Under the pieces are notes generated by a model. The model was not told where the DNA came from, searched no databases, and saw only the letters and a list, made by a program, of their open reading frames with translations. The position numbers and the translations under genes were made by a program. A DNA stretch of 64,000 nucleotides from Desulfosarcina alkanivorans (GTDB taxonomy: Bacteria > Desulfobacterota > Desulfobacteria > Desulfobacterales > Desulfosarcinaceae), in the NCBI RefSeq assembly GCF_009688945.1, contig NZ_AP021874.1, positions 3,472,001 through 3,536,000 of the forward strand, in the 5' to 3' direction. This document shows positions 1 to 64,000 of the stretch, piece by piece. Every line of letters begins with the position of its first letter. The first letter of the stretch is position 1.

Positions 1-447
1 GGTGGCCGTGGCCCCCTTGATCGCCGGCGCGGTGTCCACGATCTCAAGATCGATGGTCTGTGGCAGTTCAATGCACAGGGGGTGGCCGTCCCTGAGCAGC
101 GCGGTGATCCCTTCCAGCCCGTCGATCAGCCACGGGATCTGTCCTTCCAGACTTTCTTCGGATAAGGTGTACTGCTCGTAGTTTTCACTGTCCATGAAGG
201 TGTAGAGGTTCTGGTCGCGGTAAAGAAAACTCACCCGTCGCTTGTCCACTACCATCTCTTCCAGCGTATCGTTCCCCTTGTAGGTCTGGTCCAGTTTCTG
301 GCCCGATATCAGCGATGCGTACCGGACCTTGTAAAGGGTGTTGGCCCCCCGTGCCGAAGGGGTGTGAACGTCGATGTGCTTGATCTGGTAGGGGTGGTTG
401 TCGATATCGATGATATTTCCTTTTTGAAGACTGCTGGCTTTTGGCAC
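1..447 (-). CDS. efpL: EfpL/YeiP-type elongation factor P-like protein, 3'-truncated by the window edge
   Basis: This is a translation factor that would bind stalled ribosomes and help peptide-bond formation at proline-rich stretches. Reading from a GTG at 445-447 gives 149 residues (V/M)PKASSLQKGNIIDID... and the frame is open to base 1, so the C-terminal OB domain lies outside. The KOW-like N-terminal domain and the middle OB domain, ending in ELPQTIDLEIVDTAPAIKG, match the E. coli YeiP/EfpL pattern. The loop tip reads TPSARGANTL with Arg at position 33; EfpL proteins have Arg where canonical EF-P has the modified Lys34, so no lysine modification is expected. The GTG start is preceded by AGGAGA six bases upstream, which decides the start. 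The family call is firm; EfpL rather than plain EF-P rests on the Arg33 loop. Confidence 0.85.
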   Translation of the reverse strand, partial: MPKASSLQKGNIIDIDNHPYQIKHIDVHTPSARGANTLYKVRYASLISGQKLDQTYKGNDTLEEMVVDKRRVSFLYRDQNLYTFMDSENYEQYTLSEESLEGQIPWLIDGLEGITALLRDGHPLCIELPQTIDLEIVDTAPAIKGATAT

Positions 448-760
448 GGATGTTCTCCTGTATGGTCGTCATTGTTGACAGCCGGGGCAACGGGTCCGGA
501 CCGACCATCGTTGACGCCCGCTCGACAAAGTATGTCTTTCCCTGACCTTTAAGAAAAAGGGCTGGGCAAGGCCAGAGGGAGAAGGCGGCATGAAATTACG
601 CCGACGACCGATAACGCTGTCCCCAACTTTTTTCTTAACGGCTATACTACCGCGTATCCGGGCTCAGGGCAATACAGTTGACGACGGAATGCGGCGACAC
701 CATTTTAAGACGTCGGCTTAAGATTCAAACCATCATGATCACGGCCTGTTGAGGAAACAA
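448..760. other. Divergent intergenic region between efpL and a small hypothetical gene
   Basis: No convincing gene is present in these 313 bases. On the minus strand, TTGCCC, 17 bases, TAGTAT is a weak sigma70-like promoter candidate for efpL. On the plus strand, TTGACG at 678-683 followed about 18 bases later by an AT-rich ATTTTA could serve the downstream gene. Both are only partial matches. Confidence 0.3.
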
Positions 761-1117
761 GTGAACGAAGACATCTGGCTGGAAAAAATGCGGCGGACGA
801 CGATGACCGGTGAACAGCAGCAGCAGCTGTTTGAAAAAATCGGCGCCATCCTTAAACGCGCCATCGATGACCGGTCACCCCAAAAACGACCGGCGGGCAA
901 AGCGGGCCTCAGGGCCGAAAAAGGCTACTACCGCCTCCTGTACCTGGAGGGAGACGTCCATGAACAAGCGGATCGTGAGGCCCTGGCCGATGGATGGGAA
1001 CACCTGAACGGGATATTGCGCCAACTGACGGATCTCCCCGAAATCCGGGCGGAGATCCTGGCGGGGGTTATGGCCACCGTGGATGAGATCACCGGTCAGC
1101 TGCCCGGCGCTGATTGA
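761..1117 (+). CDS. Small hypothetical soluble protein (118 aa)
   Basis: Not recognised. The product is a charged soluble protein of about 118 residues with no signal peptide or membrane segment. Its composition and likely helices (QQQQLFEKIGAILKRAIDD, then EHLNGILRQLTDLPEIRAEILAG) suggest an all-helical fold. I chose the GTG at 761 because GAGGAA lies directly upstream with normal spacing; a TTG at 749 is in frame but would put the ribosome site inside the gene. Codon use (GC-rich third positions) fits the neighbours. It stands alone between two intergenic stretches, so context gives no function. Confidence 0.55.
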   Translation: MNEDIWLEKMRRTTMTGEQQQQLFEKIGAILKRAIDDRSPQKRPAGKAGLRAEKGYYRLLYLEGDVHEQADREALADGWEHLNGILRQLTDLPEIRAEILAGVMATVDEITGQLPGAD

Positions 1118-1251
1118 CGACCGGTTGAGCATAACAGGCAAATGATGCGCCGCCACTTTCGCCGCTCCATTCTGTGCCTTCGCGCCGAGCCCCGATAAAA
1201 GCGGAGGCCCCCCGCAAGCCGCATCAAGGAAGTGTAGATGGTTTTATAGGG

Positions 1252-1281
1252 TTTACAGGCCATCCGGGCCAAACGTACAAT
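1252..1281 (+). promoter_or_regulatory. Sigma70-like promoter candidate
   Basis: TTTACA (1252-1257), an 18-base spacer and TACAAT (1276-1281) give 5/6 matches in each box. It points at the small gene at 1680 with a long leader between. Prediction by eye only. Confidence 0.4.
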
Positions 1282-1537
1282 TAACATCGTCATTCCGCTG
1301 TTGTACAATGGCACCCATCGATTATCCCGACCGGCCCACACCGCTCTCCTAAGGCAAGCCATGCACACCGCAGGGAATGCAGTCCGATTCCATTGGCAAC
1401 GACTGGATGTTCACAAACTGACACTGAAGCCCTGTGGCCACCGTTTCCTGTGGTGGGCCTTGACCGCTGGCCGAAGTTCGTTGCCGGTTGCAGTCAGAAT
1501 GACCGGAGACAGGGACAAAACCATACCAGGAGGGCGA

Positions 1538-1600
1538 ATGCAAAAAACCGGGTCCATGAAATTGCTCCTGTCCGGCCTTCAGGTGGAAGGGTCCGCCTGA
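1538..1600 (+). CDS. Possible 20-residue leader peptide
   Basis: The frame runs ATG CAA AAA ACC to TGA and encodes a short peptide beginning MQKTGSMKLLLSG. AGGAGGG at 1528-1534 lies just upstream with rather short spacing. The stop codon falls inside the right arm of a strong hairpin. No family is recognisable; it could be a leader peptide for the gene at 1680 or chance. Confidence 0.22.
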   Translation: MQKTGSMKLLLSGLQVEGSA

Positions 1601-1607
1601 AGGCCGG
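1572..1607. repeat. Long perfect-stem hairpin (15-bp arms, 6-base loop)
   Basis: The arms at 1572-1586 (CCGGCCTTCAGGTGG) and 1593-1607 (CCGCCTGAAGGCCGG) pair over 15 positions with a single G-U wobble around the loop AAGGGT. No T-tract follows on either strand, so it is not a standard intrinsic terminator. It could be a REP-like element, a protein-binding dyad or an RNA structure in the leader of the downstream gene. Confidence 0.6.
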
Positions 1608-1679
1608 CAATCGACCTTTCCCAACCCACCGATACCGGCGGTAAAAAGCCATCGCTGCCGGACAGCAAGGAGGTGAAAA

Positions 1680-1976
1680 ATGGTCATCATCAGTGCGCTT
1701 TGTTTTCCCCAGGAAAGCGCCAATAAAGTGGGAAAGCGCTTTCTGGAAATCGCTCCGCCACCGGACTATATGAGCATGAAAGGCCCCTATATCAAGGGAA
1801 CCGAGCAGGGAATCCGGGCCATCGAGATATTTGAGCTGGATGAAACCAAGCTGGCCGTGGGCCTGGATTATGTCACCCAACGGTCCGTTTCCTATTTCGG
1901 CATTCCCGGCTTCACCTACGAGACCAATGTCTATTTCGAGGCCCAGGAGTCGCTGAAGCTGATCGGCCTGGCCTGA
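1680..1976 (+). CDS. Conserved-looking small hypothetical protein (98 aa)
   Basis: Not recognised by name. It is a 98-residue soluble protein (MVIISALCFPQESANKVGKR...) with mixed beta/alpha character and no signal peptide. The end, GIPGFTYETNVYFEAQESLK, looks like a small ligand-binding or dimerisation fold, but that is only an impression. The start is secured by AAGGAGGTG immediately upstream, one of the strongest ribosome-binding sites in the window, so the protein is probably well expressed. It is transcribed alone, towards a convergent acetyltransferase-like gene. Confidence 0.65.
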   Translation: MVIISALCFPQESANKVGKRFLEIAPPPDYMSMKGPYIKGTEQGIRAIEIFELDETKLAVGLDYVTQRSVSYFGIPGFTYETNVYFEAQESLKLIGLA

Positions 1977-2041
1977 CACCATGGTATTCTGGTCCGGCAA
2001 CAGGGGAAAACCTCCCGGTGCTGCCGGGCCAGCATCCCTGT

Positions 2042-3052
2042 TCAGCCCGCCGGATCATCGATCAGGCAGAACATGGTCACATCCGGGCTCATTGCCTGCC
2101 GCTGCCGGTACTCCGCACGACTCTCCCGGACAAACCCCAGTTGGGCATAAAGCGCTTCCAGACGCGGGTTGTTGGTCAGGGAAATAAAACGCGTGTATCC
2201 CTGCGAACGCATCAGGGCCATGAATGATTTTACCGTGTGCACGCCCACCCGCTGGTTGCGGAAACGGGTGGAAATGGCCAGTGCGCCCAGTTCCACGGTC
2301 TTCTCGTCGATGATCTTCTGCTCCACGCACCCCACCACGATGCCGTCGATGGCGGTCACATAAAACCGGTGCCGATGGTCATTCAGGTATGCCTTGCTGC
2401 GGGGCTTTAAAAAACCCGACCGCTTGTACATCTCAAGAATCCGGTGAACGATGGCCACCTCCGCGTCGGTGCGCACCTGGCGGAAATCTTCCCGGAAGTT
2501 GTTGGCGATGAGGGTCCCCGCCCCTTCCACGGTGAACAGTTCATGTTTGATGATGTTTTTGCCTGCCGGCAGAATGTGAACACGATCACACTGCCCGGCC
2601 TCGATCTTGCGGCAGATGCAGGCCATGGCCCCCTTGAAATTGACATTGGCGATGGGCCCGCCGAATTCGTCCAGCGATTGGCGGACCCGCCCGGTGGTAA
2701 TGGCGTTGATTTTATCGCCCTGACGGTCAATGAGGAACCGGCGCTCCAGAAAAATCACCTTGAACATGGCGGGTCGATGGTTGAGTACCGCGTCGTAAAA
2801 ATCGATTTCCGGTGAAATGCGTATAATTCCGGTATCCGGAAGCCGGCGTTCCAGCTGGGTGATCAGCTTGCGGTTGGCGAACCGGTTGGGCATGTTGTGC
2901 AGCAAGGTGGTGACGGCGCCATGGCGGACCAGGAATTTGATGTCGGTGATGACGTCCTGAAAATGATCGCGCAGGATGCCTTCCCGGCAGGCGATAAAGA
3001 CGTGCCTTCCGGCAAGGGCGCGCGCGTATTCTTTCAGGTAGAGTTTGGGCAT
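2042..3052 (-). CDS. N-acetylglutamate-synthase-like protein: amino-acid-kinase-like domain plus GNAT acetyltransferase
   Basis: The protein probably acetylates an amino group with acetyl-CoA, most plausibly glutamate in arginine biosynthesis. Of its 336 residues, the N-terminal part (about 1-190) resembles the amino acid kinase fold of ArgA/ArgB proteins, with TVEGAGTLIANN in the typical place. The C-terminal part (about 190-330) is a GNAT domain with the acetyl-CoA loop written as ALAISTRFRNQRVGVH, followed by SLTNNPRLEALYAQLGF. Classical ArgA is around 440 residues, so this one is about 100 shorter and the kinase-like half is compressed. No arg genes are adjacent. It could instead be a related acetyltransferase of unknown substrate. 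No clear Shine-Dalgarno is visible before the ATG. Confidence 0.7.
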   Translation of the reverse strand: MPKLYLKEYARALAGRHVFIACREGILRDHFQDVITDIKFLVRHGAVTTLLHNMPNRFANRKLITQLERRLPDTGIIRISPEIDFYDAVLNHRPAMFKVIFLERRFLIDRQGDKINAITTGRVRQSLDEFGGPIANVNFKGAMACICRKIEAGQCDRVHILPAGKNIIKHELFTVEGAGTLIANNFREDFRQVRTDAEVAIVHRILEMYKRSGFLKPRSKAYLNDHRHRFYVTAIDGIVVGCVEQKIIDEKTVELGALAISTRFRNQRVGVHTVKSFMALMRSQGYTRFISLTNNPRLEALYAQLGFVRESRAEYRQRQAMSPDVTMFCLIDDPAG

Positions 3053-3221
3053 GGATGTTAACAGAATTCTGAGTTTTCAATTTTGAATGAAGGTTTTCTA
3101 CCGTTTCAAAAACAGACAGAATACATTAATTCAAAACGCAACATTATAATTTCAAATATGTCTGGCTATAGATCAGGCTGCGGCCAATCGCCTCGGATCC
3201 TGCCGGTTTCGTGTCACGGCC

Positions 3222-4574
3222 CTAAAAATCCAGAATCCCGGTATACGTCTGCGGCGTAATCGACAGCAGTTCCTGCTTGACGGATTCCGCCACATCCAGC
3301 GTACCGATAAAAGCGACGATGGCGGCCTCGTCGATGGCCTCATGGGTGCGGGTCAGCGCCAGCAGGGCCTCGTAGGGTTTGGGGTAGCCCTCCCGCCGCA
3401 GCACGGTCTGGATCCCCTCGGCCACCACGGCCCAGTTGTTCTCCAGGTCTTTTTTCAGCGCGTCCTCGTTGAGGATCAGCTTGTCCAGCCCCCGTTTGAG
3501 CGATTTGAGGGCGATGAGGGTGTGGCCCATGGGCACCCCGAGGTTGCGTGTCACCGTGGAGTCGGTCAGGTCCCGCTGGAGCCGGGAGATGGGCAGCTTG
3601 GCCGAGAGGTGCTCCAGCACGGCGTTGGCGATGCCCAGGTTGCCCTCGGCATTTTCGAAGTCGATGGGGTTGACCTTGTGGGGCATGGCCGAGGAGCCGA
3701 TCTCACCCTTTTTTATTTTCTGCTTGAAATAATCCATGGAAATGTAGGTCCACAGATCCCTGCACAGATCCAGCAGGATGGTGTTGATCCGTTTCACGCC
3801 GTCGCAAAACGCAGCCAGGTGGTCGTAGTGTTCGATCTGTGTGGTCGTCCGGGAGCGCGTCAGCCCCAGGTCCTCGTCGACCAGCCGGTTGGCGAAGGCG
3901 ATCCAGTCGATGTCCGGGTAGGCCACGTGGTGGGCATTGAAATTGCCGGTGGCGCCGCCGAACTTGGCGGCGAAAGGAACGGCCTCCAGCAGTGTCATCT
4001 GCTGGGCCAGCCGGTCCACGAACACATGTATCTCTTTGCCCAGACGGGTGGGCGAAGCGGGCTGGCCGTGGGTGCGGGCCAGCATGGGCACCGGCTTCCA
4101 CTGCCCGGCCTTGGCGTCAAGATCCGCCACGATCTCCTGCAGTGCCGGCAGCATCACCGTATGCCAGGCCTCCTTCAGGGACAGGGGCATGGCCGTGTTG
4201 TTGATGTCCTGGGACGTCAGGCCGAAGTGGATGAATTCCTTGTAGGCCGACAGGCCCAGTCCGTCGAATGCCTCTTTGACGAAATACTCCACCGCCTTGA
4301 CATCATGGTTGGTGGTCTTTTCGATCTCCTTGATCCGGGCCGCGTCCGCCATGGTGAAGCTTCGGCAGGTTTCGCGCAGCCGGTCGAACACCTCCGGGTC
4401 AACGCCGGCCAGTTGGGGCAGGGGCAGCCGGCACAGGGCGATGAAATACTCGATCTCCACCCGGACCCGGTAACGGATCAGCGCGCCTTCGCTGAAAAAG
4501 TCGGACAGGGCGGCGGTGGCCCGACGGTATCGGCCGTCCACCGGGGAAACGGCGGTCAGGGGAGAAAGTGTCAT
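3222..4574 (-). CDS. purB: Adenylosuccinate lyase
   Basis: PurB removes fumarate from SAICAR and from adenylosuccinate in purine synthesis, working as a cytosolic homotetramer. The 450 residues begin MTLSPLTAVSPVDGRYRRAT, the start typical of the E. coli-type PurB subfamily (E. coli PurB is 456 aa). The fumarase/aspartase superfamily signature GSSAMPHKVNPIDFENAEGN is intact with its catalytic serine loop, and TSQDINNTA and ARTHGQPASPT carry the other conserved active-site stretches. AGGAGG five bases before the ATG fixes the start. It stands alone on the minus strand upstream of the acetyltransferase gene, with a 169-base gap. Confidence 0.95.
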   Translation of the reverse strand: MTLSPLTAVSPVDGRYRRATAALSDFFSEGALIRYRVRVEIEYFIALCRLPLPQLAGVDPEVFDRLRETCRSFTMADAARIKEIEKTTNHDVKAVEYFVKEAFDGLGLSAYKEFIHFGLTSQDINNTAMPLSLKEAWHTVMLPALQEIVADLDAKAGQWKPVPMLARTHGQPASPTRLGKEIHVFVDRLAQQMTLLEAVPFAAKFGGATGNFNAHHVAYPDIDWIAFANRLVDEDLGLTRSRTTTQIEHYDHLAAFCDGVKRINTILLDLCRDLWTYISMDYFKQKIKKGEIGSSAMPHKVNPIDFENAEGNLGIANAVLEHLSAKLPISRLQRDLTDSTVTRNLGVPMGHTLIALKSLKRGLDKLILNEDALKKDLENNWAVVAEGIQTVLRREGYPKPYEALLALTRTHEAIDEAAIVAFIGTLDVAESVKQELLSITPQTYTGILDF

Positions 4575-4859
4575 GGGGACCTCCTAAATTCTATTCGGGA
4601 TAAAAGGCGAAAAAAATATCATTGGGTTCACGGATGCATATCAATGTCAAAGGTAAAATCCAAAATGTCAATTGAAGGACGGCGGACGGTTCTTTATAAA
4701 CCTGTTATGATTGACGATCGGATTGATCCTCGTCCAGGCCGCTTATAGGTAAATGGCCCGGCAATGTCAAACGGGAGCAGGGTTCAGGCTGACGGTTGAA
4801 GACATTTAGGGCTGGCGGCATGCTGTGCTTTTTTAATTAAACCGGCCACCATTCTTCAC

Positions 4860-7361
4860 TTAAAACGTAACACGTTTTTCCAACAATGCTTTCAACATCG
4901 TCTGCCGCCGGCTGGTATCCTGGTTTCTGACCGCCATGGCCATGGCCTTGCGGGTGCCCACCAGCACGGCCAGACGCCGGGCACGCGTCAAGCCGGTGTA
5001 CAAGAGGTTGCGATAAAGCATTTTGAAATGCTGGGCGAGAACCGGAATGACCACCACTTCAAACTCGCTGCCCTGGGATTTGTGGATCGTAATGGCGTAG
5101 GCCAGGTCCAGTTCAGCGATGTCGTCGCGTTGATAGTCCACCGTGCGGTTGTCAGGGAAAAAGGACACGGTGCAGGTCAGCGCCTGGTTGTCGATCCGCA
5201 CGATCTGGCCGATGTCCCCGTTAAAGACTCCCAGGTCGTAGTTGTTCCGGCGATGGATCACCCGGTCGCCGACGCGAAAGATGCGTTCCCCCAGGCGCAG
5301 TTCGCGCTTGCCCGTCGACGGGGGGTTGGCCGCCTCCTGAATCATCGTGTTGAGGCTCAGGGTGCCCAGGCTGCCCCGGATCATGGGGGAAAGCACCTGG
5401 ACTTCGCAGTCCCGACCGCAATATTTCGGGATCCATTCCAGCACCAGCTGCCTGACGATCCCGGTCGCCGACAGGCCGTAATGCAGCGACGACCAGGGGT
5501 GGATTTTTTTCACGACGGCCGCCAGTTCCGCAGCACGGCTGTCGGCCCGGGCCACCTGTTCCAGGTTGACGTGCTCGAATTTTCTGGGAATCGTCAGTTC
5601 GGTCTCGTAAGGCACAACCGGTTCGCGGATGCGGAACTCATACAGGTTGTCCTCACCGTCAACAACCGGCACCGGAGCTGCAGGTTCTGCATCGAAGAGC
5701 CGTTTCACCCGGGACACGAAACGCAGTTGTTCCCGGGTGGCTTCATCCGAATCCATGAAAAAACAATCGGCGCCGTTGGTCCACACCTCCGGTTTTTTAA
5801 AGGGCGATTCGATGTGGGGCATATCCCCGCGGTTGATCATGTGGGCGTAATTGATGATCAGGGACTGCGCCGCCTGCCTGAAAATCCGGGTCAATCGAAA
5901 ACAGAATACGGTGCCGGAGGCGATGATATCCCTGAGCACATTGCCGGCACCCACCGACGGCAGCTGGTCGGCATCGCCGATAAACAGCACCCGGCAACCC
6001 CGGGGAACCGCCTTGAGCAGGGATGCCGTCAGGGCGATGTCCAGCATTGAGCATTCATCCACGATCAAAAAATCGGCATCGAGGGGGTCTGTTTCGTTTT
6101 TCCTGAACCGGCCCATCTGCCACGCCAGCAGCCGGTGAATGGTCTTTGATTCCCGGCCGATGACATCGGTCATCCGCTGGGCCGCCCTGCCGGTGGGCGC
6201 AGCCAGAATGACCCGCTCGCCGGCCGCCTCGAGCAGCTTGACCAGCACCAGGGTCGTGGTGGTCTTGCCCACCCCGGGGCCACCGGTCAGCACGGAAAAT
6301 TGCCGTCCCACGATGCCCGTGACCGCCGCGGCCTGCTCATCGCTCAGGACGATACGGCTGTCCCGGCAGAACTTGACGATCCAGCGCTGCACCCGATCCA
6401 TGTCGATGGGAACCGATCCACCCATACCGGCGATTGTACGGGCCACGGTCAGCTCATCAAAATAGAGGCTTTTTGAGTAGTAGCACGCCTCGGTGTCCCC
6501 ATTTTCATTCCCCCGCTGGCGAATCATCAGCAGGCCGTCGGCCGCCATCGCATCCAGCAGGGCGGGCAGGCGGTCGCCAACGTCCAGCGACAGCAGGTCA
6601 TTGACCTGCACCTGAATCTGCGTTTGGGTCAGGTAGCAATGGCCAGCATCCCTGCTGGCTGCCAGCACGTGGGCGATTCCCGCCATCATCCGCTGCCTGC
6701 TGTCGGTGTCCAGGCCAATGCTCAGGGCCACCTTGTCTGCCGAAAAAAAACCGATCCCGTAAAAGTCCCTGGCCAGCCGATACGGGTCCTCGGTGACACA
6801 GGCAATGGCCTGATCACCGTACTGCTTGTATATCCGAACCGCAAAAAGGGTGCTGATCCCATGGGACTGCAGAAAGATCATGACATCGCGGATGGCCCGG
6901 TGCTCGATCCAGGCCGCGCTGATGGTTTTCAGTTTTTTTTCGGCAATGCCCGGGACTTCGGTAAGCCGGTCGATCTGCGCTTCGAAAACGTCCAGCGTCT
7001 CCTCGCCAAAGTGCCGAACTATCTTTTTGGCCGTTTTCGCCCCAACGCCTCTGATGAGTCCCGATCCGAGGTATTTTTCCAATGCGGCACTGGTGGCCGG
7101 CCGACGCTCGACGGCATGGGTGGCGTTGAACTGGCGCCCATATTTGGGGTTGATCGTCCAGGATCCGGAAAATTCCATGGTCGCACCGGCAAACACTTTG
7201 GTCTGGTGAACGATGACGGTTTCCTGCTGGTGGGGGTTGTTGAAGGGCAGCACGCGCAGGACCGACCAGCCGTTATCGGCGTTGTGATAGGTGACCCGGT
7301 CCACGATCCCCCGGAGGCGCTCGCTGATGATTCCGGTGCGATTCGGTGTGGGTGGTTGCAT
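4860..7361 (-). CDS. recD2: RecD2-family ATP-dependent DNA helicase
   Basis: This is a 5'-3' superfamily 1B DNA helicase of the RecD2/TraA type, acting in DNA repair without RecBC. The order is an N-terminal OB-like region, helix-hairpin-helix motifs (GLIRGVGAKTAKKIV and LTEVPGIAEKKL), then the motor with Walker A GGPGVGKTTT near residue 357, Walker B DFLIVDECSML, motif III GDADQLPSVGAGN, and near the C-terminus the UvrD-like motif TIHKSQGSEF with TGLTRAR. RecD2 proteins are usually 700-850 residues; this gives 833 from the ATG at 7359-7361. An in-frame TTG at 7377-7379 would add six residues; neither start has a clear ribosome site. No recB or recC is nearby, which fits RecD2. Confidence 0.9.
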   Translation of the reverse strand: MQPPTPNRTGIISERLRGIVDRVTYHNADNGWSVLRVLPFNNPHQQETVIVHQTKVFAGATMEFSGSWTINPKYGRQFNATHAVERRPATSAALEKYLGSGLIRGVGAKTAKKIVRHFGEETLDVFEAQIDRLTEVPGIAEKKLKTISAAWIEHRAIRDVMIFLQSHGISTLFAVRIYKQYGDQAIACVTEDPYRLARDFYGIGFFSADKVALSIGLDTDSRQRMMAGIAHVLAASRDAGHCYLTQTQIQVQVNDLLSLDVGDRLPALLDAMAADGLLMIRQRGNENGDTEACYYSKSLYFDELTVARTIAGMGGSVPIDMDRVQRWIVKFCRDSRIVLSDEQAAAVTGIVGRQFSVLTGGPGVGKTTTTLVLVKLLEAAGERVILAAPTGRAAQRMTDVIGRESKTIHRLLAWQMGRFRKNETDPLDADFLIVDECSMLDIALTASLLKAVPRGCRVLFIGDADQLPSVGAGNVLRDIIASGTVFCFRLTRIFRQAAQSLIINYAHMINRGDMPHIESPFKKPEVWTNGADCFFMDSDEATREQLRFVSRVKRLFDAEPAAPVPVVDGEDNLYEFRIREPVVPYETELTIPRKFEHVNLEQVARADSRAAELAAVVKKIHPWSSLHYGLSATGIVRQLVLEWIPKYCGRDCEVQVLSPMIRGSLGTLSLNTMIQEAANPPSTGKRELRLGERIFRVGDRVIHRRNNYDLGVFNGDIGQIVRIDNQALTCTVSFFPDNRTVDYQRDDIAELDLAYAITIHKSQGSEFEVVVIPVLAQHFKMLYRNLLYTGLTRARRLAVLVGTRKAMAMAVRNQDTSRRQTMLKALLEKRVTF

Positions 7362-7384
7362 AAGTATGGTTTCATACAATCAAC

Positions 7385-7412
7385 TTGCAACCCGATGATC
7401 AAGAAATATATT
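7385..7412 (+). promoter_or_regulatory. Promoter candidate for the methyltransferase gene
   Basis: TTGCAA (7385-7390), 16 bases, then TATATT (7407-7412) lie in the only AT-rich patch between recD2 and the divergent methyltransferase gene. Transcription would start near 7419, giving a 40-odd-base leader to the ATG at 7462. Confidence 0.35.
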
Positions 7413-7461
7413 ATAGAGCATACCCTTGATTAACCCGTCGTCATTGCATACACTTTTGTCC

Positions 7462-8313
7462 ATGGGCTACGTTTTCGACTTTCATGATGCCAGAGGCTAC
7501 GACCAGTGGTTTTCAAAACGGAAAAACCGCCTGGCCGCTGCCCTGGAGAGCCGGCTCATGATGGGAATGCTGGATCCGGTTGCCGGAGAATCCGTGCTGG
7601 ACATCGGCTGCGGCACCGGGGCGTCAACCGTACCGCTGCTGGAAAAAGGCCTCGATGTGACGGGTATCGACCCGTCCCCCTATATGCTGGACATCCTGTC
7701 GGCAACCCTGGGCAATCGCATCTCCCTGTACCGCGGGTTCGCCGAAGACCTCCCCTTTGACGACAACTCGTTTAACCATGCCTGCCTGTTCACCTGCCTG
7801 GAATTCGTGGACGATCCCCAGAAGGCGCTGGCTGAGGCCTTTCGCGTGGCCAAGGACCGCGTGTTTATCGGGTTCTTGAACCGCTATGCCCTCGCGGGCA
7901 TTGGCCGCCGGGTGCAGGGCATCTTTTCGCAGACCATCTATAGCCGGGCCACCTTTTTCAGCGTCTGGGAAATCAAAAGCATGGTCCGCAAGCTCATGGG
8001 ACCGGTTCCGGTGTGCTGGCGCACCGTCTGCCAGTTTCCCGGCCCCTGGGGAACCTGGATGAACCACATCGAAGGATCAGGCCTGGTCCAGCGATTTCCC
8101 TTCGGCACCTTTGCCGGCATGGTCGTCACCCTGGTGCCGCGGTTCCGCACACGCCCCCTGGCCATCCGTTATCAGCCCAAGAATGTCGGCAACGTGGCTG
8201 CCGGTGCGGCCGGGTGTTCCGGGATGGCCCCATCCAATGGGTTTGAAGATTTTCCTCGCCGGGCAGCGGGAAGGGCCGCGTCTACGCCGGCCAAAAACTG
8301 GCCGCCGCAATGA
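7462..8313 (+). CDS. Class I SAM-dependent methyltransferase
   Basis: The protein transfers a methyl group from S-adenosylmethionine to an unknown acceptor. The Methyltransf_11/UbiE-like core is clear: motif I VLDIGCGTGAST, an acidic GIDPSPYML strand 2, then AEDLPFDDNSFNHACLF and a LEFVDDPQKALAEAFRV motif III. I take the ATG at 7462 (MGYVFDFHDARGYDQWF, 283 aa) because the conserved-looking sequence starts there; a TTG at 7426 would add 12 residues, and neither has a good Shine-Dalgarno. The last 45 residues are Ala/Pro/Arg-rich and unlike the fold, so they may be a divergent tail. It is a single-gene unit; the next operon has its own promoter. Confidence 0.75.
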   Translation: MGYVFDFHDARGYDQWFSKRKNRLAAALESRLMMGMLDPVAGESVLDIGCGTGASTVPLLEKGLDVTGIDPSPYMLDILSATLGNRISLYRGFAEDLPFDDNSFNHACLFTCLEFVDDPQKALAEAFRVAKDRVFIGFLNRYALAGIGRRVQGIFSQTIYSRATFFSVWEIKSMVRKLMGPVPVCWRTVCQFPGPWGTWMNHIEGSGLVQRFPFGTFAGMVVTLVPRFRTRPLAIRYQPKNVGNVAAGAAGCSGMAPSNGFEDFPRRAAGRAASTPAKNWPPQ

Positions 8314-8320
8314 GAATCAG

Positions 8321-8350
8321 TTGACAATGCACCCAAACATCTGTTTAAAT
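8321..8350 (+). promoter_or_regulatory. Promoter candidate for the amrS-kinase operon
   Basis: A perfect TTGACA (8321-8326) is followed 17-18 bases later by TTTAAAT (8344-8350). It lies in the short AT-rich gap directly before the AmrS-like gene, so the operon has its own start despite the gene just upstream on the same strand. Confidence 0.5.
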
Positions 8351-8423
8351 TGTAAAATTTATACTCCCGGATCGCCGGTGCCGTTTACCGGAGGATCCTC
8401 GCCAAATTAAAGGAGCCCGCCTC

Positions 8424-9437
8424 ATGAGAGCCTGGTTCTACGACACCATGCAGGATCAGCGGGTCCGATGTCGGTTGTGCAGCCACATGTGTGTGATCGG
8501 CAACGGCAAACGGGGAATCTGCGGGGTGAGGGAAAATCGGGATGGCGTTCTGGAAACACGGGTGTACGGGCGCCTGATCGCTGCCGGCGACGACCCCATT
8601 GAGAAAAAACCGATTTTCCACCTGATGCCCGGAAGCCGGTCTTTTTCCATCGCCACGGTGGGCTGCAACTTCAAATGCAGTTTCTGCCAGAACGCTGACA
8701 TCGCCCAGATGCCGGCGGACAGGGACGGGATGGTAACGGGGGACCCGGCCACGCCCGAACAGGTGGTCTCGGCCGCCCGGCGCCGGAATTGTGCCAGCAT
8801 CGCTTACACCTACACGGAACCGACCGTATTTTTCGAGTTTGCCTGCGACACGGCCAAGCTGGCCCACCAAGAGGGAATCAAGAACGTTTTCGTCACCAAT
8901 GGTTACATGAGCGCCGAAGCCCTGGAGCGGGTCAGCCCCTGGCTGGATGCGGCCAATGTGGACCTGAAGGCCTATACCGACGCGTTCTACAAACAGCAGT
9001 GCGGGGCCCGGCTGGAGCCGGTGAAAAAAACCCTGCAGCGGTTGAAAGCCCTGAAAATCTGGGTGGAGGTCACCACCCTGATCATTCCCGGGCTCAACGA
9101 CGATCCGGGAGAACTCTCCCGACTTGCGGCCTTCATCGCCGAGGATCTGGGCCCTGAAACCCCCTGGCACGTGAGCCGTTTTCACCCCACCTACCGGCTG
9201 GTGGATCGCGCCGCAACCCCGGTGGAAACGCTCATGCAGGCCCGGGAAATCGGCAGGTCGGCCGGACTTCGCTATGTCTATACGGGCAACATTCCCGGGC
9301 AGGGCGGCGAAGACACCCGCTGTCCGGGGTGCGGGCAGACCGTCATTGCCCGCCGGGGATTTCGGATCATTGACAATCGGGTTAAAGCGGGCCGCTGCAG
9401 CGGTTGCGGAGCGGCCATCGACGGCGTCGGGATGTAA
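8424..9437 (+). CDS. amrS: AmmeMemoRadiSam-type radical SAM enzyme (AmrS-like)
   Basis: This is a radical SAM enzyme of the AmmeMemoRadiSam system family, which usually occurs with an AMMECR1-domain protein and a MEMO-like protein and whose substrate is not established. The 337 residues hold a Cys-rich N-terminus (CRLCSHMC...C), the radical SAM 4Fe-4S motif VGCNFKCSFCQN near residues 79-90 (CxxxCxxC), and a C-terminal zinc-ribbon-like pair CPGCG / CSGCG. The zinc ribbon is an extra often absent from shorter relatives. AAAGGAG eight bases upstream supports the ATG. The usual AMMECR1 and MEMO partners are not within the window; instead a Ser/Thr kinase follows after five bases, suggesting co-transcription with a signalling pair. 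Confidence 0.88.
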   Translation: MRAWFYDTMQDQRVRCRLCSHMCVIGNGKRGICGVRENRDGVLETRVYGRLIAAGDDPIEKKPIFHLMPGSRSFSIATVGCNFKCSFCQNADIAQMPADRDGMVTGDPATPEQVVSAARRRNCASIAYTYTEPTVFFEFACDTAKLAHQEGIKNVFVTNGYMSAEALERVSPWLDAANVDLKAYTDAFYKQQCGARLEPVKKTLQRLKALKIWVEVTTLIIPGLNDDPGELSRLAAFIAEDLGPETPWHVSRFHPTYRLVDRAATPVETLMQAREIGRSAGLRYVYTGNIPGQGGEDTRCPGCGQTVIARRGFRIIDNRVKAGRCSGCGAAIDGVGM

Positions 9438-9442
9438 AGACC

Positions 9443-10351
9443 ATGTCAACCATCGGGAAGCTCAATCTGGATCATCTGGTCGGCCAGCAGGTGGGGACCT
9501 CCGTGCTGCTGAACAAGCTGGGACACGGCGCCATGTCCGCCGTGTTCGTGGCCTTCCAGAAGACCCTCAAACGGCAGATTGCCGTCAAGATCCTTCCCAA
9601 GTCACTGATGACGGAAAAAACCGCCGCGTTTTTCCAGCAGGAGGCCGAATCGGCGGCCATCCTGGCCCACCCGCATATTATTCCCGTCTATGAAGTGGGC
9701 GAAACCAAAGAGTTTCTCTTTTTCACCATGCAGCTGGTCAAGGGCAACGAATTGTCTTATTACATCCGGCGCACCCAGAAAAATATCGTCCCCTCCAAAC
9801 GCTTCATGCCGCTCAAGACGGTGATCACCCTGATGCTGAAAATCCTCGACGCCCTGGCCTATGCCCATGACAACGACATCGTGCATCGGGATATCAAGCC
9901 GGACAACATCATGATCGAAAAGCACTCCAAACGCCCCCTGATCACCGATTTCGGCGTTGCCCGGGTGTCCCGGACCACAGGCAAGAGCGATCGGCTGCTG
10001 CTGGGCACCCCCATGTACATGGCGCCGGAACAGATTCTTTCAGGAACCGTCGATGGCCGTGCGGACATGTACAGCGCCGGGGTGATGATGCTCGAAATGC
10101 TCATGTCCCGCCTTCCCTACCCACCCTACCGGACGGCCATGGACCTGCTCAAGATGAAGCTCTCCCTGAAAGACCGCATCTTCCAGCAGCGTCCGTCCCA
10201 GGTCCATCCCGTGGCCAATCGGGCCCTGGATGAAATCCTGTTCAAGGCGCTGGCATTCAACCGGGACCAGCGATACGCCTCCTGCCGTGAATTTGCATCG
10301 CAACTGGAAACCTATCTGAATAAAATGACGACACCATCTTCAGCCAGATGA
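9443..10351 (+). CDS. Hanks-type serine/threonine protein kinase (soluble)
   Basis: The 302 residues contain a complete eukaryotic-like kinase domain: glycine loop KLGHGAMSAVF, catalytic lysine in AVKIL near residue 48, HRDIKPDN at about residue 150, ITDFGVARV, and GTPMYMAPEQ with the APE motif. All catalytic residues are present, so it should be active. There is no membrane segment or PASTA/sensor domain, unlike many bacterial PknB proteins, so it must get its signal from a partner. I use the ATG at 9443, five bases after the amrS stop; an upstream start at 9404 would overlap amrS. The next gene starts eight bases downstream, so the two are likely enzyme and target or scaffold. Confidence 0.9.
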   Translation: MSTIGKLNLDHLVGQQVGTSVLLNKLGHGAMSAVFVAFQKTLKRQIAVKILPKSLMTEKTAAFFQQEAESAAILAHPHIIPVYEVGETKEFLFFTMQLVKGNELSYYIRRTQKNIVPSKRFMPLKTVITLMLKILDALAYAHDNDIVHRDIKPDNIMIEKHSKRPLITDFGVARVSRTTGKSDRLLLGTPMYMAPEQILSGTVDGRADMYSAGVMMLEMLMSRLPYPPYRTAMDLLKMKLSLKDRIFQQRPSQVHPVANRALDEILFKALAFNRDQRYASCREFASQLETYLNKMTTPSSAR

Positions 10352-10358
10352 GGACAGC

Positions 10359-12833
10359 ATGCCACTAGACGCCACCACGAAAAATCAGCTCTCCCAGTTC
10401 GGTCGGACCATTGCCCTGCTGTTTAACCGATCGATGATGTACCAGCCCAACCACCCCTTTGTGGAGCAGTCCATCAACATGTTTTACGAAGGTGCCGTCA
10501 ACCTGCTGGACGTCATCTCCCCCCTGGTATTCATTCTCAACCGGGAGGAGTTTTTCGTGGATGAAGAGCCCCTGGATCCCCGTCTCAATGTGACGCGCCT
10601 GGTGATACTGTTCAAAAACAACGGCATCCAGTCCATCTCCATTGAACCCGGCCTTGAAAAACGGGATATCAAGGTGTTTCTGGAGGTGTTCGGCAATATC
10701 AGCAAATATAGCGGGGCCGAAGGCTTCAAAAAGGCCATTTTTGCCCGGGGCGTGACCAGCATCAAGGTCAACCATGTCCGCTACAAGAAAGTCACCGAAG
10801 ATGATGAGGTGATTTCGCGGGAGTCACTCAAGGATCTGACCCCCCAGATGATGGCCGCCGAAGACGAAGCCAAGACCCGCAAAATGTTCATGGACACCCT
10901 GCTGGAGAGCGTACTCACCGAGGAATTCGCCAAAACCCTGAATATCGAGACCCTCATGGCCAATCCCGGCGCCGTTTCCCAAAACATGATCCAGGCGGAT
11001 CTGGAAAGTGTATCCGGTGCCGGTCCGGGGCAAGGACCTGGTGAGGGAGGCCCGGGTGGCGCCGGAGCCGGATCGGGAACCGCAGGGGCGGGTCCGGGCC
11101 AAGGGCCGGGAGAAAGTGGAACGAGCCCGGGTGAGGTAGGAGCCGGTGATGGTCCGGGAGGGACCGGAACCGGATCGGGAACCGCAGAAAGCCGCGGCCC
11201 GGCAATGGGTGGCGATGGCAGCGCCGGGGACGGGACAGGAACGGGGCCGGGCGGTGTCGGAACGGATGGACCTGGCGGATCGGGAACCGGCGGAAGCGGT
11301 GCCGGCGGCCACGGGGGGCTGCTTTTTCAACAGCTGGAAGTCATGCGCATCGAGGTGGAGAAGCATCTGGAAGGCAAGGGCGATGTGGCCATTGCCGATC
11401 TGGCCGGTGCGGTCTTCGACATGAAAAAGCAGCTGCTGGAGGGTATCGAAGCCCAGAAGGCCCTAGGCGTCGCCTATGAAAACGAGGCGGCCATCCTGGA
11501 AAACGCCAACGATCTCACTGACCGGGTACTGATCCAACTGGTGAAGGACGAGTACCAGCAGGGCAAGATCACACCCGCACGCATGGCCCATATCCTCAGG
11601 CGGCTGGTACCCGAGGCCGCCGAACTCAAGCGCCTGCTTCCCAAAATAAAAACGGCTCTGCTGGAAGAGGGGATGTCCCATACCCAATACCTGGAACTGG
11701 TGCAGGAACTGAGCAAGGAACTGCAGAGCGAGGGCCTGGCCAACATCCTCCAGGAAAGCGGCGAAGAGATCGGCGTGGACGGCGATCAGCTGATCGCGGA
11801 ATTCAAGCAGAATCCGGAACAGGCCGCCCAGCTGATCTACCTGGCCTCGGAGATCCGCAAGGGTACCGGAGACGACGATGCGCTGGCCGAAATTCTGGCC
11901 GGGTACGTGGAACAGGTCGGCGGCCAGATGACCATGGACCAGAGCGATCAAACGGATGATCCCGAACACCTGAAACAGGTGATGGGAAGCATCGAGACCA
12001 CCATCGTCCGCCAGCTGGGAAAAATGGACGTGGGGGGCGATGTCATCAACAAGCTGGAAGAACGCCTCAACGCGCGCATGGAAACGGTTCTGTCCCAGAT
12101 GCGCACCGAATGGATCAAAGCCAAGGGGCAGGCGGGCGAAGGCGGTGGACCCGCAACGCCGCACAAGGTTCTCAGCGTGCTTCAGACCCTGGAGCAGAGC
12201 GTCAGCGAGCATGACGAACTGGGCGTGATCCTGAAAATCGTCCGCGCGAAAGTGGAAGCCGGCGAAATCGATGAAAACGACTATAAAAAAATCCAGGACG
12301 AGATTTCCCTCCAGAAGCGGATGATCAAGGAAAAAGAGGCCAACCGGGTCATGCCCACCGGCGTGATCAAAGCCAGCGCCATGGCCTTCATTCTGGAAAA
12401 AGAGATTGCCCGGGCCAACCGCTATGACTATTCCTTTTCCGCCCTGGCGTTTTCCATGGTCCGGATCAAACCCCGGGCAAAGGTGCCGGCCGGCGCGATC
12501 AACAGCGAGATCCTCATGGAGGCCGTACTGGCCCTTTTGTCCCAGACGTTTCGCGAGGTGGACATCGTCGGCCAGCTGGGCAAAAACACCATCGTTGCGA
12601 TGCTGCCGCTGATCGACCGCGAAGCGTCCAAAAAAGCCCTCAACCGGGTAATGAAAGTCCTCCAGGATGCGCCCATCGATGTGAAGGGCGTGCCGGTGGA
12701 TTTCAAATTTGCAGGTATTGCCATTACCTTCGACGGTGAGCACACGCCGGACGGCAAAAGCTTTATCCGGGTGATGTCCGGCCGTCTCCAGGACATGGCC
12801 AACCGCCTGAAGAATATTCAATCGTTCATGTAA
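10359..12833 (+). CDS. Large signalling/scaffold protein with Gly-rich linker and degenerate GGDEF-like C-terminus
   Basis: The product has 824 residues with no signal peptide or membrane segment. Residues 1-200 form a helical domain (FNRSMMYQPNHPFVEQSI...). Residues about 220-322 are almost only Gly, Pro, Ala, Ser, Thr with scattered acidic residues, encoded by internally repeated DNA. Residues about 330-660 are helical and coiled-coil-like. The last 160 residues have the shape of a nucleotidyl-cyclase (GGDEF) fold (RYDYSFSALAFSMV, then FREVDIVGQLGKNTIVAMLP), but the signature GG(D/E)EF is replaced by LGKNT, so cyclase activity is unlikely. Eight bases separate it from the kinase gene; the simplest inference is that it is the kinase's substrate or partner. 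GAGGA precedes the ATG. The fold assignment of the C-terminus is tentative. Confidence 0.7.
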   Translation: MPLDATTKNQLSQFGRTIALLFNRSMMYQPNHPFVEQSINMFYEGAVNLLDVISPLVFILNREEFFVDEEPLDPRLNVTRLVILFKNNGIQSISIEPGLEKRDIKVFLEVFGNISKYSGAEGFKKAIFARGVTSIKVNHVRYKKVTEDDEVISRESLKDLTPQMMAAEDEAKTRKMFMDTLLESVLTEEFAKTLNIETLMANPGAVSQNMIQADLESVSGAGPGQGPGEGGPGGAGAGSGTAGAGPGQGPGESGTSPGEVGAGDGPGGTGTGSGTAESRGPAMGGDGSAGDGTGTGPGGVGTDGPGGSGTGGSGAGGHGGLLFQQLEVMRIEVEKHLEGKGDVAIADLAGAVFDMKKQLLEGIEAQKALGVAYENEAAILENANDLTDRVLIQLVKDEYQQGKITPARMAHILRRLVPEAAELKRLLPKIKTALLEEGMSHTQYLELVQELSKELQSEGLANILQESGEEIGVDGDQLIAEFKQNPEQAAQLIYLASEIRKGTGDDDALAEILAGYVEQVGGQMTMDQSDQTDDPEHLKQVMGSIETTIVRQLGKMDVGGDVINKLEERLNARMETVLSQMRTEWIKAKGQAGEGGGPATPHKVLSVLQTLEQSVSEHDELGVILKIVRAKVEAGEIDENDYKKIQDEISLQKRMIKEKEANRVMPTGVIKASAMAFILEKEIARANRYDYSFSALAFSMVRIKPRAKVPAGAINSEILMEAVLALLSQTFREVDIVGQLGKNTIVAMLPLIDREASKKALNRVMKVLQDAPIDVKGVPVDFKFAGIAITFDGEHTPDGKSFIRVMSGRLQDMANRLKNIQSFM
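11068..11187 (+). repeat. Internal direct repeats in the Gly-rich linker
   Basis: CCGGATCGGGAACCGCAG occurs at 11068-11085 and again at 11170-11187 (18 identical bases, 102 apart, in frame), and a third partial copy (GGATCGGGAACCG) lies near 11277. The repeats show the linker grew by in-frame duplication. Confidence 0.75.
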
Positions 12834-12883
12834 CCGTTAAGAGGGCGTACAGATGCCTTCAAATGAAAAAAGGAGTGTTGACG

Positions 12884-13867
12884 ATGCCGACTGACTTGAC
12901 CCGGCGGTCATTTATCAAGGCCGGTTTGCTTACCGCCGGAGCCGCCGCCATTGCCGGCGTGCCCCACGCCCGCTCCGCCGGCGCCGCGGGGAAGGAACTG
13001 TGCACGCTTCTGGATCTTCAACGATGCATCGCCTGCGGGGCCTGTGTGGAGGCCTGCCGGGAGACCAACGAAGAAAAATTTCCTGAGCCTGCAGGCCCCA
13101 TGCCCGATATGGTTCCGCGCAGCAAAGTGAAAATCGCCGACTGGTCGTCACCGGAAAAGCGTGCGGTGGAGGACCGCCTGACGCCCTATAACTGGCTTTT
13201 CATCCAGGAGGCCGCCGGCGAGTACAACGGCCGGGACTTCGAAATCAATATTCCCCGGCGCTGCATGCACTGCCGCAATGCCCCCTGTTCAAATCTGTGT
13301 CCCTTCGGGGCCGCGTTCACCCAGGACAACGGCATCGTGCGCATTCACCCGGATGTGTGCATGGGGGGTGCCAAGTGCAAGGCGGTGTGCCCCTGGCACA
13401 TTCCCGAGCGCCAGTCCGGTGTGGGGCTGCACCTGGACCTGCTGCCCCAGTATGCCGGCAACGGCGTCATGTACAAGTGCGACCGCTGCTACCAGCGTCT
13501 GGAAGAAGGCGAACTGCCCGCCTGCATCGAGGTCTGTCCGGAAGATGTCCAGCAGATCGGCCCCCGGGATGAGATCGTCGAAAAGGCCCACCAGCTGGCC
13601 GGAGAAATGGATGGTTTCATCTATGGCGAGACGGAAAACGGGGGGACCAACACCATCTATGTGTCGCCGGTGCCCTTCGACGTGCTCGACCGGAGCATCC
13701 ACAAGGGGCCGGGAGAACCCCACCTGGCGCCGACTCCCGACAGCATGGCCTCGGCCAACCGGATGGCGCTGGCGCTGGCCATCGCACCGGTGGCCGGCGT
13801 CGCCGGCGCCGTGGCCCGTTTTCTCAGCCTGGGCGGCACCGATAACAATGCAAAGGGGGCCGAATGA
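12884..13867 (+). CDS. Tat-exported ferredoxin-like iron-sulfur protein (HybA/DmsB type)
   Basis: This is an electron-transfer subunit carried to the periplasm folded. The N-terminus has a twin-arginine signal, LTRRSFIKAG, followed by a hydrophobic Ala-rich stretch. Four 4Fe-4S cysteine groups follow: CIACGACVEACRE, CMHCRNAPCSNLCP, CMGGAKCKAVCP, and CDRCY...CIEVCP, the pattern of HybA/FdnH/DmsB subunits. A C-terminal hydrophobic segment (ALALAIAPVAGVAGAVARFL) may anchor it. AGGAG at 12871-12875 selects the ATG at 12884 over the one at 12863. It overlaps the next membrane gene by four bases, so they form one complex. No molybdopterin or hydrogenase catalytic subunit is in the window, so the electron donor is unknown. 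Confidence 0.85.
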   Translation: MPTDLTRRSFIKAGLLTAGAAAIAGVPHARSAGAAGKELCTLLDLQRCIACGACVEACRETNEEKFPEPAGPMPDMVPRSKVKIADWSSPEKRAVEDRLTPYNWLFIQEAAGEYNGRDFEINIPRRCMHCRNAPCSNLCPFGAAFTQDNGIVRIHPDVCMGGAKCKAVCPWHIPERQSGVGLHLDLLPQYAGNGVMYKCDRCYQRLEEGELPACIEVCPEDVQQIGPRDEIVEKAHQLAGEMDGFIYGETENGGTNTIYVSPVPFDVLDRSIHKGPGEPHLAPTPDSMASANRMALALAIAPVAGVAGAVARFLSLGGTDNNAKGAE

Positions 13868-14322
13868 TCGCTAGAACAAACCCCGTGCCGAAGTTGCTGG
13901 TTGGCGCCGCCGCCGTAGCGGCGCTCTTTACCGGGTTCGGCAATATGCCCCTGTGGGGAAGATATTATGTGGCCGATGCGCCGGGTTTAGGATGGTCAGG
14001 GGATTTTTTCATCAACGTCAACGTTCACATCCTTGCCGGCAGCCTGCTGCTGGGCATCGGTGTTTATGCCATCACCACCGACCTGATAACACGACGGGTC
14101 CGGGACAACCGGATGACCCTTTCCGGCAGGGTCAGGGGATTTTTTCTGGCATTGGCGCTGGCCACGGGCATCCTCATGGTTGTAAAAAATCTGCCGGGCG
14201 TTCACTTCCCGATGGCGGTGCTCATGGTTTTCAATTTTACCCACATGGCATCGGCCTTGCTGTTCATGGTGGCCGCGCTGGTCGCCCTGATTTTCAGATG
14301 GCCCTGGTACACGGCTCGCTGA
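13864..14322 (+). CDS. Four-helix membrane protein, probable membrane anchor of the upstream Fe-S protein
   Basis: The 152 residues form four predicted membrane helices (LLVGAAAVAALFTGF; VHILAGSLLLGIGVYAI; GFFLALALATGILMVV; ASALLFMVAALVALIF). Histidines inside or next to helices (NVHILAG, GVHFP, NFTHMAS) could bind haem b as in FdnI/HybB-like quinone-reactive subunits, though no family is certain. The ATG overlaps the end of the Fe-S gene (ATGA-type overlap), which implies translational coupling and a shared complex. The likely role is passing electrons between the quinone pool and the periplasmic Fe-S protein. Confidence 0.6.
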   Translation: MIARTNPVPKLLVGAAAVAALFTGFGNMPLWGRYYVADAPGLGWSGDFFINVNVHILAGSLLLGIGVYAITTDLITRRVRDNRMTLSGRVRGFFLALALATGILMVVKNLPGVHFPMAVLMVFNFTHMASALLFMVAALVALIFRWPWYTAR

Positions 14323-14472
14323 AAGGCCGGACGCAGCTTCATGTGGCCGGATCGACCGTGTTCATTTCGGATGTCTCATTGCTATCAACCATCTTCTATT
14401 GCCGGCGGCAACCCATCCGCGTGCCGGTATACGGGCCCGGCCGCCAATTCAATCCGTGTCAGGAAATAAAAT

Positions 14473-16281
14473 ATGAAAAATATGCAGCCCCGTATCATTT
14501 TCTTTATCGTAATGGTTCTCACCGTTTCCGGAATGGTTGCTGCCGCCGGTGGGCCGCCGGCCGATCTGCCGGCCTTTCCGCCCAGCCTCGAAAGCTACGG
14601 CGACACGGGTATGGGAAGCATCGGCAGCATCCTCTTCAACCGCATCCGGCTGGAGCCTTTCAACCTGGTGGCGTCGATCATTTTTTTGTGCGCCATCATT
14701 CATACATTCCTCACCGGCCGCTTCATGGTCATCGCCCACCGGTGGGGCCATGACCACGAAGAAAAAATAAAAAAAGGACTGGCTCCCCGGGATTCGGTGC
14801 ACCATGGCGCCGAAGTGTTTCATTTCCTCGGAGAAGTCGAGGCGGTATTCGGCATCTGGGCCGCGGCCCTGTTGGCTGCCATCGTATTGTTTTTCGACTG
14901 GCCCACGGCCAAAAGCTATATCCTCTACAAGGTGAATTTCACCGAACCCATGTTTGTCGTCGTGATCATGACCCTGGCGGCCACACGCCCCATCCTGCAG
15001 GTCACGGAACGGTTCATGTGGAAAATCGCCAATCTGATGGGCGGCACCCTCAACGCCTGGTGGTGGGCCATTTTGACCATCGGCCCCATTCTGGGATCGT
15101 TCATTACGGAGCCGGCGGCCATGACCATTGCCGCCATGCTGCTGGCCGACAAGTTTTATGCCCTGTCGCCTTCCAAGAAATTCAAGTACGCCACCTTGGG
15201 CCTTCTCTTCGTCAACATTTCCGTGGGCGGAACGCTGACCAGTTATGCGGCCCCTCCGGTTCTGATGGTGGCGGCGCCCTGGAAATGGGACACGCTGTTC
15301 ATGATGACCCATTTTGGCTGGAAAGCCGTGCTGGGCATCCTCGGGGCCAATCTATGCTATTTCTTCCTGTTTCGCGGAGAATTGCAGGCCCTGCAAAAAA
15401 CCTTTGCCATGAATAGCCTCAAAGACGAAATCCAGCAGCGTTACCTCAAGCGGGCCGATGTGGAAGACATGATGGACGATTGCCTGGAAAGGCTCGAAGG
15501 CCGCTTCCATTTTGTGGATACGTTCTCCGAGCAGTTGAAGGAAGCGGGCCGGGAAATCACCCAGCGACTGGAGGATAGGGCACTGGCGGACCTGAAGAAC
15601 AAGGGCATCGATCCGGATATGGCCAAGCGGGCGTTTAAAGAGCGAAACAAAGAGATTCAGCTTCGCCGCATGCGACGAGCCTTCCCGCTTCTCCTGCCGC
15701 CGGAGGAGCGACCACCGTTCCTTGATCCGGACTGGGACCACCGGGACGATCCGGTGCCCCTGTGGGTAACCCTGGTGCACATCGCCTTCATGGGATGGAC
15801 CATCATCAATGCTCACTATCCCCCCTTCTTCATCCCCGGGCTGCTTTTTTTCCTGGGATTCGCCCAGGTGAGTTCACCCTATCAGAACCGACTCAACCTG
15901 AAACCGGCCCTGCTGGTGGGTTTTTTCCTCGGCGGTCTGGTGATCCACGGCGGCCTTCAGGGCTGGTGGATCGAGCCGGTCCTGGGCAACCTGACCGAAA
16001 TTCCCCTGATGCTGGGGGCCACCGTTCTGACGGCATTCAACGACAATGCGGCCATCACCTTCCTGAGCACCCTGGTCCCCGATTTCTCGGAAGGGATGAA
16101 ATACTCGGTCGTCGCCGGCGCCGTAGCCGGCGGCGGGTTGACCATCATCGCCAATGCCCCCAACCCCGCCGGGTTGAGCATCCTCAAATCCTTTTTCGAT
16201 GAGGAAGTGTCACCCGTAAACATCTTGCTGGGGGCGGCGATTCCAACAGCCATCTTATGGCTGGCGTTTCTCGTCCTTTAA
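14473..16281 (+). CDS. Putative Na+/H+ antiporter (large polytopic membrane protein)
   Basis: The protein has 602 residues with about eleven hydrophobic segments split into an N-terminal half (to about residue 310) and a C-terminal half (from about 425), joined by a charged cytoplasmic stretch (residues about 315-425, DEIQQRYLKRADVEDMMDD...). The composition and motifs FITEPAAMTIAAMLLADKF and NDNAAITFLSTLVP match the family annotated as putative Na+/H+ antiporters (Na_H_antiport_3, formerly a DUF). Acidic and Asn residues within the helices of both halves are consistent with ion binding. AGGAAATAAAAT precedes the ATG. A signal-like first helix ends near AAGGPPAD. Transport direction and ion are not shown by the sequence. 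Confidence 0.7.
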   Translation: MKNMQPRIIFFIVMVLTVSGMVAAAGGPPADLPAFPPSLESYGDTGMGSIGSILFNRIRLEPFNLVASIIFLCAIIHTFLTGRFMVIAHRWGHDHEEKIKKGLAPRDSVHHGAEVFHFLGEVEAVFGIWAAALLAAIVLFFDWPTAKSYILYKVNFTEPMFVVVIMTLAATRPILQVTERFMWKIANLMGGTLNAWWWAILTIGPILGSFITEPAAMTIAAMLLADKFYALSPSKKFKYATLGLLFVNISVGGTLTSYAAPPVLMVAAPWKWDTLFMMTHFGWKAVLGILGANLCYFFLFRGELQALQKTFAMNSLKDEIQQRYLKRADVEDMMDDCLERLEGRFHFVDTFSEQLKEAGREITQRLEDRALADLKNKGIDPDMAKRAFKERNKEIQLRRMRRAFPLLLPPEERPPFLDPDWDHRDDPVPLWVTLVHIAFMGWTIINAHYPPFFIPGLLFFLGFAQVSSPYQNRLNLKPALLVGFFLGGLVIHGGLQGWWIEPVLGNLTEIPLMLGATVLTAFNDNAAITFLSTLVPDFSEGMKYSVVAGAVAGGGLTIIANAPNPAGLSILKSFFDEEVSPVNILLGAAIPTAILWLAFLVL

Positions 16282-16296
16282 CAGGAGGAAAGCCCG

Positions 16297-16725
16297 ATGA
16301 CGGTATCCCGGGCAGGACAGTGGATGGTGGTGGCTGGCAGCATTCTCTTTTTATGCGCCTGCGGTCCCAAACGCCCGGTGTTTTATCCTAACGACCACCT
16401 CAAAGCCGTGGGGAACGAACAGGCCCGGGCGGATGCGGATCAATGCATGGCCGAAGCCAGGCAATACGGTGTCAAAAACGATGCCGGCAAAGCGGTGGGG
16501 GGAAAAGCCGTCAAGGGGGCGGCCGTTGGCGCGGCCACCAGTGCCGCTGTTTCCGCTGTTCTTGGCGGCAATGTGGGTCGGGCCGCCGGTGCCGGAGCCG
16601 CCGGAGGGGCCACCGCCGGTGCCGTCAGTGGTGCATTCGATGCCGATGAACCGGACCCGACATTCAGAAACTTCGTCAACCGGTGTCTCCGGGAAAAGGG
16701 ATATGAAGTAATCGGCTGGCAGTAG
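16297..16725 (+). CDS. Small lipoprotein with glycine-zipper segment
   Basis: The 142 residues begin with a lipoprotein signal ending in the lipobox LCAC, so the mature protein starts at a lipidated cysteine. Residues about 60-112 are an Ala/Gly-rich glycine-zipper (AVGAATSAAVSAVLGGNVGRAAGAGAAGGATAGAVSGAF) of the kind found in outer-membrane lipoproteins. A short C-terminal domain with CLREKGYEV follows. AGGAGG upstream supports the ATG, and only 15 bases separate it from the antiporter gene, so they are probably co-transcribed. The role is likely envelope-structural. Confidence 0.75.
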   Translation: MTVSRAGQWMVVAGSILFLCACGPKRPVFYPNDHLKAVGNEQARADADQCMAEARQYGVKNDAGKAVGGKAVKGAAVGAATSAAVSAVLGGNVGRAAGAGAAGGATAGAVSGAFDADEPDPTFRNFVNRCLREKGYEVIGWQ

Positions 16726-16829
16726 CTGGCGGAAGGAAAAGAAAGCCCACGACAGGACTCGAATCGTTTTGCATCTCAGGCGAATGCTGAGTAATTATTG
16801 GTATTTACAAGGCTCCGCAGTGACGAAAA

Positions 16830-18956
16830 ATGAAGTGTAACCCAGATACCGGACTTTTTACGAATCCGTCAATTCTCATCGCAGCGGTCATCGCAATGAT
16901 GCTGGCGGCAATCGGGTGCAGCCCCACACCGAAGTACCAGCGAATCCCCGCCGAAACGGTTTCGTCGACCGTCGAACCGCCACCGGACCGGCTGCTGCGA
17001 TTCGAAACACCGGTTACGCTCAACGAGGCCTTGTGGAAGGACGGTTCGTTGTTTCTTACCTATAGCGACGGCCGCCACGACTACTTTGGCCGGGCATCCG
17101 CCGACGACCAGGTCAACCTCTCCATCCACCAGGAATGGTTTCCCGTCTATCAGGTCAATAGCCTGAGCGCTGACGCCCACGGTCAAGCGGTCATCGGAGC
17201 GGAACCGGTCCGGCACCTGCCCCGGAAGGACTGGGCCGCCTTCATCCGAGGTATTGAAAAATCCCTGACCGATCGCGTTCAACCGGGAACCGGTATCCTC
17301 GTCAATGTCAGGGACGAGGAAACGTTTCTCTACCGGCGGCACGACGGGTCGCTGGACGAATGTACCCTGATGGAAAAACCGGCGGGCATCCGGCTGGCGG
17401 AAAACCATCGTCTGGAAGCCATGACAGGCGGGCTGTTCCTCTTTCTGACCGCCTATCTCGAAACCATCGGCGTCCCCGATCGATATCTGGTTATGGAAAC
17501 GGGTGAAACCGGCCCCTATGCGCGTCCCTTCGTCTTTGTTGACCGCAATCGGCAACGGTTTCACTTGCTCTCCCTGGAGCCCTACACCTTCGGATCCATG
17601 CCCAGCATGCCGGTGGCCAACACGGGCAAAGCGGGCTGGCATCTGTTTGTGCGCAGCTACCTTTTCGAGCTGTTCAATCGCCCGGTCTCTTCCCTGTCCC
17701 GTCTCGGCCTGTTTCTCTATGACACTGCATGGGACGCCACGCGGGGGATATGGACCAGCACCTTCCGCTTCCCCGACCTTACGGAAGCGGATATTCCGGA
17801 CCTTCACCAGGACGGGAACATGGACCGGGGCGAGTGGGAAGACCGGCTCGACCGGATTGTTGGGGCAGACACCCGCACCAGCGGGCAGATCGAATTGCTC
17901 GTCGGCGGGGATCGTTTTTTTCCGCGCCTGGTCGATGCGATCATCGGCGCCGAACAATCCATAAAGTTGCGCACCTATATTTTCGATCGGGACGATTACG
18001 CCGTCCGGTTGGCCGATCTTCTCAAGAAACGGTCTCAAGACGTCAATGTCCAGGTGATGGTCGACGGTTTAGGCACGCTCATGGCCCAGAACAAGGCCGC
18101 CGGCTCCATGCCGCCGGACCATAAGGCGCCCCTGGGTATCACCTTATACCTGACCAACCAGTCCAGGGTTCGGCTGGTCAGCCTCACCAACCCCTGGTTC
18201 ACCGGAGACCACACCAAGACCACCATCGTCGACAGCCGCAAGGCATTTATCGGAGGAATGAATATCGGCCGGGAATACCGCTGGGAATGGCACGACCTGA
18301 TGATGGTGGCGGACGGGCCGGTGGTCTCGGTAATCGAACGGGAGTTTGACAAGACCTGGGCCCACGGCCAGGTGCTGGGGGATGTGGTCTTCTCCGGATA
18401 CATGCTGGCCAACCCGCCCAAACCGGAAGTCCCCCGGGGCTATCCGATACGGGTGCTTCGGACGCTGCCCTACGATTCCCAGATTTACCGATCCCAGCTG
18501 CACGCCATCCGCCAGGCCAGGGGGTACATTTTTATCCAGAACGCTTATTTTTCCGACGTCACCATCATCCATGAACTGGTCAAGGCCCGGCTGCGTGGCG
18601 TGGACGTGCGCGTGATCATCCCCATGGAAGGCAACCACGGCATCATGAACGCCAGCAACGTGACGGCGGCCAACACCCTGTTGAAATACGGCGTGCGGGT
18701 GTTCACCTATCCGGGCATGTCGCACGTCAAGGCCGCCGTCTACGACGGCTGGGCCTGCCTGGGGTCGGCCAACTTCGACAAGCTGAGCTTTCGCGCCAAC
18801 AAGGAGATGAACCTCGGGGTTTCGGACCCCGGCTTTGTCGCCGGCCTTATCGACACCGTGTTTACCCCCGACTTCGAAGCGGCCGTGGAGTTGGACCATC
18901 CCCTGCCGGCCGGTTGGGGCAACACGTTCGCATCTATCATCGCCAGCCAGCTTTAA
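16830..18956 (+). CDS. Phospholipase D-superfamily lipoprotein (cardiolipin-synthase-like)
   Basis: This is a probable phosphatidyl transferase or phospholipase at the cell envelope. The 708 residues start with a lipoprotein signal (MMLAAIGC). The first 330 residues are not recognised. The C-terminal half has two HKD motifs: HTKTTIVDSRKAFIGGMN around residue 461 and HVKAAVYDGWACLGSANFD around 632, each giving HxKxxxxD plus the following Gly-Ser/Gly-Asn. Both catalytic histidine-lysine pairs are present, so it should be active. Bacterial cardiolipin synthases are about 480 residues, so the N-terminal 330 residues are an extra domain. The ATG has no strong Shine-Dalgarno. It sits alone after a 104-base gap. 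Confidence 0.85.
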   Translation: MKCNPDTGLFTNPSILIAAVIAMMLAAIGCSPTPKYQRIPAETVSSTVEPPPDRLLRFETPVTLNEALWKDGSLFLTYSDGRHDYFGRASADDQVNLSIHQEWFPVYQVNSLSADAHGQAVIGAEPVRHLPRKDWAAFIRGIEKSLTDRVQPGTGILVNVRDEETFLYRRHDGSLDECTLMEKPAGIRLAENHRLEAMTGGLFLFLTAYLETIGVPDRYLVMETGETGPYARPFVFVDRNRQRFHLLSLEPYTFGSMPSMPVANTGKAGWHLFVRSYLFELFNRPVSSLSRLGLFLYDTAWDATRGIWTSTFRFPDLTEADIPDLHQDGNMDRGEWEDRLDRIVGADTRTSGQIELLVGGDRFFPRLVDAIIGAEQSIKLRTYIFDRDDYAVRLADLLKKRSQDVNVQVMVDGLGTLMAQNKAAGSMPPDHKAPLGITLYLTNQSRVRLVSLTNPWFTGDHTKTTIVDSRKAFIGGMNIGREYRWEWHDLMMVADGPVVSVIEREFDKTWAHGQVLGDVVFSGYMLANPPKPEVPRGYPIRVLRTLPYDSQIYRSQLHAIRQARGYIFIQNAYFSDVTIIHELVKARLRGVDVRVIIPMEGNHGIMNASNVTAANTLLKYGVRVFTYPGMSHVKAAVYDGWACLGSANFDKLSFRANKEMNLGVSDPGFVAGLIDTVFTPDFEAAVELDHPLPAGWGNTFASIIASQL

Positions 18957-19039
18957 CCGCAGACCCGTCTTGTGACAGCGCCTGTGCCCGTCTGTGGTCC
19001 GGGCCAATGTTTCCAATGCAAACTTTTTTAAAAAAATAT

Positions 19040-19068
19040 GTGACAACGCGTTTTAATCCGTGTATTTT
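19040..19068 (+). promoter_or_regulatory. Promoter candidate for the acyl-CoA synthetase gene
   Basis: GTGACA (19040-19045), 17 bases, TATTTT (19063-19068), in an AT-rich patch about 100 bases before the acyl-CoA synthetase ATG. Confidence 0.38.
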
Positions 19069-19169
19069 CTGGCGGTTTCCTAAAAAACAAACTGCTGCCG
19101 ACAGCCGCCACCGACCGATGGATGGCTCGTTTTTTTTCAGAAAAACGCATGGATAGAGGAGGAAAACCC

Positions 19170-20963
19170 ATGGCCTATCGCTACGACCACCCCAACAATC
19201 TGGTGGCCCTGATCGAAGATAGTGTAGAAAAATTTTCTGAGAACCCCCTGTTCGGAACCAAAAATCCTGCCGGGGACTACGAGTGGGTGACATACGGTCA
19301 GGTGGGCCGCCGAATAGACGACCTCCGGGGTGGGTTGGCCCGCATGGGCGTTAAAAAAGGCGACGCGGTGGGCATCATTGCCGACAACCGCACCGAATGG
19401 GCCATCTGTGCCTTCGCGGCCTATGGCCTGGGGGCCAGGTATATCCCCATGTATGAAAAAGAATTGCCCCAGATATGGCGATACATCATCAAGGATGGCA
19501 ACGTTCGAATGCTTTTCGTCGCCACCCCTGAGATTCGGGAACGGGTCAACGCTTTCATCCAGGAGACGCCGGACCTGGAAAACGTTCTTCTCATCGACGG
19601 TCAGGGTGAGAACACCATGGCGGCACTGGAGGCCATCGGCCGAACCCACCCGATTCCCGCCATCCACCCCGATCCCGGGGACATCGCCGTACTGATTTAT
19701 ACCTCCGGAACCACGGGAGACCCCAAAGGCGTACTGCTCTCCCACGGCAACTTCACCACCAACTTCCAGGCCGGAGGCGCCCTTTATCCCGAACTGGGGC
19801 CCGACAGCCGCAGCCTGTGCATCCTCCCCTGGGCCCACTCCTTCGGCCAGACGGCAGAGCTGTATAATTTAATTCACTTCGGCGGCTCCATGGGTTTCAT
19901 GGGAGACGTCACCACCCTTGCCGAAGACATGGGCAAGGTTCGGCCAAAGCTATTGGTCGCGGTTCCCCGGGTCTTCAACAAAATTTACGATGGCCTGTGG
20001 GCCAAAATGAACGAGACCGGCGGCCTTGCCAGGAAACTGTTTGTCATGGGTGTCGAGAGCGCCCGCCAGCGACGCGAATTGGCGGAAATGGGGCAATCCA
20101 GCTTTATGGTCAACCTGAAGTTCAGACTGGCCGACCGGATTGTCTTCCAAAAAATCCGGAACCGCTTCGGCGGCCGTCTGACGACCGCCATCACCGGCAG
20201 CGCCACCATGAACGTGGAGATCGGCCACTTTTTCAACGACATCGGCATACCGGTGTACGACTGCTACGGCCTTACCGAAACCACACCGGCCGTGACCATG
20301 AACTGCCCCGCAGCCCACCGTCCGGGGAGTGTGGGCCGCCCCATCGATCAGGTCCGCGTGGAGATTGACCGTCTGTTTCTCGAAGAGGACGCCGACGACG
20401 GCGAGATTATCGTCTATGGCCCCAACGTGATGAAAGGGTACAACAACAAGCCCGATGCCACCCGGGAAGTAATGACCACCGACGGCGGATTTCGCACCGG
20501 CGACCGGGGCCGCCTGGACGCGGACGGGTATCTGTACATCACCGGCCGCATCAAGGAGCAGTACAAACTGGAAAACGGTAAATACGTATTTCCGACGGCC
20601 CTCGAAGAGGAGATCCGGCTGCTCCCCTGGGTGGAAAATGCCATGATTTACGGCGAAGGAAAACCCTACAACGTCTGCATGATCGTACCCGATTTCGTGG
20701 TGCTCCAAAAACACGCCCGCGATAACCAGCGACCCGAAGACCCGGACCAGCTGGTCGCTGACAGCGCTATCCAGGAAATGATCGAAAGCGAAATCACCGC
20801 CTTCCTGAAGGGTAAGTTCGGCGGATACGAAATCCCAAAAAAGTTTTTGTGGGTCCGGGAGGACTTCTCTCTGGAAAACGGCACCCTCACCCAGACCATG
20901 AAATTGAAACGCCGCAGCGTGCTGGAGCAGTACCAGGACCAATTGGATGCCCTCTACGCTTGA
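19170..20963 (+). CDS. Long-chain acyl-CoA synthetase (AMP-binding)
   Basis: The enzyme activates long-chain fatty acids to acyl-CoA using ATP, through an acyl-adenylate. The 597 residues contain the ANL-superfamily P-loop YTSGTTGDPKGVLLSHGN near residue 175, the YDCYGLTETTPA motif, TGDRGRLDADGYLYITGR, and the lysine region late in the protein (GTLTQTMKLKRR), matching FadD15/FAA1-type synthetases of about 600 residues. I chose the ATG at 19170 because GAGGAGG lies directly upstream; an ATG at 19122 also opens the frame but has no such site. It is monocistronic. A role in beta-oxidation or lipid synthesis is expected; the giant PKS at the right end would also need activated fatty acyl pools, but no direct link is shown. 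Confidence 0.92.
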   Translation: MAYRYDHPNNLVALIEDSVEKFSENPLFGTKNPAGDYEWVTYGQVGRRIDDLRGGLARMGVKKGDAVGIIADNRTEWAICAFAAYGLGARYIPMYEKELPQIWRYIIKDGNVRMLFVATPEIRERVNAFIQETPDLENVLLIDGQGENTMAALEAIGRTHPIPAIHPDPGDIAVLIYTSGTTGDPKGVLLSHGNFTTNFQAGGALYPELGPDSRSLCILPWAHSFGQTAELYNLIHFGGSMGFMGDVTTLAEDMGKVRPKLLVAVPRVFNKIYDGLWAKMNETGGLARKLFVMGVESARQRRELAEMGQSSFMVNLKFRLADRIVFQKIRNRFGGRLTTAITGSATMNVEIGHFFNDIGIPVYDCYGLTETTPAVTMNCPAAHRPGSVGRPIDQVRVEIDRLFLEEDADDGEIIVYGPNVMKGYNNKPDATREVMTTDGGFRTGDRGRLDADGYLYITGRIKEQYKLENGKYVFPTALEEEIRLLPWVENAMIYGEGKPYNVCMIVPDFVVLQKHARDNQRPEDPDQLVADSAIQEMIESEITAFLKGKFGGYEIPKKFLWVREDFSLENGTLTQTMKLKRRSVLEQYQDQLDALYA

Positions 20964-21286
20964 GAGGATGGGGATGCAATCATCCGGAGTCTGTTTTTGA
21001 CATGACATCCCCTTGACACCCTGCCCGCCTATACTCTAAATTTGGCGGAACGCATGACGATTACCTGTCTGCCGGCGGCATTGGAGCGTCGTTTTCTATG
21101 GCAGACACGCAGTCGCCCGAAGGCTCAAACTTTCCGAAAAATCCGCGGGTGACCCATCGAATCATCGGTTCCACCCGGCAGCACCCCGACCCATTGCCAC
21201 GACATCTGCCATCGCTGGCCGCGATCCATCACTTTTGAACTGCAGGGTGCTTGATGGCTGGAATTCAACCGTTCATGGAGAAAGCA
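20964..21286. other. Gap before the interrupted psiE-like gene
   Basis: These 323 bases contain no convincing gene. TTGACA at 21013-21018 is followed by TATACT only 11 bases later (too short) or by TCTAAA after 16 bases, so a weak promoter for the psiE-like gene is possible. Two short open frames at 21053 and 21098 lack ribosome sites. Confidence 0.3.
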
Positions 21287-21369
21287 ATGACCAAATGGCT
21301 GCGAACGTTCGAACACATGATCATCCGGTCTCTCATCTACATGATGGCCCTCATTATTCTGATTTCAAC

Positions 21370-21378
21370 GGTCGAACT
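21370..21378 (+). repeat. Target-site duplication, left copy
   Basis: GGTCGAACT directly precedes the left inverted repeat; the right flank (22683-22691) reads GATCGAACT, eight of nine identical. A single mutation since insertion would explain the mismatch. Confidence 0.7.
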
Positions 21379-21396
21379 CAGTAATTTCCGGTTAAG
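21379..21396 (+). repeat. IS left terminal inverted repeat
   Basis: Eighteen bases, identical in reverse complement to 22665-22682. Confidence 0.9.
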
Positions 21397-21508
21397 AAAT
21401 TGCATGAAAATAATTTAAATTCAGCAGGTTAAAGGTATTTTTTACTTGACATAGGGTCGCTAATGTGGGCGGCGTTTTTGTATATCCTACTATTACAGGA
21501 GGTTATGC

Positions 21509-22669
21509 ATGCCGCGCACATTCAAGCCCTTCCAAAAAGGTTGCAAGTTCGAATTTCATTCTCTTTTTCGACCAGCGATAAAGGCAACATCACAGATGCC
21601 AGCTCTCAATTCAAAAGGTAACCGACCCTTGCAGATGACTTTTGAAGAACATCTGCGGGCGCTTGTTTACTTTCACCTTGAAGAACATCACTCCGCTCAA
21701 CATCTGCTGCAAGTTCTCGAAGAAGATGATTTTGCCAAAAGTGAAATCGCACCGGAAAACGGAATCAAAAAAAGCAGCTTTTCAGAGGCCACCAACAGCC
21801 GGGGGCTTGAACAGTTCATGCATGTCTTTCAAAACCTGCAAGCCCAGGCCGCTGAAATTTTACCCAAACAACATCCCGAACTTGGCAATCTGATGGGCAT
21901 TGATGGTTCCCTGATCAATGCCTCCTTATCCATGCACTGGGCCGACTATCGTAAAAAATCAAAAAAGGCCAAGGTCCATGTCGGTTTTGACCTGAATCAG
22001 GCGATTCCAAGAAGGATTTATCTTACCGATGGTAAAGGTGCCGAAAGACCTTTCGTCAACTTAATCCTTTCCGAAGGACAAACCGGCGTTATGGACCGCG
22101 GTTACCAAAGCCACAAACACTTTGACCAATGGCAGCGCGACAGAAAATCGTTTATGTGCCGGATCAAGGCCAGTACTAAAAAAACGATCATTAGGGAAAG
22201 CCCGACTGCCCCTGGTAGCATCGTCTTTTTTGATGCCATCGTTATTCTGGGAACTACTGAAATCAATCGAACCAAAGAACCGTTGCGCCTGGTAGGATAC
22301 GAAGTCGATCGTGTCAAATACTGGATCGCCACCAATCGTGTCGACTTAACCGCCGAACAAATCGCTGCTGCGTATAAGCTTCGCTGGGACATCGAAAACT
22401 TTTTCGCTTGGTGGAAACGGCACCTGAAAGTCTATCATCTCATCGCCAGAAGCGAGCATGGACTGATGGTGCAAATTCTGGCCGGCCTGATCACCTATTT
22501 GTTGTTGGCGATCTATTGCCATCGCGAATTTAACGAGCGGGTTTCAATCAAACGCGTTCGCCAACTACGCATAAAAATACAAAATGAATTACGCGCGAGC
22601 ATGTATGATAAGCCGCCTGATTCAAATTCCAAAGAACAACAATTACGAGAAGTTAATGCAAAAACTTAA
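21509..22669 (+). CDS. IS4-family transposase (DDE)
   Basis: The 386 residues make a DDE transposase. The first Asp is in LMGIDGSLI, the second in GVMDRGYQ, and the Glu is in the Y-x2-R-x3-E signature YKLRWDIENFFAWWK, with the lysine seven residues after the Glu as in IS4 family enzymes. AGGAGG upstream supports the ATG. Codon use is AT-richer than in neighbouring genes. The stop codon lies inside the right inverted repeat. No frameshift or early stop is present, so it appears functional. Confidence 0.92.
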   Translation: MPRTFKPFQKGCKFEFHSLFRPAIKATSQMPALNSKGNRPLQMTFEEHLRALVYFHLEEHHSAQHLLQVLEEDDFAKSEIAPENGIKKSSFSEATNSRGLEQFMHVFQNLQAQAAEILPKQHPELGNLMGIDGSLINASLSMHWADYRKKSKKAKVHVGFDLNQAIPRRIYLTDGKGAERPFVNLILSEGQTGVMDRGYQSHKHFDQWQRDRKSFMCRIKASTKKTIIRESPTAPGSIVFFDAIVILGTTEINRTKEPLRLVGYEVDRVKYWIATNRVDLTAEQIAAAYKLRWDIENFFAWWKRHLKVYHLIARSEHGLMVQILAGLITYLLLAIYCHREFNERVSIKRVRQLRIKIQNELRASMYDKPPDSNSKEQQLREVNAKT

Positions 22670-22682
22670 CCGGAAATTACTG
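22665..22682 (-). repeat. IS right terminal inverted repeat
   Basis: Reverse complement of 21379-21396; it also holds the last bases of the transposase gene. Confidence 0.9.
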
Positions 22683-22691
22683 GATCGAACT
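22683..22691 (+). repeat. Target-site duplication, right copy
   Basis: GATCGAACT, one mismatch from the left copy at 21370-21378. Confidence 0.7.
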
Positions 22692-23090
22692 GGGCTATCT
22701 GCTTGTCAAGGACATTGTCAGCCCGCCGGCGTTTTTCCTTGAAATCGAACAATTGCTGGAACTCTTCGGTTTTTTTCTCCTTATCATCATCGGAATCGAA
22801 TTGCTGGAAACGATCAAGGCCTACCTGAAAGACAAAGTCGTTCACTCGGAGATCGTATTGGAGGTGGCGCTCATTGCCATCGCTCGCAAAGTGATAATAT
22901 TGGACCTTAAGGAATATGACAGCATCGTCATCCTCGGCATTGCCGCCTTGATCATCACGATTTCCCTGTCCTACTACATCGTGAGGGGCAAGCTGAGAAT
23001 TGATCTGTCCAATACACCCGATCAGAAACCGTGAGCACCCCATGATTTGGCAGGCTTGTCCCCTGGCGGGTCTGGGAGAAAGGCGCCGCG

Positions 23091-25790
23091 TTGAAAACCC
23101 CCTGGAAAAAAAGAATCCTCATCACCGCGGCAGCCCTTGTTGCGATGGGGCTGGTGATTATCCTGCTCAACCTTTTTTTTGTCGACTTCGTGGTCGATTT
23201 CTGGTGGTTCCAGTCCCAGGGGATGACGGTTTATCTTCTCATGCGGCTGATCTACCGCTACCTCGTGTTTGCTTTTTTTACCGCGATTTTCTTCGGGTTC
23301 TTTACCGTTAATTTCTGGTTTGCATCCCGGGTCATCGGTGTCGCCGAAACGTCCCGGGACAAAAACGACAGGAACCTGGTCAAGACCCTGCACAACGGGT
23401 TGCGGCGGATGTACCTGCCCCTCTCCGTTCTGATGGCCCTGCCGATCGCCGCGCCCATGTACACCCACTGGGAAAAGGCCCTGCTGTTCCTCTTCGGCGG
23501 CGCCAGCGGCACGGCCGACCCGCTGCTGGGAAAGGATATCAGTTTCTACCTGCTGTCCCTGCCCGTTTACACCCTGATCCAGAAGGAGGTCCTGGTGGCC
23601 TTCATCATTCTGCTGGTGGGTGTGATGTTTCTCTACTGGTACGAAAGCCGCCTGCTGGCGATTGAGGATCAGGCGCTGCCGCGCATTGCCCGCGTGCACG
23701 TCAGCGCACTGACCCTGGCGACAGTCGCCATCGTCTGCTGGGGAATCCTGTTCGAACGATACCGCCTGCTCTACGAGACGGTCAATCTGCCCATTTTTTT
23801 CGGCCCGGGCTATGTGGAAATGAAGATCATCCTCCCGATGATCTGGCTCTCGGTGATTTTCCTGGCAGCGACCGGCATATCACTGGTGGTGAGCGTCAAC
23901 CGGAAGGCGGGATGGAAACTGCCGGTGGTTTTCGTCGGGTTGTTTGCACTCAGCGTGATGGGAAAAAACGCCGACTTTTTCAACGACCTGGTGCGCAAAT
24001 ATATCGTCGCACCCAACCAGATTGCCCGTGAACGGCCCTATATCGATGCCAACATCCGATCGACGCTGGCCGCCTATGGACTCGATGCCATCCAGACCCA
24101 GGATTTCAGGACCCAGTCGACGCCCGCCTTTGACGCCGACGACCCGGCACTGGTGCGGCGCCTGCAGAACATTCCCGTCTGGGACCGCGAGATGCTGGGC
24201 AGCGTTTACGAGGAACTCCAGGGGATTCGGACCTATTATTCGTTTCCGACCATCGACGTGGATCGCTATACCGTCGAGGACAGCTACCGCCAGGTATACC
24301 TGGGCGCCCGGGAAATCCAGTTTTCCAAGTTACCCGAATCCGCACAGAACTGGATCAACCTTCACCTGCAATACACCCACGGTCAGGGGGTGGTGATGAT
24401 TCCGGCCGCCCAGGCCGGTGACGAATTCATGACCTGGTTGATCAAGGATATCCCGCCCCGCTCGGACTTCGGGCTGTCCGTCAACCGGACGTCCATCTAC
24501 TACGGGCTCGAGGACAAACCGTACGCGATCGTCCCCAATGATGCCGGAGAAATCGGCTCGCCGGTGGGCGACGATGAAGCCATCGTTCACTACGACGGCA
24601 ACGGCGGGGTCCCTGTCAATTCGCTGTGGCGCAAGCTGCTCTTCTCCATGTACTTCAAGGACCGCAACATATTTTTTACGGCCAAGACCAACGATCGCAG
24701 TCGGTTATTGTTCCGCCGCAACATCCTGGACCGGATCACGCACATGACCCCGTTTCTGAAGCTCGACCAGGACCCGTACATCGTTTCGACGGCAGATGGC
24801 CTGTTCTGGATTCAGGACGCCTATACGACCGCCGATAACTACCCCCTGGCCCCGGCAGTGGAGGGAGGGTTCAACTACATCCGCAACGCGGTAAAAATTG
24901 TCGTGGACGCTTACCACGGGAAGGTCAGCTACTACGTATCCGACAGCACGGATCCCATCATCAACGCCTATCGCCGCATGTATCCCGGCGTTTTCCGGCC
25001 GCTGGCACAGATGCCCCCAGGCCTCCGAAAACACGTCCGCTATCCCCGGGATATATTTTTGACCCAGGTCGGCGTTTATGCCAGGTACCACCAGCAGGAT
25101 CCGGAGCGGTTCTATCGTCAGGAGGATATCTGGGAATTTTCGAAAGTACCCCAGGGCCGGGACCTGGTGCCGGCCAACCCCTACTACCTGACCCTGGATC
25201 TGATTGAACCGGGCAGGGATGATTTTCTGTTGTTCATGCCCATGGCGCCCTTTGGACGTGACAACCTCCGGGCACTGATCATCGCCGGCAGCGACGGCGA
25301 CAACTACGGCAAAATATTCGCATACCGTTTTCCGAGGGATCAGCAGGTCTACGGTCCCGCCCAGGTCCACTCCCTGGTCAACCAGGACATCGTCATTTCC
25401 GAACAGTTTACCCTGTGGGATCAGGAAGGATCCGAGGTGCTTTTGGGCAAAATGATCATCGAGCCCACGGGCGGATCCCTGCTGTATATCCAGCCGGTCT
25501 ACCTCCAGGAGGAGGGCGCCTTGAAAATCCCGCAGTTGAAACGCCTGATCATGGCATTGGATGATGCCGTTGTCATGGCGCCCAGCCTGGAGGAAGCCGC
25601 GGTGATGCTGGAAGCGGAGTTGGCCCGCAAGTCGACCCGCCGAACTCAACCAATGCCGCAACCCACGCCGCCCGACGCCGCTGTGAAGCCGCCGGGCGGG
25701 GAATCATCGCCGCCGGCGCTACCAGACGCAAAGGTTCCCGGCGAGCCGCCTGCGGGTGACCCGAAGCCTGGCGACACCCCGCGTTCCTGA
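23091..25790 (+). CDS. UPF0182-family integral membrane protein
   Basis: The 899-residue protein belongs to the UPF0182 (COG1615) group, whose function is unknown. About seven hydrophobic helices occupy the first 300 residues (VAMGLVIILLNLFFVDFVV..., FWWFQSQGMTVYLL). A long hydrophilic part follows with family-type stretches such as DRYTVEDSYRQVYLGAREI and NLPYDQ-like loops; the last 45 residues are Pro-rich and probably disordered. Start is a TTG at 23091, chosen because GGGAGAAAGG lies just upstream and the membrane segment follows at once; no ATG fits. It begins 56 bases after the broken psiE gene and may once have been in an operon with it. Confidence 0.88.
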   Translation: MKTPWKKRILITAAALVAMGLVIILLNLFFVDFVVDFWWFQSQGMTVYLLMRLIYRYLVFAFFTAIFFGFFTVNFWFASRVIGVAETSRDKNDRNLVKTLHNGLRRMYLPLSVLMALPIAAPMYTHWEKALLFLFGGASGTADPLLGKDISFYLLSLPVYTLIQKEVLVAFIILLVGVMFLYWYESRLLAIEDQALPRIARVHVSALTLATVAIVCWGILFERYRLLYETVNLPIFFGPGYVEMKIILPMIWLSVIFLAATGISLVVSVNRKAGWKLPVVFVGLFALSVMGKNADFFNDLVRKYIVAPNQIARERPYIDANIRSTLAAYGLDAIQTQDFRTQSTPAFDADDPALVRRLQNIPVWDREMLGSVYEELQGIRTYYSFPTIDVDRYTVEDSYRQVYLGAREIQFSKLPESAQNWINLHLQYTHGQGVVMIPAAQAGDEFMTWLIKDIPPRSDFGLSVNRTSIYYGLEDKPYAIVPNDAGEIGSPVGDDEAIVHYDGNGGVPVNSLWRKLLFSMYFKDRNIFFTAKTNDRSRLLFRRNILDRITHMTPFLKLDQDPYIVSTADGLFWIQDAYTTADNYPLAPAVEGGFNYIRNAVKIVVDAYHGKVSYYVSDSTDPIINAYRRMYPGVFRPLAQMPPGLRKHVRYPRDIFLTQVGVYARYHQQDPERFYRQEDIWEFSKVPQGRDLVPANPYYLTLDLIEPGRDDFLLFMPMAPFGRDNLRALIIAGSDGDNYGKIFAYRFPRDQQVYGPAQVHSLVNQDIVISEQFTLWDQEGSEVLLGKMIIEPTGGSLLYIQPVYLQEEGALKIPQLKRLIMALDDAVVMAPSLEEAAVMLEAELARKSTRRTQPMPQPTPPDAAVKPPGGESSPPALPDAKVPGEPPAGDPKPGDTPRS

Positions 25791-26110
25791 GGATTTACCG
25801 AACTGCCAGGCCCAGTTTCAGGCACGGCCATGGCAGCGGACAAGTCTTCTCAGGATACTGAAATGCTTGACATCGATCGAAAAAAGACCCACAATTCGTA
25901 GAACCGATCGCAGGGTTGGTCCTCCTTGCCAACCTGCTTTGAAGCATTCAGCTATCACTCACTATTGTTTTTGTGCCCCTGCGGCACTGAATTCATTGCG
26001 CACCAAGCGGACATCGGCCGACTCGATGAGGACGGATACTTCTCGGTGCCCATGCCCGCCAGTATATCGGCGTCGCTCGGAAAGCCGCGCCGCCCGAGGA
26101 GGTGTGAACC
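25791..26110. other. 320-base gap before the usp-mrp operon
   Basis: It contains a promoter candidate at 25867-25895. A 62-codon frame from a TTG at 25926 ends overlapping the next start, but has no ribosome site, so I do not call it. Confidence 0.4.
25867..25895 (+). promoter_or_regulatory. Promoter candidate for the usp-mrp operon
   Basis: A perfect TTGACA (25867-25872), 17 bases, then CACAAT (25890-25895, 4/6). It leaves a leader of about 210 bases before the universal stress protein gene. Confidence 0.42.
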
Positions 26111-26941
26111 ATGATTAAGCGAATTCTGGTCGGATTAGGCGGTACTCCCTTCACCAAGGTGAGTACGCAGTGCGCCACGGAATTGGCTCGCCGGCACGAC
26201 GCTCAGACCACTGGTGTGACGGTGGTGGACCTCAGCAAGTTGGGCAAGGTCGGCCCCGTACCCGCGGGAGCGGGCATCTATGCCCAACGGATGCGGGAAC
26301 GGCAGGCTCGTGTGACGAAGGAGGGAATCGAAGCCGCCATCGCCGCGTTTAAAAACCATTGCAGCTCGCAGCAAGTGGTCTGCCGGCGCATCGAATACGA
26401 GCAAAAGGACCCGTTCACGGCCATGATCGCCGAAGCCCGTTACAATGACCTGACCATTTTCGGATTGCGCAGCATCTTCGACTATGGGTTTACCAGCGAC
26501 CCGGACAAGGCCATCGTCAAACTGGTCACCCAGGGGGTCAGACCGATTCTGGCGGTAGCTGAAAATTACCGCCCTGTCAAAAAGGCGTTGATCGCCTACA
26601 GCGGTTCCATGGAATCGGCCAAGGCCATCCGTCATTTCCTGCACTTGAAGCCCTGGCCCGACGTCAGGCTGCACATCGTGCATTTTAAGGAGAGAGCTGA
26701 CACAGAACCCTTTCTGGTCAGAGACGCAGCGGATTTCTGCCAGGCGCACGGATTTGAAGTGCAGACCGACACGCTGGATGGCCAGGCGCGTAGCGACCTG
26801 ATGCCGTTTGCCCGGGAGGTCGACGCCGATCTGGTGGTGATGGGTAACAGCGTACATAAGACCTTGATCAAGCAGTTGCTCGGTGACACCGTACTGGAGA
26901 CCATCAAGTCGGCCGATCGGCCGCTGTTCCTCTCCCAATAG
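26111..26941 (+). CDS. Tandem universal stress protein
   Basis: The 276 residues contain two Usp folds. The first (1-145) opens MIKRILVGLGGTPFTK; the second (from about 155, KKALIAYSGSMESAKAI) ends in DLVVMGNSVHKTLIKQLLGDTV, an approximation of the ATP-binding G-2x-G-9x-G(S/T) motif. The ATP motif of the first half is not obvious. GAGGAGGTG upstream fixes the start. It is followed after only seven bases by mrpA, so it is probably co-transcribed with the antiporter and links it to a stress or energy response. Confidence 0.88.
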   Translation: MIKRILVGLGGTPFTKVSTQCATELARRHDAQTTGVTVVDLSKLGKVGPVPAGAGIYAQRMRERQARVTKEGIEAAIAAFKNHCSSQQVVCRRIEYEQKDPFTAMIAEARYNDLTIFGLRSIFDYGFTSDPDKAIVKLVTQGVRPILAVAENYRPVKKALIAYSGSMESAKAIRHFLHLKPWPDVRLHIVHFKERADTEPFLVRDAADFCQAHGFEVQTDTLDGQARSDLMPFAREVDADLVVMGNSVHKTLIKQLLGDTVLETIKSADRPLFLSQ

Positions 26942-26948
26942 CCTGCTC

Positions 26949-29216
26949 ATGCAACGACCCGATCATTCTGCACACGCCGCCGGCACCAGCCGTATCGGCC
27001 TTTTTTCCACAGCCCTTCCGCTTCTGCTGTTTGCCGGATTGTGCACCCTGTGGCCCCTGGTGGTGCGGGGTGGGGTATTCGTCGTGGAATGGCCCTGGGT
27101 GCCCAGCCTGGACATCGTGCTGCGCTTGCGCCTGGACGGTCTCAGCCTCCTGTTCGGCCTGATCATCACCGGAATCGGCTTCCTGGTGACCCTTTTCGCC
27201 GCCAGCTATATGGCCGGACATCCGCATACCGGCCGCTTTTTCGTCTACCTGCACGCCTTCATGCTGGCCATGCTGGGCATCGTTATGGCGGACAACCTGC
27301 TGCTGCTGTTCGTCTTCTGGGAAATAACCACCCTTTTTTCCTATCTGCTGATCGGCTTCGACCACGAATCGCATAAGACCCGCGACAATGCCAAACAGGC
27401 ACTGTTGGTGACGGGCGGCGGCGGGTTGGCCCTGCTGGTGGGAATTTTGCTGTTGAAAACGGCCGGCGGATCGCTGACCCTAAGCGACTGGATGGCCTAC
27501 GACCAGCAAATCCGGCAGCATCCGCTCTACGGGGCCATTTTTGTGACCATGCTGCTGGGGGCCATGACCAAGTCGGCACAGGTGCCCTTCCATTTCTGGC
27601 TGCCCAATGCCATGAGTGCACCCACGCCCATCAGTGCATTTCTGCATGCCGCGACCATGGTCAAAGCCGGCATCTATCTCCTGATGCGACTGCATCCCCT
27701 GCTGGGCGGCACGCCGGAGTGGATGGGCAGCATGGTGGTTATCGGCGGTGTCACGGCCATATGGGGGGCAATTCAAGCCGTGAGCCCCTCCGATCTCAAG
27801 CGCATGCTGGCCTACACGACGGTTATGGGCCTGGGCATTCTGACCATGTTTATGGGCGGGAACAACACCGCTTCACTGACCGCCGCAACCACATTCCTGC
27901 TGGTCCACGCCCTGTACAAGGCTGCATTGTTTTTAGCCGTGGGCAGCATCGACCACCAAACAGGCACCCGCCGTTTAGAAAAATTGGGCGGACTCTGGCG
28001 CGCCATGCCGCTGACCGCTCTGGCCGTGGCGACGGCCACCATGTCCATGGCCGGCTTCCCGCTCTTCTTCGGCTTCATCGGCAAGGAGATCATGTATCAG
28101 GGTGCGCTGACCGAAGAGATGTTTCCCCATTTCGCCACCACCATCACCCTGCTCTCCAATTCGCTGATGACCGCCGTGGCCGGCATCATTCTGCTGGGCC
28201 CCTTCACCGGCAAACGCCCCGAGCCACTGTCAACCGTAATCGAGGCCCCGCTGCCCATGCGCTTCGGTCCCGGCCTCATGGGCGGGCTTTGCCTGCTCTT
28301 CGGCATCATTCCGTGGTGGGTGTCGGACTACCTGATCCAGCCGGCGGTCCGTGCCTTTTCCGTCGTCGAAAATGAGGTTCACCTGGCCATCTTCCACGGC
28401 TTCAACACCCCGCTGTTGCTGAGCGTTGTCACCTTGACCCTGGGCGGGCTGGTCTATTTTTCCCGCAGAATCGTGCGCCCGGCCTTCGCGGCGGCCATGG
28501 ATGCCATCCCCCTGACCGGCCAGCGCGGGTATGACAGCACCCTGAAGGGAATGCTGGCCACCGCCCACGCGGTGGCCGACGGTTTACAGAACGGATCCTT
28601 GCATCGTTATCTGTTGATCACCATCGGTGTTTTTGCGATCACCACCGCCGCAGTCTGGTGGCTGAACGCTGACGGCTGGGCCCTGTGGCTGCGGTCGGCA
28701 GACCTGCCGCTGTCCCACTGGCTGTTGGTTGCCGTCATGGCTGTTGCCGTTGTGGTGGTCGTCCGCACCCGGTCCAGAATCCTGGCGGTGGCTGCGCTGG
28801 GTATGGTGGGCGGCGGTGCCGCACTGGTCTTTTTGGTTTACGGCGCTCCGGATCTGGCACTCACCCAGTTGCTGGTGGAGACGTTGACCCTGATCATCGC
28901 CTCCATCGTTTTGCTGCGGTTGCCTCCGCTGTCAGGAGCGCCGGGCGCCGTTAGCGTCAGCCGGTGGGTGGATGGCCTGGTGGCCGTCGGCACAGGTATC
29001 GTGGTCGCCGCCCTGTGCATGGCCGTCACCAATGGCCCCATCGATCGTCAATTGACCGCTTTTTTCGAATACAACAGCTATATCGCCGCCCACGGACGGA
29101 ACATCGTCAACGTCATCCTGGTTGATTTCCGCAGCCTGGATACCTTGGGCGAAATCACGGTGGTCGCCACGGCCGGTCTGGCCGGCTACGCCTTGATCGC
29201 CAAACGAAGGCAGTGA
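26949..29216 (+). CDS. mrpA: Mrp Na+/H+ antiporter subunit A
   Basis: MrpA is the largest subunit of the multisubunit cation/proton antiporter related to complex I NuoL. The 755 residues hold about twenty membrane helices. The NuoL-like proton-channel core (about 100-400) includes KSAQVPFHFWLPNAMSAPTPISAFLHAATMVKAGIYL, and the C-terminal part has the DUF4040/MnhB-like segment GAPDLALTQLLVET. I take the ATG at 26949, seven bases after the usp stop; the frame is open upstream into usp but no start with a ribosome site exists there. It heads a complete A-G operon in canonical order. Confidence 0.93.
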   Translation: MQRPDHSAHAAGTSRIGLFSTALPLLLFAGLCTLWPLVVRGGVFVVEWPWVPSLDIVLRLRLDGLSLLFGLIITGIGFLVTLFAASYMAGHPHTGRFFVYLHAFMLAMLGIVMADNLLLLFVFWEITTLFSYLLIGFDHESHKTRDNAKQALLVTGGGGLALLVGILLLKTAGGSLTLSDWMAYDQQIRQHPLYGAIFVTMLLGAMTKSAQVPFHFWLPNAMSAPTPISAFLHAATMVKAGIYLLMRLHPLLGGTPEWMGSMVVIGGVTAIWGAIQAVSPSDLKRMLAYTTVMGLGILTMFMGGNNTASLTAATTFLLVHALYKAALFLAVGSIDHQTGTRRLEKLGGLWRAMPLTALAVATATMSMAGFPLFFGFIGKEIMYQGALTEEMFPHFATTITLLSNSLMTAVAGIILLGPFTGKRPEPLSTVIEAPLPMRFGPGLMGGLCLLFGIIPWWVSDYLIQPAVRAFSVVENEVHLAIFHGFNTPLLLSVVTLTLGGLVYFSRRIVRPAFAAAMDAIPLTGQRGYDSTLKGMLATAHAVADGLQNGSLHRYLLITIGVFAITTAAVWWLNADGWALWLRSADLPLSHWLLVAVMAVAVVVVVRTRSRILAVAALGMVGGGAALVFLVYGAPDLALTQLLVETLTLIIASIVLLRLPPLSGAPGAVSVSRWVDGLVAVGTGIVVAALCMAVTNGPIDRQLTAFFEYNSYIAAHGRNIVNVILVDFRSLDTLGEITVVATAGLAGYALIAKRRQ

Positions 29217-29224
29217 GGCAACCC

Positions 29225-29635
29225 ATGCAATCCTATATTCTGATGGCGGCGACACGTCTGTTGGTCGGGCTGATCCTGGTTTTTTCCGTGTATCTGCTGT
29301 TCCGCGGGCACAACGCGCCGGGTGGCGGTTTCTCCGCAGCCCTGGTCGCCGGCACGGCCTTCGCCCTGTTCGCCATTGCCGCAGGGCCGGGCCCGGTGCG
29401 CAAGGCCCTGCGAATCAAGCCCACGGTGTTGATTGCCTGGGGCCTGTTGCTGGCCGTTGGTTCCGGCTTGATCGCCGTCATGGCCGGCCGGCCTTACCTG
29501 ACCGGATTGTGGTGGACGCCGGCGGCCTTGGACGGTGCCTTGGCCGTGGGAACCCCCTTGTTTTTCGACATCGGGGTGTTTCTGGTGGTCCTGGGAACCA
29601 TCTTGACCCTGCTGCTGAACCTGGAGGAGCGCTGA
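29225..29635 (+). CDS. mrpB: Mrp Na+/H+ antiporter subunit B
   Basis: The 136 residues have four membrane helices and the hallmark GHNAPGGGFSAALVAG of MnhB proteins. The ATG at 29225 is preceded by GAGG; an upstream GTG at 29213 would overlap mrpA. It sits within the operon with spacing of only eight bases after mrpA. Confidence 0.93.
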   Translation: MQSYILMAATRLLVGLILVFSVYLLFRGHNAPGGGFSAALVAGTAFALFAIAAGPGPVRKALRIKPTVLIAWGLLLAVGSGLIAVMAGRPYLTGLWWTPAALDGALAVGTPLFFDIGVFLVVLGTILTLLLNLEER

Positions 29636-29636
29636 C

Positions 29637-30020
29637 ATGGAGGCCGTATTGGCGCTGTTGACCGGTGCGATGGTGGCCGGTAGTATTTTTCTGATGCTCA
29701 GCAAAAATCTGGTGCGGTTTATTTTCGGTCTCGTGCTGGCCAGCAACGCGGTGAACCTGTTGATCTTCGCCGCCGGTCGTCTGGAGACATCCCGACCGCC
29801 GCTGATTCCCCAGGATGCATCACATACGGCGGTGGCCGTGGCCAACAGCCTGCCTCAGGCACTGATTCTAACGGCCATTGTCATCGGCTTTGCCCTGCTG
29901 GCATTCATTTTCATCCTCTTTTTCCGTACCTATCAAACGCTCGGCACCGTGGATACCGAAGCCATGACCGACGCCGAACCTGCTGCCGACGACGATGCAG
30001 CGGGAGGGACACGACCATGA
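29637..30020 (+). CDS. mrpC: Mrp Na+/H+ antiporter subunit C (NuoK-like)
   Basis: The 127 residues make three membrane helices, with conserved NLVRFIFGLVLASNAVNLLIF and SLPQALILTAIVIGFA of NuoK/MnhC proteins, and an acidic soluble tail (TDAEPAADDDAA). The tail is longer than in many MrpC. Starts one base after the mrpB stop; overlaps mrpD. Confidence 0.93.
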   Translation: MEAVLALLTGAMVAGSIFLMLSKNLVRFIFGLVLASNAVNLLIFAAGRLETSRPPLIPQDASHTAVAVANSLPQALILTAIVIGFALLAFIFILFFRTYQTLGTVDTEAMTDAEPAADDDAAGGTRP

Positions 30021-31516
30021 GCAGCGGTCTGGCTGCCCCCATCATCCTTCCTTTTGCAGTGGCGGCCATCGTGCTGCTGGGAAGGCGTCAGCCGACCTTC
30101 CAGCACGCCGCCAGCATGCTGGCGGCGGCGCTGCACCTGGCCACGGGCGCCTGGCTGCTGTATACGGTACATCATTCAGGGATCCAGGTGCTGCATGTCG
30201 CCGCCTGGCCGGCGCCATTCGGCATCGCGCTGGTAGCGGACCACCTGAGCAGCCTGATGGTGGTCATCACCGGTGTGATCTACACGGCGGTGAGCGTGTA
30301 TTCCCGGGCGGATATCACCGCCGACCACCAGCAGCGGGGCTACTATCCGCTGCTGCACATTCTGGTGGGGGGGATCAGTGGCGCATTTCTCACCGGCGAC
30401 CTGTTCAACATGTATGTCTGGTTCGAGGTCATGCTGATGGCATCTTTCGCCCTGCTGGTGCAGGGGAAGACCCGGGCACAGCTTGACGGTGGTGTCAAAT
30501 ACGTGGTCATCAACCTGATTTCGACCCTGCTGTTTCTCACCGGGCTGGGATTGGTCTACGGCATGACCGGCACGCTCAACATGGCTCATCTGCACGTCAA
30601 GCTCCGCATGGTGTCCGACCCGGGCCTGGTGGCCGCCGTGGCCGTGCTGTTCTTGACCGCATTTGGCATCAAGTCCGGGCTGTTTCCCCTGTTTTTCTGG
30701 CTGCCGGCCTCCTATCACACCCCGCCGGTGGCCACGTCGGCCATCTTTGCCGGCCTGCTGACCAAGGTGGGCGTCTATGCGCTGATTCGAACGTTCACCC
30801 TGATATTCCCATTTGAAGGCAACGGGCTGCGCACACTGGTGCTGGCGGCGGCAGCGGCCACCATGATCGTCGGTGTCCTCGGTGCCGCAACGCGCTATCA
30901 GATCCGCCGCATCCTCTCTTTCCATATCATCAGCCAGGTCGGCTATATGATCCTGGGCCTGGGTCTGTTCACCCCGCTGGCGCTGGCCGGAGCAGTGTTC
31001 TACCTGATTCACCACATTATCGTGAAAGCCAATCTGTTTCTGATCAGCGGCCTGATCCAACGCTACGGGGGGGCATTCGAACTCTCACGGGTGGGGGGGC
31101 TGTACCGCAGCCACGGTTGGATCGCCCTGTTGTTTTTCATTCCGGCCTTTTCGCTGGCGGGGTTCCCGCCGCTGTCCGGATTCTGGGCAAAAATGATCCT
31201 GATCCGGGCCAGTCTGGAAGCCGGGCAGTTCGTCCTGGCCGCGGTGGCCGCGGTGGTCGGGTTGCTGACCGTTTATTCCATGGTTAAAATCTGGAGTGAA
31301 GCCTTCTGGAAACCACACCCGAAGACCATTGAAGACGCTACCGGGACTGCACCGCCATTAGACGCCTGGATGCTGGCACCCGTCGTGGTCATGGCGGCGA
31401 TGACCGTTCTTATCGGCCTGTCGCCCGAACTGCTGTACCAACTGGCCAGGGCCGCCGCCGAGGAATTGCTCGAACCCGGCGCCTATGTCTACACCGTGAT
31501 CGGGACGATGCGATGA
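30017..31516 (+). CDS. mrpD: Mrp Na+/H+ antiporter subunit D (NuoN/NuoM-like)
   Basis: The 499 residues form about fourteen membrane helices of the proton-translocating NuoN/M family. Visible are GDLFNMYVWFEVMLMASF with the conserved Glu, the helix-breaking FGIKSGLFPLFFWLPASYHTPPVATSAIFAGLLTKVGVYAL with lysines, and HIIVKANLFLI. Overlaps mrpC and mrpE by ATGA-type overlaps, so the subunits are translationally coupled. Confidence 0.94.
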   Translation: MSSGLAAPIILPFAVAAIVLLGRRQPTFQHAASMLAAALHLATGAWLLYTVHHSGIQVLHVAAWPAPFGIALVADHLSSLMVVITGVIYTAVSVYSRADITADHQQRGYYPLLHILVGGISGAFLTGDLFNMYVWFEVMLMASFALLVQGKTRAQLDGGVKYVVINLISTLLFLTGLGLVYGMTGTLNMAHLHVKLRMVSDPGLVAAVAVLFLTAFGIKSGLFPLFFWLPASYHTPPVATSAIFAGLLTKVGVYALIRTFTLIFPFEGNGLRTLVLAAAAATMIVGVLGAATRYQIRRILSFHIISQVGYMILGLGLFTPLALAGAVFYLIHHIIVKANLFLISGLIQRYGGAFELSRVGGLYRSHGWIALLFFIPAFSLAGFPPLSGFWAKMILIRASLEAGQFVLAAVAAVVGLLTVYSMVKIWSEAFWKPHPKTIEDATGTAPPLDAWMLAPVVVMAAMTVLIGLSPELLYQLARAAAEELLEPGAYVYTVIGTMR

Positions 31517-31992
31517 ATCTATTTTTCATCAACACGTTTATCGCTTTGGGTTACATCGGCGTCCAGGGACAATTCAGTCTCTTCGGATTTATGATCGGCT
31601 TTGCTTTGGGATACCTGGCCCTGTGGCTTACCCAGCCGTTGTACGGCAGGTCGCGATACTTTCAGAGGGCACCGAAAACCGTCAGACTGGTCGGGTTCTT
31701 TCTGGTCGAACTGCTGCTGTGCAACCTGCGGGTGTTCTGGGACGTGATTACCCCGGGACATATCAGCCGGCCCGGTATCGTTGGCGTGCCCCTGAGCGCT
31801 GAATCCGACATGGAAATCCTGTTGGTGGCCAACCTGATCTCGTTGACCCCGGGAACCCTCAGTGTCGATCTTTCCGACGACCGGCGCACCCTGTATGTGC
31901 ATGTCATGTATCTGGACGATCCGGATCGATTTCGACATTCGATCAAAACGGGATTGGAGCAACGCGTGTTGGAGGTGACACGTGATCATTGA
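31513..31992 (+). CDS. mrpE: Mrp Na+/H+ antiporter subunit E
   Basis: The 159 residues have two or three N-terminal membrane segments and the family end LLVANLISLTPGTLSVDLSDDRRTLYVHVMYLDD, the MNHE signature. Coupled to mrpD by an ATGA overlap; its 3' end overlaps mrpF by 11 bases. Confidence 0.92.
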   Translation: MNLFFINTFIALGYIGVQGQFSLFGFMIGFALGYLALWLTQPLYGRSRYFQRAPKTVRLVGFFLVELLLCNLRVFWDVITPGHISRPGIVGVPLSAESDMEILLVANLISLTPGTLSVDLSDDRRTLYVHVMYLDDPDRFRHSIKTGLEQRVLEVTRDH

Positions 31993-32302
31993 CCACCAGA
32001 CCATCGTTGATCTGGCCAGTCGCCTGTCGCTGGCCCTGCTGATTGTGAGCATTGCACTGACGTTCATTCGGTTGGTCCGGGGCCCCCAGGCGGTGGACCG
32101 GGTGGTTTCCCTGGACCTTATTGCTGTCATGATCGTGGCCTTTATCGGCGCCTATGCGGTCCATGTGCGGGATACCTCTTTTCTGGACGTGGCCATCGCC
32201 TATGCCCTGATCGCGTTCCTGGGCACGGTGGCACTGGCCCGGTACCTGCTTCGTTCGCGCAGCCGGCCGGAGGATGGGCCGAACATGGGGGAGGAAGAAT
32301 GA
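31982..32302 (+). CDS. mrpF: Mrp Na+/H+ antiporter subunit F
   Basis: The 106 residues form three membrane helices with the family stretch RLVRGPQAVDRVVSLDLIAV. Start is a GTG at 31982, with GGAGGTG just upstream inside mrpE. MrpF homologues are usually about 90-100 residues; this one adds a short hydrophilic tail. Confidence 0.92.
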   Translation: MIIDHQTIVDLASRLSLALLIVSIALTFIRLVRGPQAVDRVVSLDLIAVMIVAFIGAYAVHVRDTSFLDVAIAYALIAFLGTVALARYLLRSRSRPEDGPNMGEEE

Positions 32303-32688
32303 GTGCCGTCATCGCATCCGCGCTGCTGATCATCGGCAGCATTTTTTGCCTGGTGGCTGCCGTGGGCATGCTGCGCCTGCCGGACACCCTCATTCGCATG
32401 CACGCCGCCACCAAAGCCGGCACCCTGGGAGCCGGGTTCATCCTGGCGGCGGAAGCCGTCGTGGCCGCCGAACTGGGTACGACGCTGAAGGCCATCGCCG
32501 CCATTGTCTTCCTGCTGCTCACCGCACCGGTCGCCGCCCACTTGATTGGCCGGGCCGCCTACCATCAGGGGATTCACCTGTTCGAAAAGACCTGGATCGA
32601 TGAGTTGGGGGAGCGCCTGCCGGGTGAACCGACCGCTGAAAAACCACCCTCCGATGCATCGGACACATCCGCAGCCGGCGATGAATGA
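32299..32688 (+). CDS. mrpG: Mrp Na+/H+ antiporter subunit G
   Basis: The 129 residues have three membrane helices with GMLRLPDTLIRMHAATKAGTLG, the PhaG_MnhG_YufB signature, and a polar tail. Ends the operon; the next gene begins 440 bases later. Confidence 0.92.
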   Translation: MSAVIASALLIIGSIFCLVAAVGMLRLPDTLIRMHAATKAGTLGAGFILAAEAVVAAELGTTLKAIAAIVFLLLTAPVAAHLIGRAAYHQGIHLFEKTWIDELGERLPGEPTAEKPPSDASDTSAAGDE

Positions 32689-33128
32689 GGATGGTTCATG
32701 GCCTGCGGCATCAGGAAGCCAGCCGGAGCGTTCCATCGGAAAACGGGTTGATCAGGTTGCGGCTGACGCTGCCCCCCTCCTTGACGCGGATCCGGATCTG
32801 GCTGTCGCGAATCCCCAATTCTCCGGGCTTCTTGCGTGCATGGGTGAAGAACCGGTCGACACGGGCCTGGACCCTTGTCGGATAATGGTTTCGAGCTCCG
32901 CGGAATCCGAACGGGAAGCCCGCCGCTGCCGTCCTGCCAAAACGCTTGTTTTCCGGGCGTCCCGTATGCCATATTGGGCATCATCCGATGGCGCCCCGGA
33001 GACAAGGGCGTACATCGGGTCTGTCTGGATGGTTCAGGGCCGCTTCGATCTGCATCTCGCCCGTTTACCACACGAACGATAACCACAACCGGGGCCGACA
33101 AATTACGCTCTCGGCCGGGAACAATACC
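32689..33128. other. 440-base gap between mrpG and the alpha-2-macroglobulin gene
   Basis: It contains no complete gene. Minus-strand coding-like sequence at 32711-32980 is annotated separately as a remnant. No strong hairpin/T-tract terminator for mrpG and no good promoter for the next gene were found. Confidence 0.4.
32711..32980 (-). pseudogene. Remnant of an unidentified gene
   Basis: One minus frame stays open for about 89 codons and ends in TGA (32711-32713). Its last part, DRFFTHARKKPGELGIRDSQ followed by IRIRVKEGGSVSRNLINPFS, has strongly GC-biased third codon positions as real genes here do. There is no ATG, GTG or TTG start before the conserved-looking part, and a second minus frame just upstream (DSAELETIIRQ) also looks coding, as if one frameshift separates them. 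Likely a decayed gene end. I cannot name the family. Confidence 0.3.
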
Positions 33129-36100
33129 ATGAAAACGATTGCCCGCTTGATGGGCCTTGGATTGGGACGATTGTCCTACACCCCGCCGCCGTGGATGTCG
33201 GCCATCAACGCATTCAGAAGAAACAGACCGGCTGCATTCTGGATACTGATCCTGCTCCTTCTGGCACTTGCCCTCGGAGTCGGCTACCGCCTGACAATAC
33301 CGGGTCCGCTGCAGGTCGTGGCCGTGATTGCACCGCCGGGCCCGCCTGCCGATGGGGAGAATCCGCCTCCCGATCCGCTGGTGGTTCAATTCGATTATGC
33401 GCCCGACGACCGCCAGCCTGACCGGCGCTTACCGGAAGTGGAGCCCGGCGTGGCGCGCATCGACCTGATCGGCAAACCGGTCAACGGCATCCGCATGAGC
33501 CCGGCCTTTCCGGGCCGATGGCAGTGGACGGACGACCGCTCCCTGGAATTCAGACCCGAAAAGGCCTGGCCCGCCGGCACCCGGTTCCGCATGGATTTCC
33601 CGTCCGGGATTTTCTCTCCCGAGACCCGCCTGAAAAAGGATAAGAATGAATTCGAAACCCCGGCGTTCGAAGCATCCATCGAATCCCTCGAATTCTACCA
33701 GGACCCCACGGACAGCGCCGTGCGCCGTGTGGTGGGCACCCTGTTCTTTTCTCATCCAGTGGATGGTCAAAGCCTTGAAGACCGCCTTTCCATGACCATG
33801 CGGCCCTCGGGGAAAGGGGTGCAGTCAACGCCTGAGGCGGTTGGCGTATCGGTGACCTATGACGACAGCCGGCGCCAGGCGTACATCTCCTCCGAGCCGG
33901 TCAGCCTGCCGCCCCAATCCAATACCATGCGGCTTACGGTGGGAAAAGGCCTGATGCCCGCCACCGGCGGGAAAGGAACACCCGCGGCCCTGACCGACAC
34001 CGTTCTCGTCCCCGATCGTTACAGCTTTCTCAAGGTCAGTGAGGCCGGTGCCCGCATTGTCCCCAACGACCGGCAGGACCCCGAACAGGTGATTACGCTC
34101 ACCTTCACCGATGAAATCGACGAAGACACCCTATCCGAAAAATTGAGCGTCTACCTGCTGCCGGAATTCAACCGCAAGCGCAACGTTCGCTACTGGAAAA
34201 GCCCCCGGGAGGTGACCGGCCAGGAGTTGGCTGCGTCCGAGCGGCTGACGCTGACAGCCGTCCCCAACGAACGTCCGGCGTCGACGACCTATCATTTTGT
34301 GGTCGATGCCCCGGAGAATCGCTACCTGTACCTGCGCATCGACGAGAACCTCACCTCGGTCAACGGATTTGTCCAGGCCGCTTTTTTCGATACGGTGATG
34401 GCCGCCCCCGTTTACCCCCGCCAGGTTCAGCTGGCCGGTGAAGGCTCGCTGCTGACCTATTCCGGCCGCCGGCACGTGGGCCTGACCGCCCGTGGGCTGA
34501 CCGCCCTGAAGGTGACCGTTGGCCGGCTGCTGCCCGGACAGATCACGCACCTGGTCACCCAGACCGGCGGTGACATCCGGGATCCCTACTTTTCCAATCC
34601 CGGCTTCAAGGAAACCAATATTGCCGATTTTTCCCGTGAAATCATCGACCTGAAGCCCCTGCATCCCGGCAGGGCCAGCTACACCGCCGTGGACCTGTCC
34701 ACCCGTCTGCCTGACGGGCCCAGCCCCTTCGGTCTCTTTTTCCTCTCCGTGGAAGGCTGGGACAAAACACGTCAACGGCCGGTCCACGGCGCATCGGACA
34801 AGCGGTTGATCCTGATCACGGACCTCGGCCTGATCGTCAAGAACAACGCCGACGGCTCCCATGCGCTCTTCGTCCAGTCCCTCAAGACCGGGCGGCCGGT
34901 GGCCGGTGCCGACGTCCGGCTGCTGGGCAGAAACGGGCTGCCCCTCTTCCGGCGAACGACCGGCGCCCGGGGCCATGTCGACATCCCCGTCACCCGCGAC
35001 TTCAGCGACGAGCGACAGCCCTGCGTGTACCTGGTCGAAACCGCCACGGATACGGCCTTCATCCCCTTTGCCGGTCATTCCCGGCAGATCGACTACTCCC
35101 GATTCGATGTGGGCGGCGTGAGGGCACGTCAGGGACAGAGGGGAGAACTCAACGCCTTTGTTTTTACCGACCGTGGCATCTACCGGCCCGGTGAAACCGT
35201 GCATATGGGAATGATCGTCAAAAATGCCCCGCTGGACAATGTCACCGGCATCCCCCTGGAGGTGGTCGTCCGGGGCCCGCGCCACAACACGGTCAAAACC
35301 GAAAAGATCATCCTGCCCCGGAAAGGATTTTTCGATGTGACGTACGCCACCGGGGCGACATCCAACACCGGCCGCTACCGGGTATCCCTCTACCTGGTGC
35401 GGGACAACCACACCCGCGACCGCCTGCTGGGGTCTGCCGGTTTCACGGTGGAAGAGTTCGTTCCCGACACCATGAAGCTCACCAGCACCCTGGTCGACAT
35501 ACCGGCGCGTGGATGGACGACGGCGGACCATCTCACGGCCCGGGTGGCATTGACGAATCTGTTCGGCGCCCCGGCCCGGGAACGCCGGGTTCAGGCGCGC
35601 ATCAGCGTCCAGCCCGCCCATTTCCGGTTCGAGGCCTTTTCAGATTACCGTTTCATGGATCCGTTCACGGATGCCGCCGAGAAACCACTGCGCCTGGACG
35701 AGACGCTGGCCCCTGCGGTCACGGATGCCGACGGCCTGGCCCGTTTCGCCATTCCACTGGACCGGTTTCGCGAGGGGACCTACCAGCTGGATGTCTTCGT
35801 GGAAGGATTCGACCCCGGCGGCGGCCGCAGCGTGTCGGCCCACAACCGCACCATGATTTCACCACTGCCTCACCTGGTGGGTTTCAAGAGCGACGGAGAC
35901 CTGGGTTTTATCCATGCCGGCAGCGACCGCCGGGTGGACTGGATCGCCATCAGCCCCCATCTCACCCCCCTGCCCCTCTCCGGCCTGACCCTCAGACGCA
36001 TGGAAATCCAGCACCTCTCCACACTGGTCAAACAGGCCAACGGCACGTTCAAATACCAGACCGTAGACCGTGAAACCACGATCGACAGCCGTTCCTTTGC

Positions 36101-38858
36101 CATCGCCCGGACCGGCACCCCCTACAGGCTGGCCACGGAGGTCCCCGGCGATTACGCCGTCGACATCCATGACGCGGATGGCACACGGCTGGCCCGCCTC
36201 ACCTATTCCGTCGTGGGGCACGCCAACCTCACCGGACGCCTGGAAAAAGAAGCTGTGTTGCAGCTCAAGCTGGATAAAAACGACTACGCCCCCGGTGAGA
36301 CCATCGGCCTGAGCATCACGGCCCCTTACGTGGGCGCCGGGCTGATCAGCCTCGAAAGCGACCGGATGCACGCCTTCAAGTGGTTTGCCACCGACACGGA
36401 AAGCACCCTGGAGACCATCCGCCTGCCCGACCATTTGGAGGGCAACGCCTATGTCAACGTCTCCTTCGTGCGCGATGCCGGATCCCGGGAGATCTTCACC
36501 AGCCCGTTGAGCACAGCCGTGGCCCCCATCACCATCGATCGCAGCCGACGCCGTCTGGACGTGGCCCTGCAGGTAGATGATCGGGTGCGGCCGGGGCGGG
36601 CCATGACCATCGGCTACACCACCGCCCGACCGTCGCGGGTGGCGATCTTCGCCGTGGACGAGGGCATCCTTCAGGTGGCCGGCTACGGGACGCCGCAGCC
36701 CCTGGACCACTTCCTGCGCAAACGGGCCCTGGAGGTGACCACCCTGCAGATGCTGGACCTGATCCTGCCCGAATACGACCTGATCCGTGAATTCATGCCC
36801 AGCGGCGGCGGCGCCATGCGCAAGGCACTGGCCAGCAACCTGAACCCCTTCGCCCGCCGGACCGACACGCCGGCGGCCTTCTGGTCCGGCATCGTTGACG
36901 GCGGCCCCCGGGAACGAACGGTCTCCTTTGTGGTACCCGACACCTTTGCCGGGAACCTCAGGGTCATGGCCGTGGCGGTGGGCGATGATGCCGTCGGCAC
37001 GGCCACGGCGGACACCCTGGTGCGCGGCCCCTTCGTGCTTTCGCCCAGTGTGCTGCTCCAGGCCGCACCGGAGGACGAATTCACGGCGACGGTGGGCGTG
37101 GCCAACCTGGTGGAAGGCTCCGCAGAAAAGGCCGCCATCGACGTCAGGGTGCAGCCGTCGGAAAACCTGGAAATCGTCGGTGAAGACCGTGTCCGCCTGG
37201 TCGTCGACGAAGGGGGTGAAGGCCGGGCCGCTTTCAGGGTCCAGGCCGGTCGTTCTCCCGGCGCGGCCAGCCTCACGTTCCTTGCCCGACTGGGCGGGGA
37301 AGAGGGCCGCCGGACGGCCGGCCTCAGCATCCGGCCGGCCATGCCGTACCGCACCACCTTTGCCAGCGGCCATGCCGGGAACGGTTCGGTCGAGCTGTCC
37401 CCGTCCCGGCGCCTGTTGCCGGAATTGGCCGAGCAGCGGGCATCGGCATCGGCCAATCCCCTGGTACTGGTCGATGCGCTCACGGCCTATCTGGATCATT
37501 TTCCCCACGGCTGCACCGAGCAGGTGGTCAGCCAGGTGTTTCCCCTGGTGGGCCTGTTGTCCCACAAGGCCTATGGGTCCAACCTTACGGATATCGCCCG
37601 CCGCTTCAGTGTACTCATGGATCGGCTGCGGGAGCGGCAACTGGCCGACGGTGGTTTCAGCTTCTGGCCCGGCGGCCGTATCGCGGCCGACTTTCCCAGC
37701 GTCTACGTCATGCATTTTCTGATCGAGTCCCGGGAACTGGGCTACACGGTGCCGGCGGACATGCTGCGGCGGGGGACCGACTACCTGGATGAGGTGGCCT
37801 CCCGGGACACCGGTGACCTGGCGGCCGCCGGTGTCCGCGCCCAGGCCATCTACCTGCTCACCCGCATGGGCCGGACCACCACCAACCTGCTGGTCCACCT
37901 CCAGGAAACCCTGGAAAACAACCACACGGGCACCTGGGAAAAAGACCTGGCCGCCGTGTACATGGCCGCCACGTACCGGCTGCTGAAAATGGATGCAGAT
38001 GCCCGGCGGCTGGCGGGCCGCTACCGGATGGGCACCGTAAGCCATGTCCCTTCCGGTGACTTCAACCGGCCCTTGACGCGGGACGCCCAGGCGCTCTACC
38101 TGCTGTGCCGGCATTTTGAACGCCTGGCCCGGCAAGTCAGCGGCGATGATCTCCTGCGGCTGGTCGACCCCATCTTCCAGGGAGACTACAACACCATCGG
38201 GGCCAGCTACAGCATCCTGGCGCTGGGTGCCTACGGACGGCTGAACCAGCCGTTGATCGATGCAGAGACGGTCCGCTTCAGCGTCGACACCGCAGCCGGC
38301 GACCGGCGGTCGCCGGACAGCCGCCCGGCCCCTTTTCCGACGGCGGTCTACGGCGTGGATGTAAAGCACATCGCCATGGACGGCAGCGGCCCCCTGTTCT
38401 ACCTGAACGTCCAATCGGGCTTCGACCGAACGCTGCCCACCGAAGCCCTGCGCGACGGGCTTGAAATTCACCGGGAGTATACGGATGAGGCCGGCGAGGT
38501 GCTGGAGACCTTCACCCAGGGCCAGGAAGTCACGGTGCGCCTGCGCGTCCGCTCCCTGGAAAAACCGCGGGTGACCAACGTGGCCATCATCGACCTGCTG
38601 CCCGGCGGATGCGAGGTGATCCGCAGTTCGGTACCGCGGGAGGTCCGGGGATGGCAGGCGGACTATGTGGATGTACGCGAAGACCGCGTGATCTTTTACG
38701 GGTGGGTCGAAAACAGGGTCCGTGACCTGACCTACCGGGTCAAGGTGACGGCTCCGGGGGTGTTCACCGTGCCGCCGGCATTCGCCGAATCCATGTACGA
38801 CCGCCGTCTGCGGGCATCCACGGCCGCGGGCCGGGTGACAGTGACGCCCGCCCCATGA
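33129..38858 (+). CDS. Bacterial alpha-2-macroglobulin (YfhM-like)
   Basis: A large periplasmic protease trap anchored in the membrane. The 1909 residues carry an N-terminal membrane anchor (about 36-56, FWILILLLLALALGVGY) rather than a lipobox, a macroglobulin repeat series with RGQRGELNAFVFTDRGIYRPGETV typical of the MG domains, and the thioester motif GCTEQ near residue 1461, in which Cys and Gln form the internal thioester. E. coli YfhM is about 1650 residues. I start at the ATG at 33129, because the 61 codons upstream are not protein-like. It overlaps pbpC by four bases, the typical alpha-2-macroglobulin/PBP1C pair that guards and repairs the cell wall. Ribosome-site support is weak. Confidence 0.9.
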   Translation: MKTIARLMGLGLGRLSYTPPPWMSAINAFRRNRPAAFWILILLLLALALGVGYRLTIPGPLQVVAVIAPPGPPADGENPPPDPLVVQFDYAPDDRQPDRRLPEVEPGVARIDLIGKPVNGIRMSPAFPGRWQWTDDRSLEFRPEKAWPAGTRFRMDFPSGIFSPETRLKKDKNEFETPAFEASIESLEFYQDPTDSAVRRVVGTLFFSHPVDGQSLEDRLSMTMRPSGKGVQSTPEAVGVSVTYDDSRRQAYISSEPVSLPPQSNTMRLTVGKGLMPATGGKGTPAALTDTVLVPDRYSFLKVSEAGARIVPNDRQDPEQVITLTFTDEIDEDTLSEKLSVYLLPEFNRKRNVRYWKSPREVTGQELAASERLTLTAVPNERPASTTYHFVVDAPENRYLYLRIDENLTSVNGFVQAAFFDTVMAAPVYPRQVQLAGEGSLLTYSGRRHVGLTARGLTALKVTVGRLLPGQITHLVTQTGGDIRDPYFSNPGFKETNIADFSREIIDLKPLHPGRASYTAVDLSTRLPDGPSPFGLFFLSVEGWDKTRQRPVHGASDKRLILITDLGLIVKNNADGSHALFVQSLKTGRPVAGADVRLLGRNGLPLFRRTTGARGHVDIPVTRDFSDERQPCVYLVETATDTAFIPFAGHSRQIDYSRFDVGGVRARQGQRGELNAFVFTDRGIYRPGETVHMGMIVKNAPLDNVTGIPLEVVVRGPRHNTVKTEKIILPRKGFFDVTYATGATSNTGRYRVSLYLVRDNHTRDRLLGSAGFTVEEFVPDTMKLTSTLVDIPARGWTTADHLTARVALTNLFGAPARERRVQARISVQPAHFRFEAFSDYRFMDPFTDAAEKPLRLDETLAPAVTDADGLARFAIPLDRFREGTYQLDVFVEGFDPGGGRSVSAHNRTMISPLPHLVGFKSDGDLGFIHAGSDRRVDWIAISPHLTPLPLSGLTLRRMEIQHLSTLVKQANGTFKYQTVDRETTIDSRSFAIARTGTPYRLATEVPGDYAVDIHDADGTRLARLTYSVVGHANLTGRLEKEAVLQLKLDKNDYAPGETIGLSITAPYVGAGLISLESDRMHAFKWFATDTESTLETIRLPDHLEGNAYVNVSFVRDAGSREIFTSPLSTAVAPITIDRSRRRLDVALQVDDRVRPGRAMTIGYTTARPSRVAIFAVDEGILQVAGYGTPQPLDHFLRKRALEVTTLQMLDLILPEYDLIREFMPSGGGAMRKALASNLNPFARRTDTPAAFWSGIVDGGPRERTVSFVVPDTFAGNLRVMAVAVGDDAVGTATADTLVRGPFVLSPSVLLQAAPEDEFTATVGVANLVEGSAEKAAIDVRVQPSENLEIVGEDRVRLVVDEGGEGRAAFRVQAGRSPGAASLTFLARLGGEEGRRTAGLSIRPAMPYRTTFASGHAGNGSVELSPSRRLLPELAEQRASASANPLVLVDALTAYLDHFPHGCTEQVVSQVFPLVGLLSHKAYGSNLTDIARRFSVLMDRLRERQLADGGFSFWPGGRIAADFPSVYVMHFLIESRELGYTVPADMLRRGTDYLDEVASRDTGDLAAAGVRAQAIYLLTRMGRTTTNLLVHLQETLENNHTGTWEKDLAAVYMAATYRLLKMDADARRLAGRYRMGTVSHVPSGDFNRPLTRDAQALYLLCRHFERLARQVSGDDLLRLVDPIFQGDYNTIGASYSILALGAYGRLNQPLIDAETVRFSVDTAAGDRRSPDSRPAPFPTAVYGVDVKHIAMDGSGPLFYLNVQSGFDRTLPTEALRDGLEIHREYTDEAGEVLETFTQGQEVTVRLRVRSLEKPRVTNVAIIDLLPGGCEVIRSSVPREVRGWQADYVDVREDRVIFYGWVENRVRDLTYRVKVTAPGVFTVPPAFAESMYDRRLRASTAAGRVTVTPAP

Positions 38859-41185
38859 AACGCGCGGTGATTTGTCTGGCGGCGGTCATGGGGATGGCCG
38901 CCGCCGTCTGGCTGCTGTGCCCCCGACCGGCCCTTGACGATTACTACCCCCGGTCGCGGGCCTTTTACGACACCCACGGCCGCCTGCTGCGCCTGGCGCT
39001 GGCCGCCGACGACCGCTACCGCCTGCACTGCCCCCTCGACCGCATCTCCCCGCGGCTGGTGGAAGCCACCGTCCTTTACGAAGACAGGGATTTTTACCGT
39101 CACGCGGGCGTTGATCCGGCGGCCCTGGCCCGGGCCTTCTGGACCACTTACATCACACGGTCACGCCGGGTGGGCGCCTCCACCATCACCATGCAGGTGG
39201 CCCGGCTGCGCTGGCGTTTGCGCTCCGACACGATCAGCGGCAAGCTGCGGCAGATCCTGCGGGCCCTGCAACTGGCCCGCCACTATGAAAAAGAAGAGAT
39301 CCTGGAAGCCTATCTGAACCTGGCCCCCTACGGGGGCAACATCGAGGGCGTCCAGGCGGCCAGTCTGATCTATTTCAACAAGCCCGCCGGCCAGCTGAGC
39401 CTGCCTGAAGCCCTGACCCTGGCCGTGGTGCCCCAGAACCCCGTTCACCGAAATCCGGCCAACCCGGAGGGGTTCCAGCACCTGCTGGCCGCGCGGAAAC
39501 GCCTTTTCGAACGCTGGCTGCGGTCCCACCCCCGGGACCGCGGCCTGAGCGCCTTTTTTGAACTGCCCATGGCGGTGCGCCGTTCGGCGCAATTGCCCTT
39601 TGAAGCCCCCCATTTCGTCGACCACATCGACGCGGGCAGATGGCGGCCAGGAGGCGGCAGCCTCCACACCACCCTCGATCTGAACCGGCAACAGACGATG
39701 GAAAGGATCCTCCGCGGACATGTGGCACGGCGCGCCGACGAAGGCATCACCAATGCGGCCGCCCTGGCGCTGGACACCCGCACCATGGCGATATCGGCCA
39801 TGGTGGGCTCGGCGGATTTTTTTAATGACGGCATCCATGGCCAGGTAAACGGTGCAACGGCCAGGCGGTCGCCGGGCTCGACGCTCAAACCCTTTGTCTA
39901 CGCCCTGGCCATGGATCAGGGGGTGATTCACCCCGCCAGCCTGATGAAGGACTCACCCCGGCGCTACGGCGGGTTCACCCCCGAAAATTTCGACCAGCGT
40001 TTTTTGGGTCCCGTTTCGGCCCACGACGCCCTGATTCTCAGCCGCAACCTGCCGGCAGCCGACCTGCAGTCACGGCTGGCCGCTCCGGGGTTCCACGGGT
40101 TTTTGAAACGGGCGGAAATCGGCAAGCTCGAACCGGCGGCATTTTATGGGCTGGCCCTCTCCCTGGGGGGCGTCGAGGTGACCATGCTGGAACTGGCCCG
40201 GCTTTATGCAGCATTGGCCAATGGCGGCCGATTGAGGCCCATCCGCATGCTCAAGGGACAGGACACGGAAACGCCTGCACAACGGATCCTGAGCCCGGAG
40301 GCCAGCTTTTTGGTACTGGACATTCTCAAAGACACCCCCCCGCCGGAGAGCCACCGGGTGCCGCGGTCGGTGGCGGCTGGCAACCAGGTGGCCTGGAAAA
40401 CCGGCACCTCCCATGGATTCCGGGACGCCTGGGCCGTGGGTGTGTGCGGCGACATGGTCGTTGCCGTGTGGGTGGGCAATTTCAACGGACAGGGCAACCG
40501 GGCTTTTGTCGGCCGCACCGCCGCCGGTCCCCTGCTCTTCGACCTGCTGGAGGCACTGGTGCCCGAACGGGGATGGACCGTGTCGGATTCGGTTGACCGC
40601 GATCGGTTGAACCTCAAACGCATCGATGTGTGTGCCGCCACCGGGGCGTTGCCCGGCCGATATTGCACCCATACCCAAAAAAGCGAATTCATTCCCGGGG
40701 TGTCGCCCATCCGGGTCTGCACGGTCCATCGGGCGGTCCCCGTGGCGCTTGCCACGGGACGTCGGGCCTGCCGGCACATCCCCGGCCGGACGCGGATGGC
40801 GGTCTTCGAATTCTGGCCCTCGGACCTGCAGGCCATTTTCCACGCAGCAGGCATTTCGCTCAAAGGGCCGCCGCCCTATGCCCGTGACTGCGGCCTCGAC
40901 CAGCAGGCCGCCACCGGACACGCCCCGGTGATCACCTCGCCCCAGGCCGAACTGGTTTACACTGTCATAGGCGACCCTCCCCAGAACCCGGGGATCCCCT
41001 TCAGCGCCGTTTCCGATGGGGATGTCCGGCAGCTTTACTGGTTTGTGGGCAACCGGTATGTCGGCATTTCCCGCCCCGGCCAGCCGTTCATATGGCAGGC
41101 CCAGAGCGGAACATTCGACATCCGTGTGGTCGACGACCATGGCCGGGCCGCCCGGGCTGGGTTGACGGTAGCGATGGTGCCCTGA
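38855..41185 (+). CDS. pbpC: Penicillin-binding protein 1C (bifunctional)
   Basis: A peptidoglycan glycosyltransferase/transpeptidase of the inner membrane. The 776 residues begin with a membrane anchor, followed by the GT51 domain with EDRDFYRHAGVDPAALARAF and STITMQVARL. The transpeptidase has the SxxK active serine in SPGSTLKPF near residue 340 and KTGTSHGFRDAW near 515. The last 90 residues match the BiPBP_C domain of PBP1C. All catalytic motifs are present. Overlaps the alpha-2-macroglobulin gene (ATGA), so the two are co-translated. Confidence 0.93.
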   Translation: MKRAVICLAAVMGMAAAVWLLCPRPALDDYYPRSRAFYDTHGRLLRLALAADDRYRLHCPLDRISPRLVEATVLYEDRDFYRHAGVDPAALARAFWTTYITRSRRVGASTITMQVARLRWRLRSDTISGKLRQILRALQLARHYEKEEILEAYLNLAPYGGNIEGVQAASLIYFNKPAGQLSLPEALTLAVVPQNPVHRNPANPEGFQHLLAARKRLFERWLRSHPRDRGLSAFFELPMAVRRSAQLPFEAPHFVDHIDAGRWRPGGGSLHTTLDLNRQQTMERILRGHVARRADEGITNAAALALDTRTMAISAMVGSADFFNDGIHGQVNGATARRSPGSTLKPFVYALAMDQGVIHPASLMKDSPRRYGGFTPENFDQRFLGPVSAHDALILSRNLPAADLQSRLAAPGFHGFLKRAEIGKLEPAAFYGLALSLGGVEVTMLELARLYAALANGGRLRPIRMLKGQDTETPAQRILSPEASFLVLDILKDTPPPESHRVPRSVAAGNQVAWKTGTSHGFRDAWAVGVCGDMVVAVWVGNFNGQGNRAFVGRTAAGPLLFDLLEALVPERGWTVSDSVDRDRLNLKRIDVCAATGALPGRYCTHTQKSEFIPGVSPIRVCTVHRAVPVALATGRRACRHIPGRTRMAVFEFWPSDLQAIFHAAGISLKGPPPYARDCGLDQQAATGHAPVITSPQAELVYTVIGDPPQNPGIPFSAVSDGDVRQLYWFVGNRYVGISRPGQPFIWQAQSGTFDIRVVDDHGRAARAGLTVAMVP

Positions 41186-41462
41186 TTCAATTATTTTCCA
41201 TGATCCCGGAATGACGGTGGATGGCGGGAGAATGCATCGGCCGGTTAAGACCCCGGCTGGTCATTGCGGGCGGACCTTTTCCGGATGCATCATTGACGGC
41301 AACAACTCCCGTGATAATCAGCTGCATTCAGAAAAAATGGTTGAGGCTGATATTTTCTTTGAGAAACAGGTGCAGCGGAATGACGATAAAAAGGGGAAAG
41401 GTAATGGCGATCCGCAAAAGATGGATGGGCGCGCCAAAAGTCGCGTTTCAGACGAATTCCTG
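41186..41462. other. Convergent gap between pbpC and the cold-shock gene
   Basis: Nothing gene-like on either strand; small frames present lack ribosome sites. No plus-strand terminator with a T-tract was found for pbpC. Confidence 0.35.
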
Positions 41463-41505
41463 AAAAAAACCGGGGCATCCTGCAATGGTTGACAGGGTGC
41501 CCCGG
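41463..41505 (-). terminator. Intrinsic terminator of the cold-shock gene
   Basis: On the minus strand CCGGGGCACCCTG (41505-41493), a 10-base loop and CAGGATGCCCCGG (41482-41470) form a 13-pair stem with one mismatch, followed by seven T residues (41469-41463). It lies 21 bases past the stop codon. Confidence 0.9.
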
Positions 41506-41526
41506 CTTGGATTCGACGCGATGGAA

Positions 41527-41730
41527 TCAGGTTGTTTTTTTTACATTCTTGGCTTCAGGCCCGCGGTCGCTCTCCTCCACATCGAACATGACCATGTCCC
41601 CCTCGGACAGGGTCTTGAATCCCGACATGTCGATGGCGGAAAAGTGGACAAAGATGTCCCGGCCCTCTTGTTCGTTGATAAAGCCATACCCCTTTTTGTC
41701 ATTGAACCATTTAACTGTTCCGTTCGCCAA
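41527..41730 (-). CDS. Cold-shock protein (CspA family)
   Basis: A small nucleic-acid chaperone. The 67 residues contain the RNP1 motif KGYGFINEQ and RNP2 motif DIFVHFSAI in one cold-shock domain, beginning [11 protein letters not shown]. The start codon is TTG (41728-41730), selected by GGAGG eight bases upstream and by the position of the domain. A long leader (about 135 bases from the promoter candidate) is typical of csp genes. It ends at a strong terminator. Confidence 0.93.
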
Positions 41731-41871
41731 AACACTGACCTCCTCTTCTCGAAAGTTCCCCTCCTAAATGTCCCTTTGCCTTAGTAGACGATACGCCGGC
41801 ACATGGAAGATTGTCGCTCAGAAGATGTCAGTTCAGGGGGTTGCGGTTGCCAAGATATCATCCGAGAAAAA

Positions 41872-41900
41872 TCATTAGCCAATGAAATATTCCTTGTCAA
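41872..41900 (-). promoter_or_regulatory. Promoter candidate for the cold-shock gene
   Basis: On the minus strand TTGACA (41900-41895), 17 bases, TAATGA (41877-41872). It would start a transcript with a leader of about 135 bases, as known for cspA genes. Confidence 0.45.
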
Positions 41901-41908
41901 GAGAAAAA

Positions 41909-42895
41909 CTACAGTGGAAACCGTTGAATATCCGCGTGTTCCTTCAGCTTCTCAAGGTAGGCATCGATCTTTTTCCCTTCCTCTTCCTGGCGCAGGCGTT
42001 TGGAAATGGCCTCCTTAACATCGTTGAACGCCATGGTCTGCTCCGCCTGGTGCTCGGTTGCGCGGATCAGGTGATAGCCGAATCGGGTTTTCACCACATC
42101 ACTCGTCTGGCCGGGCTCGAGGGCAAAGGCGGCGTCGGAGAACGGTGGAACCATCTGTTCCCGGCTGAAAAAACCCAGGTCGCCCCCTTTGGCCTTGCTG
42201 GGGCAGTCCGAATATTCCTGGGCCAGGGCAGCAAAGTTCTCCCCATTGTCGACACGTGCCTTCAGCCCCTGAATCGTGGCCAGGGCGCTGGCCTGCTTGG
42301 TTTCATCGGCATTTTCAGGCACCTGTACAAGGATGTGGGAGGCCTTCACCTGCTCCGGTTTGCGGAACAGGTTGGGGTTCTCGTCGTAGAAAGTACGGAC
42401 CTGCTGGTCAGATACGGAAACCTTCTGGAGGACCGCTTTATCGATGAGGGCTTTGATGGTCAGCCCCTTTCTCATCTGACCTTTGAGCATCTCCTCGGAA
42501 AACCCCATTTCCGTCAGGGCCTTCTGGTAGCCCGCCTCATCCTTGAATGCAGCCTTGAATTCGTCCAGGGCTTTGGCCACGAGGCTGTCTTTGACGTCGA
42601 TCCCCATGGATTGGGACTGCTGCAGCAGCAAGGTGCGGTTGATCAGGGTTTCGCGGATGTCCCCCTCGTAGCGTTTCAGTTGATCGTCATTGACGGGACG
42701 GCCCTGGCGGGCCAGTTTCAGCGAGACCAGTTTCATTTCGCGATCCAGGTCCTTGCGAAGGACGTCGGCATCATTGACCCGGGCGATCCGTCCGGCAGGT
42801 ACGTCTGCGGCTACCATCGTTTCGGGAACGAGCAGGGCGGTCGCCATCAGGGTAATGGCGGCGACCATAACGGTTTTGAGCATATCAAAGGTCAT
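41909..42895 (-). CDS. Parvulin-type peptidyl-prolyl isomerase (SurA/PpiD-like), exported
   Basis: A periplasmic folding helper. The 328 residues begin with a signal peptide (MLKTVMVAAITLMATALLVPETMVAA), then a SurA_N-like helical region (about 40-170) and a rotamase domain (about 180-290) with VKASHILVQVPE, GGDLGFFSREQMVPPFSDAAFAL and FGYHLIRATE, the parvulin signatures. GGAGAAATTG precedes the ATG at 42893-42895; a TTG three bases upstream is not needed. Only one rotamase domain is present, whereas SurA has two, so it is nearer to PrsA/PpiC-like chaperones. Confidence 0.88.
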   Translation of the reverse strand: MTFDMLKTVMVAAITLMATALLVPETMVAADVPAGRIARVNDADVLRKDLDREMKLVSLKLARQGRPVNDDQLKRYEGDIRETLINRTLLLQQSQSMGIDVKDSLVAKALDEFKAAFKDEAGYQKALTEMGFSEEMLKGQMRKGLTIKALIDKAVLQKVSVSDQQVRTFYDENPNLFRKPEQVKASHILVQVPENADETKQASALATIQGLKARVDNGENFAALAQEYSDCPSKAKGGDLGFFSREQMVPPFSDAAFALEPGQTSDVVKTRFGYHLIRATEHQAEQTMAFNDVKEAISKRLRQEEEGKKIDAYLEKLKEHADIQRFPL

Positions 42896-43097
42896 CAATT
42901 TCTCCTTTTAGGGTTGGGGGATGTCAATACCCCGGATGCCGGCCGATGGTAATCACCCCGTTGTCGGCCGGCATGGGTTGTCACGTGAAGGATGCGGGTC
43001 ATCCGGCACGAAATGGATTTCGGCGTCATGGTTAACATTTTTCGCACAACACCGGGCGGTCTTTTCCTGCAGCCATCGCTGCACATCGTCCGCCATG

Positions 43098-43964
43098 TCA
43101 TTCTATTGAAGCATTATTCCGGGGCGACGGACCGGTTCCGGTCATGCTCACCAATTCTCCTGAGAAGCTGCCCACGATCACCTTGCTTTTCAATTTTACC
43201 GGCAGGCGGCGATGGTCCGCAGTCACCCATAGCTGAATTTTGGCATCCGGGCTTTTCTCGAAAACACCCCCGACATGGGCCAGGTCCGGTTCAATGAGAA
43301 GGGTGTCAAAAATTCCTGCCGGGACCCGTATCCTTTCCCGCCGGACCACATCTGCGGCACCCAGTACGTGTTTTTTTCCATCGGTCACCGCCCGCTGGAT
43401 ACGGCCGCCCACGACCAGGTCCATCGACCGGGACCAGTAGAAAATGGACAGGGGATCAAAGGTGCCGACCGAGATGGGTACCGGTTCCCGGGCCTGGCCC
43501 CTGTTGACGTATTGGGCCGTCATCGCCTCCCAGTCGAAGGAAACGGTGATGTCCCGCCGGGTTCGGCCCTCATGCTGCTTTTTGCGGTACAGCAGCGACT
43601 GGCTCATCGTAACGTCAGACCACGCATCGACGCGGTCCCGGATCATGTAAAAGGCGTCTATAAAGCCATTGGACCGGGCTGTCAAAACAAAATGATAGGC
43701 GTCGATCCCTGCCATATGCTCCTGGGGCAGCACTTCCAGGACCGCTTCGCCGGCCGGGATAATGGTCCATTTCAGGGCAAAGGTCAGTCGTTCACCCGGT
43801 TTGAACGCCTGGCCGGCCGGCATCGGCGGATCATCGGGCCATGCGGTGCCGGCAACTGACAGCCAGACGACGGCAGCCAGCCAAACGGCAGCCAGACCGT
43901 GGCCGGAAGCCGCAATCGGTTCCCGGTCCACCGTTCGATCGGATCTGGGGTTTTTCCTTGTCAT
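43098..43964 (-). CDS. DUF3108-domain protein, exported
   Basis: The 288 residues start with a long positively charged n-region and a hydrophobic segment (AAVWLAAVVWLSVAGTAWPDD) that acts as a signal or anchor. The rest is the DUF3108 beta-rich fold (AFKPGERLTFALKWTIIPAGEAVLEV near the start, QLWVTADHRRLPVKLKSKV near the end). The family's function is unknown, though members are predicted periplasmic. Thirty bases separate it from the nucleoside-recognition gene upstream, so they may be co-transcribed. Confidence 0.8.
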   Translation of the reverse strand: MTRKNPRSDRTVDREPIAASGHGLAAVWLAAVVWLSVAGTAWPDDPPMPAGQAFKPGERLTFALKWTIIPAGEAVLEVLPQEHMAGIDAYHFVLTARSNGFIDAFYMIRDRVDAWSDVTMSQSLLYRKKQHEGRTRRDITVSFDWEAMTAQYVNRGQAREPVPISVGTFDPLSIFYWSRSMDLVVGGRIQRAVTDGKKHVLGAADVVRRERIRVPAGIFDTLLIEPDLAHVGGVFEKSPDAKIQLWVTADHRRLPVKLKSKVIVGSFSGELVSMTGTGPSPRNNASIE

Positions 43965-43994
43965 GGTAACGTCTGAGTATGGCGTGCTCTGATT

Positions 43995-44966
43995 TCAGCG
44001 GCCGTCGACGGGTGCTGAACGCATCGTTACGGGCCGGCGACGTTTTTTCGTCCATTGCCATAGCCGGTAGGCGTGCGTAAAGGCCATGGCGGCGACCAGC
44101 CGGGGAACCCACAGCCAGAACGGATGAATGCCCAGGGGCAGGAACAGCGACGGGTCTTCGACGATGGCATGGTTGATGCCGATGGACACGTGCAGGGGCT
44201 TGAGTTGTTCCGATGGAAGCCGTCGATCCCGGGTTTCGTCCACGATGACCGCGCCGCCGTAGGTGATCCCGAAAACCGCGGCCGTCATCCACAGCATGCC
44301 CACCTGCCGATCCAGGCCCAACAGCCCCAGAAAAGGTTCGATGAAGCGCATCACCTTTTCAATGAGGTGGTACTGCTTGAGCATTTCCATGAATATCATC
44401 AGGCCCGTGATGATGATCATTATTTTCAGACTCAACCAGCCCATGGCCGCCGCCCACCCTTTCATGGCCGGCCAGAACTCAGCAGGGGGTGCCGCCGACG
44501 GGCCGCCGACGGATTTCTGAACCGTTTCCGGCCCCAGCATCCAACCCACCATGGTGACGGTCAGCACAGCAGCCACCAGCCGGACAGAGGTGGCCATCCA
44601 TGCGGGGCAGCCGGACTGGTGCTGCACCACGCCTTCCTGAATCAGACTGTGGGCGATGAGCAAAAACACCGCGATCAGGGTCATCTGGTCGACGGTAAAC
44701 GGCAGGACCGACATGGCGGCAATGGCACCGTAAATGCCGGTCAGCAGTCCGGCCAGCAGCGGCAGTGCGGCCATGGCCGGCAGATGGATCGCGCCCATCA
44801 GCGGTTCCAGAAACCCGTCCATACGGATGAGCCAGCCGGAATAATCCAGCAGAAACGTGGCAAAGGAGACCGGCAGGATAATCTTTAACATCCATACAAA
44901 TCCCCGCCACCCTTTGACGGCACCACGTTGAAGAATCGTTTTATGGGAAGGCGGAATCAAAGTCAC
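43995..44966 (-). CDS. Nucleoside-recognition (Gate)-domain membrane protein
   Basis: The 323 residues contain about seven membrane helices and a Gate domain (GFVWMLKIILPVSFATFLLDY at the start, AAVFGITYGGAVIVDETRDR in the second half), as in SpmA/YjiH-like proteins. The function is uncertain (possible nucleoside or ion passage). The start is a GTG with AGGA upstream. Members of this family often come as split or paired Gate proteins; here both halves appear in one chain. Confidence 0.75.
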   Translation of the reverse strand: MTLIPPSHKTILQRGAVKGWRGFVWMLKIILPVSFATFLLDYSGWLIRMDGFLEPLMGAIHLPAMAALPLLAGLLTGIYGAIAAMSVLPFTVDQMTLIAVFLLIAHSLIQEGVVQHQSGCPAWMATSVRLVAAVLTVTMVGWMLGPETVQKSVGGPSAAPPAEFWPAMKGWAAAMGWLSLKIMIIITGLMIFMEMLKQYHLIEKVMRFIEPFLGLLGLDRQVGMLWMTAAVFGITYGGAVIVDETRDRRLPSEQLKPLHVSIGINHAIVEDPSLFLPLGIHPFWLWVPRLVAAMAFTHAYRLWQWTKKRRRPVTMRSAPVDGR

Positions 44967-45105
44967 GGCAGCATTCCTGTCAAGTAAACGTTTTCGATAA
45001 CAGTTCTGGATCCGGTTCTATATCACAGTTTGATGGGCAGGGCACGGATTGAAATGCATGCGGGCGCAGCGGGAAAAACGGCCGTAACGCATCCGGCAGA
45101 AGCGA

Positions 45106-45582
45106 TCACGGCATCAGGTAGAATCCCAGGGCGGGGTCGTCCGGCTCGTTGGGGTGAAAGGAGGCCCCCACAAAAAGGCCGCTGACATTGCGGACGATGA
45201 CGCGTTTTTCCATGGGCGTCCGCTTGCGGTCGTCAAGGCGGAATTCGATCAGCAGGGTAGCCCCGATGGGAAAGGCACGGGGAACGGTCATTTTCAATTT
45301 CAAGCCGGTTGTGGAGATATCCACCACCTTCACCAGGCCGGTGTCCTCGGCGCCCCTTTCTCCCAGCAGGGTGAATCTCCCCGGCAGATCGGAACCTTTG
45401 CGATATTGCTTCCGCTTTTCCAGCTGGCATCGGAATTGGTGGCCGCAGGTACAGGTGCAATTGACCATGATCTTCTTTTCGGTCGTGGCATACTGACTCA
45501 CATCCGCTGTTTTGGCCTTACCGCACTGGGGGCAATTGAAGGTAGCGGTGTTGCTGCTGGAGATGAATACGATCTGGTCCAT
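45106..45582 (-). CDS. PilZ-domain protein with N-terminal zinc-ribbon-like segment
   Basis: A probable cyclic-di-GMP receptor. The 158 residues begin MDQIVFISSS and carry four cysteines as CPQC and CTCTCG, a likely zinc ribbon. The PilZ part has the RxxxR motif in KRKQYRK and DISTTG (D/N-x-S-x-x-G) about 45 residues later, both needed to bind c-di-GMP. I use the ATG at 45582; the open frame upstream runs into rseC and is not protein-like. It lies five bases after rseC. Confidence 0.8.
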   Translation of the reverse strand: MDQIVFISSSNTATFNCPQCGKAKTADVSQYATTEKKIMVNCTCTCGHQFRCQLEKRKQYRKGSDLPGRFTLLGERGAEDTGLVKVVDISTTGLKLKMTVPRAFPIGATLLIEFRLDDRKRTPMEKRVIVRNVSGLFVGASFHPNEPDDPALGFYLMP

Positions 45583-45586
45583 AGGA

Positions 45587-46081
45587 TTATGCTTCCGTTC
45601 CCGGCAGGACCAGCGCTTCTGTTGACAGGGGCTGGTGTCCCCTGACCTTGATGATTTCCGGCTTGTAGCTGGCATTTTTGGAAAGTCGCCGCCCGGTGAT
45701 GCGAATGACAATGAATGCCAGCCCGAAAAACAGGAAGCCGAACAGGGCGGAAAGCCCGGATGGATCCATGCTCCTCATGCCCGCCACGGTCTGCCCGAGC
45801 ACCGCACCGGCAATCATGGCCAGAATCGGGAAGACGTAGAGCAGGAAAGTGGCTTTCAACAGGGACGACGTCTGGATGTTTAAAACGATCCGGTCGCCCA
45901 CCCGGGCGTCGGCCGTGTTGATGGCCTCCACCTTCATTTCCATATCCTTACCGCCGCCTTCACCCTGGCAGGTATCCCTGGAGGAACAGGACGCACAAGC
46001 GCTGGAACGGGTGGTTTTTACCCACGCAGTGCCCGACCCGTCCGTTCCCATTTTGAAAACAACACCTTCTTCGGTGGCCAT
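45587..46081 (-). CDS. rseC: RseC/MucC-family protein
   Basis: The 164 residues carry a Cys-rich N-terminal segment (CASCSSRDTCQG, as in E. coli RseC) and two membrane helices (LLKATFLLYVFPILAMIAGAV; LSALFGFLFFGLAFIVI). E. coli RseC works with the Rsx (Rnf) proteins to keep SoxR reduced. Its position directly after an RnfB-containing gene (44 bases) repeats that association, so it probably serves the same redox complex. Most residues of the family's Cys motif are kept. Confidence 0.85.
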   Translation of the reverse strand: MATEEGVVFKMGTDGSGTAWVKTTRSSACASCSSRDTCQGEGGGKDMEMKVEAINTADARVGDRIVLNIQTSSLLKATFLLYVFPILAMIAGAVLGQTVAGMRSMDPSGLSALFGFLFFGLAFIVIRITGRRLSKNASYKPEIIKVRGHQPLSTEALVLPGTEA

Positions 46082-46125
46082 AAACGTCTCACTTTATTTG
46101 GTTGAATCGACCGGCATGACCATGA

Positions 46126-48171
46126 TCACGCGTTGACCGCGTCCCGGATGGGTTCCGGCGGCCGCTGGCTGTCCGCATCCCGGTAACAGATAAGACCGCA
46201 GTTGAGGCACCGGGCGGCTTCTTTCCGTGCAGCTGCCGTATCAAACCCTTTTTCCAGCTCCATCAACTGAGCCAGGTCACGGCTGCTGGCCAGGGGCATG
46301 ATCTGTCGCCGGCTGGCCTTCACGGCTTCCACGTGGTCCACGTTCTGGATGGCCGTATCCGGCTTCAGGACGTTGGCGGACAGTTCCAGGGGAATGTCGT
46401 AAATCAGCTTGTGAACGGTGGCGGCGGCCCGGCGGCCGGCACCGATGGCCTTGATGGCACCGCTGAAATCGGTCAGGGCATCGCCCGCGGCAAACATCCC
46501 CTTCCCGTCGGCATGGGCCGGCTGTTTGTATGGCGGTACGGCTGTCCAGGCGGTCGGGCGCGCCACCTCGTCACCGACCGGGCGGGTAAAGACCAGTTCG
46601 GGAAAACGACCTGCTGAAAAAACCAGTGTCTGCGCCGGCAACGGAAAGGAGTCTCCGGTTGCCGCATCGAGCACCTCGATGCCGGTGAGCGCCTCTCCGT
46701 CGCCGGACAGGCGCGTGACAGCACCCGACACCACGCGGGCGCCGGCGTCTTCCAGGGCCGCCACAGTCGCATCATCAGGCATTGTCCTGAAGATAAAGGT
46801 AATCGTCCTGGCACCCAGGGAGCGGGCTTTGGTCAGGGCGTCACCGGCCAGCCCTTCACCGCCGAAAATCACTGTGTCGTCGCCGCAGGCCACCGTCCCA
46901 TGCCCGTCCTGGCCTGAACGCAGGAGATCCAGCAGCAGGAAGCCGCCGGGAAGCGGGGCTTCGACGGTTTTCTCGGCACCACGGGCCAGGCGGCTGTCCC
47001 AGCCGCCCGAGGCGAGCAGGACCGCTTCGTAACCCTCGTCCAGAAGGCCGGCCACGGTAACGTCCCGGCCCAGCATCTGGCCGGTCCGGGCTTCCACGCC
47101 CATCTCCAGGATGCCGTCGATATCCCACTGGAGAATCGCTTCCGGCAGCCGGCATTTGGCGATGGCGGTATTGAGCAGTCCGCCCAGGCGGTCCGTGCCT
47201 TCGAAAACGGTGGCGGCATGGCCCAGCCGGGCCGCGAAAAAAGCGGCCGAAAGGCCCTGGACCCCCCCGCCAGCCACGGCGATTCGCCGGCCGGTATCCG
47301 GTGCCTTGAACGGCTGGATGCGTTCGCTCCGGGTACGTTCGTAATCGGCGGCAAAGCGTTTCAAAAAGTTGATCGCCACCGGTTCGTCCACGTACTTGCG
47401 CCGGCAGTCGTTCTCACACGGTCGCGGACAGATTCTGCCGATCACCGTGGGAAAGGGGTTGCGTTCCTTGATGGTCTGGACGGATCCGTGATAGTCGCCG
47501 TCGACAATTTGCTGGATGTACAGGCTGATGTTGATACCCGCCGGACAGGCGCGCTGACAGGGCGTGGTGCAGTCTTCGGCGGTGTATTCCTTGAGGATTC
47601 TTCTCGTCACCGACGACAGGGTGATGATGTGTTTGGGGCAGACCCGCTCGCAGGTGCCGCAACCGGTACATTTGACCTCGTCCACCACGGGAAGCCCCTG
47701 GGGCCCCATGACAATGGCGTCGAAGGGGCATGCGGCGGCACAGGTGCCCAGGCCCAGGCAGCCGATGTTGCAGACCTTCATGCCGCCGGCGAGCAGGGCG
47801 GCCGCCCGGCAGTCGTTCAGTCCGTCGTAGGTATATTTGACATCCGCATCGGCCACCCCATAGGTGCAGCCGGGCAGGGCAATGTCCGGTTCCTTGGCCT
47901 CCACGCTGACACCGAGAATAGCGGCGATGGCCAGGGCCGTTTCGTCACCGGCGGCCACGCAGGAATTGGGCGATGCCTGACCGGCGACGATCGCTTCGGC
48001 ATTGGCACTGCAGCCGGGCAGGCCGCAGCCGCCGCAGTTGGCGCCGGGCAGCACATCCTCGACGGCAACGATTTTAGGATCCACGTATACGTAAAAAATT
48101 TTGGAGGCCAGTGCCAGGCCGATTCCAACCGCGAGTCCCAGTCCGCCCATGAGAATAATCGCTATGGTCAT
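46126..48171 (-). CDS. RnfB-type ferredoxin fused to GltD/NfnB-like flavoprotein
   Basis: A 681-residue fusion. Residues 1-75: RnfB membrane helix (MTIAIILMGGLGLAVGIGLA) and its 4Fe-4S motif with Cys46, 49, 54 and 71. Residues about 134-180: two ferredoxin clusters (CNIGCLGLGTCAAACP; CTGCGTCERVCP). Residues about 201-270: the GltD-type Fe-S domain (CTTPCQRACP...CPRPCENDC). From 297: an FAD Rossmann fold (AVAGGGVQGLSAA) and a second Rossmann at about 433 (VIFGGEGLAGDAL), then CLNCGLICY near the end. The second glycine motif is unusual and the Arg pair that in GltD grips NADPH is written FRTMP, so the pyridine nucleotide used is uncertain. AGGAG seven bases before the ATG at 48171 fixes the start. 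It is followed by rseC and preceded by a NuoF-like gene. Confidence 0.85.
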   Translation of the reverse strand: MTIAIILMGGLGLAVGIGLALASKIFYVYVDPKIVAVEDVLPGANCGGCGLPGCSANAEAIVAGQASPNSCVAAGDETALAIAAILGVSVEAKEPDIALPGCTYGVADADVKYTYDGLNDCRAAALLAGGMKVCNIGCLGLGTCAAACPFDAIVMGPQGLPVVDEVKCTGCGTCERVCPKHIITLSSVTRRILKEYTAEDCTTPCQRACPAGINISLYIQQIVDGDYHGSVQTIKERNPFPTVIGRICPRPCENDCRRKYVDEPVAINFLKRFAADYERTRSERIQPFKAPDTGRRIAVAGGGVQGLSAAFFAARLGHAATVFEGTDRLGGLLNTAIAKCRLPEAILQWDIDGILEMGVEARTGQMLGRDVTVAGLLDEGYEAVLLASGGWDSRLARGAEKTVEAPLPGGFLLLDLLRSGQDGHGTVACGDDTVIFGGEGLAGDALTKARSLGARTITFIFRTMPDDATVAALEDAGARVVSGAVTRLSGDGEALTGIEVLDAATGDSFPLPAQTLVFSAGRFPELVFTRPVGDEVARPTAWTAVPPYKQPAHADGKGMFAAGDALTDFSGAIKAIGAGRRAAATVHKLIYDIPLELSANVLKPDTAIQNVDHVEAVKASRRQIMPLASSRDLAQLMELEKGFDTAAARKEAARCLNCGLICYRDADSQRPPEPIRDAVNA

Positions 48172-48309
48172 GTCAACACTCCTGTGATTCCACCTTGCAT
48201 TCAGACGCGACCGGTGGTGGTGGCGTCGCCGGGTCCTCGACGACCGGTTGAGAATCGACGGCGTCTGACCCGCCATGCCGCCCGGGCCGCTTCGTGATAC
48301 CAGGCGAAA

Positions 48310-50157
48310 TTAGAAAATGGCGTCAAACCGGCATTTGTCGTAGCAGGTCAGACACTTGATACACTTATCCTTGTCGATGCGGGCCACTTCCTTTTTCTTC
48401 CAGGCGATGGCATCGGCCGGGCAGGCCCTGAAGCACATCCCGCAACCGGTGCAGGCCTCTGGGTCCACCTCGAACTTCAGAAGGGCCACGCAGCGTTTGG
48501 CCGGACATCGCTTTTCATGGATGTGGGCCTCGAACTCGTCCCGAAAGTACCGCAGGGCCGAAAGCACCGGGTTGGGTCCCGTCTGCCCCAGCCCGCACAG
48601 GGCGGTTTCGCGGATGGTCTGTGACAACTCGATCAGCGTGTCGATATCGCCCGGTTCTCCGCGGCCCTCGCAGATTTTTTCCAGAATCTGGAGTTGACGG
48701 CGGGTGCCCTCCCGGCAGGGGGTGCATTTACCACAGGACTCGTCCTGGATGAACTCCATGAAAAAGCGGGCCATGTCAACCATACAGGTCTTTTCATCCA
48801 TGACGATGGCACCGCCGGACCCCATGATGGCCCCGACCCGGGCAATGGCCTCGTAGTCTACCGGCGTATCCAGATAGGCCTCCGGAACGCAGCCGCCCGA
48901 GGGGCCGCCCAGTTGCACGGCCTTGAATTTTCTTTTCTTGGGAATACCGCCGCCGATGTCGTAAATGATCGTGCGCAGGGAGGTCCCCATGGGCACCTCC
49001 ACCAGGCCGATGTTGTTCACGTCTCCGGACAGGGCGAAGACCTTGGTGCCCTTGCTGCTTTCAGTGCCCACGCTGGCATACCAGGCGCCGCCGTTGACCA
49101 TGATCTGGGGCACATTGGCCAGGGTTTCCACGTTGTTGAGAATGGTGGGCTTCTCCCACAGGCCCTTGTGCGCCGGAAAGGGCGGGCGCGGGCGCGGCAT
49201 GCCGCGCCGGCCTTCGATGGAGCGCATCAGCGCGGTCTCTTCACCGCAGACAAAGGCGCCGGCACCCTGGTAGATCTCGATGTCAAAAGAAAAATCCGAT
49301 CCCAGAATGTGCTCTCCCAGAAGCCCGTAGGCCTTGGCCTGGTCGATGGCGATGCCCAGCCGCTTGATGGCCAGAGGGTATTCGGTGCGGGCGTAAATAT
49401 AGCCTTTGTGCGCGTCGATGGCCCTGGCGGCGATGATCATGCCCTCCAGCACCGCATGGGGGTCGGCCTCGAGGATGCTTCGATCCATGAAAGCCCCGGG
49501 ATCGCCCTCGTCGGCGTTGCAGAGCACATATTTGACCGCACCGTCACTCTGGCTGGCAAAATCCCATTTAACGCCCGTGGGAAACCCGGCACCGCCGCGT
49601 CCGCGCATGCCGGAGGTCTTCATCTCTTCGATGATCTGCCCGGGGGTCATGTCGAACAGCGCCTTGGCCGCACCGATGTATCCGTCCCGTCCGATGTACT
49701 CATCGATGACTTCGGGGTCGATCAGCCCCTTGTTGCGCAGGGCCCGCGGCATCTGGTGGGCAAAAAATGGAATTTCCGTCTGGACGGCAATTTTGGCCTT
49801 GGACACGGGATCTTTGTATAGCAGGCGTTCCACCGGCTTGCCGTTGACCAGGTGGGATTCCACCAACTCGGGCATATCCTCCACGGTGAGTTTCTGGTAG
49901 AAGATGTCGCCGGGATGCACCACCAGGATGGGCCCCATGGCGCAAAAGCCGTTGCAGCCGGTCTCGATGACCTGGACCTTTTCACCCAGCCCTTTTTCGT
50001 CGATGGCCGCCACCAGGGCATCCTTGACCCGGATGGCACCCGTTGCATGGCAGCCGGTGCCGCCGCAGATCAACAGGTAGGTCCTGTCCCTGAATGCCAT
50101 CCGTTCTTTCTGCGCCTGCCTGATGTCTTCCAGACCCGAAGTGGTCAGTTTCGCCAT
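48310..50157 (-). CDS. NuoF/HydB-like NADH-binding flavin Fe-S subunit
   Basis: The 615 residues have an N-terminal thioredoxin-like [2Fe-2S] domain (cysteines near 31, 36, 68, 72), then the NADH/FMN core with GRGGAGFPTG near 186-195 and GSGGAIVMDE, the 4Fe-4S motif ESCGKCTPCREG, and a C-terminal pair of ferredoxin clusters (CTGCGMCFRACP; CIKCLTCYDKC). This is the HydB/NfnF-like layout of electron-bifurcating enzymes, longer than plain NuoF (about 440). GGAGACGGG precedes the ATG. In the usual hydrogenase operons the catalytic HydA follows; here the RnfB-GltD fusion follows. Confidence 0.9.
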   Translation of the reverse strand: MAKLTTSGLEDIRQAQKERMAFRDRTYLLICGGTGCHATGAIRVKDALVAAIDEKGLGEKVQVIETGCNGFCAMGPILVVHPGDIFYQKLTVEDMPELVESHLVNGKPVERLLYKDPVSKAKIAVQTEIPFFAHQMPRALRNKGLIDPEVIDEYIGRDGYIGAAKALFDMTPGQIIEEMKTSGMRGRGGAGFPTGVKWDFASQSDGAVKYVLCNADEGDPGAFMDRSILEADPHAVLEGMIIAARAIDAHKGYIYARTEYPLAIKRLGIAIDQAKAYGLLGEHILGSDFSFDIEIYQGAGAFVCGEETALMRSIEGRRGMPRPRPPFPAHKGLWEKPTILNNVETLANVPQIMVNGGAWYASVGTESSKGTKVFALSGDVNNIGLVEVPMGTSLRTIIYDIGGGIPKKRKFKAVQLGGPSGGCVPEAYLDTPVDYEAIARVGAIMGSGGAIVMDEKTCMVDMARFFMEFIQDESCGKCTPCREGTRRQLQILEKICEGRGEPGDIDTLIELSQTIRETALCGLGQTGPNPVLSALRYFRDEFEAHIHEKRCPAKRCVALLKFEVDPEACTGCGMCFRACPADAIAWKKKEVARIDKDKCIKCLTCYDKCRFDAIF

Positions 50158-50176
50158 ATCCCGTCTCCAGCAGTTT

Positions 50177-50530
50177 TTACCAGGAACCGTCCAACCCCCT
50201 GATGCCGTTCATGTAGAGTCGCCCGCAAGCCACAAACAACGAATACTCGGTCACCATCAGTGGAATTTCGAAGGATTTGGCCATCTCGATGAATTCCTTG
50301 GGCGGGTTTTTGCCCCTGACAATGACGATGGTTTCGACACCGACAATTTTTGACGTCCGGATAACATGGTCCGTGGTAACACCTGTCAACAGGACGCAGC
50401 CCTTGGCCGCGGCAGCCAGAACATCTTCCATCAGGTCCGCCGCACCACCGGCGACGATGACCGCGTCCATCCGGTCTTCCCCACAGAGCATGCGGCCCTT
50501 GAGGATTTCTTTGATTTCGGAAATTTTCAT
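50177..50530 (-). CDS. DRTGG-domain protein
   Basis: The 117 residues are one DRTGG domain (MKISEIKEILKGRMLCGEDR, then AADLMEDVLAAAAKGCVLLTGVTTDHVIRT). The family is named for a motif seen in phosphotransacetylase-like proteins; in anaerobes it is often encoded next to HydB/HydC-type genes. Its role there is unknown; the position between NuoE- and NuoF-like genes suggests a regulatory or assembly part of the complex. Confidence 0.88.
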   Translation of the reverse strand: MKISEIKEILKGRMLCGEDRMDAVIVAGGAADLMEDVLAAAAKGCVLLTGVTTDHVIRTSKIVGVETIVIVRGKNPPKEFIEMAKSFEIPLMVTEYSLFVACGRLYMNGIRGLDGSW

Positions 50531-50576
50531 AATTACGATGTCTTATAACATGAGGGTTAAGGGCAAAGGAGCCTGG

Positions 50577-51071
50577 TTATGAATATTTTTCGAGCAATTC
50601 GATCACTTTATCGGAACTGACATCCCCGTAGGTGTCCTGGTCCACTACCATCACCGGTGCCAGGCCACAGGCCCCCAGGCAGCGGACGGCTTCCAGGGAA
50701 AACCGCCGATCGTCGGTGGTGCCGCCCTCTTTCAGCTGATATTCGTTTTCGATGCGGCTCAGGGCTTCTTTGATCCCCTTGACGTAGCAGGCGGTCCCCA
50801 GGCACATCCTGATGGTGTGACGGCCCTTGGGCACCATTGAAAAAAGGGAGTAAAAGGAAGCCACACCGTATACGCTGCTGGCGGGCAGGTTGAGTCCCTG
50901 GCTGATGTAGTCGAGCAATTCCACAGGAAGGTATCCGGCGATGGTCTGGCACTCTCTGAGAACGGTGATCACGGCACCGGAAACAGCCTTGTTGGCGTCG
51001 ATGACCGCGTCAATCCGGGCCCACATCTCGTCGTTGATATCCGCATGGTGCGGATGGTGTTTCTCGGTCAT
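50577..51071 (-). CDS. NuoE/HydC-like [2Fe-2S] subunit
   Basis: The 164 residues are a thioredoxin-like ferredoxin with the cysteine pattern CLGTAC and CLGACGLAP, giving four ligands for one [2Fe-2S] cluster. Typical NuoE of about 160 residues. GGAG about ten bases before the ATG supports the start at 51071. It is the first gene of the operon and faces the purine-salvage genes divergently across a 287-base promoter region. Confidence 0.92.
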   Translation of the reverse strand: MTEKHHPHHADINDEMWARIDAVIDANKAVSGAVITVLRECQTIAGYLPVELLDYISQGLNLPASSVYGVASFYSLFSMVPKGRHTIRMCLGTACYVKGIKEALSRIENEYQLKEGGTTDDRRFSLEAVRCLGACGLAPVMVVDQDTYGDVSSDKVIELLEKYS

Positions 51072-51181
51072 GTCGACAGCGCTCCTTTGGCCACAAAATG
51101 CAATTCGTTCGAAACCGCTTTCAATCGCCGGATCGGCCACCTGCACGGCCATTGGCGCAGACCGCGGGTAACCGCGTGGCA

Positions 51182-51206
51182 ACATTTCATAATTATATAG
51201 AAATGT
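51182..51206. promoter_or_regulatory. Dyad in the divergent promoter region
   Basis: ACATTTC (51182-51188) and GAAATGT (51200-51206) are inverted repeats around an AT-only centre of 11 bases. It is AT-rich in a GC-rich genome and placed between two divergent operons. It could be an operator. On the minus strand a TTGACA overlaps its edge, but the nearby TATAAT is too close to be its partner. Confidence 0.45.
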
Positions 51207-51244
51207 CAACGATATCATAGCCGTCGGCGCCCTTCCGAGAGCGC

Positions 51245-51274
51245 TTGACGCAGCCGTAAAAGCTGGTCTATAAC
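51245..51274 (+). promoter_or_regulatory. Promoter candidate for the purine-salvage operon
   Basis: TTGACG (51245-51250), 18 bases, TATAAC (51269-51274): five of six matches in each box. The start would be near 51281, 78 bases before the chosen TTG. Confidence 0.55.
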
Positions 51275-51358
51275 CCAACCGCCCGGACGGTGATGCCAAT
51301 CGATGTCGCGATGACCGGTATCGTCGGACCCCCACCCAGAAACCACCGGAGGCCGTCA

Positions 51359-52198
51359 TTGGAACGTCTGAAAGAGAAAGTCCTTGAAACCACAGCGTTT
51401 ATCCGCTCGAAGATCAGCCATCCACCCGGCACCGGAATGATTACCGGCACCGGTCTGGGCGAGGCCGTCGGCCCCCTCGATGACGCGTTGACCATGGATT
51501 ACGCCGACATCCCCCATTTCCCGGTCTCCACGGTGGCCGGTCATTCCGGGCGGCTGGTTGCAGGCACCCTGGATGGACACGCGATGATGGTGATGCAGGG
51601 GCGCTTCCACCTCTACGAAGGCTACGCCCCCGCCGCCGTGACGTTTCCCGTCCGGGTGATGCAGGCACTGGGGGTTCGTCACCTGATTATTTCCAATGCA
51701 GCCGGCGGCATGAACCCTGCCTTTCGCCAGGGGGACCTGATGGTGATTCGCGACCACATCAACCTGACCGGCGAAAACCCGCTGATCGGGCCCAACAATG
51801 AGGACTGGGGGCCACGGTTTCCCGACATGACGGCGGCCTACGACCGGTCCCTGATTCAATTTTCCCGCCGGGCGGCGGACGGCTTGGGCATCACCCTGAA
51901 AAGCGGTGTTTATGCCGGATTGAAGGGACCGTCCCTGGAGACGCCGGCGGAAATCCGCTACCTGAAAACCATCGGTGCCGATGCGGTGGGGCTGTCCACG
52001 GTAATGGAAACCATCGCCGCCGTGCATGCCGGCATACGGGTGTTGGGCCTGTCCACCATTACCAATATCAACAATCCGGACCAACCCTTGCCGGCGGCGG
52101 TGGAGGACATCATCGCCGTGGCCAACCGGACGGCCCCCGTCCTCAACCGGCTGATCCGGGCCGTGGTGGCGCAAATCCGCACAGGAGCCCGTTCATGA
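51359..52198 (+). CDS. Purine nucleoside phosphorylase (trimeric class)
   Basis: The enzyme splits purine nucleosides with phosphate, most likely inosine, guanosine or 5'-methylthioinosine. The 279 residues show GTGLGEAV, GRFHLYEGY, IISNAAGGMNP, GVYAGLKGPSLETPAEIR and LSTITNINN. The Glu in ETPAEIR and the Asn in STITN are the residues that in this class select 6-oxopurines, so inosine-type substrates are favoured over adenosine. I start at the TTG at 51359 because GGAGG (51348-51352) lies six bases before it and the family length fits; GTG 51290 or ATG 51293 would add about 23 residues. It overlaps the next gene by four bases. Confidence 0.88.
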   Translation: MERLKEKVLETTAFIRSKISHPPGTGMITGTGLGEAVGPLDDALTMDYADIPHFPVSTVAGHSGRLVAGTLDGHAMMVMQGRFHLYEGYAPAAVTFPVRVMQALGVRHLIISNAAGGMNPAFRQGDLMVIRDHINLTGENPLIGPNNEDWGPRFPDMTAAYDRSLIQFSRRAADGLGITLKSGVYAGLKGPSLETPAEIRYLKTIGADAVGLSTVMETIAAVHAGIRVLGLSTITNINNPDQPLPAAVEDIIAVANRTAPVLNRLIRAVVAQIRTGARS

Positions 52199-53508
52199 CC
52201 CCCCAAACCGACCTGCTGATCACCAACGGCATCGTCATGACCATGGACCCGGACGACCGTGTCATTCAACATGGCGCGGTGGCCGTGTCCGCGGATACGA
52301 TCACGGCAGTGGGCCCGGCGACCGAAGTTGCCCGGCGACCGGCCAGAACCACCATCGACGCCGCCGGCGGCATCATCATGCCCGGCCTGGTCAATACGCA
52401 CACCCACGCCGCCATGAGCCTGTTCAGGGGCCTGGCCGACGACCTGCCCCTGATGGACTGGCTCAACGACCACATCTTTCCCGCCGAGGCCCTTTTGGAC
52501 AAGCACAAGGTGCACGCGGGAACACTGCTCGCCTGTGCGGAGATGATCCTTTCCGGGACCACCTGCTTTTGCGACATGTATCTTTTCGAGGAGGCCGTGG
52601 CCCGCGCCGCCAGGGCTGCCGGCCTGCGGGCGGTGGTGGGGGAGGTGCTCTACGACTTCCCCTCGCCCAATTATGGCACCATCGAAAAAGGCTTCGACTA
52701 CACCCGCCGCCTGATCGACGCCTGGCACGGCGACCCGCTGATCACCATTGCCGTGGAACCCCACTCCCCCTACCTGTGCGCACCGGAGCTGCTGACCGAA
52801 GCCGCCGACATCGCCCGCGAGCACGGCCTGCCCCTGGTGATTCACCTTTCCGAGACCCGCCGCGAAGTGGCGGACATCCGGAAGCGCTATGGTGCCACGC
52901 CGGTGGGACACCTGGCCAATCTGGGGGTGCTGGGGGACAATCTGCTGGCCTGCCATTGCGTGGTGCTGGATGACACCGACATGGATCTGCTCGGGCAGCA
53001 CGACGTCCGGGTGTCCCACAATCCGGAGAGCAACATGAAGCTGGCATCCGGCGTCTCCCCGGTGGCCGATCTGCTGGAGCGGGGCGTGTGCACCGGTCTG
53101 GGCACCGACGGCTGCTCCAGCAACAACAACCTGGATCTGTTCACCGAGATGGACATGGCCGCCAAACTGCACAAGGCCAGCCGCCTGGACCCGACCGTGA
53201 TGAATGCTGCCACCGTGCTGCGCATGGCCACCATCGACGGCGCGCGCGCGCTGGGGCTGGACGGCATCACCGGCAGTATCGAAACCGGCAAGAAAGCCGA
53301 CATTATCGTCGTCGACACCCGCAAGCCCCACCTGACGCCCATGTATCACCCGGCGTCCCACCTGGTCTATTCCGTCGGCGGAAGCGATGTCAGCGCCACC
53401 GTGGTGAACGGCCGGGTGCTGATGAAAGACCGCCGGCTCATGCACATGGACCTTGAAAAAATCATGGCCGATGCCAGCCGGATCGCCGAAACCATCCGGA
53501 GCCGATAG
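52195..53508 (+). CDS. mtaD: 5'-methylthioadenosine / S-adenosylhomocysteine deaminase, copy 1
   Basis: A zinc amidohydrolase of the MtaD/TrzN-like family that turns methylthioadenosine or S-adenosylhomocysteine into the inosine analogue. The 437 residues show NTHTH (metal ligands), VEPHSPYLC, VIHLSETRREV, CHCVVL and GTDGCSSNNNLD. The ATGA overlap with the phosphorylase gene implies coupling: the deaminated product would be a substrate for that phosphorylase. Confidence 0.9.
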   Translation: MTPQTDLLITNGIVMTMDPDDRVIQHGAVAVSADTITAVGPATEVARRPARTTIDAAGGIIMPGLVNTHTHAAMSLFRGLADDLPLMDWLNDHIFPAEALLDKHKVHAGTLLACAEMILSGTTCFCDMYLFEEAVARAARAAGLRAVVGEVLYDFPSPNYGTIEKGFDYTRRLIDAWHGDPLITIAVEPHSPYLCAPELLTEAADIAREHGLPLVIHLSETRREVADIRKRYGATPVGHLANLGVLGDNLLACHCVVLDDTDMDLLGQHDVRVSHNPESNMKLASGVSPVADLLERGVCTGLGTDGCSSNNNLDLFTEMDMAAKLHKASRLDPTVMNAATVLRMATIDGARALGLDGITGSIETGKKADIIVVDTRKPHLTPMYHPASHLVYSVGGSDVSATVVNGRVLMKDRRLMHMDLEKIMADASRIAETIRSR

Positions 53509-53509
53509 C

Positions 53510-54829
53510 ATGGGTTTCGATGTGGTAATCCATAACGGCACCCTGGTGACCGTGGACCGGCACATGCGGGTCATCGAAAACGGCTGGATCGGCATTGAGG
53601 CAGACGTCATCCGGGCCGTTGAATCCGGCAGGCCGGGCACACCGCCCCCCGGGGCCGGCCTGACCATCGATGCCGCCGGCGGCATCGTCATGCCCGGACT
53701 GGTCAACACCCACACCCATCTGCCCATGTCCCTGTTCCGCGGCCTGGCCGACGATCTGCCGTTGGAGGAATGGCTCGACGACCACATCTTTCCGGCCGAG
53801 GCCCGGTTCATCAGGCCAGATACGGTGCACTGGGGCACCCTGCTCTCCTGCGCGGAGCTGCTGCTGTCCGGCACCACCTGCTGCTGCGGGGGATATTTCC
53901 ACGAAGACGCGGTGGCCCGGGCCGTCGCGGAAACCGGCATGCGGGCCGTACTGGCCCAGGGCGTCATCGATTTTCCGGCACCCGGGGTGCCGGACCCGGC
54001 GCAAAACATTGTCCACGCCAGGGTATACGCACATAAGTGGAAGGGCGGCAACCCGTTAATCACCCCGTCCATCTTCTGCCATTCACCCTACACCTGCAGT
54101 GACGACACCTTGAAAGCCGCCAAGGCCGAGGCCGAGGCGTCCGGCCTGCTGTATCAGGTGCACGTGGCCGAAACCCGGTTCGAACGGGACCAGTCCCTCA
54201 AGGAGAGGGGCATGACGCCCGTCGCGCGCCTGGACCGGCTTGGACTGATCGACCGTCGCACCCTGATGGCCCATTGCGTCTGGGTGGATGATGCCGACAT
54301 CGACATCATCGCCAGACGGAACGGTGCGGTCTCCCATTGCCCGGAAAGCAACATGAAGCTGGCCTCGGGCAGCGCGCCGGTAGCCGGCATGCTGAAGGCG
54401 GGCATCAGGGTTTCACTGGGCACCGACGGTTGTGCCAGCAACAACAACCTGGACCTGTTTGGCGAAATGGATACGGCGGCCAAACTGCACAAGTTGACCA
54501 CCGGCAACCCCACGACACTGGGCGCGGGCAGTGCGCTCAGCATGGCCACCATCGACGGCGCCCGGGCCATCGGCCTGGCGGACCGCATCGGATCCCTTGA
54601 AATCGGCAAGCAGGCAGATGTCATCATCCTCGAGGCACGCGCCCCGCACCTGACGCCGTTGTATCACCCGGAATCGCACATCGTCTACGCGGCCTGCGGC
54701 GCGGACGTGCGCCATGTACTGGTGGCCGGCAGGCAGGTGGTCAAAAACCGGCGGATGCTGACCCTGAATGTCCCTGAAATCATGGATCGCGTCAACGCCA
54801 TCGCCCGGGAGATCCGGTCAAACCAATAG
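53510..54829 (+). CDS. 5'-methylthioadenosine / S-adenosylhomocysteine deaminase, copy 2
   Basis: The 439 residues are a tandem paralogue of the previous gene: NTHTHLPMSLFRGLADDLP and GTDGCASNNNLDLFGEMDTAAKLH match copy 1 almost residue for residue, but the middle differs (FCHSPYTCSDDTLKA in place of VEPHSPYLCAPELLT, HVAETRFERDQ in place of HLSETRREVAD). Metal ligands are kept. The ATG at 53510 starts one base after the copy-1 stop. Substrate may differ from copy 1. Confidence 0.85.
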   Translation: MGFDVVIHNGTLVTVDRHMRVIENGWIGIEADVIRAVESGRPGTPPPGAGLTIDAAGGIVMPGLVNTHTHLPMSLFRGLADDLPLEEWLDDHIFPAEARFIRPDTVHWGTLLSCAELLLSGTTCCCGGYFHEDAVARAVAETGMRAVLAQGVIDFPAPGVPDPAQNIVHARVYAHKWKGGNPLITPSIFCHSPYTCSDDTLKAAKAEAEASGLLYQVHVAETRFERDQSLKERGMTPVARLDRLGLIDRRTLMAHCVWVDDADIDIIARRNGAVSHCPESNMKLASGSAPVAGMLKAGIRVSLGTDGCASNNNLDLFGEMDTAAKLHKLTTGNPTTLGAGSALSMATIDGARAIGLADRIGSLEIGKQADVIILEARAPHLTPLYHPESHIVYAACGADVRHVLVAGRQVVKNRRMLTLNVPEIMDRVNAIAREIRSNQ

Positions 54830-55048
54830 ATTGGCGTGTTCGGCAATGCTCGCTTTTTTTCCCGACACCAAACCCGGGGAAGCTGAAAAGAGCAAATTGC
54901 ATGCACCAAATCCCAAATTACAACATCTAAATTTCAAGTAAGATCAAAAAATCTGGCGGTTGGTTATTTGTTTATGGGTTGAATTTCCCGAACCATCATT
55001 GAGCACGGCGACCCGCTATTGAACATCGATCCAAAAAAGGAATGCATT

Positions 55049-56758
55049 ATGGACCTGAAAACCATCATTACCGCCGCCCGGGGTGACGCTCCGGTGGACC
55101 TGCTGCTGACCCGCGCCAGGATCGTCAACGTCTTTTCCGGCCGGATCATCGACGGCAGCATCGCCGTCAAAGACGGTCATATCGCCGGTTTCGGCGATTA
55201 CGATGCCACCGAGACACTGGACATCGGAGGGCGTTTCGTGGCTCCCGGATTCATCGACTCACACGTCCACATCGAAAGTTCCATGACCTGCGTCACCGAA
55301 TTCGCCCGTACCGTGGTCCCCTGCGGCACCACCGCCGTGGTGGCCGATCCCCACGAAATCGCCAACGTGCTCGGTGCGGCGGGCATCGACTACATGCTCC
55401 GCTCGGCCGAGGGCCAGCCCATGGACTGCCTTTTCGCCCTGCCCTCCTGTGTGCCGGCCACGGATATGGAGACCGCCGGCGCCCGGCTGAGGGCCGGGGA
55501 TCTTGCCCCCTTCTTCGGGCATCCGCGCATCGTGGCCCTGGCCGAGATGATGAATTACCCCGGCGTGATCTTCACCGATGCGGACGTGATGGCCAAACTG
55601 GCCCTGGCCCGCAGCCACCATCGCCCCATGGACGGCCACGCCCCGGGCCTGTCCGGCAGGCAGCTGTTTGCCTATGCGGCCGCCGGCATCGCCTCGGACC
55701 ACGAGTGCACACGGGCCGAAGAGGCGCTGGAGAAACTGGAACTGGGCATCCACATCATGGTGCGCGAAGGCACCTGCGCCCGCAACCTGGACGCCCTGTT
55801 CCCCGTCATCAACGAACATACCCGGCGGTGGATGATGTGGTGCACCGACGACCGCCACCCCCACGACCTGCTCGCCGAGGGCCACGTGGACGCCATAATC
55901 CGTAAAGCCGTGGCAAAGGGGCTGGATCCGCTGACGGCCATCCGCATGGGCACCATCAATCCGGCCGACTACTTCGGCATCCGCGACGCCGGGGCCATCG
56001 CCCCGGGGCGCAAGGCCAACCTGGTGGTCTTTTCCGACCTGGCGGACATCCGCGCCGAACAGGTATTTTACCGGGGCCGGCCGGTGGCCCAAAACGGCCG
56101 TCTGTTGCCCGGCGTAGGGCGGCCGGCCCCGGTGGCCGTGCCGCCGTCCATGCGTCTGGATCCACGCCATCTGGACTTTTCCATACCGGCCGCAGGCAGG
56201 CGCATACGCGTCATCCGGGCCATTGCCGACCAGGTGGTCACCCGCTGCGAGATCATGGACGTGACCGAAAAAGACGGGATGGCCGTGGCCGATGTGGCCC
56301 GGGATGTGATCAAGATGGCCGTGGTGGACCGCTACACGGGAGAGGCCCGCACCGGCAGTGGATTTGTGACCGGACTCGGGTTGAAGCGCGGGGCCGTCGC
56401 GTCCAGCGTGGCCCACGACTCCCACAACATCATCGTTGCCGGCGCCGACGATGGGGACATGCGCGCGGCGGTCGCCGCCGTGGCGGAGATGGGCGGCGGA
56501 TTCGCCGCGGTCGACGACGGCCGGGTTCTGGCCTCCCTGCCCCTGCCCGTGGCCGGCCTCATGTCCGACCAGCCGGTGGAGACCGTGCGGCAGCAGATGG
56601 ACGGAATGATCGCGGCGGCAAAAAGTCTGGGAGCCACGCTTTCAGACCCTTTCATGACCCTGGGATTTTTGGCCCTGCCGGTCATTCCGGACCTGAAGCT
56701 CACCGACCGGGGGCTGGTGGATGTCCATCGGTTCGAGATCGTGCCCCTCTTTACGTAG
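55049..56758 (+). CDS. ade: Adenine deaminase
   Basis: The enzyme deaminates adenine to hypoxanthine. The 569 residues have the amidohydrolase motif SHVHIESSM, PHEIANV, ALAEMMNYPGV, HGPGLSG-like GHAPGLSGRQL, the SDHECTRAEEA stretch and TDDRHPHDL, all typical of Ade (about 570-600 residues). AAGGA precedes the ATG at 55049; the frame is open 10 codons upstream but from a TTG without ribosome site. Ends in a convergent overlap with the PKS gene. Confidence 0.93.
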   Translation: MDLKTIITAARGDAPVDLLLTRARIVNVFSGRIIDGSIAVKDGHIAGFGDYDATETLDIGGRFVAPGFIDSHVHIESSMTCVTEFARTVVPCGTTAVVADPHEIANVLGAAGIDYMLRSAEGQPMDCLFALPSCVPATDMETAGARLRAGDLAPFFGHPRIVALAEMMNYPGVIFTDADVMAKLALARSHHRPMDGHAPGLSGRQLFAYAAAGIASDHECTRAEEALEKLELGIHIMVREGTCARNLDALFPVINEHTRRWMMWCTDDRHPHDLLAEGHVDAIIRKAVAKGLDPLTAIRMGTINPADYFGIRDAGAIAPGRKANLVVFSDLADIRAEQVFYRGRPVAQNGRLLPGVGRPAPVAVPPSMRLDPRHLDFSIPAAGRRIRVIRAIADQVVTRCEIMDVTEKDGMAVADVARDVIKMAVVDRYTGEARTGSGFVTGLGLKRGAVASSVAHDSHNIIVAGADDGDMRAAVAAVAEMGGGFAAVDDGRVLASLPLPVAGLMSDQPVETVRQQMDGMIAAAKSLGATLSDPFMTLGFLALPVIPDLKLTDRGLVDVHRFEIVPLFT

Positions 56759-59700
56759 GTGTTTGGCTTTTGGCGATGGCGGCATCAATGGCCTCCCGGA
56801 CCCGATCCGGAAACCGGGCGGCCATCGGCCGGCCCTGTTCATCCCGCCGGGTCCACACGGCCCGGTGCATGCCATAGGCAATTTTCACCCGCGACCCGTC
56901 CGGCTCCAGGCGGAAGTAATCCACGTGGAAAATCACGCTGCAGGCGTGCAGTTCCCTGACGGCCAGGGTGAGCACAATACGGTCGAAGGGCATGGCCTCA
57001 CGAAGGTGATCCACGCGGCTCTCCAGGGCCAGCAGTTCTCCCTTCTCCCCGATGCCCCCGAAGGTTTCGGGGATCAGTTCATAGAAAAACCGGTCCCGGA
57101 TCTGGCCCTGCCACTCGTAGTAGTTGGCGTAGTAAATGTTGCCCACCAGGTTGGCGTGCGCCAGGGTGGTTTCGAAAGTCTGTTCCCGAACGATGGGACG
57201 CACCACGGGGCCGGACGGGGCCATGTAGACGACGGGGTCATCGTCGCCGGCGAGCAGGTGCCCCAATGATTCCTGCATGGGTTCGAGAGTGTCCGGTGCG
57301 TCGAACTGCGGACACATGTCTTCGATGAACTGACCGTAATAGGCCGGATAGGGGGCGACCCTGGCCACTCCCGGCCCCAGGATCTCCACCCAGGTGGTCT
57401 GCAGCCGGCAGAAGGCCAGGCGCTCGTATCCGCCGCCTTTCATCATTTTGCGGAAATCGTAGGACAGGGTCATGGTGGAATTCTCCGGCCCGCTGTTGTC
57501 CGACACCCACATGAGGATTTCGATCTGGTCGCTGGTGCCCGCCTCCCCTAATATCTTCAGGTGGCCGTAGTTGGTCACGCCGCCCCATCGGCCGCTGGCA
57601 AACTGGTCGGACATTTCCGCCAGGACCGGCCAAGCCGAGGCCTCGCGGGTATTCCCCATCCATTTGATAAAGTTGGAAAAATAGACGGTTCGGCTCAGGT
57701 TGGCGCTGGGCTGGAAGGTCACCGGCAGCCGCTGGACAAAGACCAGCTGACCCTGGGGGCCGCCTTCGATCATCTCGAAGGGGCGGGTCTCGTACAGGGG
57801 GTCATAGCCCGGATAATCGGCTGTCAGCAGATGCGCCGGCACCCGCGGCACGGCCTGTGCAGAAACCGTGACGGCCAGAACCTGGGGCGCCCCCCACGTC
57901 AGACGAATGGCCAGGGTCAGTACCCGGATGGGTGCCCCGTCGGCATCGTCGCCGACAAACAGCACCGCTTGATCTTTTTTGTCCACGATCGAAAGGGTTG
58001 CACCGGATCCGCCGCCGGCCTTGGCCAGGGCTTCGGCCGCCGCCCAGACCCGTGTTCCGGCTGTGTCCAGGTCCTCTCCCCGGTCGATGAGCGTGTCCAG
58101 CAGCTCGATGCGCCGGGCACCGAGCAGGCCGACCCACGCCTTACGGTCTCTGGGGGTGACGGCAGCCAGATCGCACCCCACCGGTCCGGGCCCGCAGACG
58201 CACAGGCAGGTCCGGTCCTCGTGGGTAAGGGAAATGTCCAGAACGGGCGCGGGCACATCGGCAACCACCGGTTTTCCGTTATCCTGCCACCTGACCGCCA
58301 ACGGCAATGGGGCAACACCATGGCGTTCGGCGGCGGCAGACAGGGCCCGTTCCATCAACGGCGCCTCCTCCCGGTGCCGTTGGTCTACCGGCATGTCATG
58401 GATACCGGGGAGACAGGCCAGCTCCAGCGGAGGGGACGTCACCGAAAGGCGCCGGCAGGCCTCGTCCAGGGCATCACCGACCAGGCGGCGGTCCCGATCT
58501 TCGGGAAAAACCAGGTCGGCCACCGTCGGGTAGTCATCGTGGTGTTTGAGGATCCGCAGCCGGTATCCGTTCAACACGGCCATCTGCGTTCCGTTGTCAC
58601 CGACGGCGGCCACCCGGTAAATCAGGTCCCGGTCTTCCTGTTCCATCAGTTCCACGCGCACCCTAGCGGAAGCGGCCGCACTGAAAAAACCGGGGAACAG
58701 GTCCATGCGGTCGATGGATACGGGCAGACTGGTATCCTGGGGTACCAGCAGGGCCGCACTTTGAAGGAGGGTGTCGGTAAAAAAGGGATCGCCCAGGCAC
58801 AGGCGGGTGGGTTTGGCCTCTCCGAAAACAGGTGTTTGCAGCCGGTCTTCCGGCACCCTTTCGGATGACAACAGGGCCGTCCCCGCTTCCGCACCGGACG
58901 TCCGGATATCCCAGACGGTCCGGATGCGCTGGAACCGGGGTCCCTGGAAAAGCAGGCTGGGCCGGTACAGGTCGGTCTGCGGCACCAGTGCCATGGACGC
59001 GGCCGGAAGGGCGACAGTTTCCACGGATGCACTGCCTGCGGCGTCAAAAACCAGGGTGGCTGCAAAAAAGTCCGACTGGACACCGGTGCCCTGCTTGACG
59101 ATACCGGCATGGACCACGGTTTCCCCGCCGGCCGCCGCCTCGGCCAGTCGTGCATGGACCGTGATGTCGGCGCCTGTTTCGGCATCGACGGTGATGGGCC
59201 GCAGGAGTCGGACATCCCGGAACTGAACCCGCGATAACTTCGTGCGGCCACACAGGTAAAGCGCGGCCTGGGCCATGGCTTCCAGACCGAAAACCGTCGG
59301 GAACAGATAGGAGCCCTGGAAATGATGGTCTTTCAGGTAGGGATCGGTCTCCAGGGAAAGTCGGGTTGAAAAAACTGCTTCCACCCCGGGAGACAGATAG
59401 CTTCGATTCTCCAGAAATCGCCACTCACGGGGCAGGCCGGGCAACACCTGTTGCCAGGTGTCGAGCCCTGCCATGCGGGCGGTCACCACGGTCTGGCGAC
59501 GGCCCGGATCATGGGTAAAAATCCTGAGGAACCGGGCAACCCCCTCGTCGGTGGGAATCGCATCGATGCCCTTGTCCCGCAGCAGGTCGACGCTGCCCAT
59601 GCGGGCCCCCATCCCTTCGTCCCGCCAGATGCTGTAGGCCACCGTGGCCGCCTGTGTCCGGGGGTGGTCGGCGCAAAACCCGCGCAGGGCAATGTCCATG

Positions 59701-62700
59701 GTCTCATTGGAGAAACCGTACCAACCGTTGCCGGGCATGCCGGTGATGCCGATGATGGACCCCATCCCCAGGATCAGTTTGGGCGGCTTGGCCTGCAGGG
59801 CGTCCAGCAGGTGCAGCAGGCCCAGCACCTTGGGGGCGGTTTCGGCGTAGGCCTGCTCCGGATTGACCCGGCCGGTAAGCCGCGGCCGGTTGAGGCCGGC
59901 GCCGTGGATGATCCCTGTCACCGGGCCGAAGCGGCCGGCAACGTCGGCCAGCATCTGCGCCACCGCATCCCGACTGGCCATGTCACAGGAAAAATAGTCG
60001 ACGGGCAGCCCGAGGGCGGCATACTTATCTAAAAGGGTGCGGATCTCCCGGGCCCCGGATGCGCCAGGGGCCTGATCCGGATGGGGGGTACGGCCCACCA
60101 GCGCCATGGGCACACCGGTCTCCCTGGCCACCGCCAGGGCGCAGAGGGCCGTAATGCCCCGTGCCCCGCCGGTGACGAGAATGACATCGTCGCCTGACCA
60201 CCGCAGGTCCCTTTTCCTGTAGGCCGCCGGTTGGGCGAGGCGTGGCATGAACGTCCTGCGGGTTTGGTCCAGATCGTACCCGACAGCGGCAAAGCTGTCC
60301 TGGGTGATGGTCTCGGCCAGGGTTTCCAGGGCGATGGTCTCCGCTGGCAGGGCCGGGCAGAAATCCACCACGCGGACGCGAAGGTCTGCCCGTTCAAGGT
60401 GAAGGCTGGCCGCCAGGGCCAGGGCGCCACAGCGATCCAACCGGGCAAAACGGGGCTTTCTGCCGAAAAAGCCACCGCCGAACTGAACCCATGCCACGGT
60501 GGTCCGGCGCCGGGGAGCACTGGCCGCCGGCGGCAGGGAGGCCACGCTGGCCCGCATGCGGATCATCCGCCTCAGCAGGGCCGATCGATCTTTTTCCCGA
60601 TGATCGTTTTTGGGCAGGATCGCCACCAGGTGGGAAAAGGCCGGATCCCGGACGTCTTTTTCAACCGCGTCGGCGTCAAAGGCACGCACCCGGGTGGCGG
60701 CCCCGCGCTGGAAAAAATGCCTGCCGAGCGCTGAGGCCACGTCAGCCGAGTCCTCGCTGTGGAGAATCAGCACCCGGGCCTTCTGCCAGTCGTTTTCCGA
60801 CCGCATGCGCCAATTGTCGGGAAACGATGGATAAGGGGTTTTGACCAGGTCCATGCTGAAATTGCGCACCCAGGAGGGCCGGCCGGCAGCCGCTTTGGGT
60901 CCGGCAACGGTGCCCCCGTCGCCGGCACCGTGCTGTTCGGCGGCCATGCGGCTCAAAATTGCGCTGATCTGCCTCAGGCTTCGCGTCAGCATCGGTTCGA
61001 TATCCACATGGGCCTGTATGCCCATGGCCCTCGCGGTTTGCCGGACCAGCGTTTCAAGCTTGTCCGGCCCCATGTGAAGGCCCTGCTCGACCGGCAGGTC
61101 CGGGTCCAGGGCATCATCTGAAAAACCGGTGATCCGGGTGGCCTGTTCGAGCAGTTCGGTCAGTGCATCCGGCGGCGCCGCCGCCGGGGCCGGCAGGGAT
61201 TCCAGGCCGGCAGCGATCCGATCCACCACCCGGGCCAGGCTGGCGTTGGCCAGAGACGTTGCATCCACAGGGTCGGACAACCCGGCATCGCCGGCCAGGC
61301 GGACAATCAGATCCCCGGCCTTGATCGAGTCCAGGTTCAGATCGTCCAGGAGCCGCATGGACAATTCAATGCTCTCCGCCGGGAACCCGGTGGTATCCGA
61401 TACCAGGGCCACCAGCCGTTTGCCCAGGTCGGCGCGGTCAACCACCGGTTGGCCGCCGGCCCCCGGCAGATCATCCTGCAGCCGCTGTGCCGCATCGGCC
61501 AGTTCGCCTAACGCCGCATTGGCCAGCAGCGCCGGATCGGGGAAAGAGACGCCGCAGGTCCTGGCGAAACCGGCGATCAGGTCCCCGGCCTTGATCGAGT
61601 CCAGGTTCAGATCGTCCAGGAGCCGCGAATCCCGGGACAGGGTCTCGGCGGAAAACCCGGTCAGGTCCGAGACCATCCGGAACAGGATAACCTGCGCCGC
61701 CTCCGGGGCATCACCGCCAACCAACGTCGCGGCCGGGCCCTTGCCGGCATCATCCTCCGGCCGGGCATCCGGGTCCCAATAGGCCAGATCGGCCTGCACC
61801 ACCCGGTTTAAAAAGCCGCCCCGTGAATCCAGGTAACGGCTGACCAGGGCTTCCGGCACGCCGGCAAAGGCGTCGGCCAGGATGGTGGTGGTTGGATCGG
61901 TCGGTATCGGCTCGACACCGGCGTCACCGCCTTCGTTCCGGGGAAGGGTTTCACAGGGGTTGACCACAAAGGATTTTTGGTCTGCCGGAACAAAGGGCCG
62001 AATCAGCCGGTTTTCAAAAAGTGCTTCCCAATTCATCGGCACCCCATGGGCAAACATCGCTCCCAGGACGCGGTGCAGATCCGAAAAACCGCCGGCCCTG
62101 CCTTCCACCGGCAGGCATGCCGGCCCCGCCTCACCGACAATGTCTCCGGCAAGACCGGTCAGCACCCGCCCCGGTCCCAGTTCGACAATCAGATCGCACG
62201 CTTGGGCCATTTCCCCGACCAAACCAATGAAATCAACCTGCGACCGAATCTGCCGGGAAAAATGCTCGCTGAGGGGTAGCCCCGATTTCAGGACCGCGCC
62301 CGTGACGCTGGAAAAGACCGGACACGCGGGTTCTTCCATCGCCCTGGAAAGCAGGTCGAAGCCGGCCACCTGCCGGGCGGCCGCCTCACACAAACGACTG
62401 TGAAAGGCGTTGGAAACCGGCAGCTTGCGGGCTTCGACCCCCTTTTCCCGGGCGATTCTGGCCATGGCGTCGACAGCCGCCAATTCCCCGGACAGCACCG
62501 TCTGACGGGGGCTGTTGAGGTTGGCGACCGTGAGATAGCCATCGACGTCCGGGATCAACGCCATGGCGGTGGTTTCGTCACACCGCAGGCTGACCATGGC
62601 GCCCGGTGCATCCCCGGCCGCGGACATCGCCTGCCCGCGGCGGGCGGCAAATTCCAAAAGCGTGTCAGCATCAAACACACCGGCGCAATAACAGGCGGTC

Positions 62701-64000
62701 AGCTCGCCCAGGCTGTGTCCGCCGACAGCTGCCGGCCGGACGCCCAGCCGGGTTAAAAAGCCGAGCCACAGCATCGAGGCCAGGCAGATGGCCGGCTGGG
62801 CATGTTCGGTACGGGCGAGTGCGCGAAACCAGCGGTCCAGCTCTTCCGGGCCGGAGGCCCGATCCGTGTCCCTGAAAACCAGGCGGCCAATCGGAATTCC
62901 GCCGATTTCACGGGTGATCCCATCCGCCTGCCGGACCAGCGATCGGGCCCAGGGGAATCGATCGGCCAGTGTCCGCGCCATGTTGAGCTGCTGGGACCCC
63001 TGGCCTGGAAACAGGAACCCGATCCGGGGGCTGGCGGTGCCCGTTCCCAGCCATATGTCGGCACCCAGAGCCATGGTCCGCCGGTCATCCGCTCTTTTTT
63101 CATCGCGCAAGAAGGCTGCCAACCGGTCCAGCCGGTCGATCAGGTCATCGGGATGACCGGCGACAATCGCCGCCCGGATGGACGCATCCGGCGGCACCCG
63201 CCGGCTCGTTTCAGCGGAAAGGTCGGCCAGCTCGGCGATGCTGATGCCGTCGGCGGCCGTGACCAGGTCCGCGATGGTTTTCAGCATCCCCGCCTGACCG
63301 GCGGCACCCAGCACCATCAGTTCACTTTCCTGGGCGTGGGCCAGCAGCATCCTTTCCTCCAGGGCGGGTTCCAGCCGGTCGTCGGGGGCGTCTCCGGACA
63401 CCAGGGTAAGGTGGCAGTTGATGCCGCCAAAGCCCATGGCGGAAACGCCGGCCGTCAGTTGCTTGTGGGCAGGCACCCGCCGACCGTGGCGGACGGGATA
63501 AAGCCGTCGGGCCGCGCTGTCGAATGCCTGATGGGGGTCGCTGCACGCAGCGGTCGGGGGGACCACCCGACGGTTGACGGCCATCACCGCCTTGATCAGC
63601 CCGCCGATGCCCGACGCCGCCTTGGTGTGGCCGATGATGGATTTCAGGGAGGTGATGCCGCAGGGCCGCAGCTGGCCGCGGGGCACCGGTGTGCCTCCCA
63701 GGACCCGGGCAATGGCTTCCAGCTCGGTGCGGTCCCCCACGGTGGTACCGGTGCCGTGGCCTTCGATGAAATCCAACGCCTCGATGTCGTGGGGAGCCTG
63801 CCGGTATGCCCGCTCGAGGGCCAGGGCCTGACCGGCGGCGCTGGGGGCGGTAATTCCCGAACCGCCGCCATCCGAAGAGATGCCCCAGCCGTTAATCACC
63901 GCGTAGACCCGGTTGCCGTCCCGCCGGGCAGCCGCCAGGGGTTTGAGCACCAGGAAACCGCAGCCTTCACCGGGGATGAAACCTTTGCCGCCACGGTCAT
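56751..64000 (-). CDS. Enediyne-like iterative type I polyketide synthase with fused PPTase and two thioesterase domains; 5' end outside window
   Basis: The frame runs off the right edge; 2415 residues are visible, numbered here from the first whole codon (63998). KS remainder, 1 to about 190 (GHGTGT about 80; GHTKAASGIGG about 125). AT, about 320-640 (FPGQGSQQ; GHSLGE; NAFHS, malonyl type). ACP1 and ACP2 with DLNLDSIKAGDLI, serines at 801 and 891. A third ACP-like unit at about 978 reads HMGPDK, proline replacing serine, so inactive. KR from about 1270 (TGGARGI; GWYGFSN). DH near 1556 (DHHFQG). PPTase near 1900-2000 (DISLTHEDR; WAAAEALAKA). Two hotdog thioesterase-like domains, near 2104 (TVYFSNFIKWMGNTREA) and 2285 (LVGNIYYANYYEWQGQIRD). 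KS to PPTase order is that of enediyne PKSs, and the last domain resembles their separate thioesterase. The product is unknown. Confidence 0.85.
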   Translation of the reverse strand, partial: DRGGKGFIPGEGCGFLVLKPLAAARRDGNRVYAVINGWGISSDGGGSGITAPSAAGQALALERAYRQAPHDIEALDFIEGHGTGTTVGDRTELEAIARVLGGTPVPRGQLRPCGITSLKSIIGHTKAASGIGGLIKAVMAVNRRVVPPTAACSDPHQAFDSAARRLYPVRHGRRVPAHKQLTAGVSAMGFGGINCHLTLVSGDAPDDRLEPALEERMLLAHAQESELMVLGAAGQAGMLKTIADLVTAADGISIAELADLSAETSRRVPPDASIRAAIVAGHPDDLIDRLDRLAAFLRDEKRADDRRTMALGADIWLGTGTASPRIGFLFPGQGSQQLNMARTLADRFPWARSLVRQADGITREIGGIPIGRLVFRDTDRASGPEELDRWFRALARTEHAQPAICLASMLWLGFLTRLGVRPAAVGGHSLGELTACYCAGVFDADTLLEFAARRGQAMSAAGDAPGAMVSLRCDETTAMALIPDVDGYLTVANLNSPRQTVLSGELAAVDAMARIAREKGVEARKLPVSNAFHSRLCEAAARQVAGFDLLSRAMEEPACPVFSSVTGAVLKSGLPLSEHFSRQIRSQVDFIGLVGEMAQACDLIVELGPGRVLTGLAGDIVGEAGPACLPVEGRAGGFSDLHRVLGAMFAHGVPMNWEALFENRLIRPFVPADQKSFVVNPCETLPRNEGGDAGVEPIPTDPTTTILADAFAGVPEALVSRYLDSRGGFLNRVVQADLAYWDPDARPEDDAGKGPAATLVGGDAPEAAQVILFRMVSDLTGFSAETLSRDSRLLDDLNLDSIKAGDLIAGFARTCGVSFPDPALLANAALGELADAAQRLQDDLPGAGGQPVVDRADLGKRLVALVSDTTGFPAESIELSMRLLDDLNLDSIKAGDLIVRLAGDAGLSDPVDATSLANASLARVVDRIAAGLESLPAPAAAPPDALTELLEQATRITGFSDDALDPDLPVEQGLHMGPDKLETLVRQTARAMGIQAHVDIEPMLTRSLRQISAILSRMAAEQHGAGDGGTVAGPKAAAGRPSWVRNFSMDLVKTPYPSFPDNWRMRSENDWQKARVLILHSEDSADVASALGRHFFQRGAATRVRAFDADAVEKDVRDPAFSHLVAILPKNDHREKDRSALLRRMIRMRASVASLPPAASAPRRRTTVAWVQFGGGFFGRKPRFARLDRCGALALAASLHLERADLRVRVVDFCPALPAETIALETLAETITQDSFAAVGYDLDQTRRTFMPRLAQPAAYRKRDLRWSGDDVILVTGGARGITALCALAVARETGVPMALVGRTPHPDQAPGASGAREIRTLLDKYAALGLPVDYFSCDMASRDAVAQMLADVAGRFGPVTGIIHGAGLNRPRLTGRVNPEQAYAETAPKVLGLLHLLDALQAKPPKLILGMGSIIGITGMPGNGWYGFSNETMDIALRGFCADHPRTQAATVAYSIWRDEGMGARMGSVDLLRDKGIDAIPTDEGVARFLRIFTHDPGRRQTVVTARMAGLDTWQQVLPGLPREWRFLENRSYLSPGVEAVFSTRLSLETDPYLKDHHFQGSYLFPTVFGLEAMAQAALYLCGRTKLSRVQFRDVRLLRPITVDAETGADITVHARLAEAAAGGETVVHAGIVKQGTGVQSDFFAATLVFDAAGSASVETVALPAASMALVPQTDLYRPSLLFQGPRFQRIRTVWDIRTSGAEAGTALLSSERVPEDRLQTPVFGEAKPTRLCLGDPFFTDTLLQSAALLVPQDTSLPVSIDRMDLFPGFFSAAASARVRVELMEQEDRDLIYRVAAVGDNGTQMAVLNGYRLRILKHHDDYPTVADLVFPEDRDRRLVGDALDEACRRLSVTSPPLELACLPGIHDMPVDQRHREEAPLMERALSAAAERHGVAPLPLAVRWQDNGKPVVADVPAPVLDISLTHEDRTCLCVCGPGPVGCDLAAVTPRDRKAWVGLLGARRIELLDTLIDRGEDLDTAGTRVWAAAEALAKAGGGSGATLSIVDKKDQAVLFVGDDADGAPIRVLTLAIRLTWGAPQVLAVTVSAQAVPRVPAHLLTADYPGYDPLYETRPFEMIEGGPQGQLVFVQRLPVTFQPSANLSRTVYFSNFIKWMGNTREASAWPVLAEMSDQFASGRWGGVTNYGHLKILGEAGTSDQIEILMWVSDNSGPENSTMTLSYDFRKMMKGGGYERLAFCRLQTTWVEILGPGVARVAPYPAYYGQFIEDMCPQFDAPDTLEPMQESLGHLLAGDDDPVVYMAPSGPVVRPIVREQTFETTLAHANLVGNIYYANYYEWQGQIRDRFFYELIPETFGGIGEKGELLALESRVDHLREAMPFDRIVLTLAVRELHACSVIFHVDYFRLEPDGSRVKIAYGMHRAVWTRRDEQGRPMAARFPDRVREAIDAAIAKSQTPT
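61312..61356 (-). repeat. 45-bp direct repeat around the ACP2 serine
   Basis: Identical over 45 bases to 61582-61626, exactly 270 bases (90 codons) away. It covers the phosphopantetheine site. Confidence 0.9.
61582..61626 (-). repeat. 45-bp direct repeat around the ACP1 serine
   Basis: Partner of 61312-61356. The rest of the two ACP units is more diverged, so the identity looks like recent duplication or gene conversion. Confidence 0.9.

Follow-up and report, generated by a model that had tools for sequence, protein, structure and literature searches.

Desulfosarcina alkanivorans encodes, on a single chain of 2684 amino acids, a polyketide synthase (PKS) that belongs to a sister family of the enediyne PKSs and probably acts as a self-sufficient iterative polyene synthase, judging from its domains and their sequence relationships. 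The gene lies on the minus strand at the end of the window, the 64,000-nucleotide stretch of DNA analysed here (positions 3472001-3536000 of a single 7.32-Mb contig), where an open reading frame scan finds a frame at 56751-63998 that is open up to the window edge. In the genome sequence past the window the ORF is complete, running from 56751 to about 64805 (L003:751-8805, minus strand), and the window holds 56751-64000 of it, with the 5′ end outside. The original prediction had pointed to the sequence beyond 64000 for the ketosynthase cysteine, which is present there as C216. It had also proposed a sulfate-reducing anaerobe as host; a dsrA match in the genome (608.9 bits, cut-off 392.85), taken with kinship, supports that description of D. 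alkanivorans.

Domain layout and the double-hotdog thioesterase

The protein is laid out as KS-AT-ACP-ACP-(ACP remnant)-KR-DH-PPTase-TE1-TE2, all on the minus strand. The ketosynthase (KS; 63393-64000 in the window, domain to about 64784) carries C216 in the motif DGACSSS together with H350 and H393, and the acyltransferase (AT; 62091-63038) has S698 in GHSLGE and H802 in an AFH motif. Two intact acyl carrier proteins, ACP1 (61482-61718, Ser1070) and ACP2 (61206-61454, Ser1160), were identified by Pfam and share the motif DLNLDSIKAG; they are followed by an ACP-like remnant of only 16 bits (60936-61178) that has no DSI/DSL serine motif. The ketoreductase (KR; 59496-60488), within which an adh_short_C2 match from Pfam falls, has S1683, Y1696, and N1700, and the PKS-type dehydratase (DH; 58551-59438) has H1827 in HxxxGxxxxP and D2011. 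Pfam and residue checks together support KS, AT, KR, and DH. The 4′-phosphopantetheinyl transferase domain (PPTase; 57846-58478), with D2212, E2258, and K2262, precedes two hotdog domains, TE1 (57306-57803, R2387) and TE2 (56754-57272, N2552 and R2570).

For the part of the protein inside the window, Pfam matches to the C-terminal half of the KS, the AT, the two ACPs, the KR, and the PKS-type DH exceed their cut-offs, and a 4HBT_2 match at the protein end is below its own (20.2 vs 25.5 bits). Among the 25 of 62 NCBIfam matches listed for the same part, the PPTase matches AcpT at 29.2 bits vs a cut-off of 174 (6e-7), and it is seen more clearly by homology to the PPTase of SgcE (30%, 7e-15); NF045894 (PKS_plus_SDR) reaches 464.1 bits vs a cut-off of 1740 with this KS-truncated query. 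Neither the Pfam matches nor these listed NCBIfam matches include a separate enoylreductase domain. An alignment with relatives shows the expected catalytic residues of the KS (Cys-His-His), AT (Ser-His), KR (Ser-Tyr-Asn), DH (His-Asp), PPTase (Asp-Glu-Lys), and TE2 (Asn/Arg) to be in place; the PPTase Asp column has Asp in only 12 of 20 enediyne rows, so the alignment is poor in that part.

The one-chain order KS-AT-ACP-KR-DH-PPTase is that of the enediyne PKSs (PKSEs), as originally predicted, and the collinearity of the protein with SgcE reaches as far as the PPTase (residue 1888 of 1939). The tandem ACPs and the thioesterase on the PKS chain, likewise foreseen, are also real, with TE1 as an additional domain ahead of TE2. 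SgcE and SgcE10 of the C-1027 pathway (Streptomyces globisporus), names assigned here by cluster position and for SgcE10 also by identity to PDB 4i4j, share the domain order and the thioesterase family with D. alkanivorans, whose PKS differs in having the thioesterase fused and duplicated, two intact ACPs, and a KS in the sister clade.

The expectation that the last hotdog would be close to the SgcE10/CalE7 type was borne out. The best solved relatives of TE2 are CalE7 (3e-16), SgcE10 (6e-16), and DynE7 (4e-12), with 4-hydroxybenzoyl-CoA thioesterase far behind (0.0013). TE2 is 32% identical to SgcE10 and carries the signature NLVGNxYYxNYxxWQGxxR of the CalE7/SgcE10 family, including its Asn and Arg, the catalytic residues of CalE7. 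TE1 is a second, divergent enediyne-thioesterase-like hotdog N-terminal to TE2, matching DynE7 at 0.0037 and TE2 at 2e-6; an NCBIfam scan of TE1 and TE2 alone assigned them to no family. Aligned relatives retain the TE1 Arg in 47 of 47 and the TE2 Asn in 45 of 47, with the TE2 Arg in 37 and the TE1 Asn in 17. TE1, which lacks its Asn in 30 of the 47, may be structural only; loss of the TE2 Arg vs loss of the TE1 Asn gives a Fisher p of 0.07 with relatedness ignored, which is suggestive only. CalE7 and its kin are absent among the 50 matches listed in fold comparisons, which is no evidence against CalE7 kinship. Plant FatA/FatB acyl-ACP thioesterases are about 13% identical to TE1-TE2, and since the TE1-TE2 sequence belongs to the enediyne-thioesterase family, this likeness is one of fold only. 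No separate E10 hotdog thioesterase gene was found in the genome of D. alkanivorans, whose single TE1-TE2 match is the one fused to the PKS, where this type is present as TE2.

Phylogeny, distribution, and neighbouring genes

Screening of 88 loci gave 72 with a KS of at least the length needed; with four duplicates dropped and eight references added, these formed a quick tree of 76 rows that drew long-branch warnings, and removal of FabF and PfaC gave a careful tree of 74 rows in which L120 and the outgroup rows remain long. In this tree the D. alkanivorans PKS falls in a clade of 49 rows with fused thioesterases (98/99) and outside the enediyne clade of 20 rows (SgcE and 19 actinobacterial loci; 98/97), which a Flavivirga sequence joins (99/96). 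The two clades together are set apart at 100/100 from PfaA, a Streptomyces PKS, and two more type I KSs from Streptomyces that are regarded as modular. By this phylogeny the D. alkanivorans KS is sister to the known enediyne PKS clade, not inside it, and it does not nest among fatty acid or polyunsaturated fatty acid (PUFA) synthases, the placement that would have spoken against the original prediction. Quick trees of KR+DH (72 rows) and TE2 (78 rows), built after seven loci were dropped and with long-branch warnings, and for KR+DH also uneven letter composition, give the same two-way split (100 and 99); they have no outgroup, so only the KS tree shows where the root between the two clades lies.

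The family is spread well beyond one species. Within the genus, 10 of 13 genomes carry TE1-TE2, and within the family 11 of 30 do, with D. alkanivorans counted. Across the order, matches are strong (E < 1e-60) in 24 of 389 genomes and number 43 of 389 when weak single-hotdog matches are counted; 14 of 395 genomes drawn from the phylum have a match, two of them strong, one being D. alkanivorans itself. Orthologous KSs within the genus are 82-89% identical. A gene of this kind in an anaerobic sulfate reducer is therefore less unusual than first supposed, given the strong matches in the order and the related KSs already in print (PMC10308959, available sections).

A wider scan of named genomes took the best 80 of 440 confirmed loci, fetched by the TE2-type signature, some from the same genome twice, with domain models built from Desulfobacterota members. 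Among these 80, sixty loci (L059-L118) come from Desulfobacterota, Methylococcales and other Pseudomonadota, Thermoactinomycetaceae, cyanobacteria, Omnitrophota, Nitrospirota, Myxococcota, Bdellovibrionota, and others; many are metagenome-assembled genomes (MAGs) and some loci share genomes, so single phylum labels are soft. The other twenty (L119-L138) are 19 actinobacterial enediyne-type loci and Flavivirga. The TE1-TE2 tandem is found in 58 of the first 60 loci, and the two misses, L074 and L117, begin at a contig edge; as loci were fetched by the TE2 signature, this is no census of the KS clade, and a thioesterase-free member could not appear. KS, AT, KR, DH, PPT, TE1, and TE2 stand in one frame in 31 of the 60, each with an ACP. 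TE1 was found in none of the 20 enediyne-type loci, and in every one of them the TE2-type domain lies on a frame separate from the PKS. A Pandoraea relative of 1474 aa (L108:6056-10480) has no KR or DH detected between ACP and PPTase.

On plasmids, the best KS match is in Gloeothece verrucosa (61%), followed by Streptomyces type I PKSs, including the C-1027 SgcE (53.7%). TE1-TE2 matches 57 plasmid records, and Gloeothece alone among them reaches 80% query coverage. The plasmid PKS of G. verrucosa PCC 7822 belongs to the same KS clade, but its chain is split in two after the AT, unlike that of D. alkanivorans, with KR-DH-PPT-TE1-TE2 forming the second protein. Downstream of the split PKS come three genes annotated 'tryptophan 7-halogenase', with a carotenoid oxygenase gene after them (L158:22719-29377).

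In D. alkanivorans the PKS gene stands alone. An adenine deaminase gene converges on it with an overlap of 8 bases, and a gene for a 590-aa protein diverges from it outside the window (L003:8977-10749, plus strand). The latter is a conserved neighbour of the PKS at 12 Desulfosarcina loci, a count in which some genomes appear twice, and has no Pfam, NCBIfam, or PHROGs match; a structural model based on four relatives was too uncertain to use (pLDDT 34.3). In this protein the motifs HASHQQIHQQ and QWELQLMPK recall, by eye, GalT/HIT proteins. The adenine deaminase closes a one-strand purine salvage cluster at 51290-56758 that also holds a purine nucleoside phosphorylase and two TRZ/ATZ-type deaminases with matches below cut-offs. 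Elsewhere in the window are a minus-strand electron-transfer complex at 46126-51359, with NuoE/HoxE-like, NuoF-like, and NAD(P)-binding/Fe-S proteins, and an IS4 family transposase above cut-off at 21509-22669.

Among the relatives, histidine kinases or kinase-receiver hybrids adjoin the PKS in 12 of the 60 loci, a raw Pfam count with part of the loci scanned. They lie on the same strand, upstream in L067, L069, L071, L072, and L073 and downstream in L084, L086, L102, L103, L111, L115, and L118, often with a gap or overlap of a few bases. Clustering alone places neighbours in L104 and L112 in the same kinase gene family; counter to this pattern, L070 has MTHFR and L065 a penicillin amidase. 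Two Methylococcus genomes have a PAS-GGDEF-EAL protein after the PKS (L105:10682-12604 and L109:10521-12704), and a Ser/Thr kinase-AAA protein diverges from the PKS in L066 (1-2346), with members of the same cluster in L064, L065, and L093. A flavin amine-oxidase-like gene (PF01593, a family that also includes carotenoid desaturases) follows the PKS in L036 (15422-16966), L076, L081 (10514-11965), and L083, in hosts as far apart as a Desulfosarcinaceae MAG and Shimazuella.

Alternative readings and the enediyne maturation genes

A different reading holds that the protein is a PUFA-type or general secondary-lipid synthase whose product, a hydroxy fatty acid or a polyunsaturated one, would go into membrane lipids, its enediyne likeness reflecting shared ancestry only. 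Several features count for this and against a polyene synthase: the AT gets a slightly better score with PfaA (145 bits, 35%) than with SgcE (133 bits, 36%), the ACPs are no nearer those of SgcE than those of PfaA, and a weak PfaA alignment (25%) spans the KR and runs into the DH region. Tandem ACPs, a PfaA-model score of 424.9 bits on the 2415-aa window part (among 25 of 62 NCBIfam matches listed), and a FatA-like double-hotdog release, which is typical of fatty acids, fit as well, and several uncharacterised lipid synthase types have been reported in Deltaproteobacteria (Shulse and Allen 2011, PMC3098273, available sections). D. alkanivorans has, however, a PfaA of its own at 831445-838035 (1644 bits, above the cut-off of 1010). 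It too is an iterative KS-AT-ACP(n)-KR enzyme, yet the KS of the PKS is only 37% identical to it, against 55% to SgcE, and lies in a separate clade. On KS-AT, the PfaA model TIGR02813 scores 398.3 bits, below its cut-off of 1010.1. DH and PPT searched alone both match SgcE, with no match at 1e-3 in the PfaA or in the PfaC-like frame of the same genome, and the absence of an enoylreductase from the matches listed also tells against this reading, which is unlikely. Identity as a PUFA synthase proper was rejected on the PfaA cut-off, the separate PfaA, and the KS tree. The PfaC-like frame (967974-972059; 2374 aa with PfaA-model matches) lies about 130 kb from PfaA.

Alternatively, the gene could encode a genuine enediyne PKS served by maturation genes at another place in the genome or of a kind unlike the known ones, with the organism making an enediyne. 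The sister position of its KS clade favours this, as do some relatives that carry maturation-type genes. In cyanobacterial L096 and L100 a DUF1702 (E3-type) gene directly follows the PKS and Asp replaces the TE2 Asn, so that these two are possibly nearer to enediyne-like chemistry; the L100 genome also has a weak E5-like match (4.5e-5, 28%). UnbV/ASPIC (E4-type) genes follow the PKS in gamma-proteobacterial L090 (Pfam), with genes of the same cluster, by clustering only, in L095 and L101. The DUF1702 and UnbV/ASPIC genes count against a clean line between the clades; the C-1027 E4 protein, however, has no match even in the L090 genome (G775). Ten enediyne clusters compared have E3, E4, E5, E, and E10 in common (PMC5181780, available sections). 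Searches of the D. alkanivorans genome with PF08012 and PF07593 detected none of the controls and were therefore repeated with known carriers, using PF08012 (DUF1702) for E3 and the C-1027 proteins for E5 and E4 (UnbV/CRTAC). Across 20 genomes or records these gave 6, 4, and 4 positives, respectively, with C-1027, Planobispora, and Catellatospora positive in all three, and each was found in 0/8 PKS-bearing Desulfobacterota genomes, D. alkanivorans included; several of the eight are incomplete drafts, and very distant homologues could escape. A canonical enediyne cluster was rejected on this result, and enediyne production by the organism is very improbable. The search for enediyne cassette genes that the original prediction suggested thus came back empty in these eight Desulfobacterota genomes, and its term 'enediyne-like' holds for the clade shared with enediyne PKSs; with the KS in the sister clade and E3, E4, and E5 not found, it must not mean 'enediyne-making'.

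Decay or disuse of the gene is harder still to credit. Some relatives are split, with L059 and L099 in separate frames and L106 in many pieces, and one genome of the order (G655) has stops inside the match (2 TAG). The D. alkanivorans protein is intact over its 2684 aa with its catalytic residues kept, eight genomes hold intact long frames (G013, G015, G017, G018, G022, G023, G028, and G134), and the genus KSs remain closely alike.

Predicted product and significance

As a polyene synthase, the enzyme would be armed by its own PPTase acting on the ACPs of the same chain; the AT would load malonyl-CoA, the KS would extend the chain repeatedly, and KR and DH would leave one double bond per round. 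With no enoylreductase domain among the matches listed for the chain, and unless such an enzyme acts in trans, the double bonds should stay conjugated. The TE1-TE2 double hotdog would then hydrolyse the polyene off the ACP, and should the final keto group escape reduction, the acid could lose CO2, as happens when 1,3,5,7,9,11,13-pentadecaheptaene is formed by SgcE with its separate thioesterase. The reported consumption of SgcE is one acetyl-CoA, eight malonyl-CoA, and seven NADPH; its thioesterase is reported to free this heptaene, listed with absorption bands at 336, 355, 373, and 395 nm and m/z 199.148, in a yield that depends on the PKS:thioesterase ratio (PMC8362062, available sections), a ratio that a fused thioesterase would fix. 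The same heptaene is named as the common intermediate of anthraquinone-fused enediynes (review PMC10971088, in part). The expected product is a conjugated polyene, acid or hydrocarbon; enediyne-type sequence fixes neither the chain length nor the fate of the last keto group. With no E3, E4, or E5 gene found, it is likely that the polyene serves as an end product or as the precursor of a non-enediyne compound, and one might guess at a membrane or redox-protective compound, for example.

A more far-reaching reading, offered tentatively, joins these points. One-chain polyene synthases would form a widespread family, many of its members in anaerobes, beside the enediyne PKSs; the built-in thioesterase would be an internal heterodimer in which the TE1 Arg and TE2 Asn make one working site as the reciprocal pair decays; the polyene would serve as a product by itself, possibly with a link to the recurring sensor kinases; and the enediyne system would have arisen from the same ancestor, taking the polyene as its starting material.

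Enediyne-type KSs in anaerobic Deltaproteobacteria have been known since 2023, when NaPDoS2/antiSMASH work reported them in Deltaproteobacteria and a marine-sediment clade, including four RefSeq KSs in anaerobes (three Deltaproteobacteria, one Spirochaetes), and gave Actinobacteria and marine ascidian extracts as the only reported sources of enediynes (PMC10308959, mSystems 2023, available sections); a cyanobacterial enediyne KS clade has also been described (PMC4247773, available sections). The 2023 report concerns KS domains, and a fused tandem thioesterase, an E3/E4/E5 test, and 'desulf' words do not appear in its available sections. Its KSs, a set matched here by description and not by sequence, probably include the fused-thioesterase family. 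In the literature searched, which lies largely outside subscription journals, neither the fused double-hotdog thioesterase nor a clade defined by it was found described.

Studies of enediyne evolution gain a comparison group in this sister family, which occurs in sulfate reducers, methane oxidisers, cyanobacteria, and others, combines PPTase and thioesterase on one chain, and in the tested Desulfobacterota genomes has no maturation genes that were found. The D. alkanivorans PKS is closely related to the enzymes that initiate the biosynthesis of enediyne anticancer antibiotics; it would offer a single-gene source of a conjugated polyene and may represent a new polyene class for strict anaerobes.
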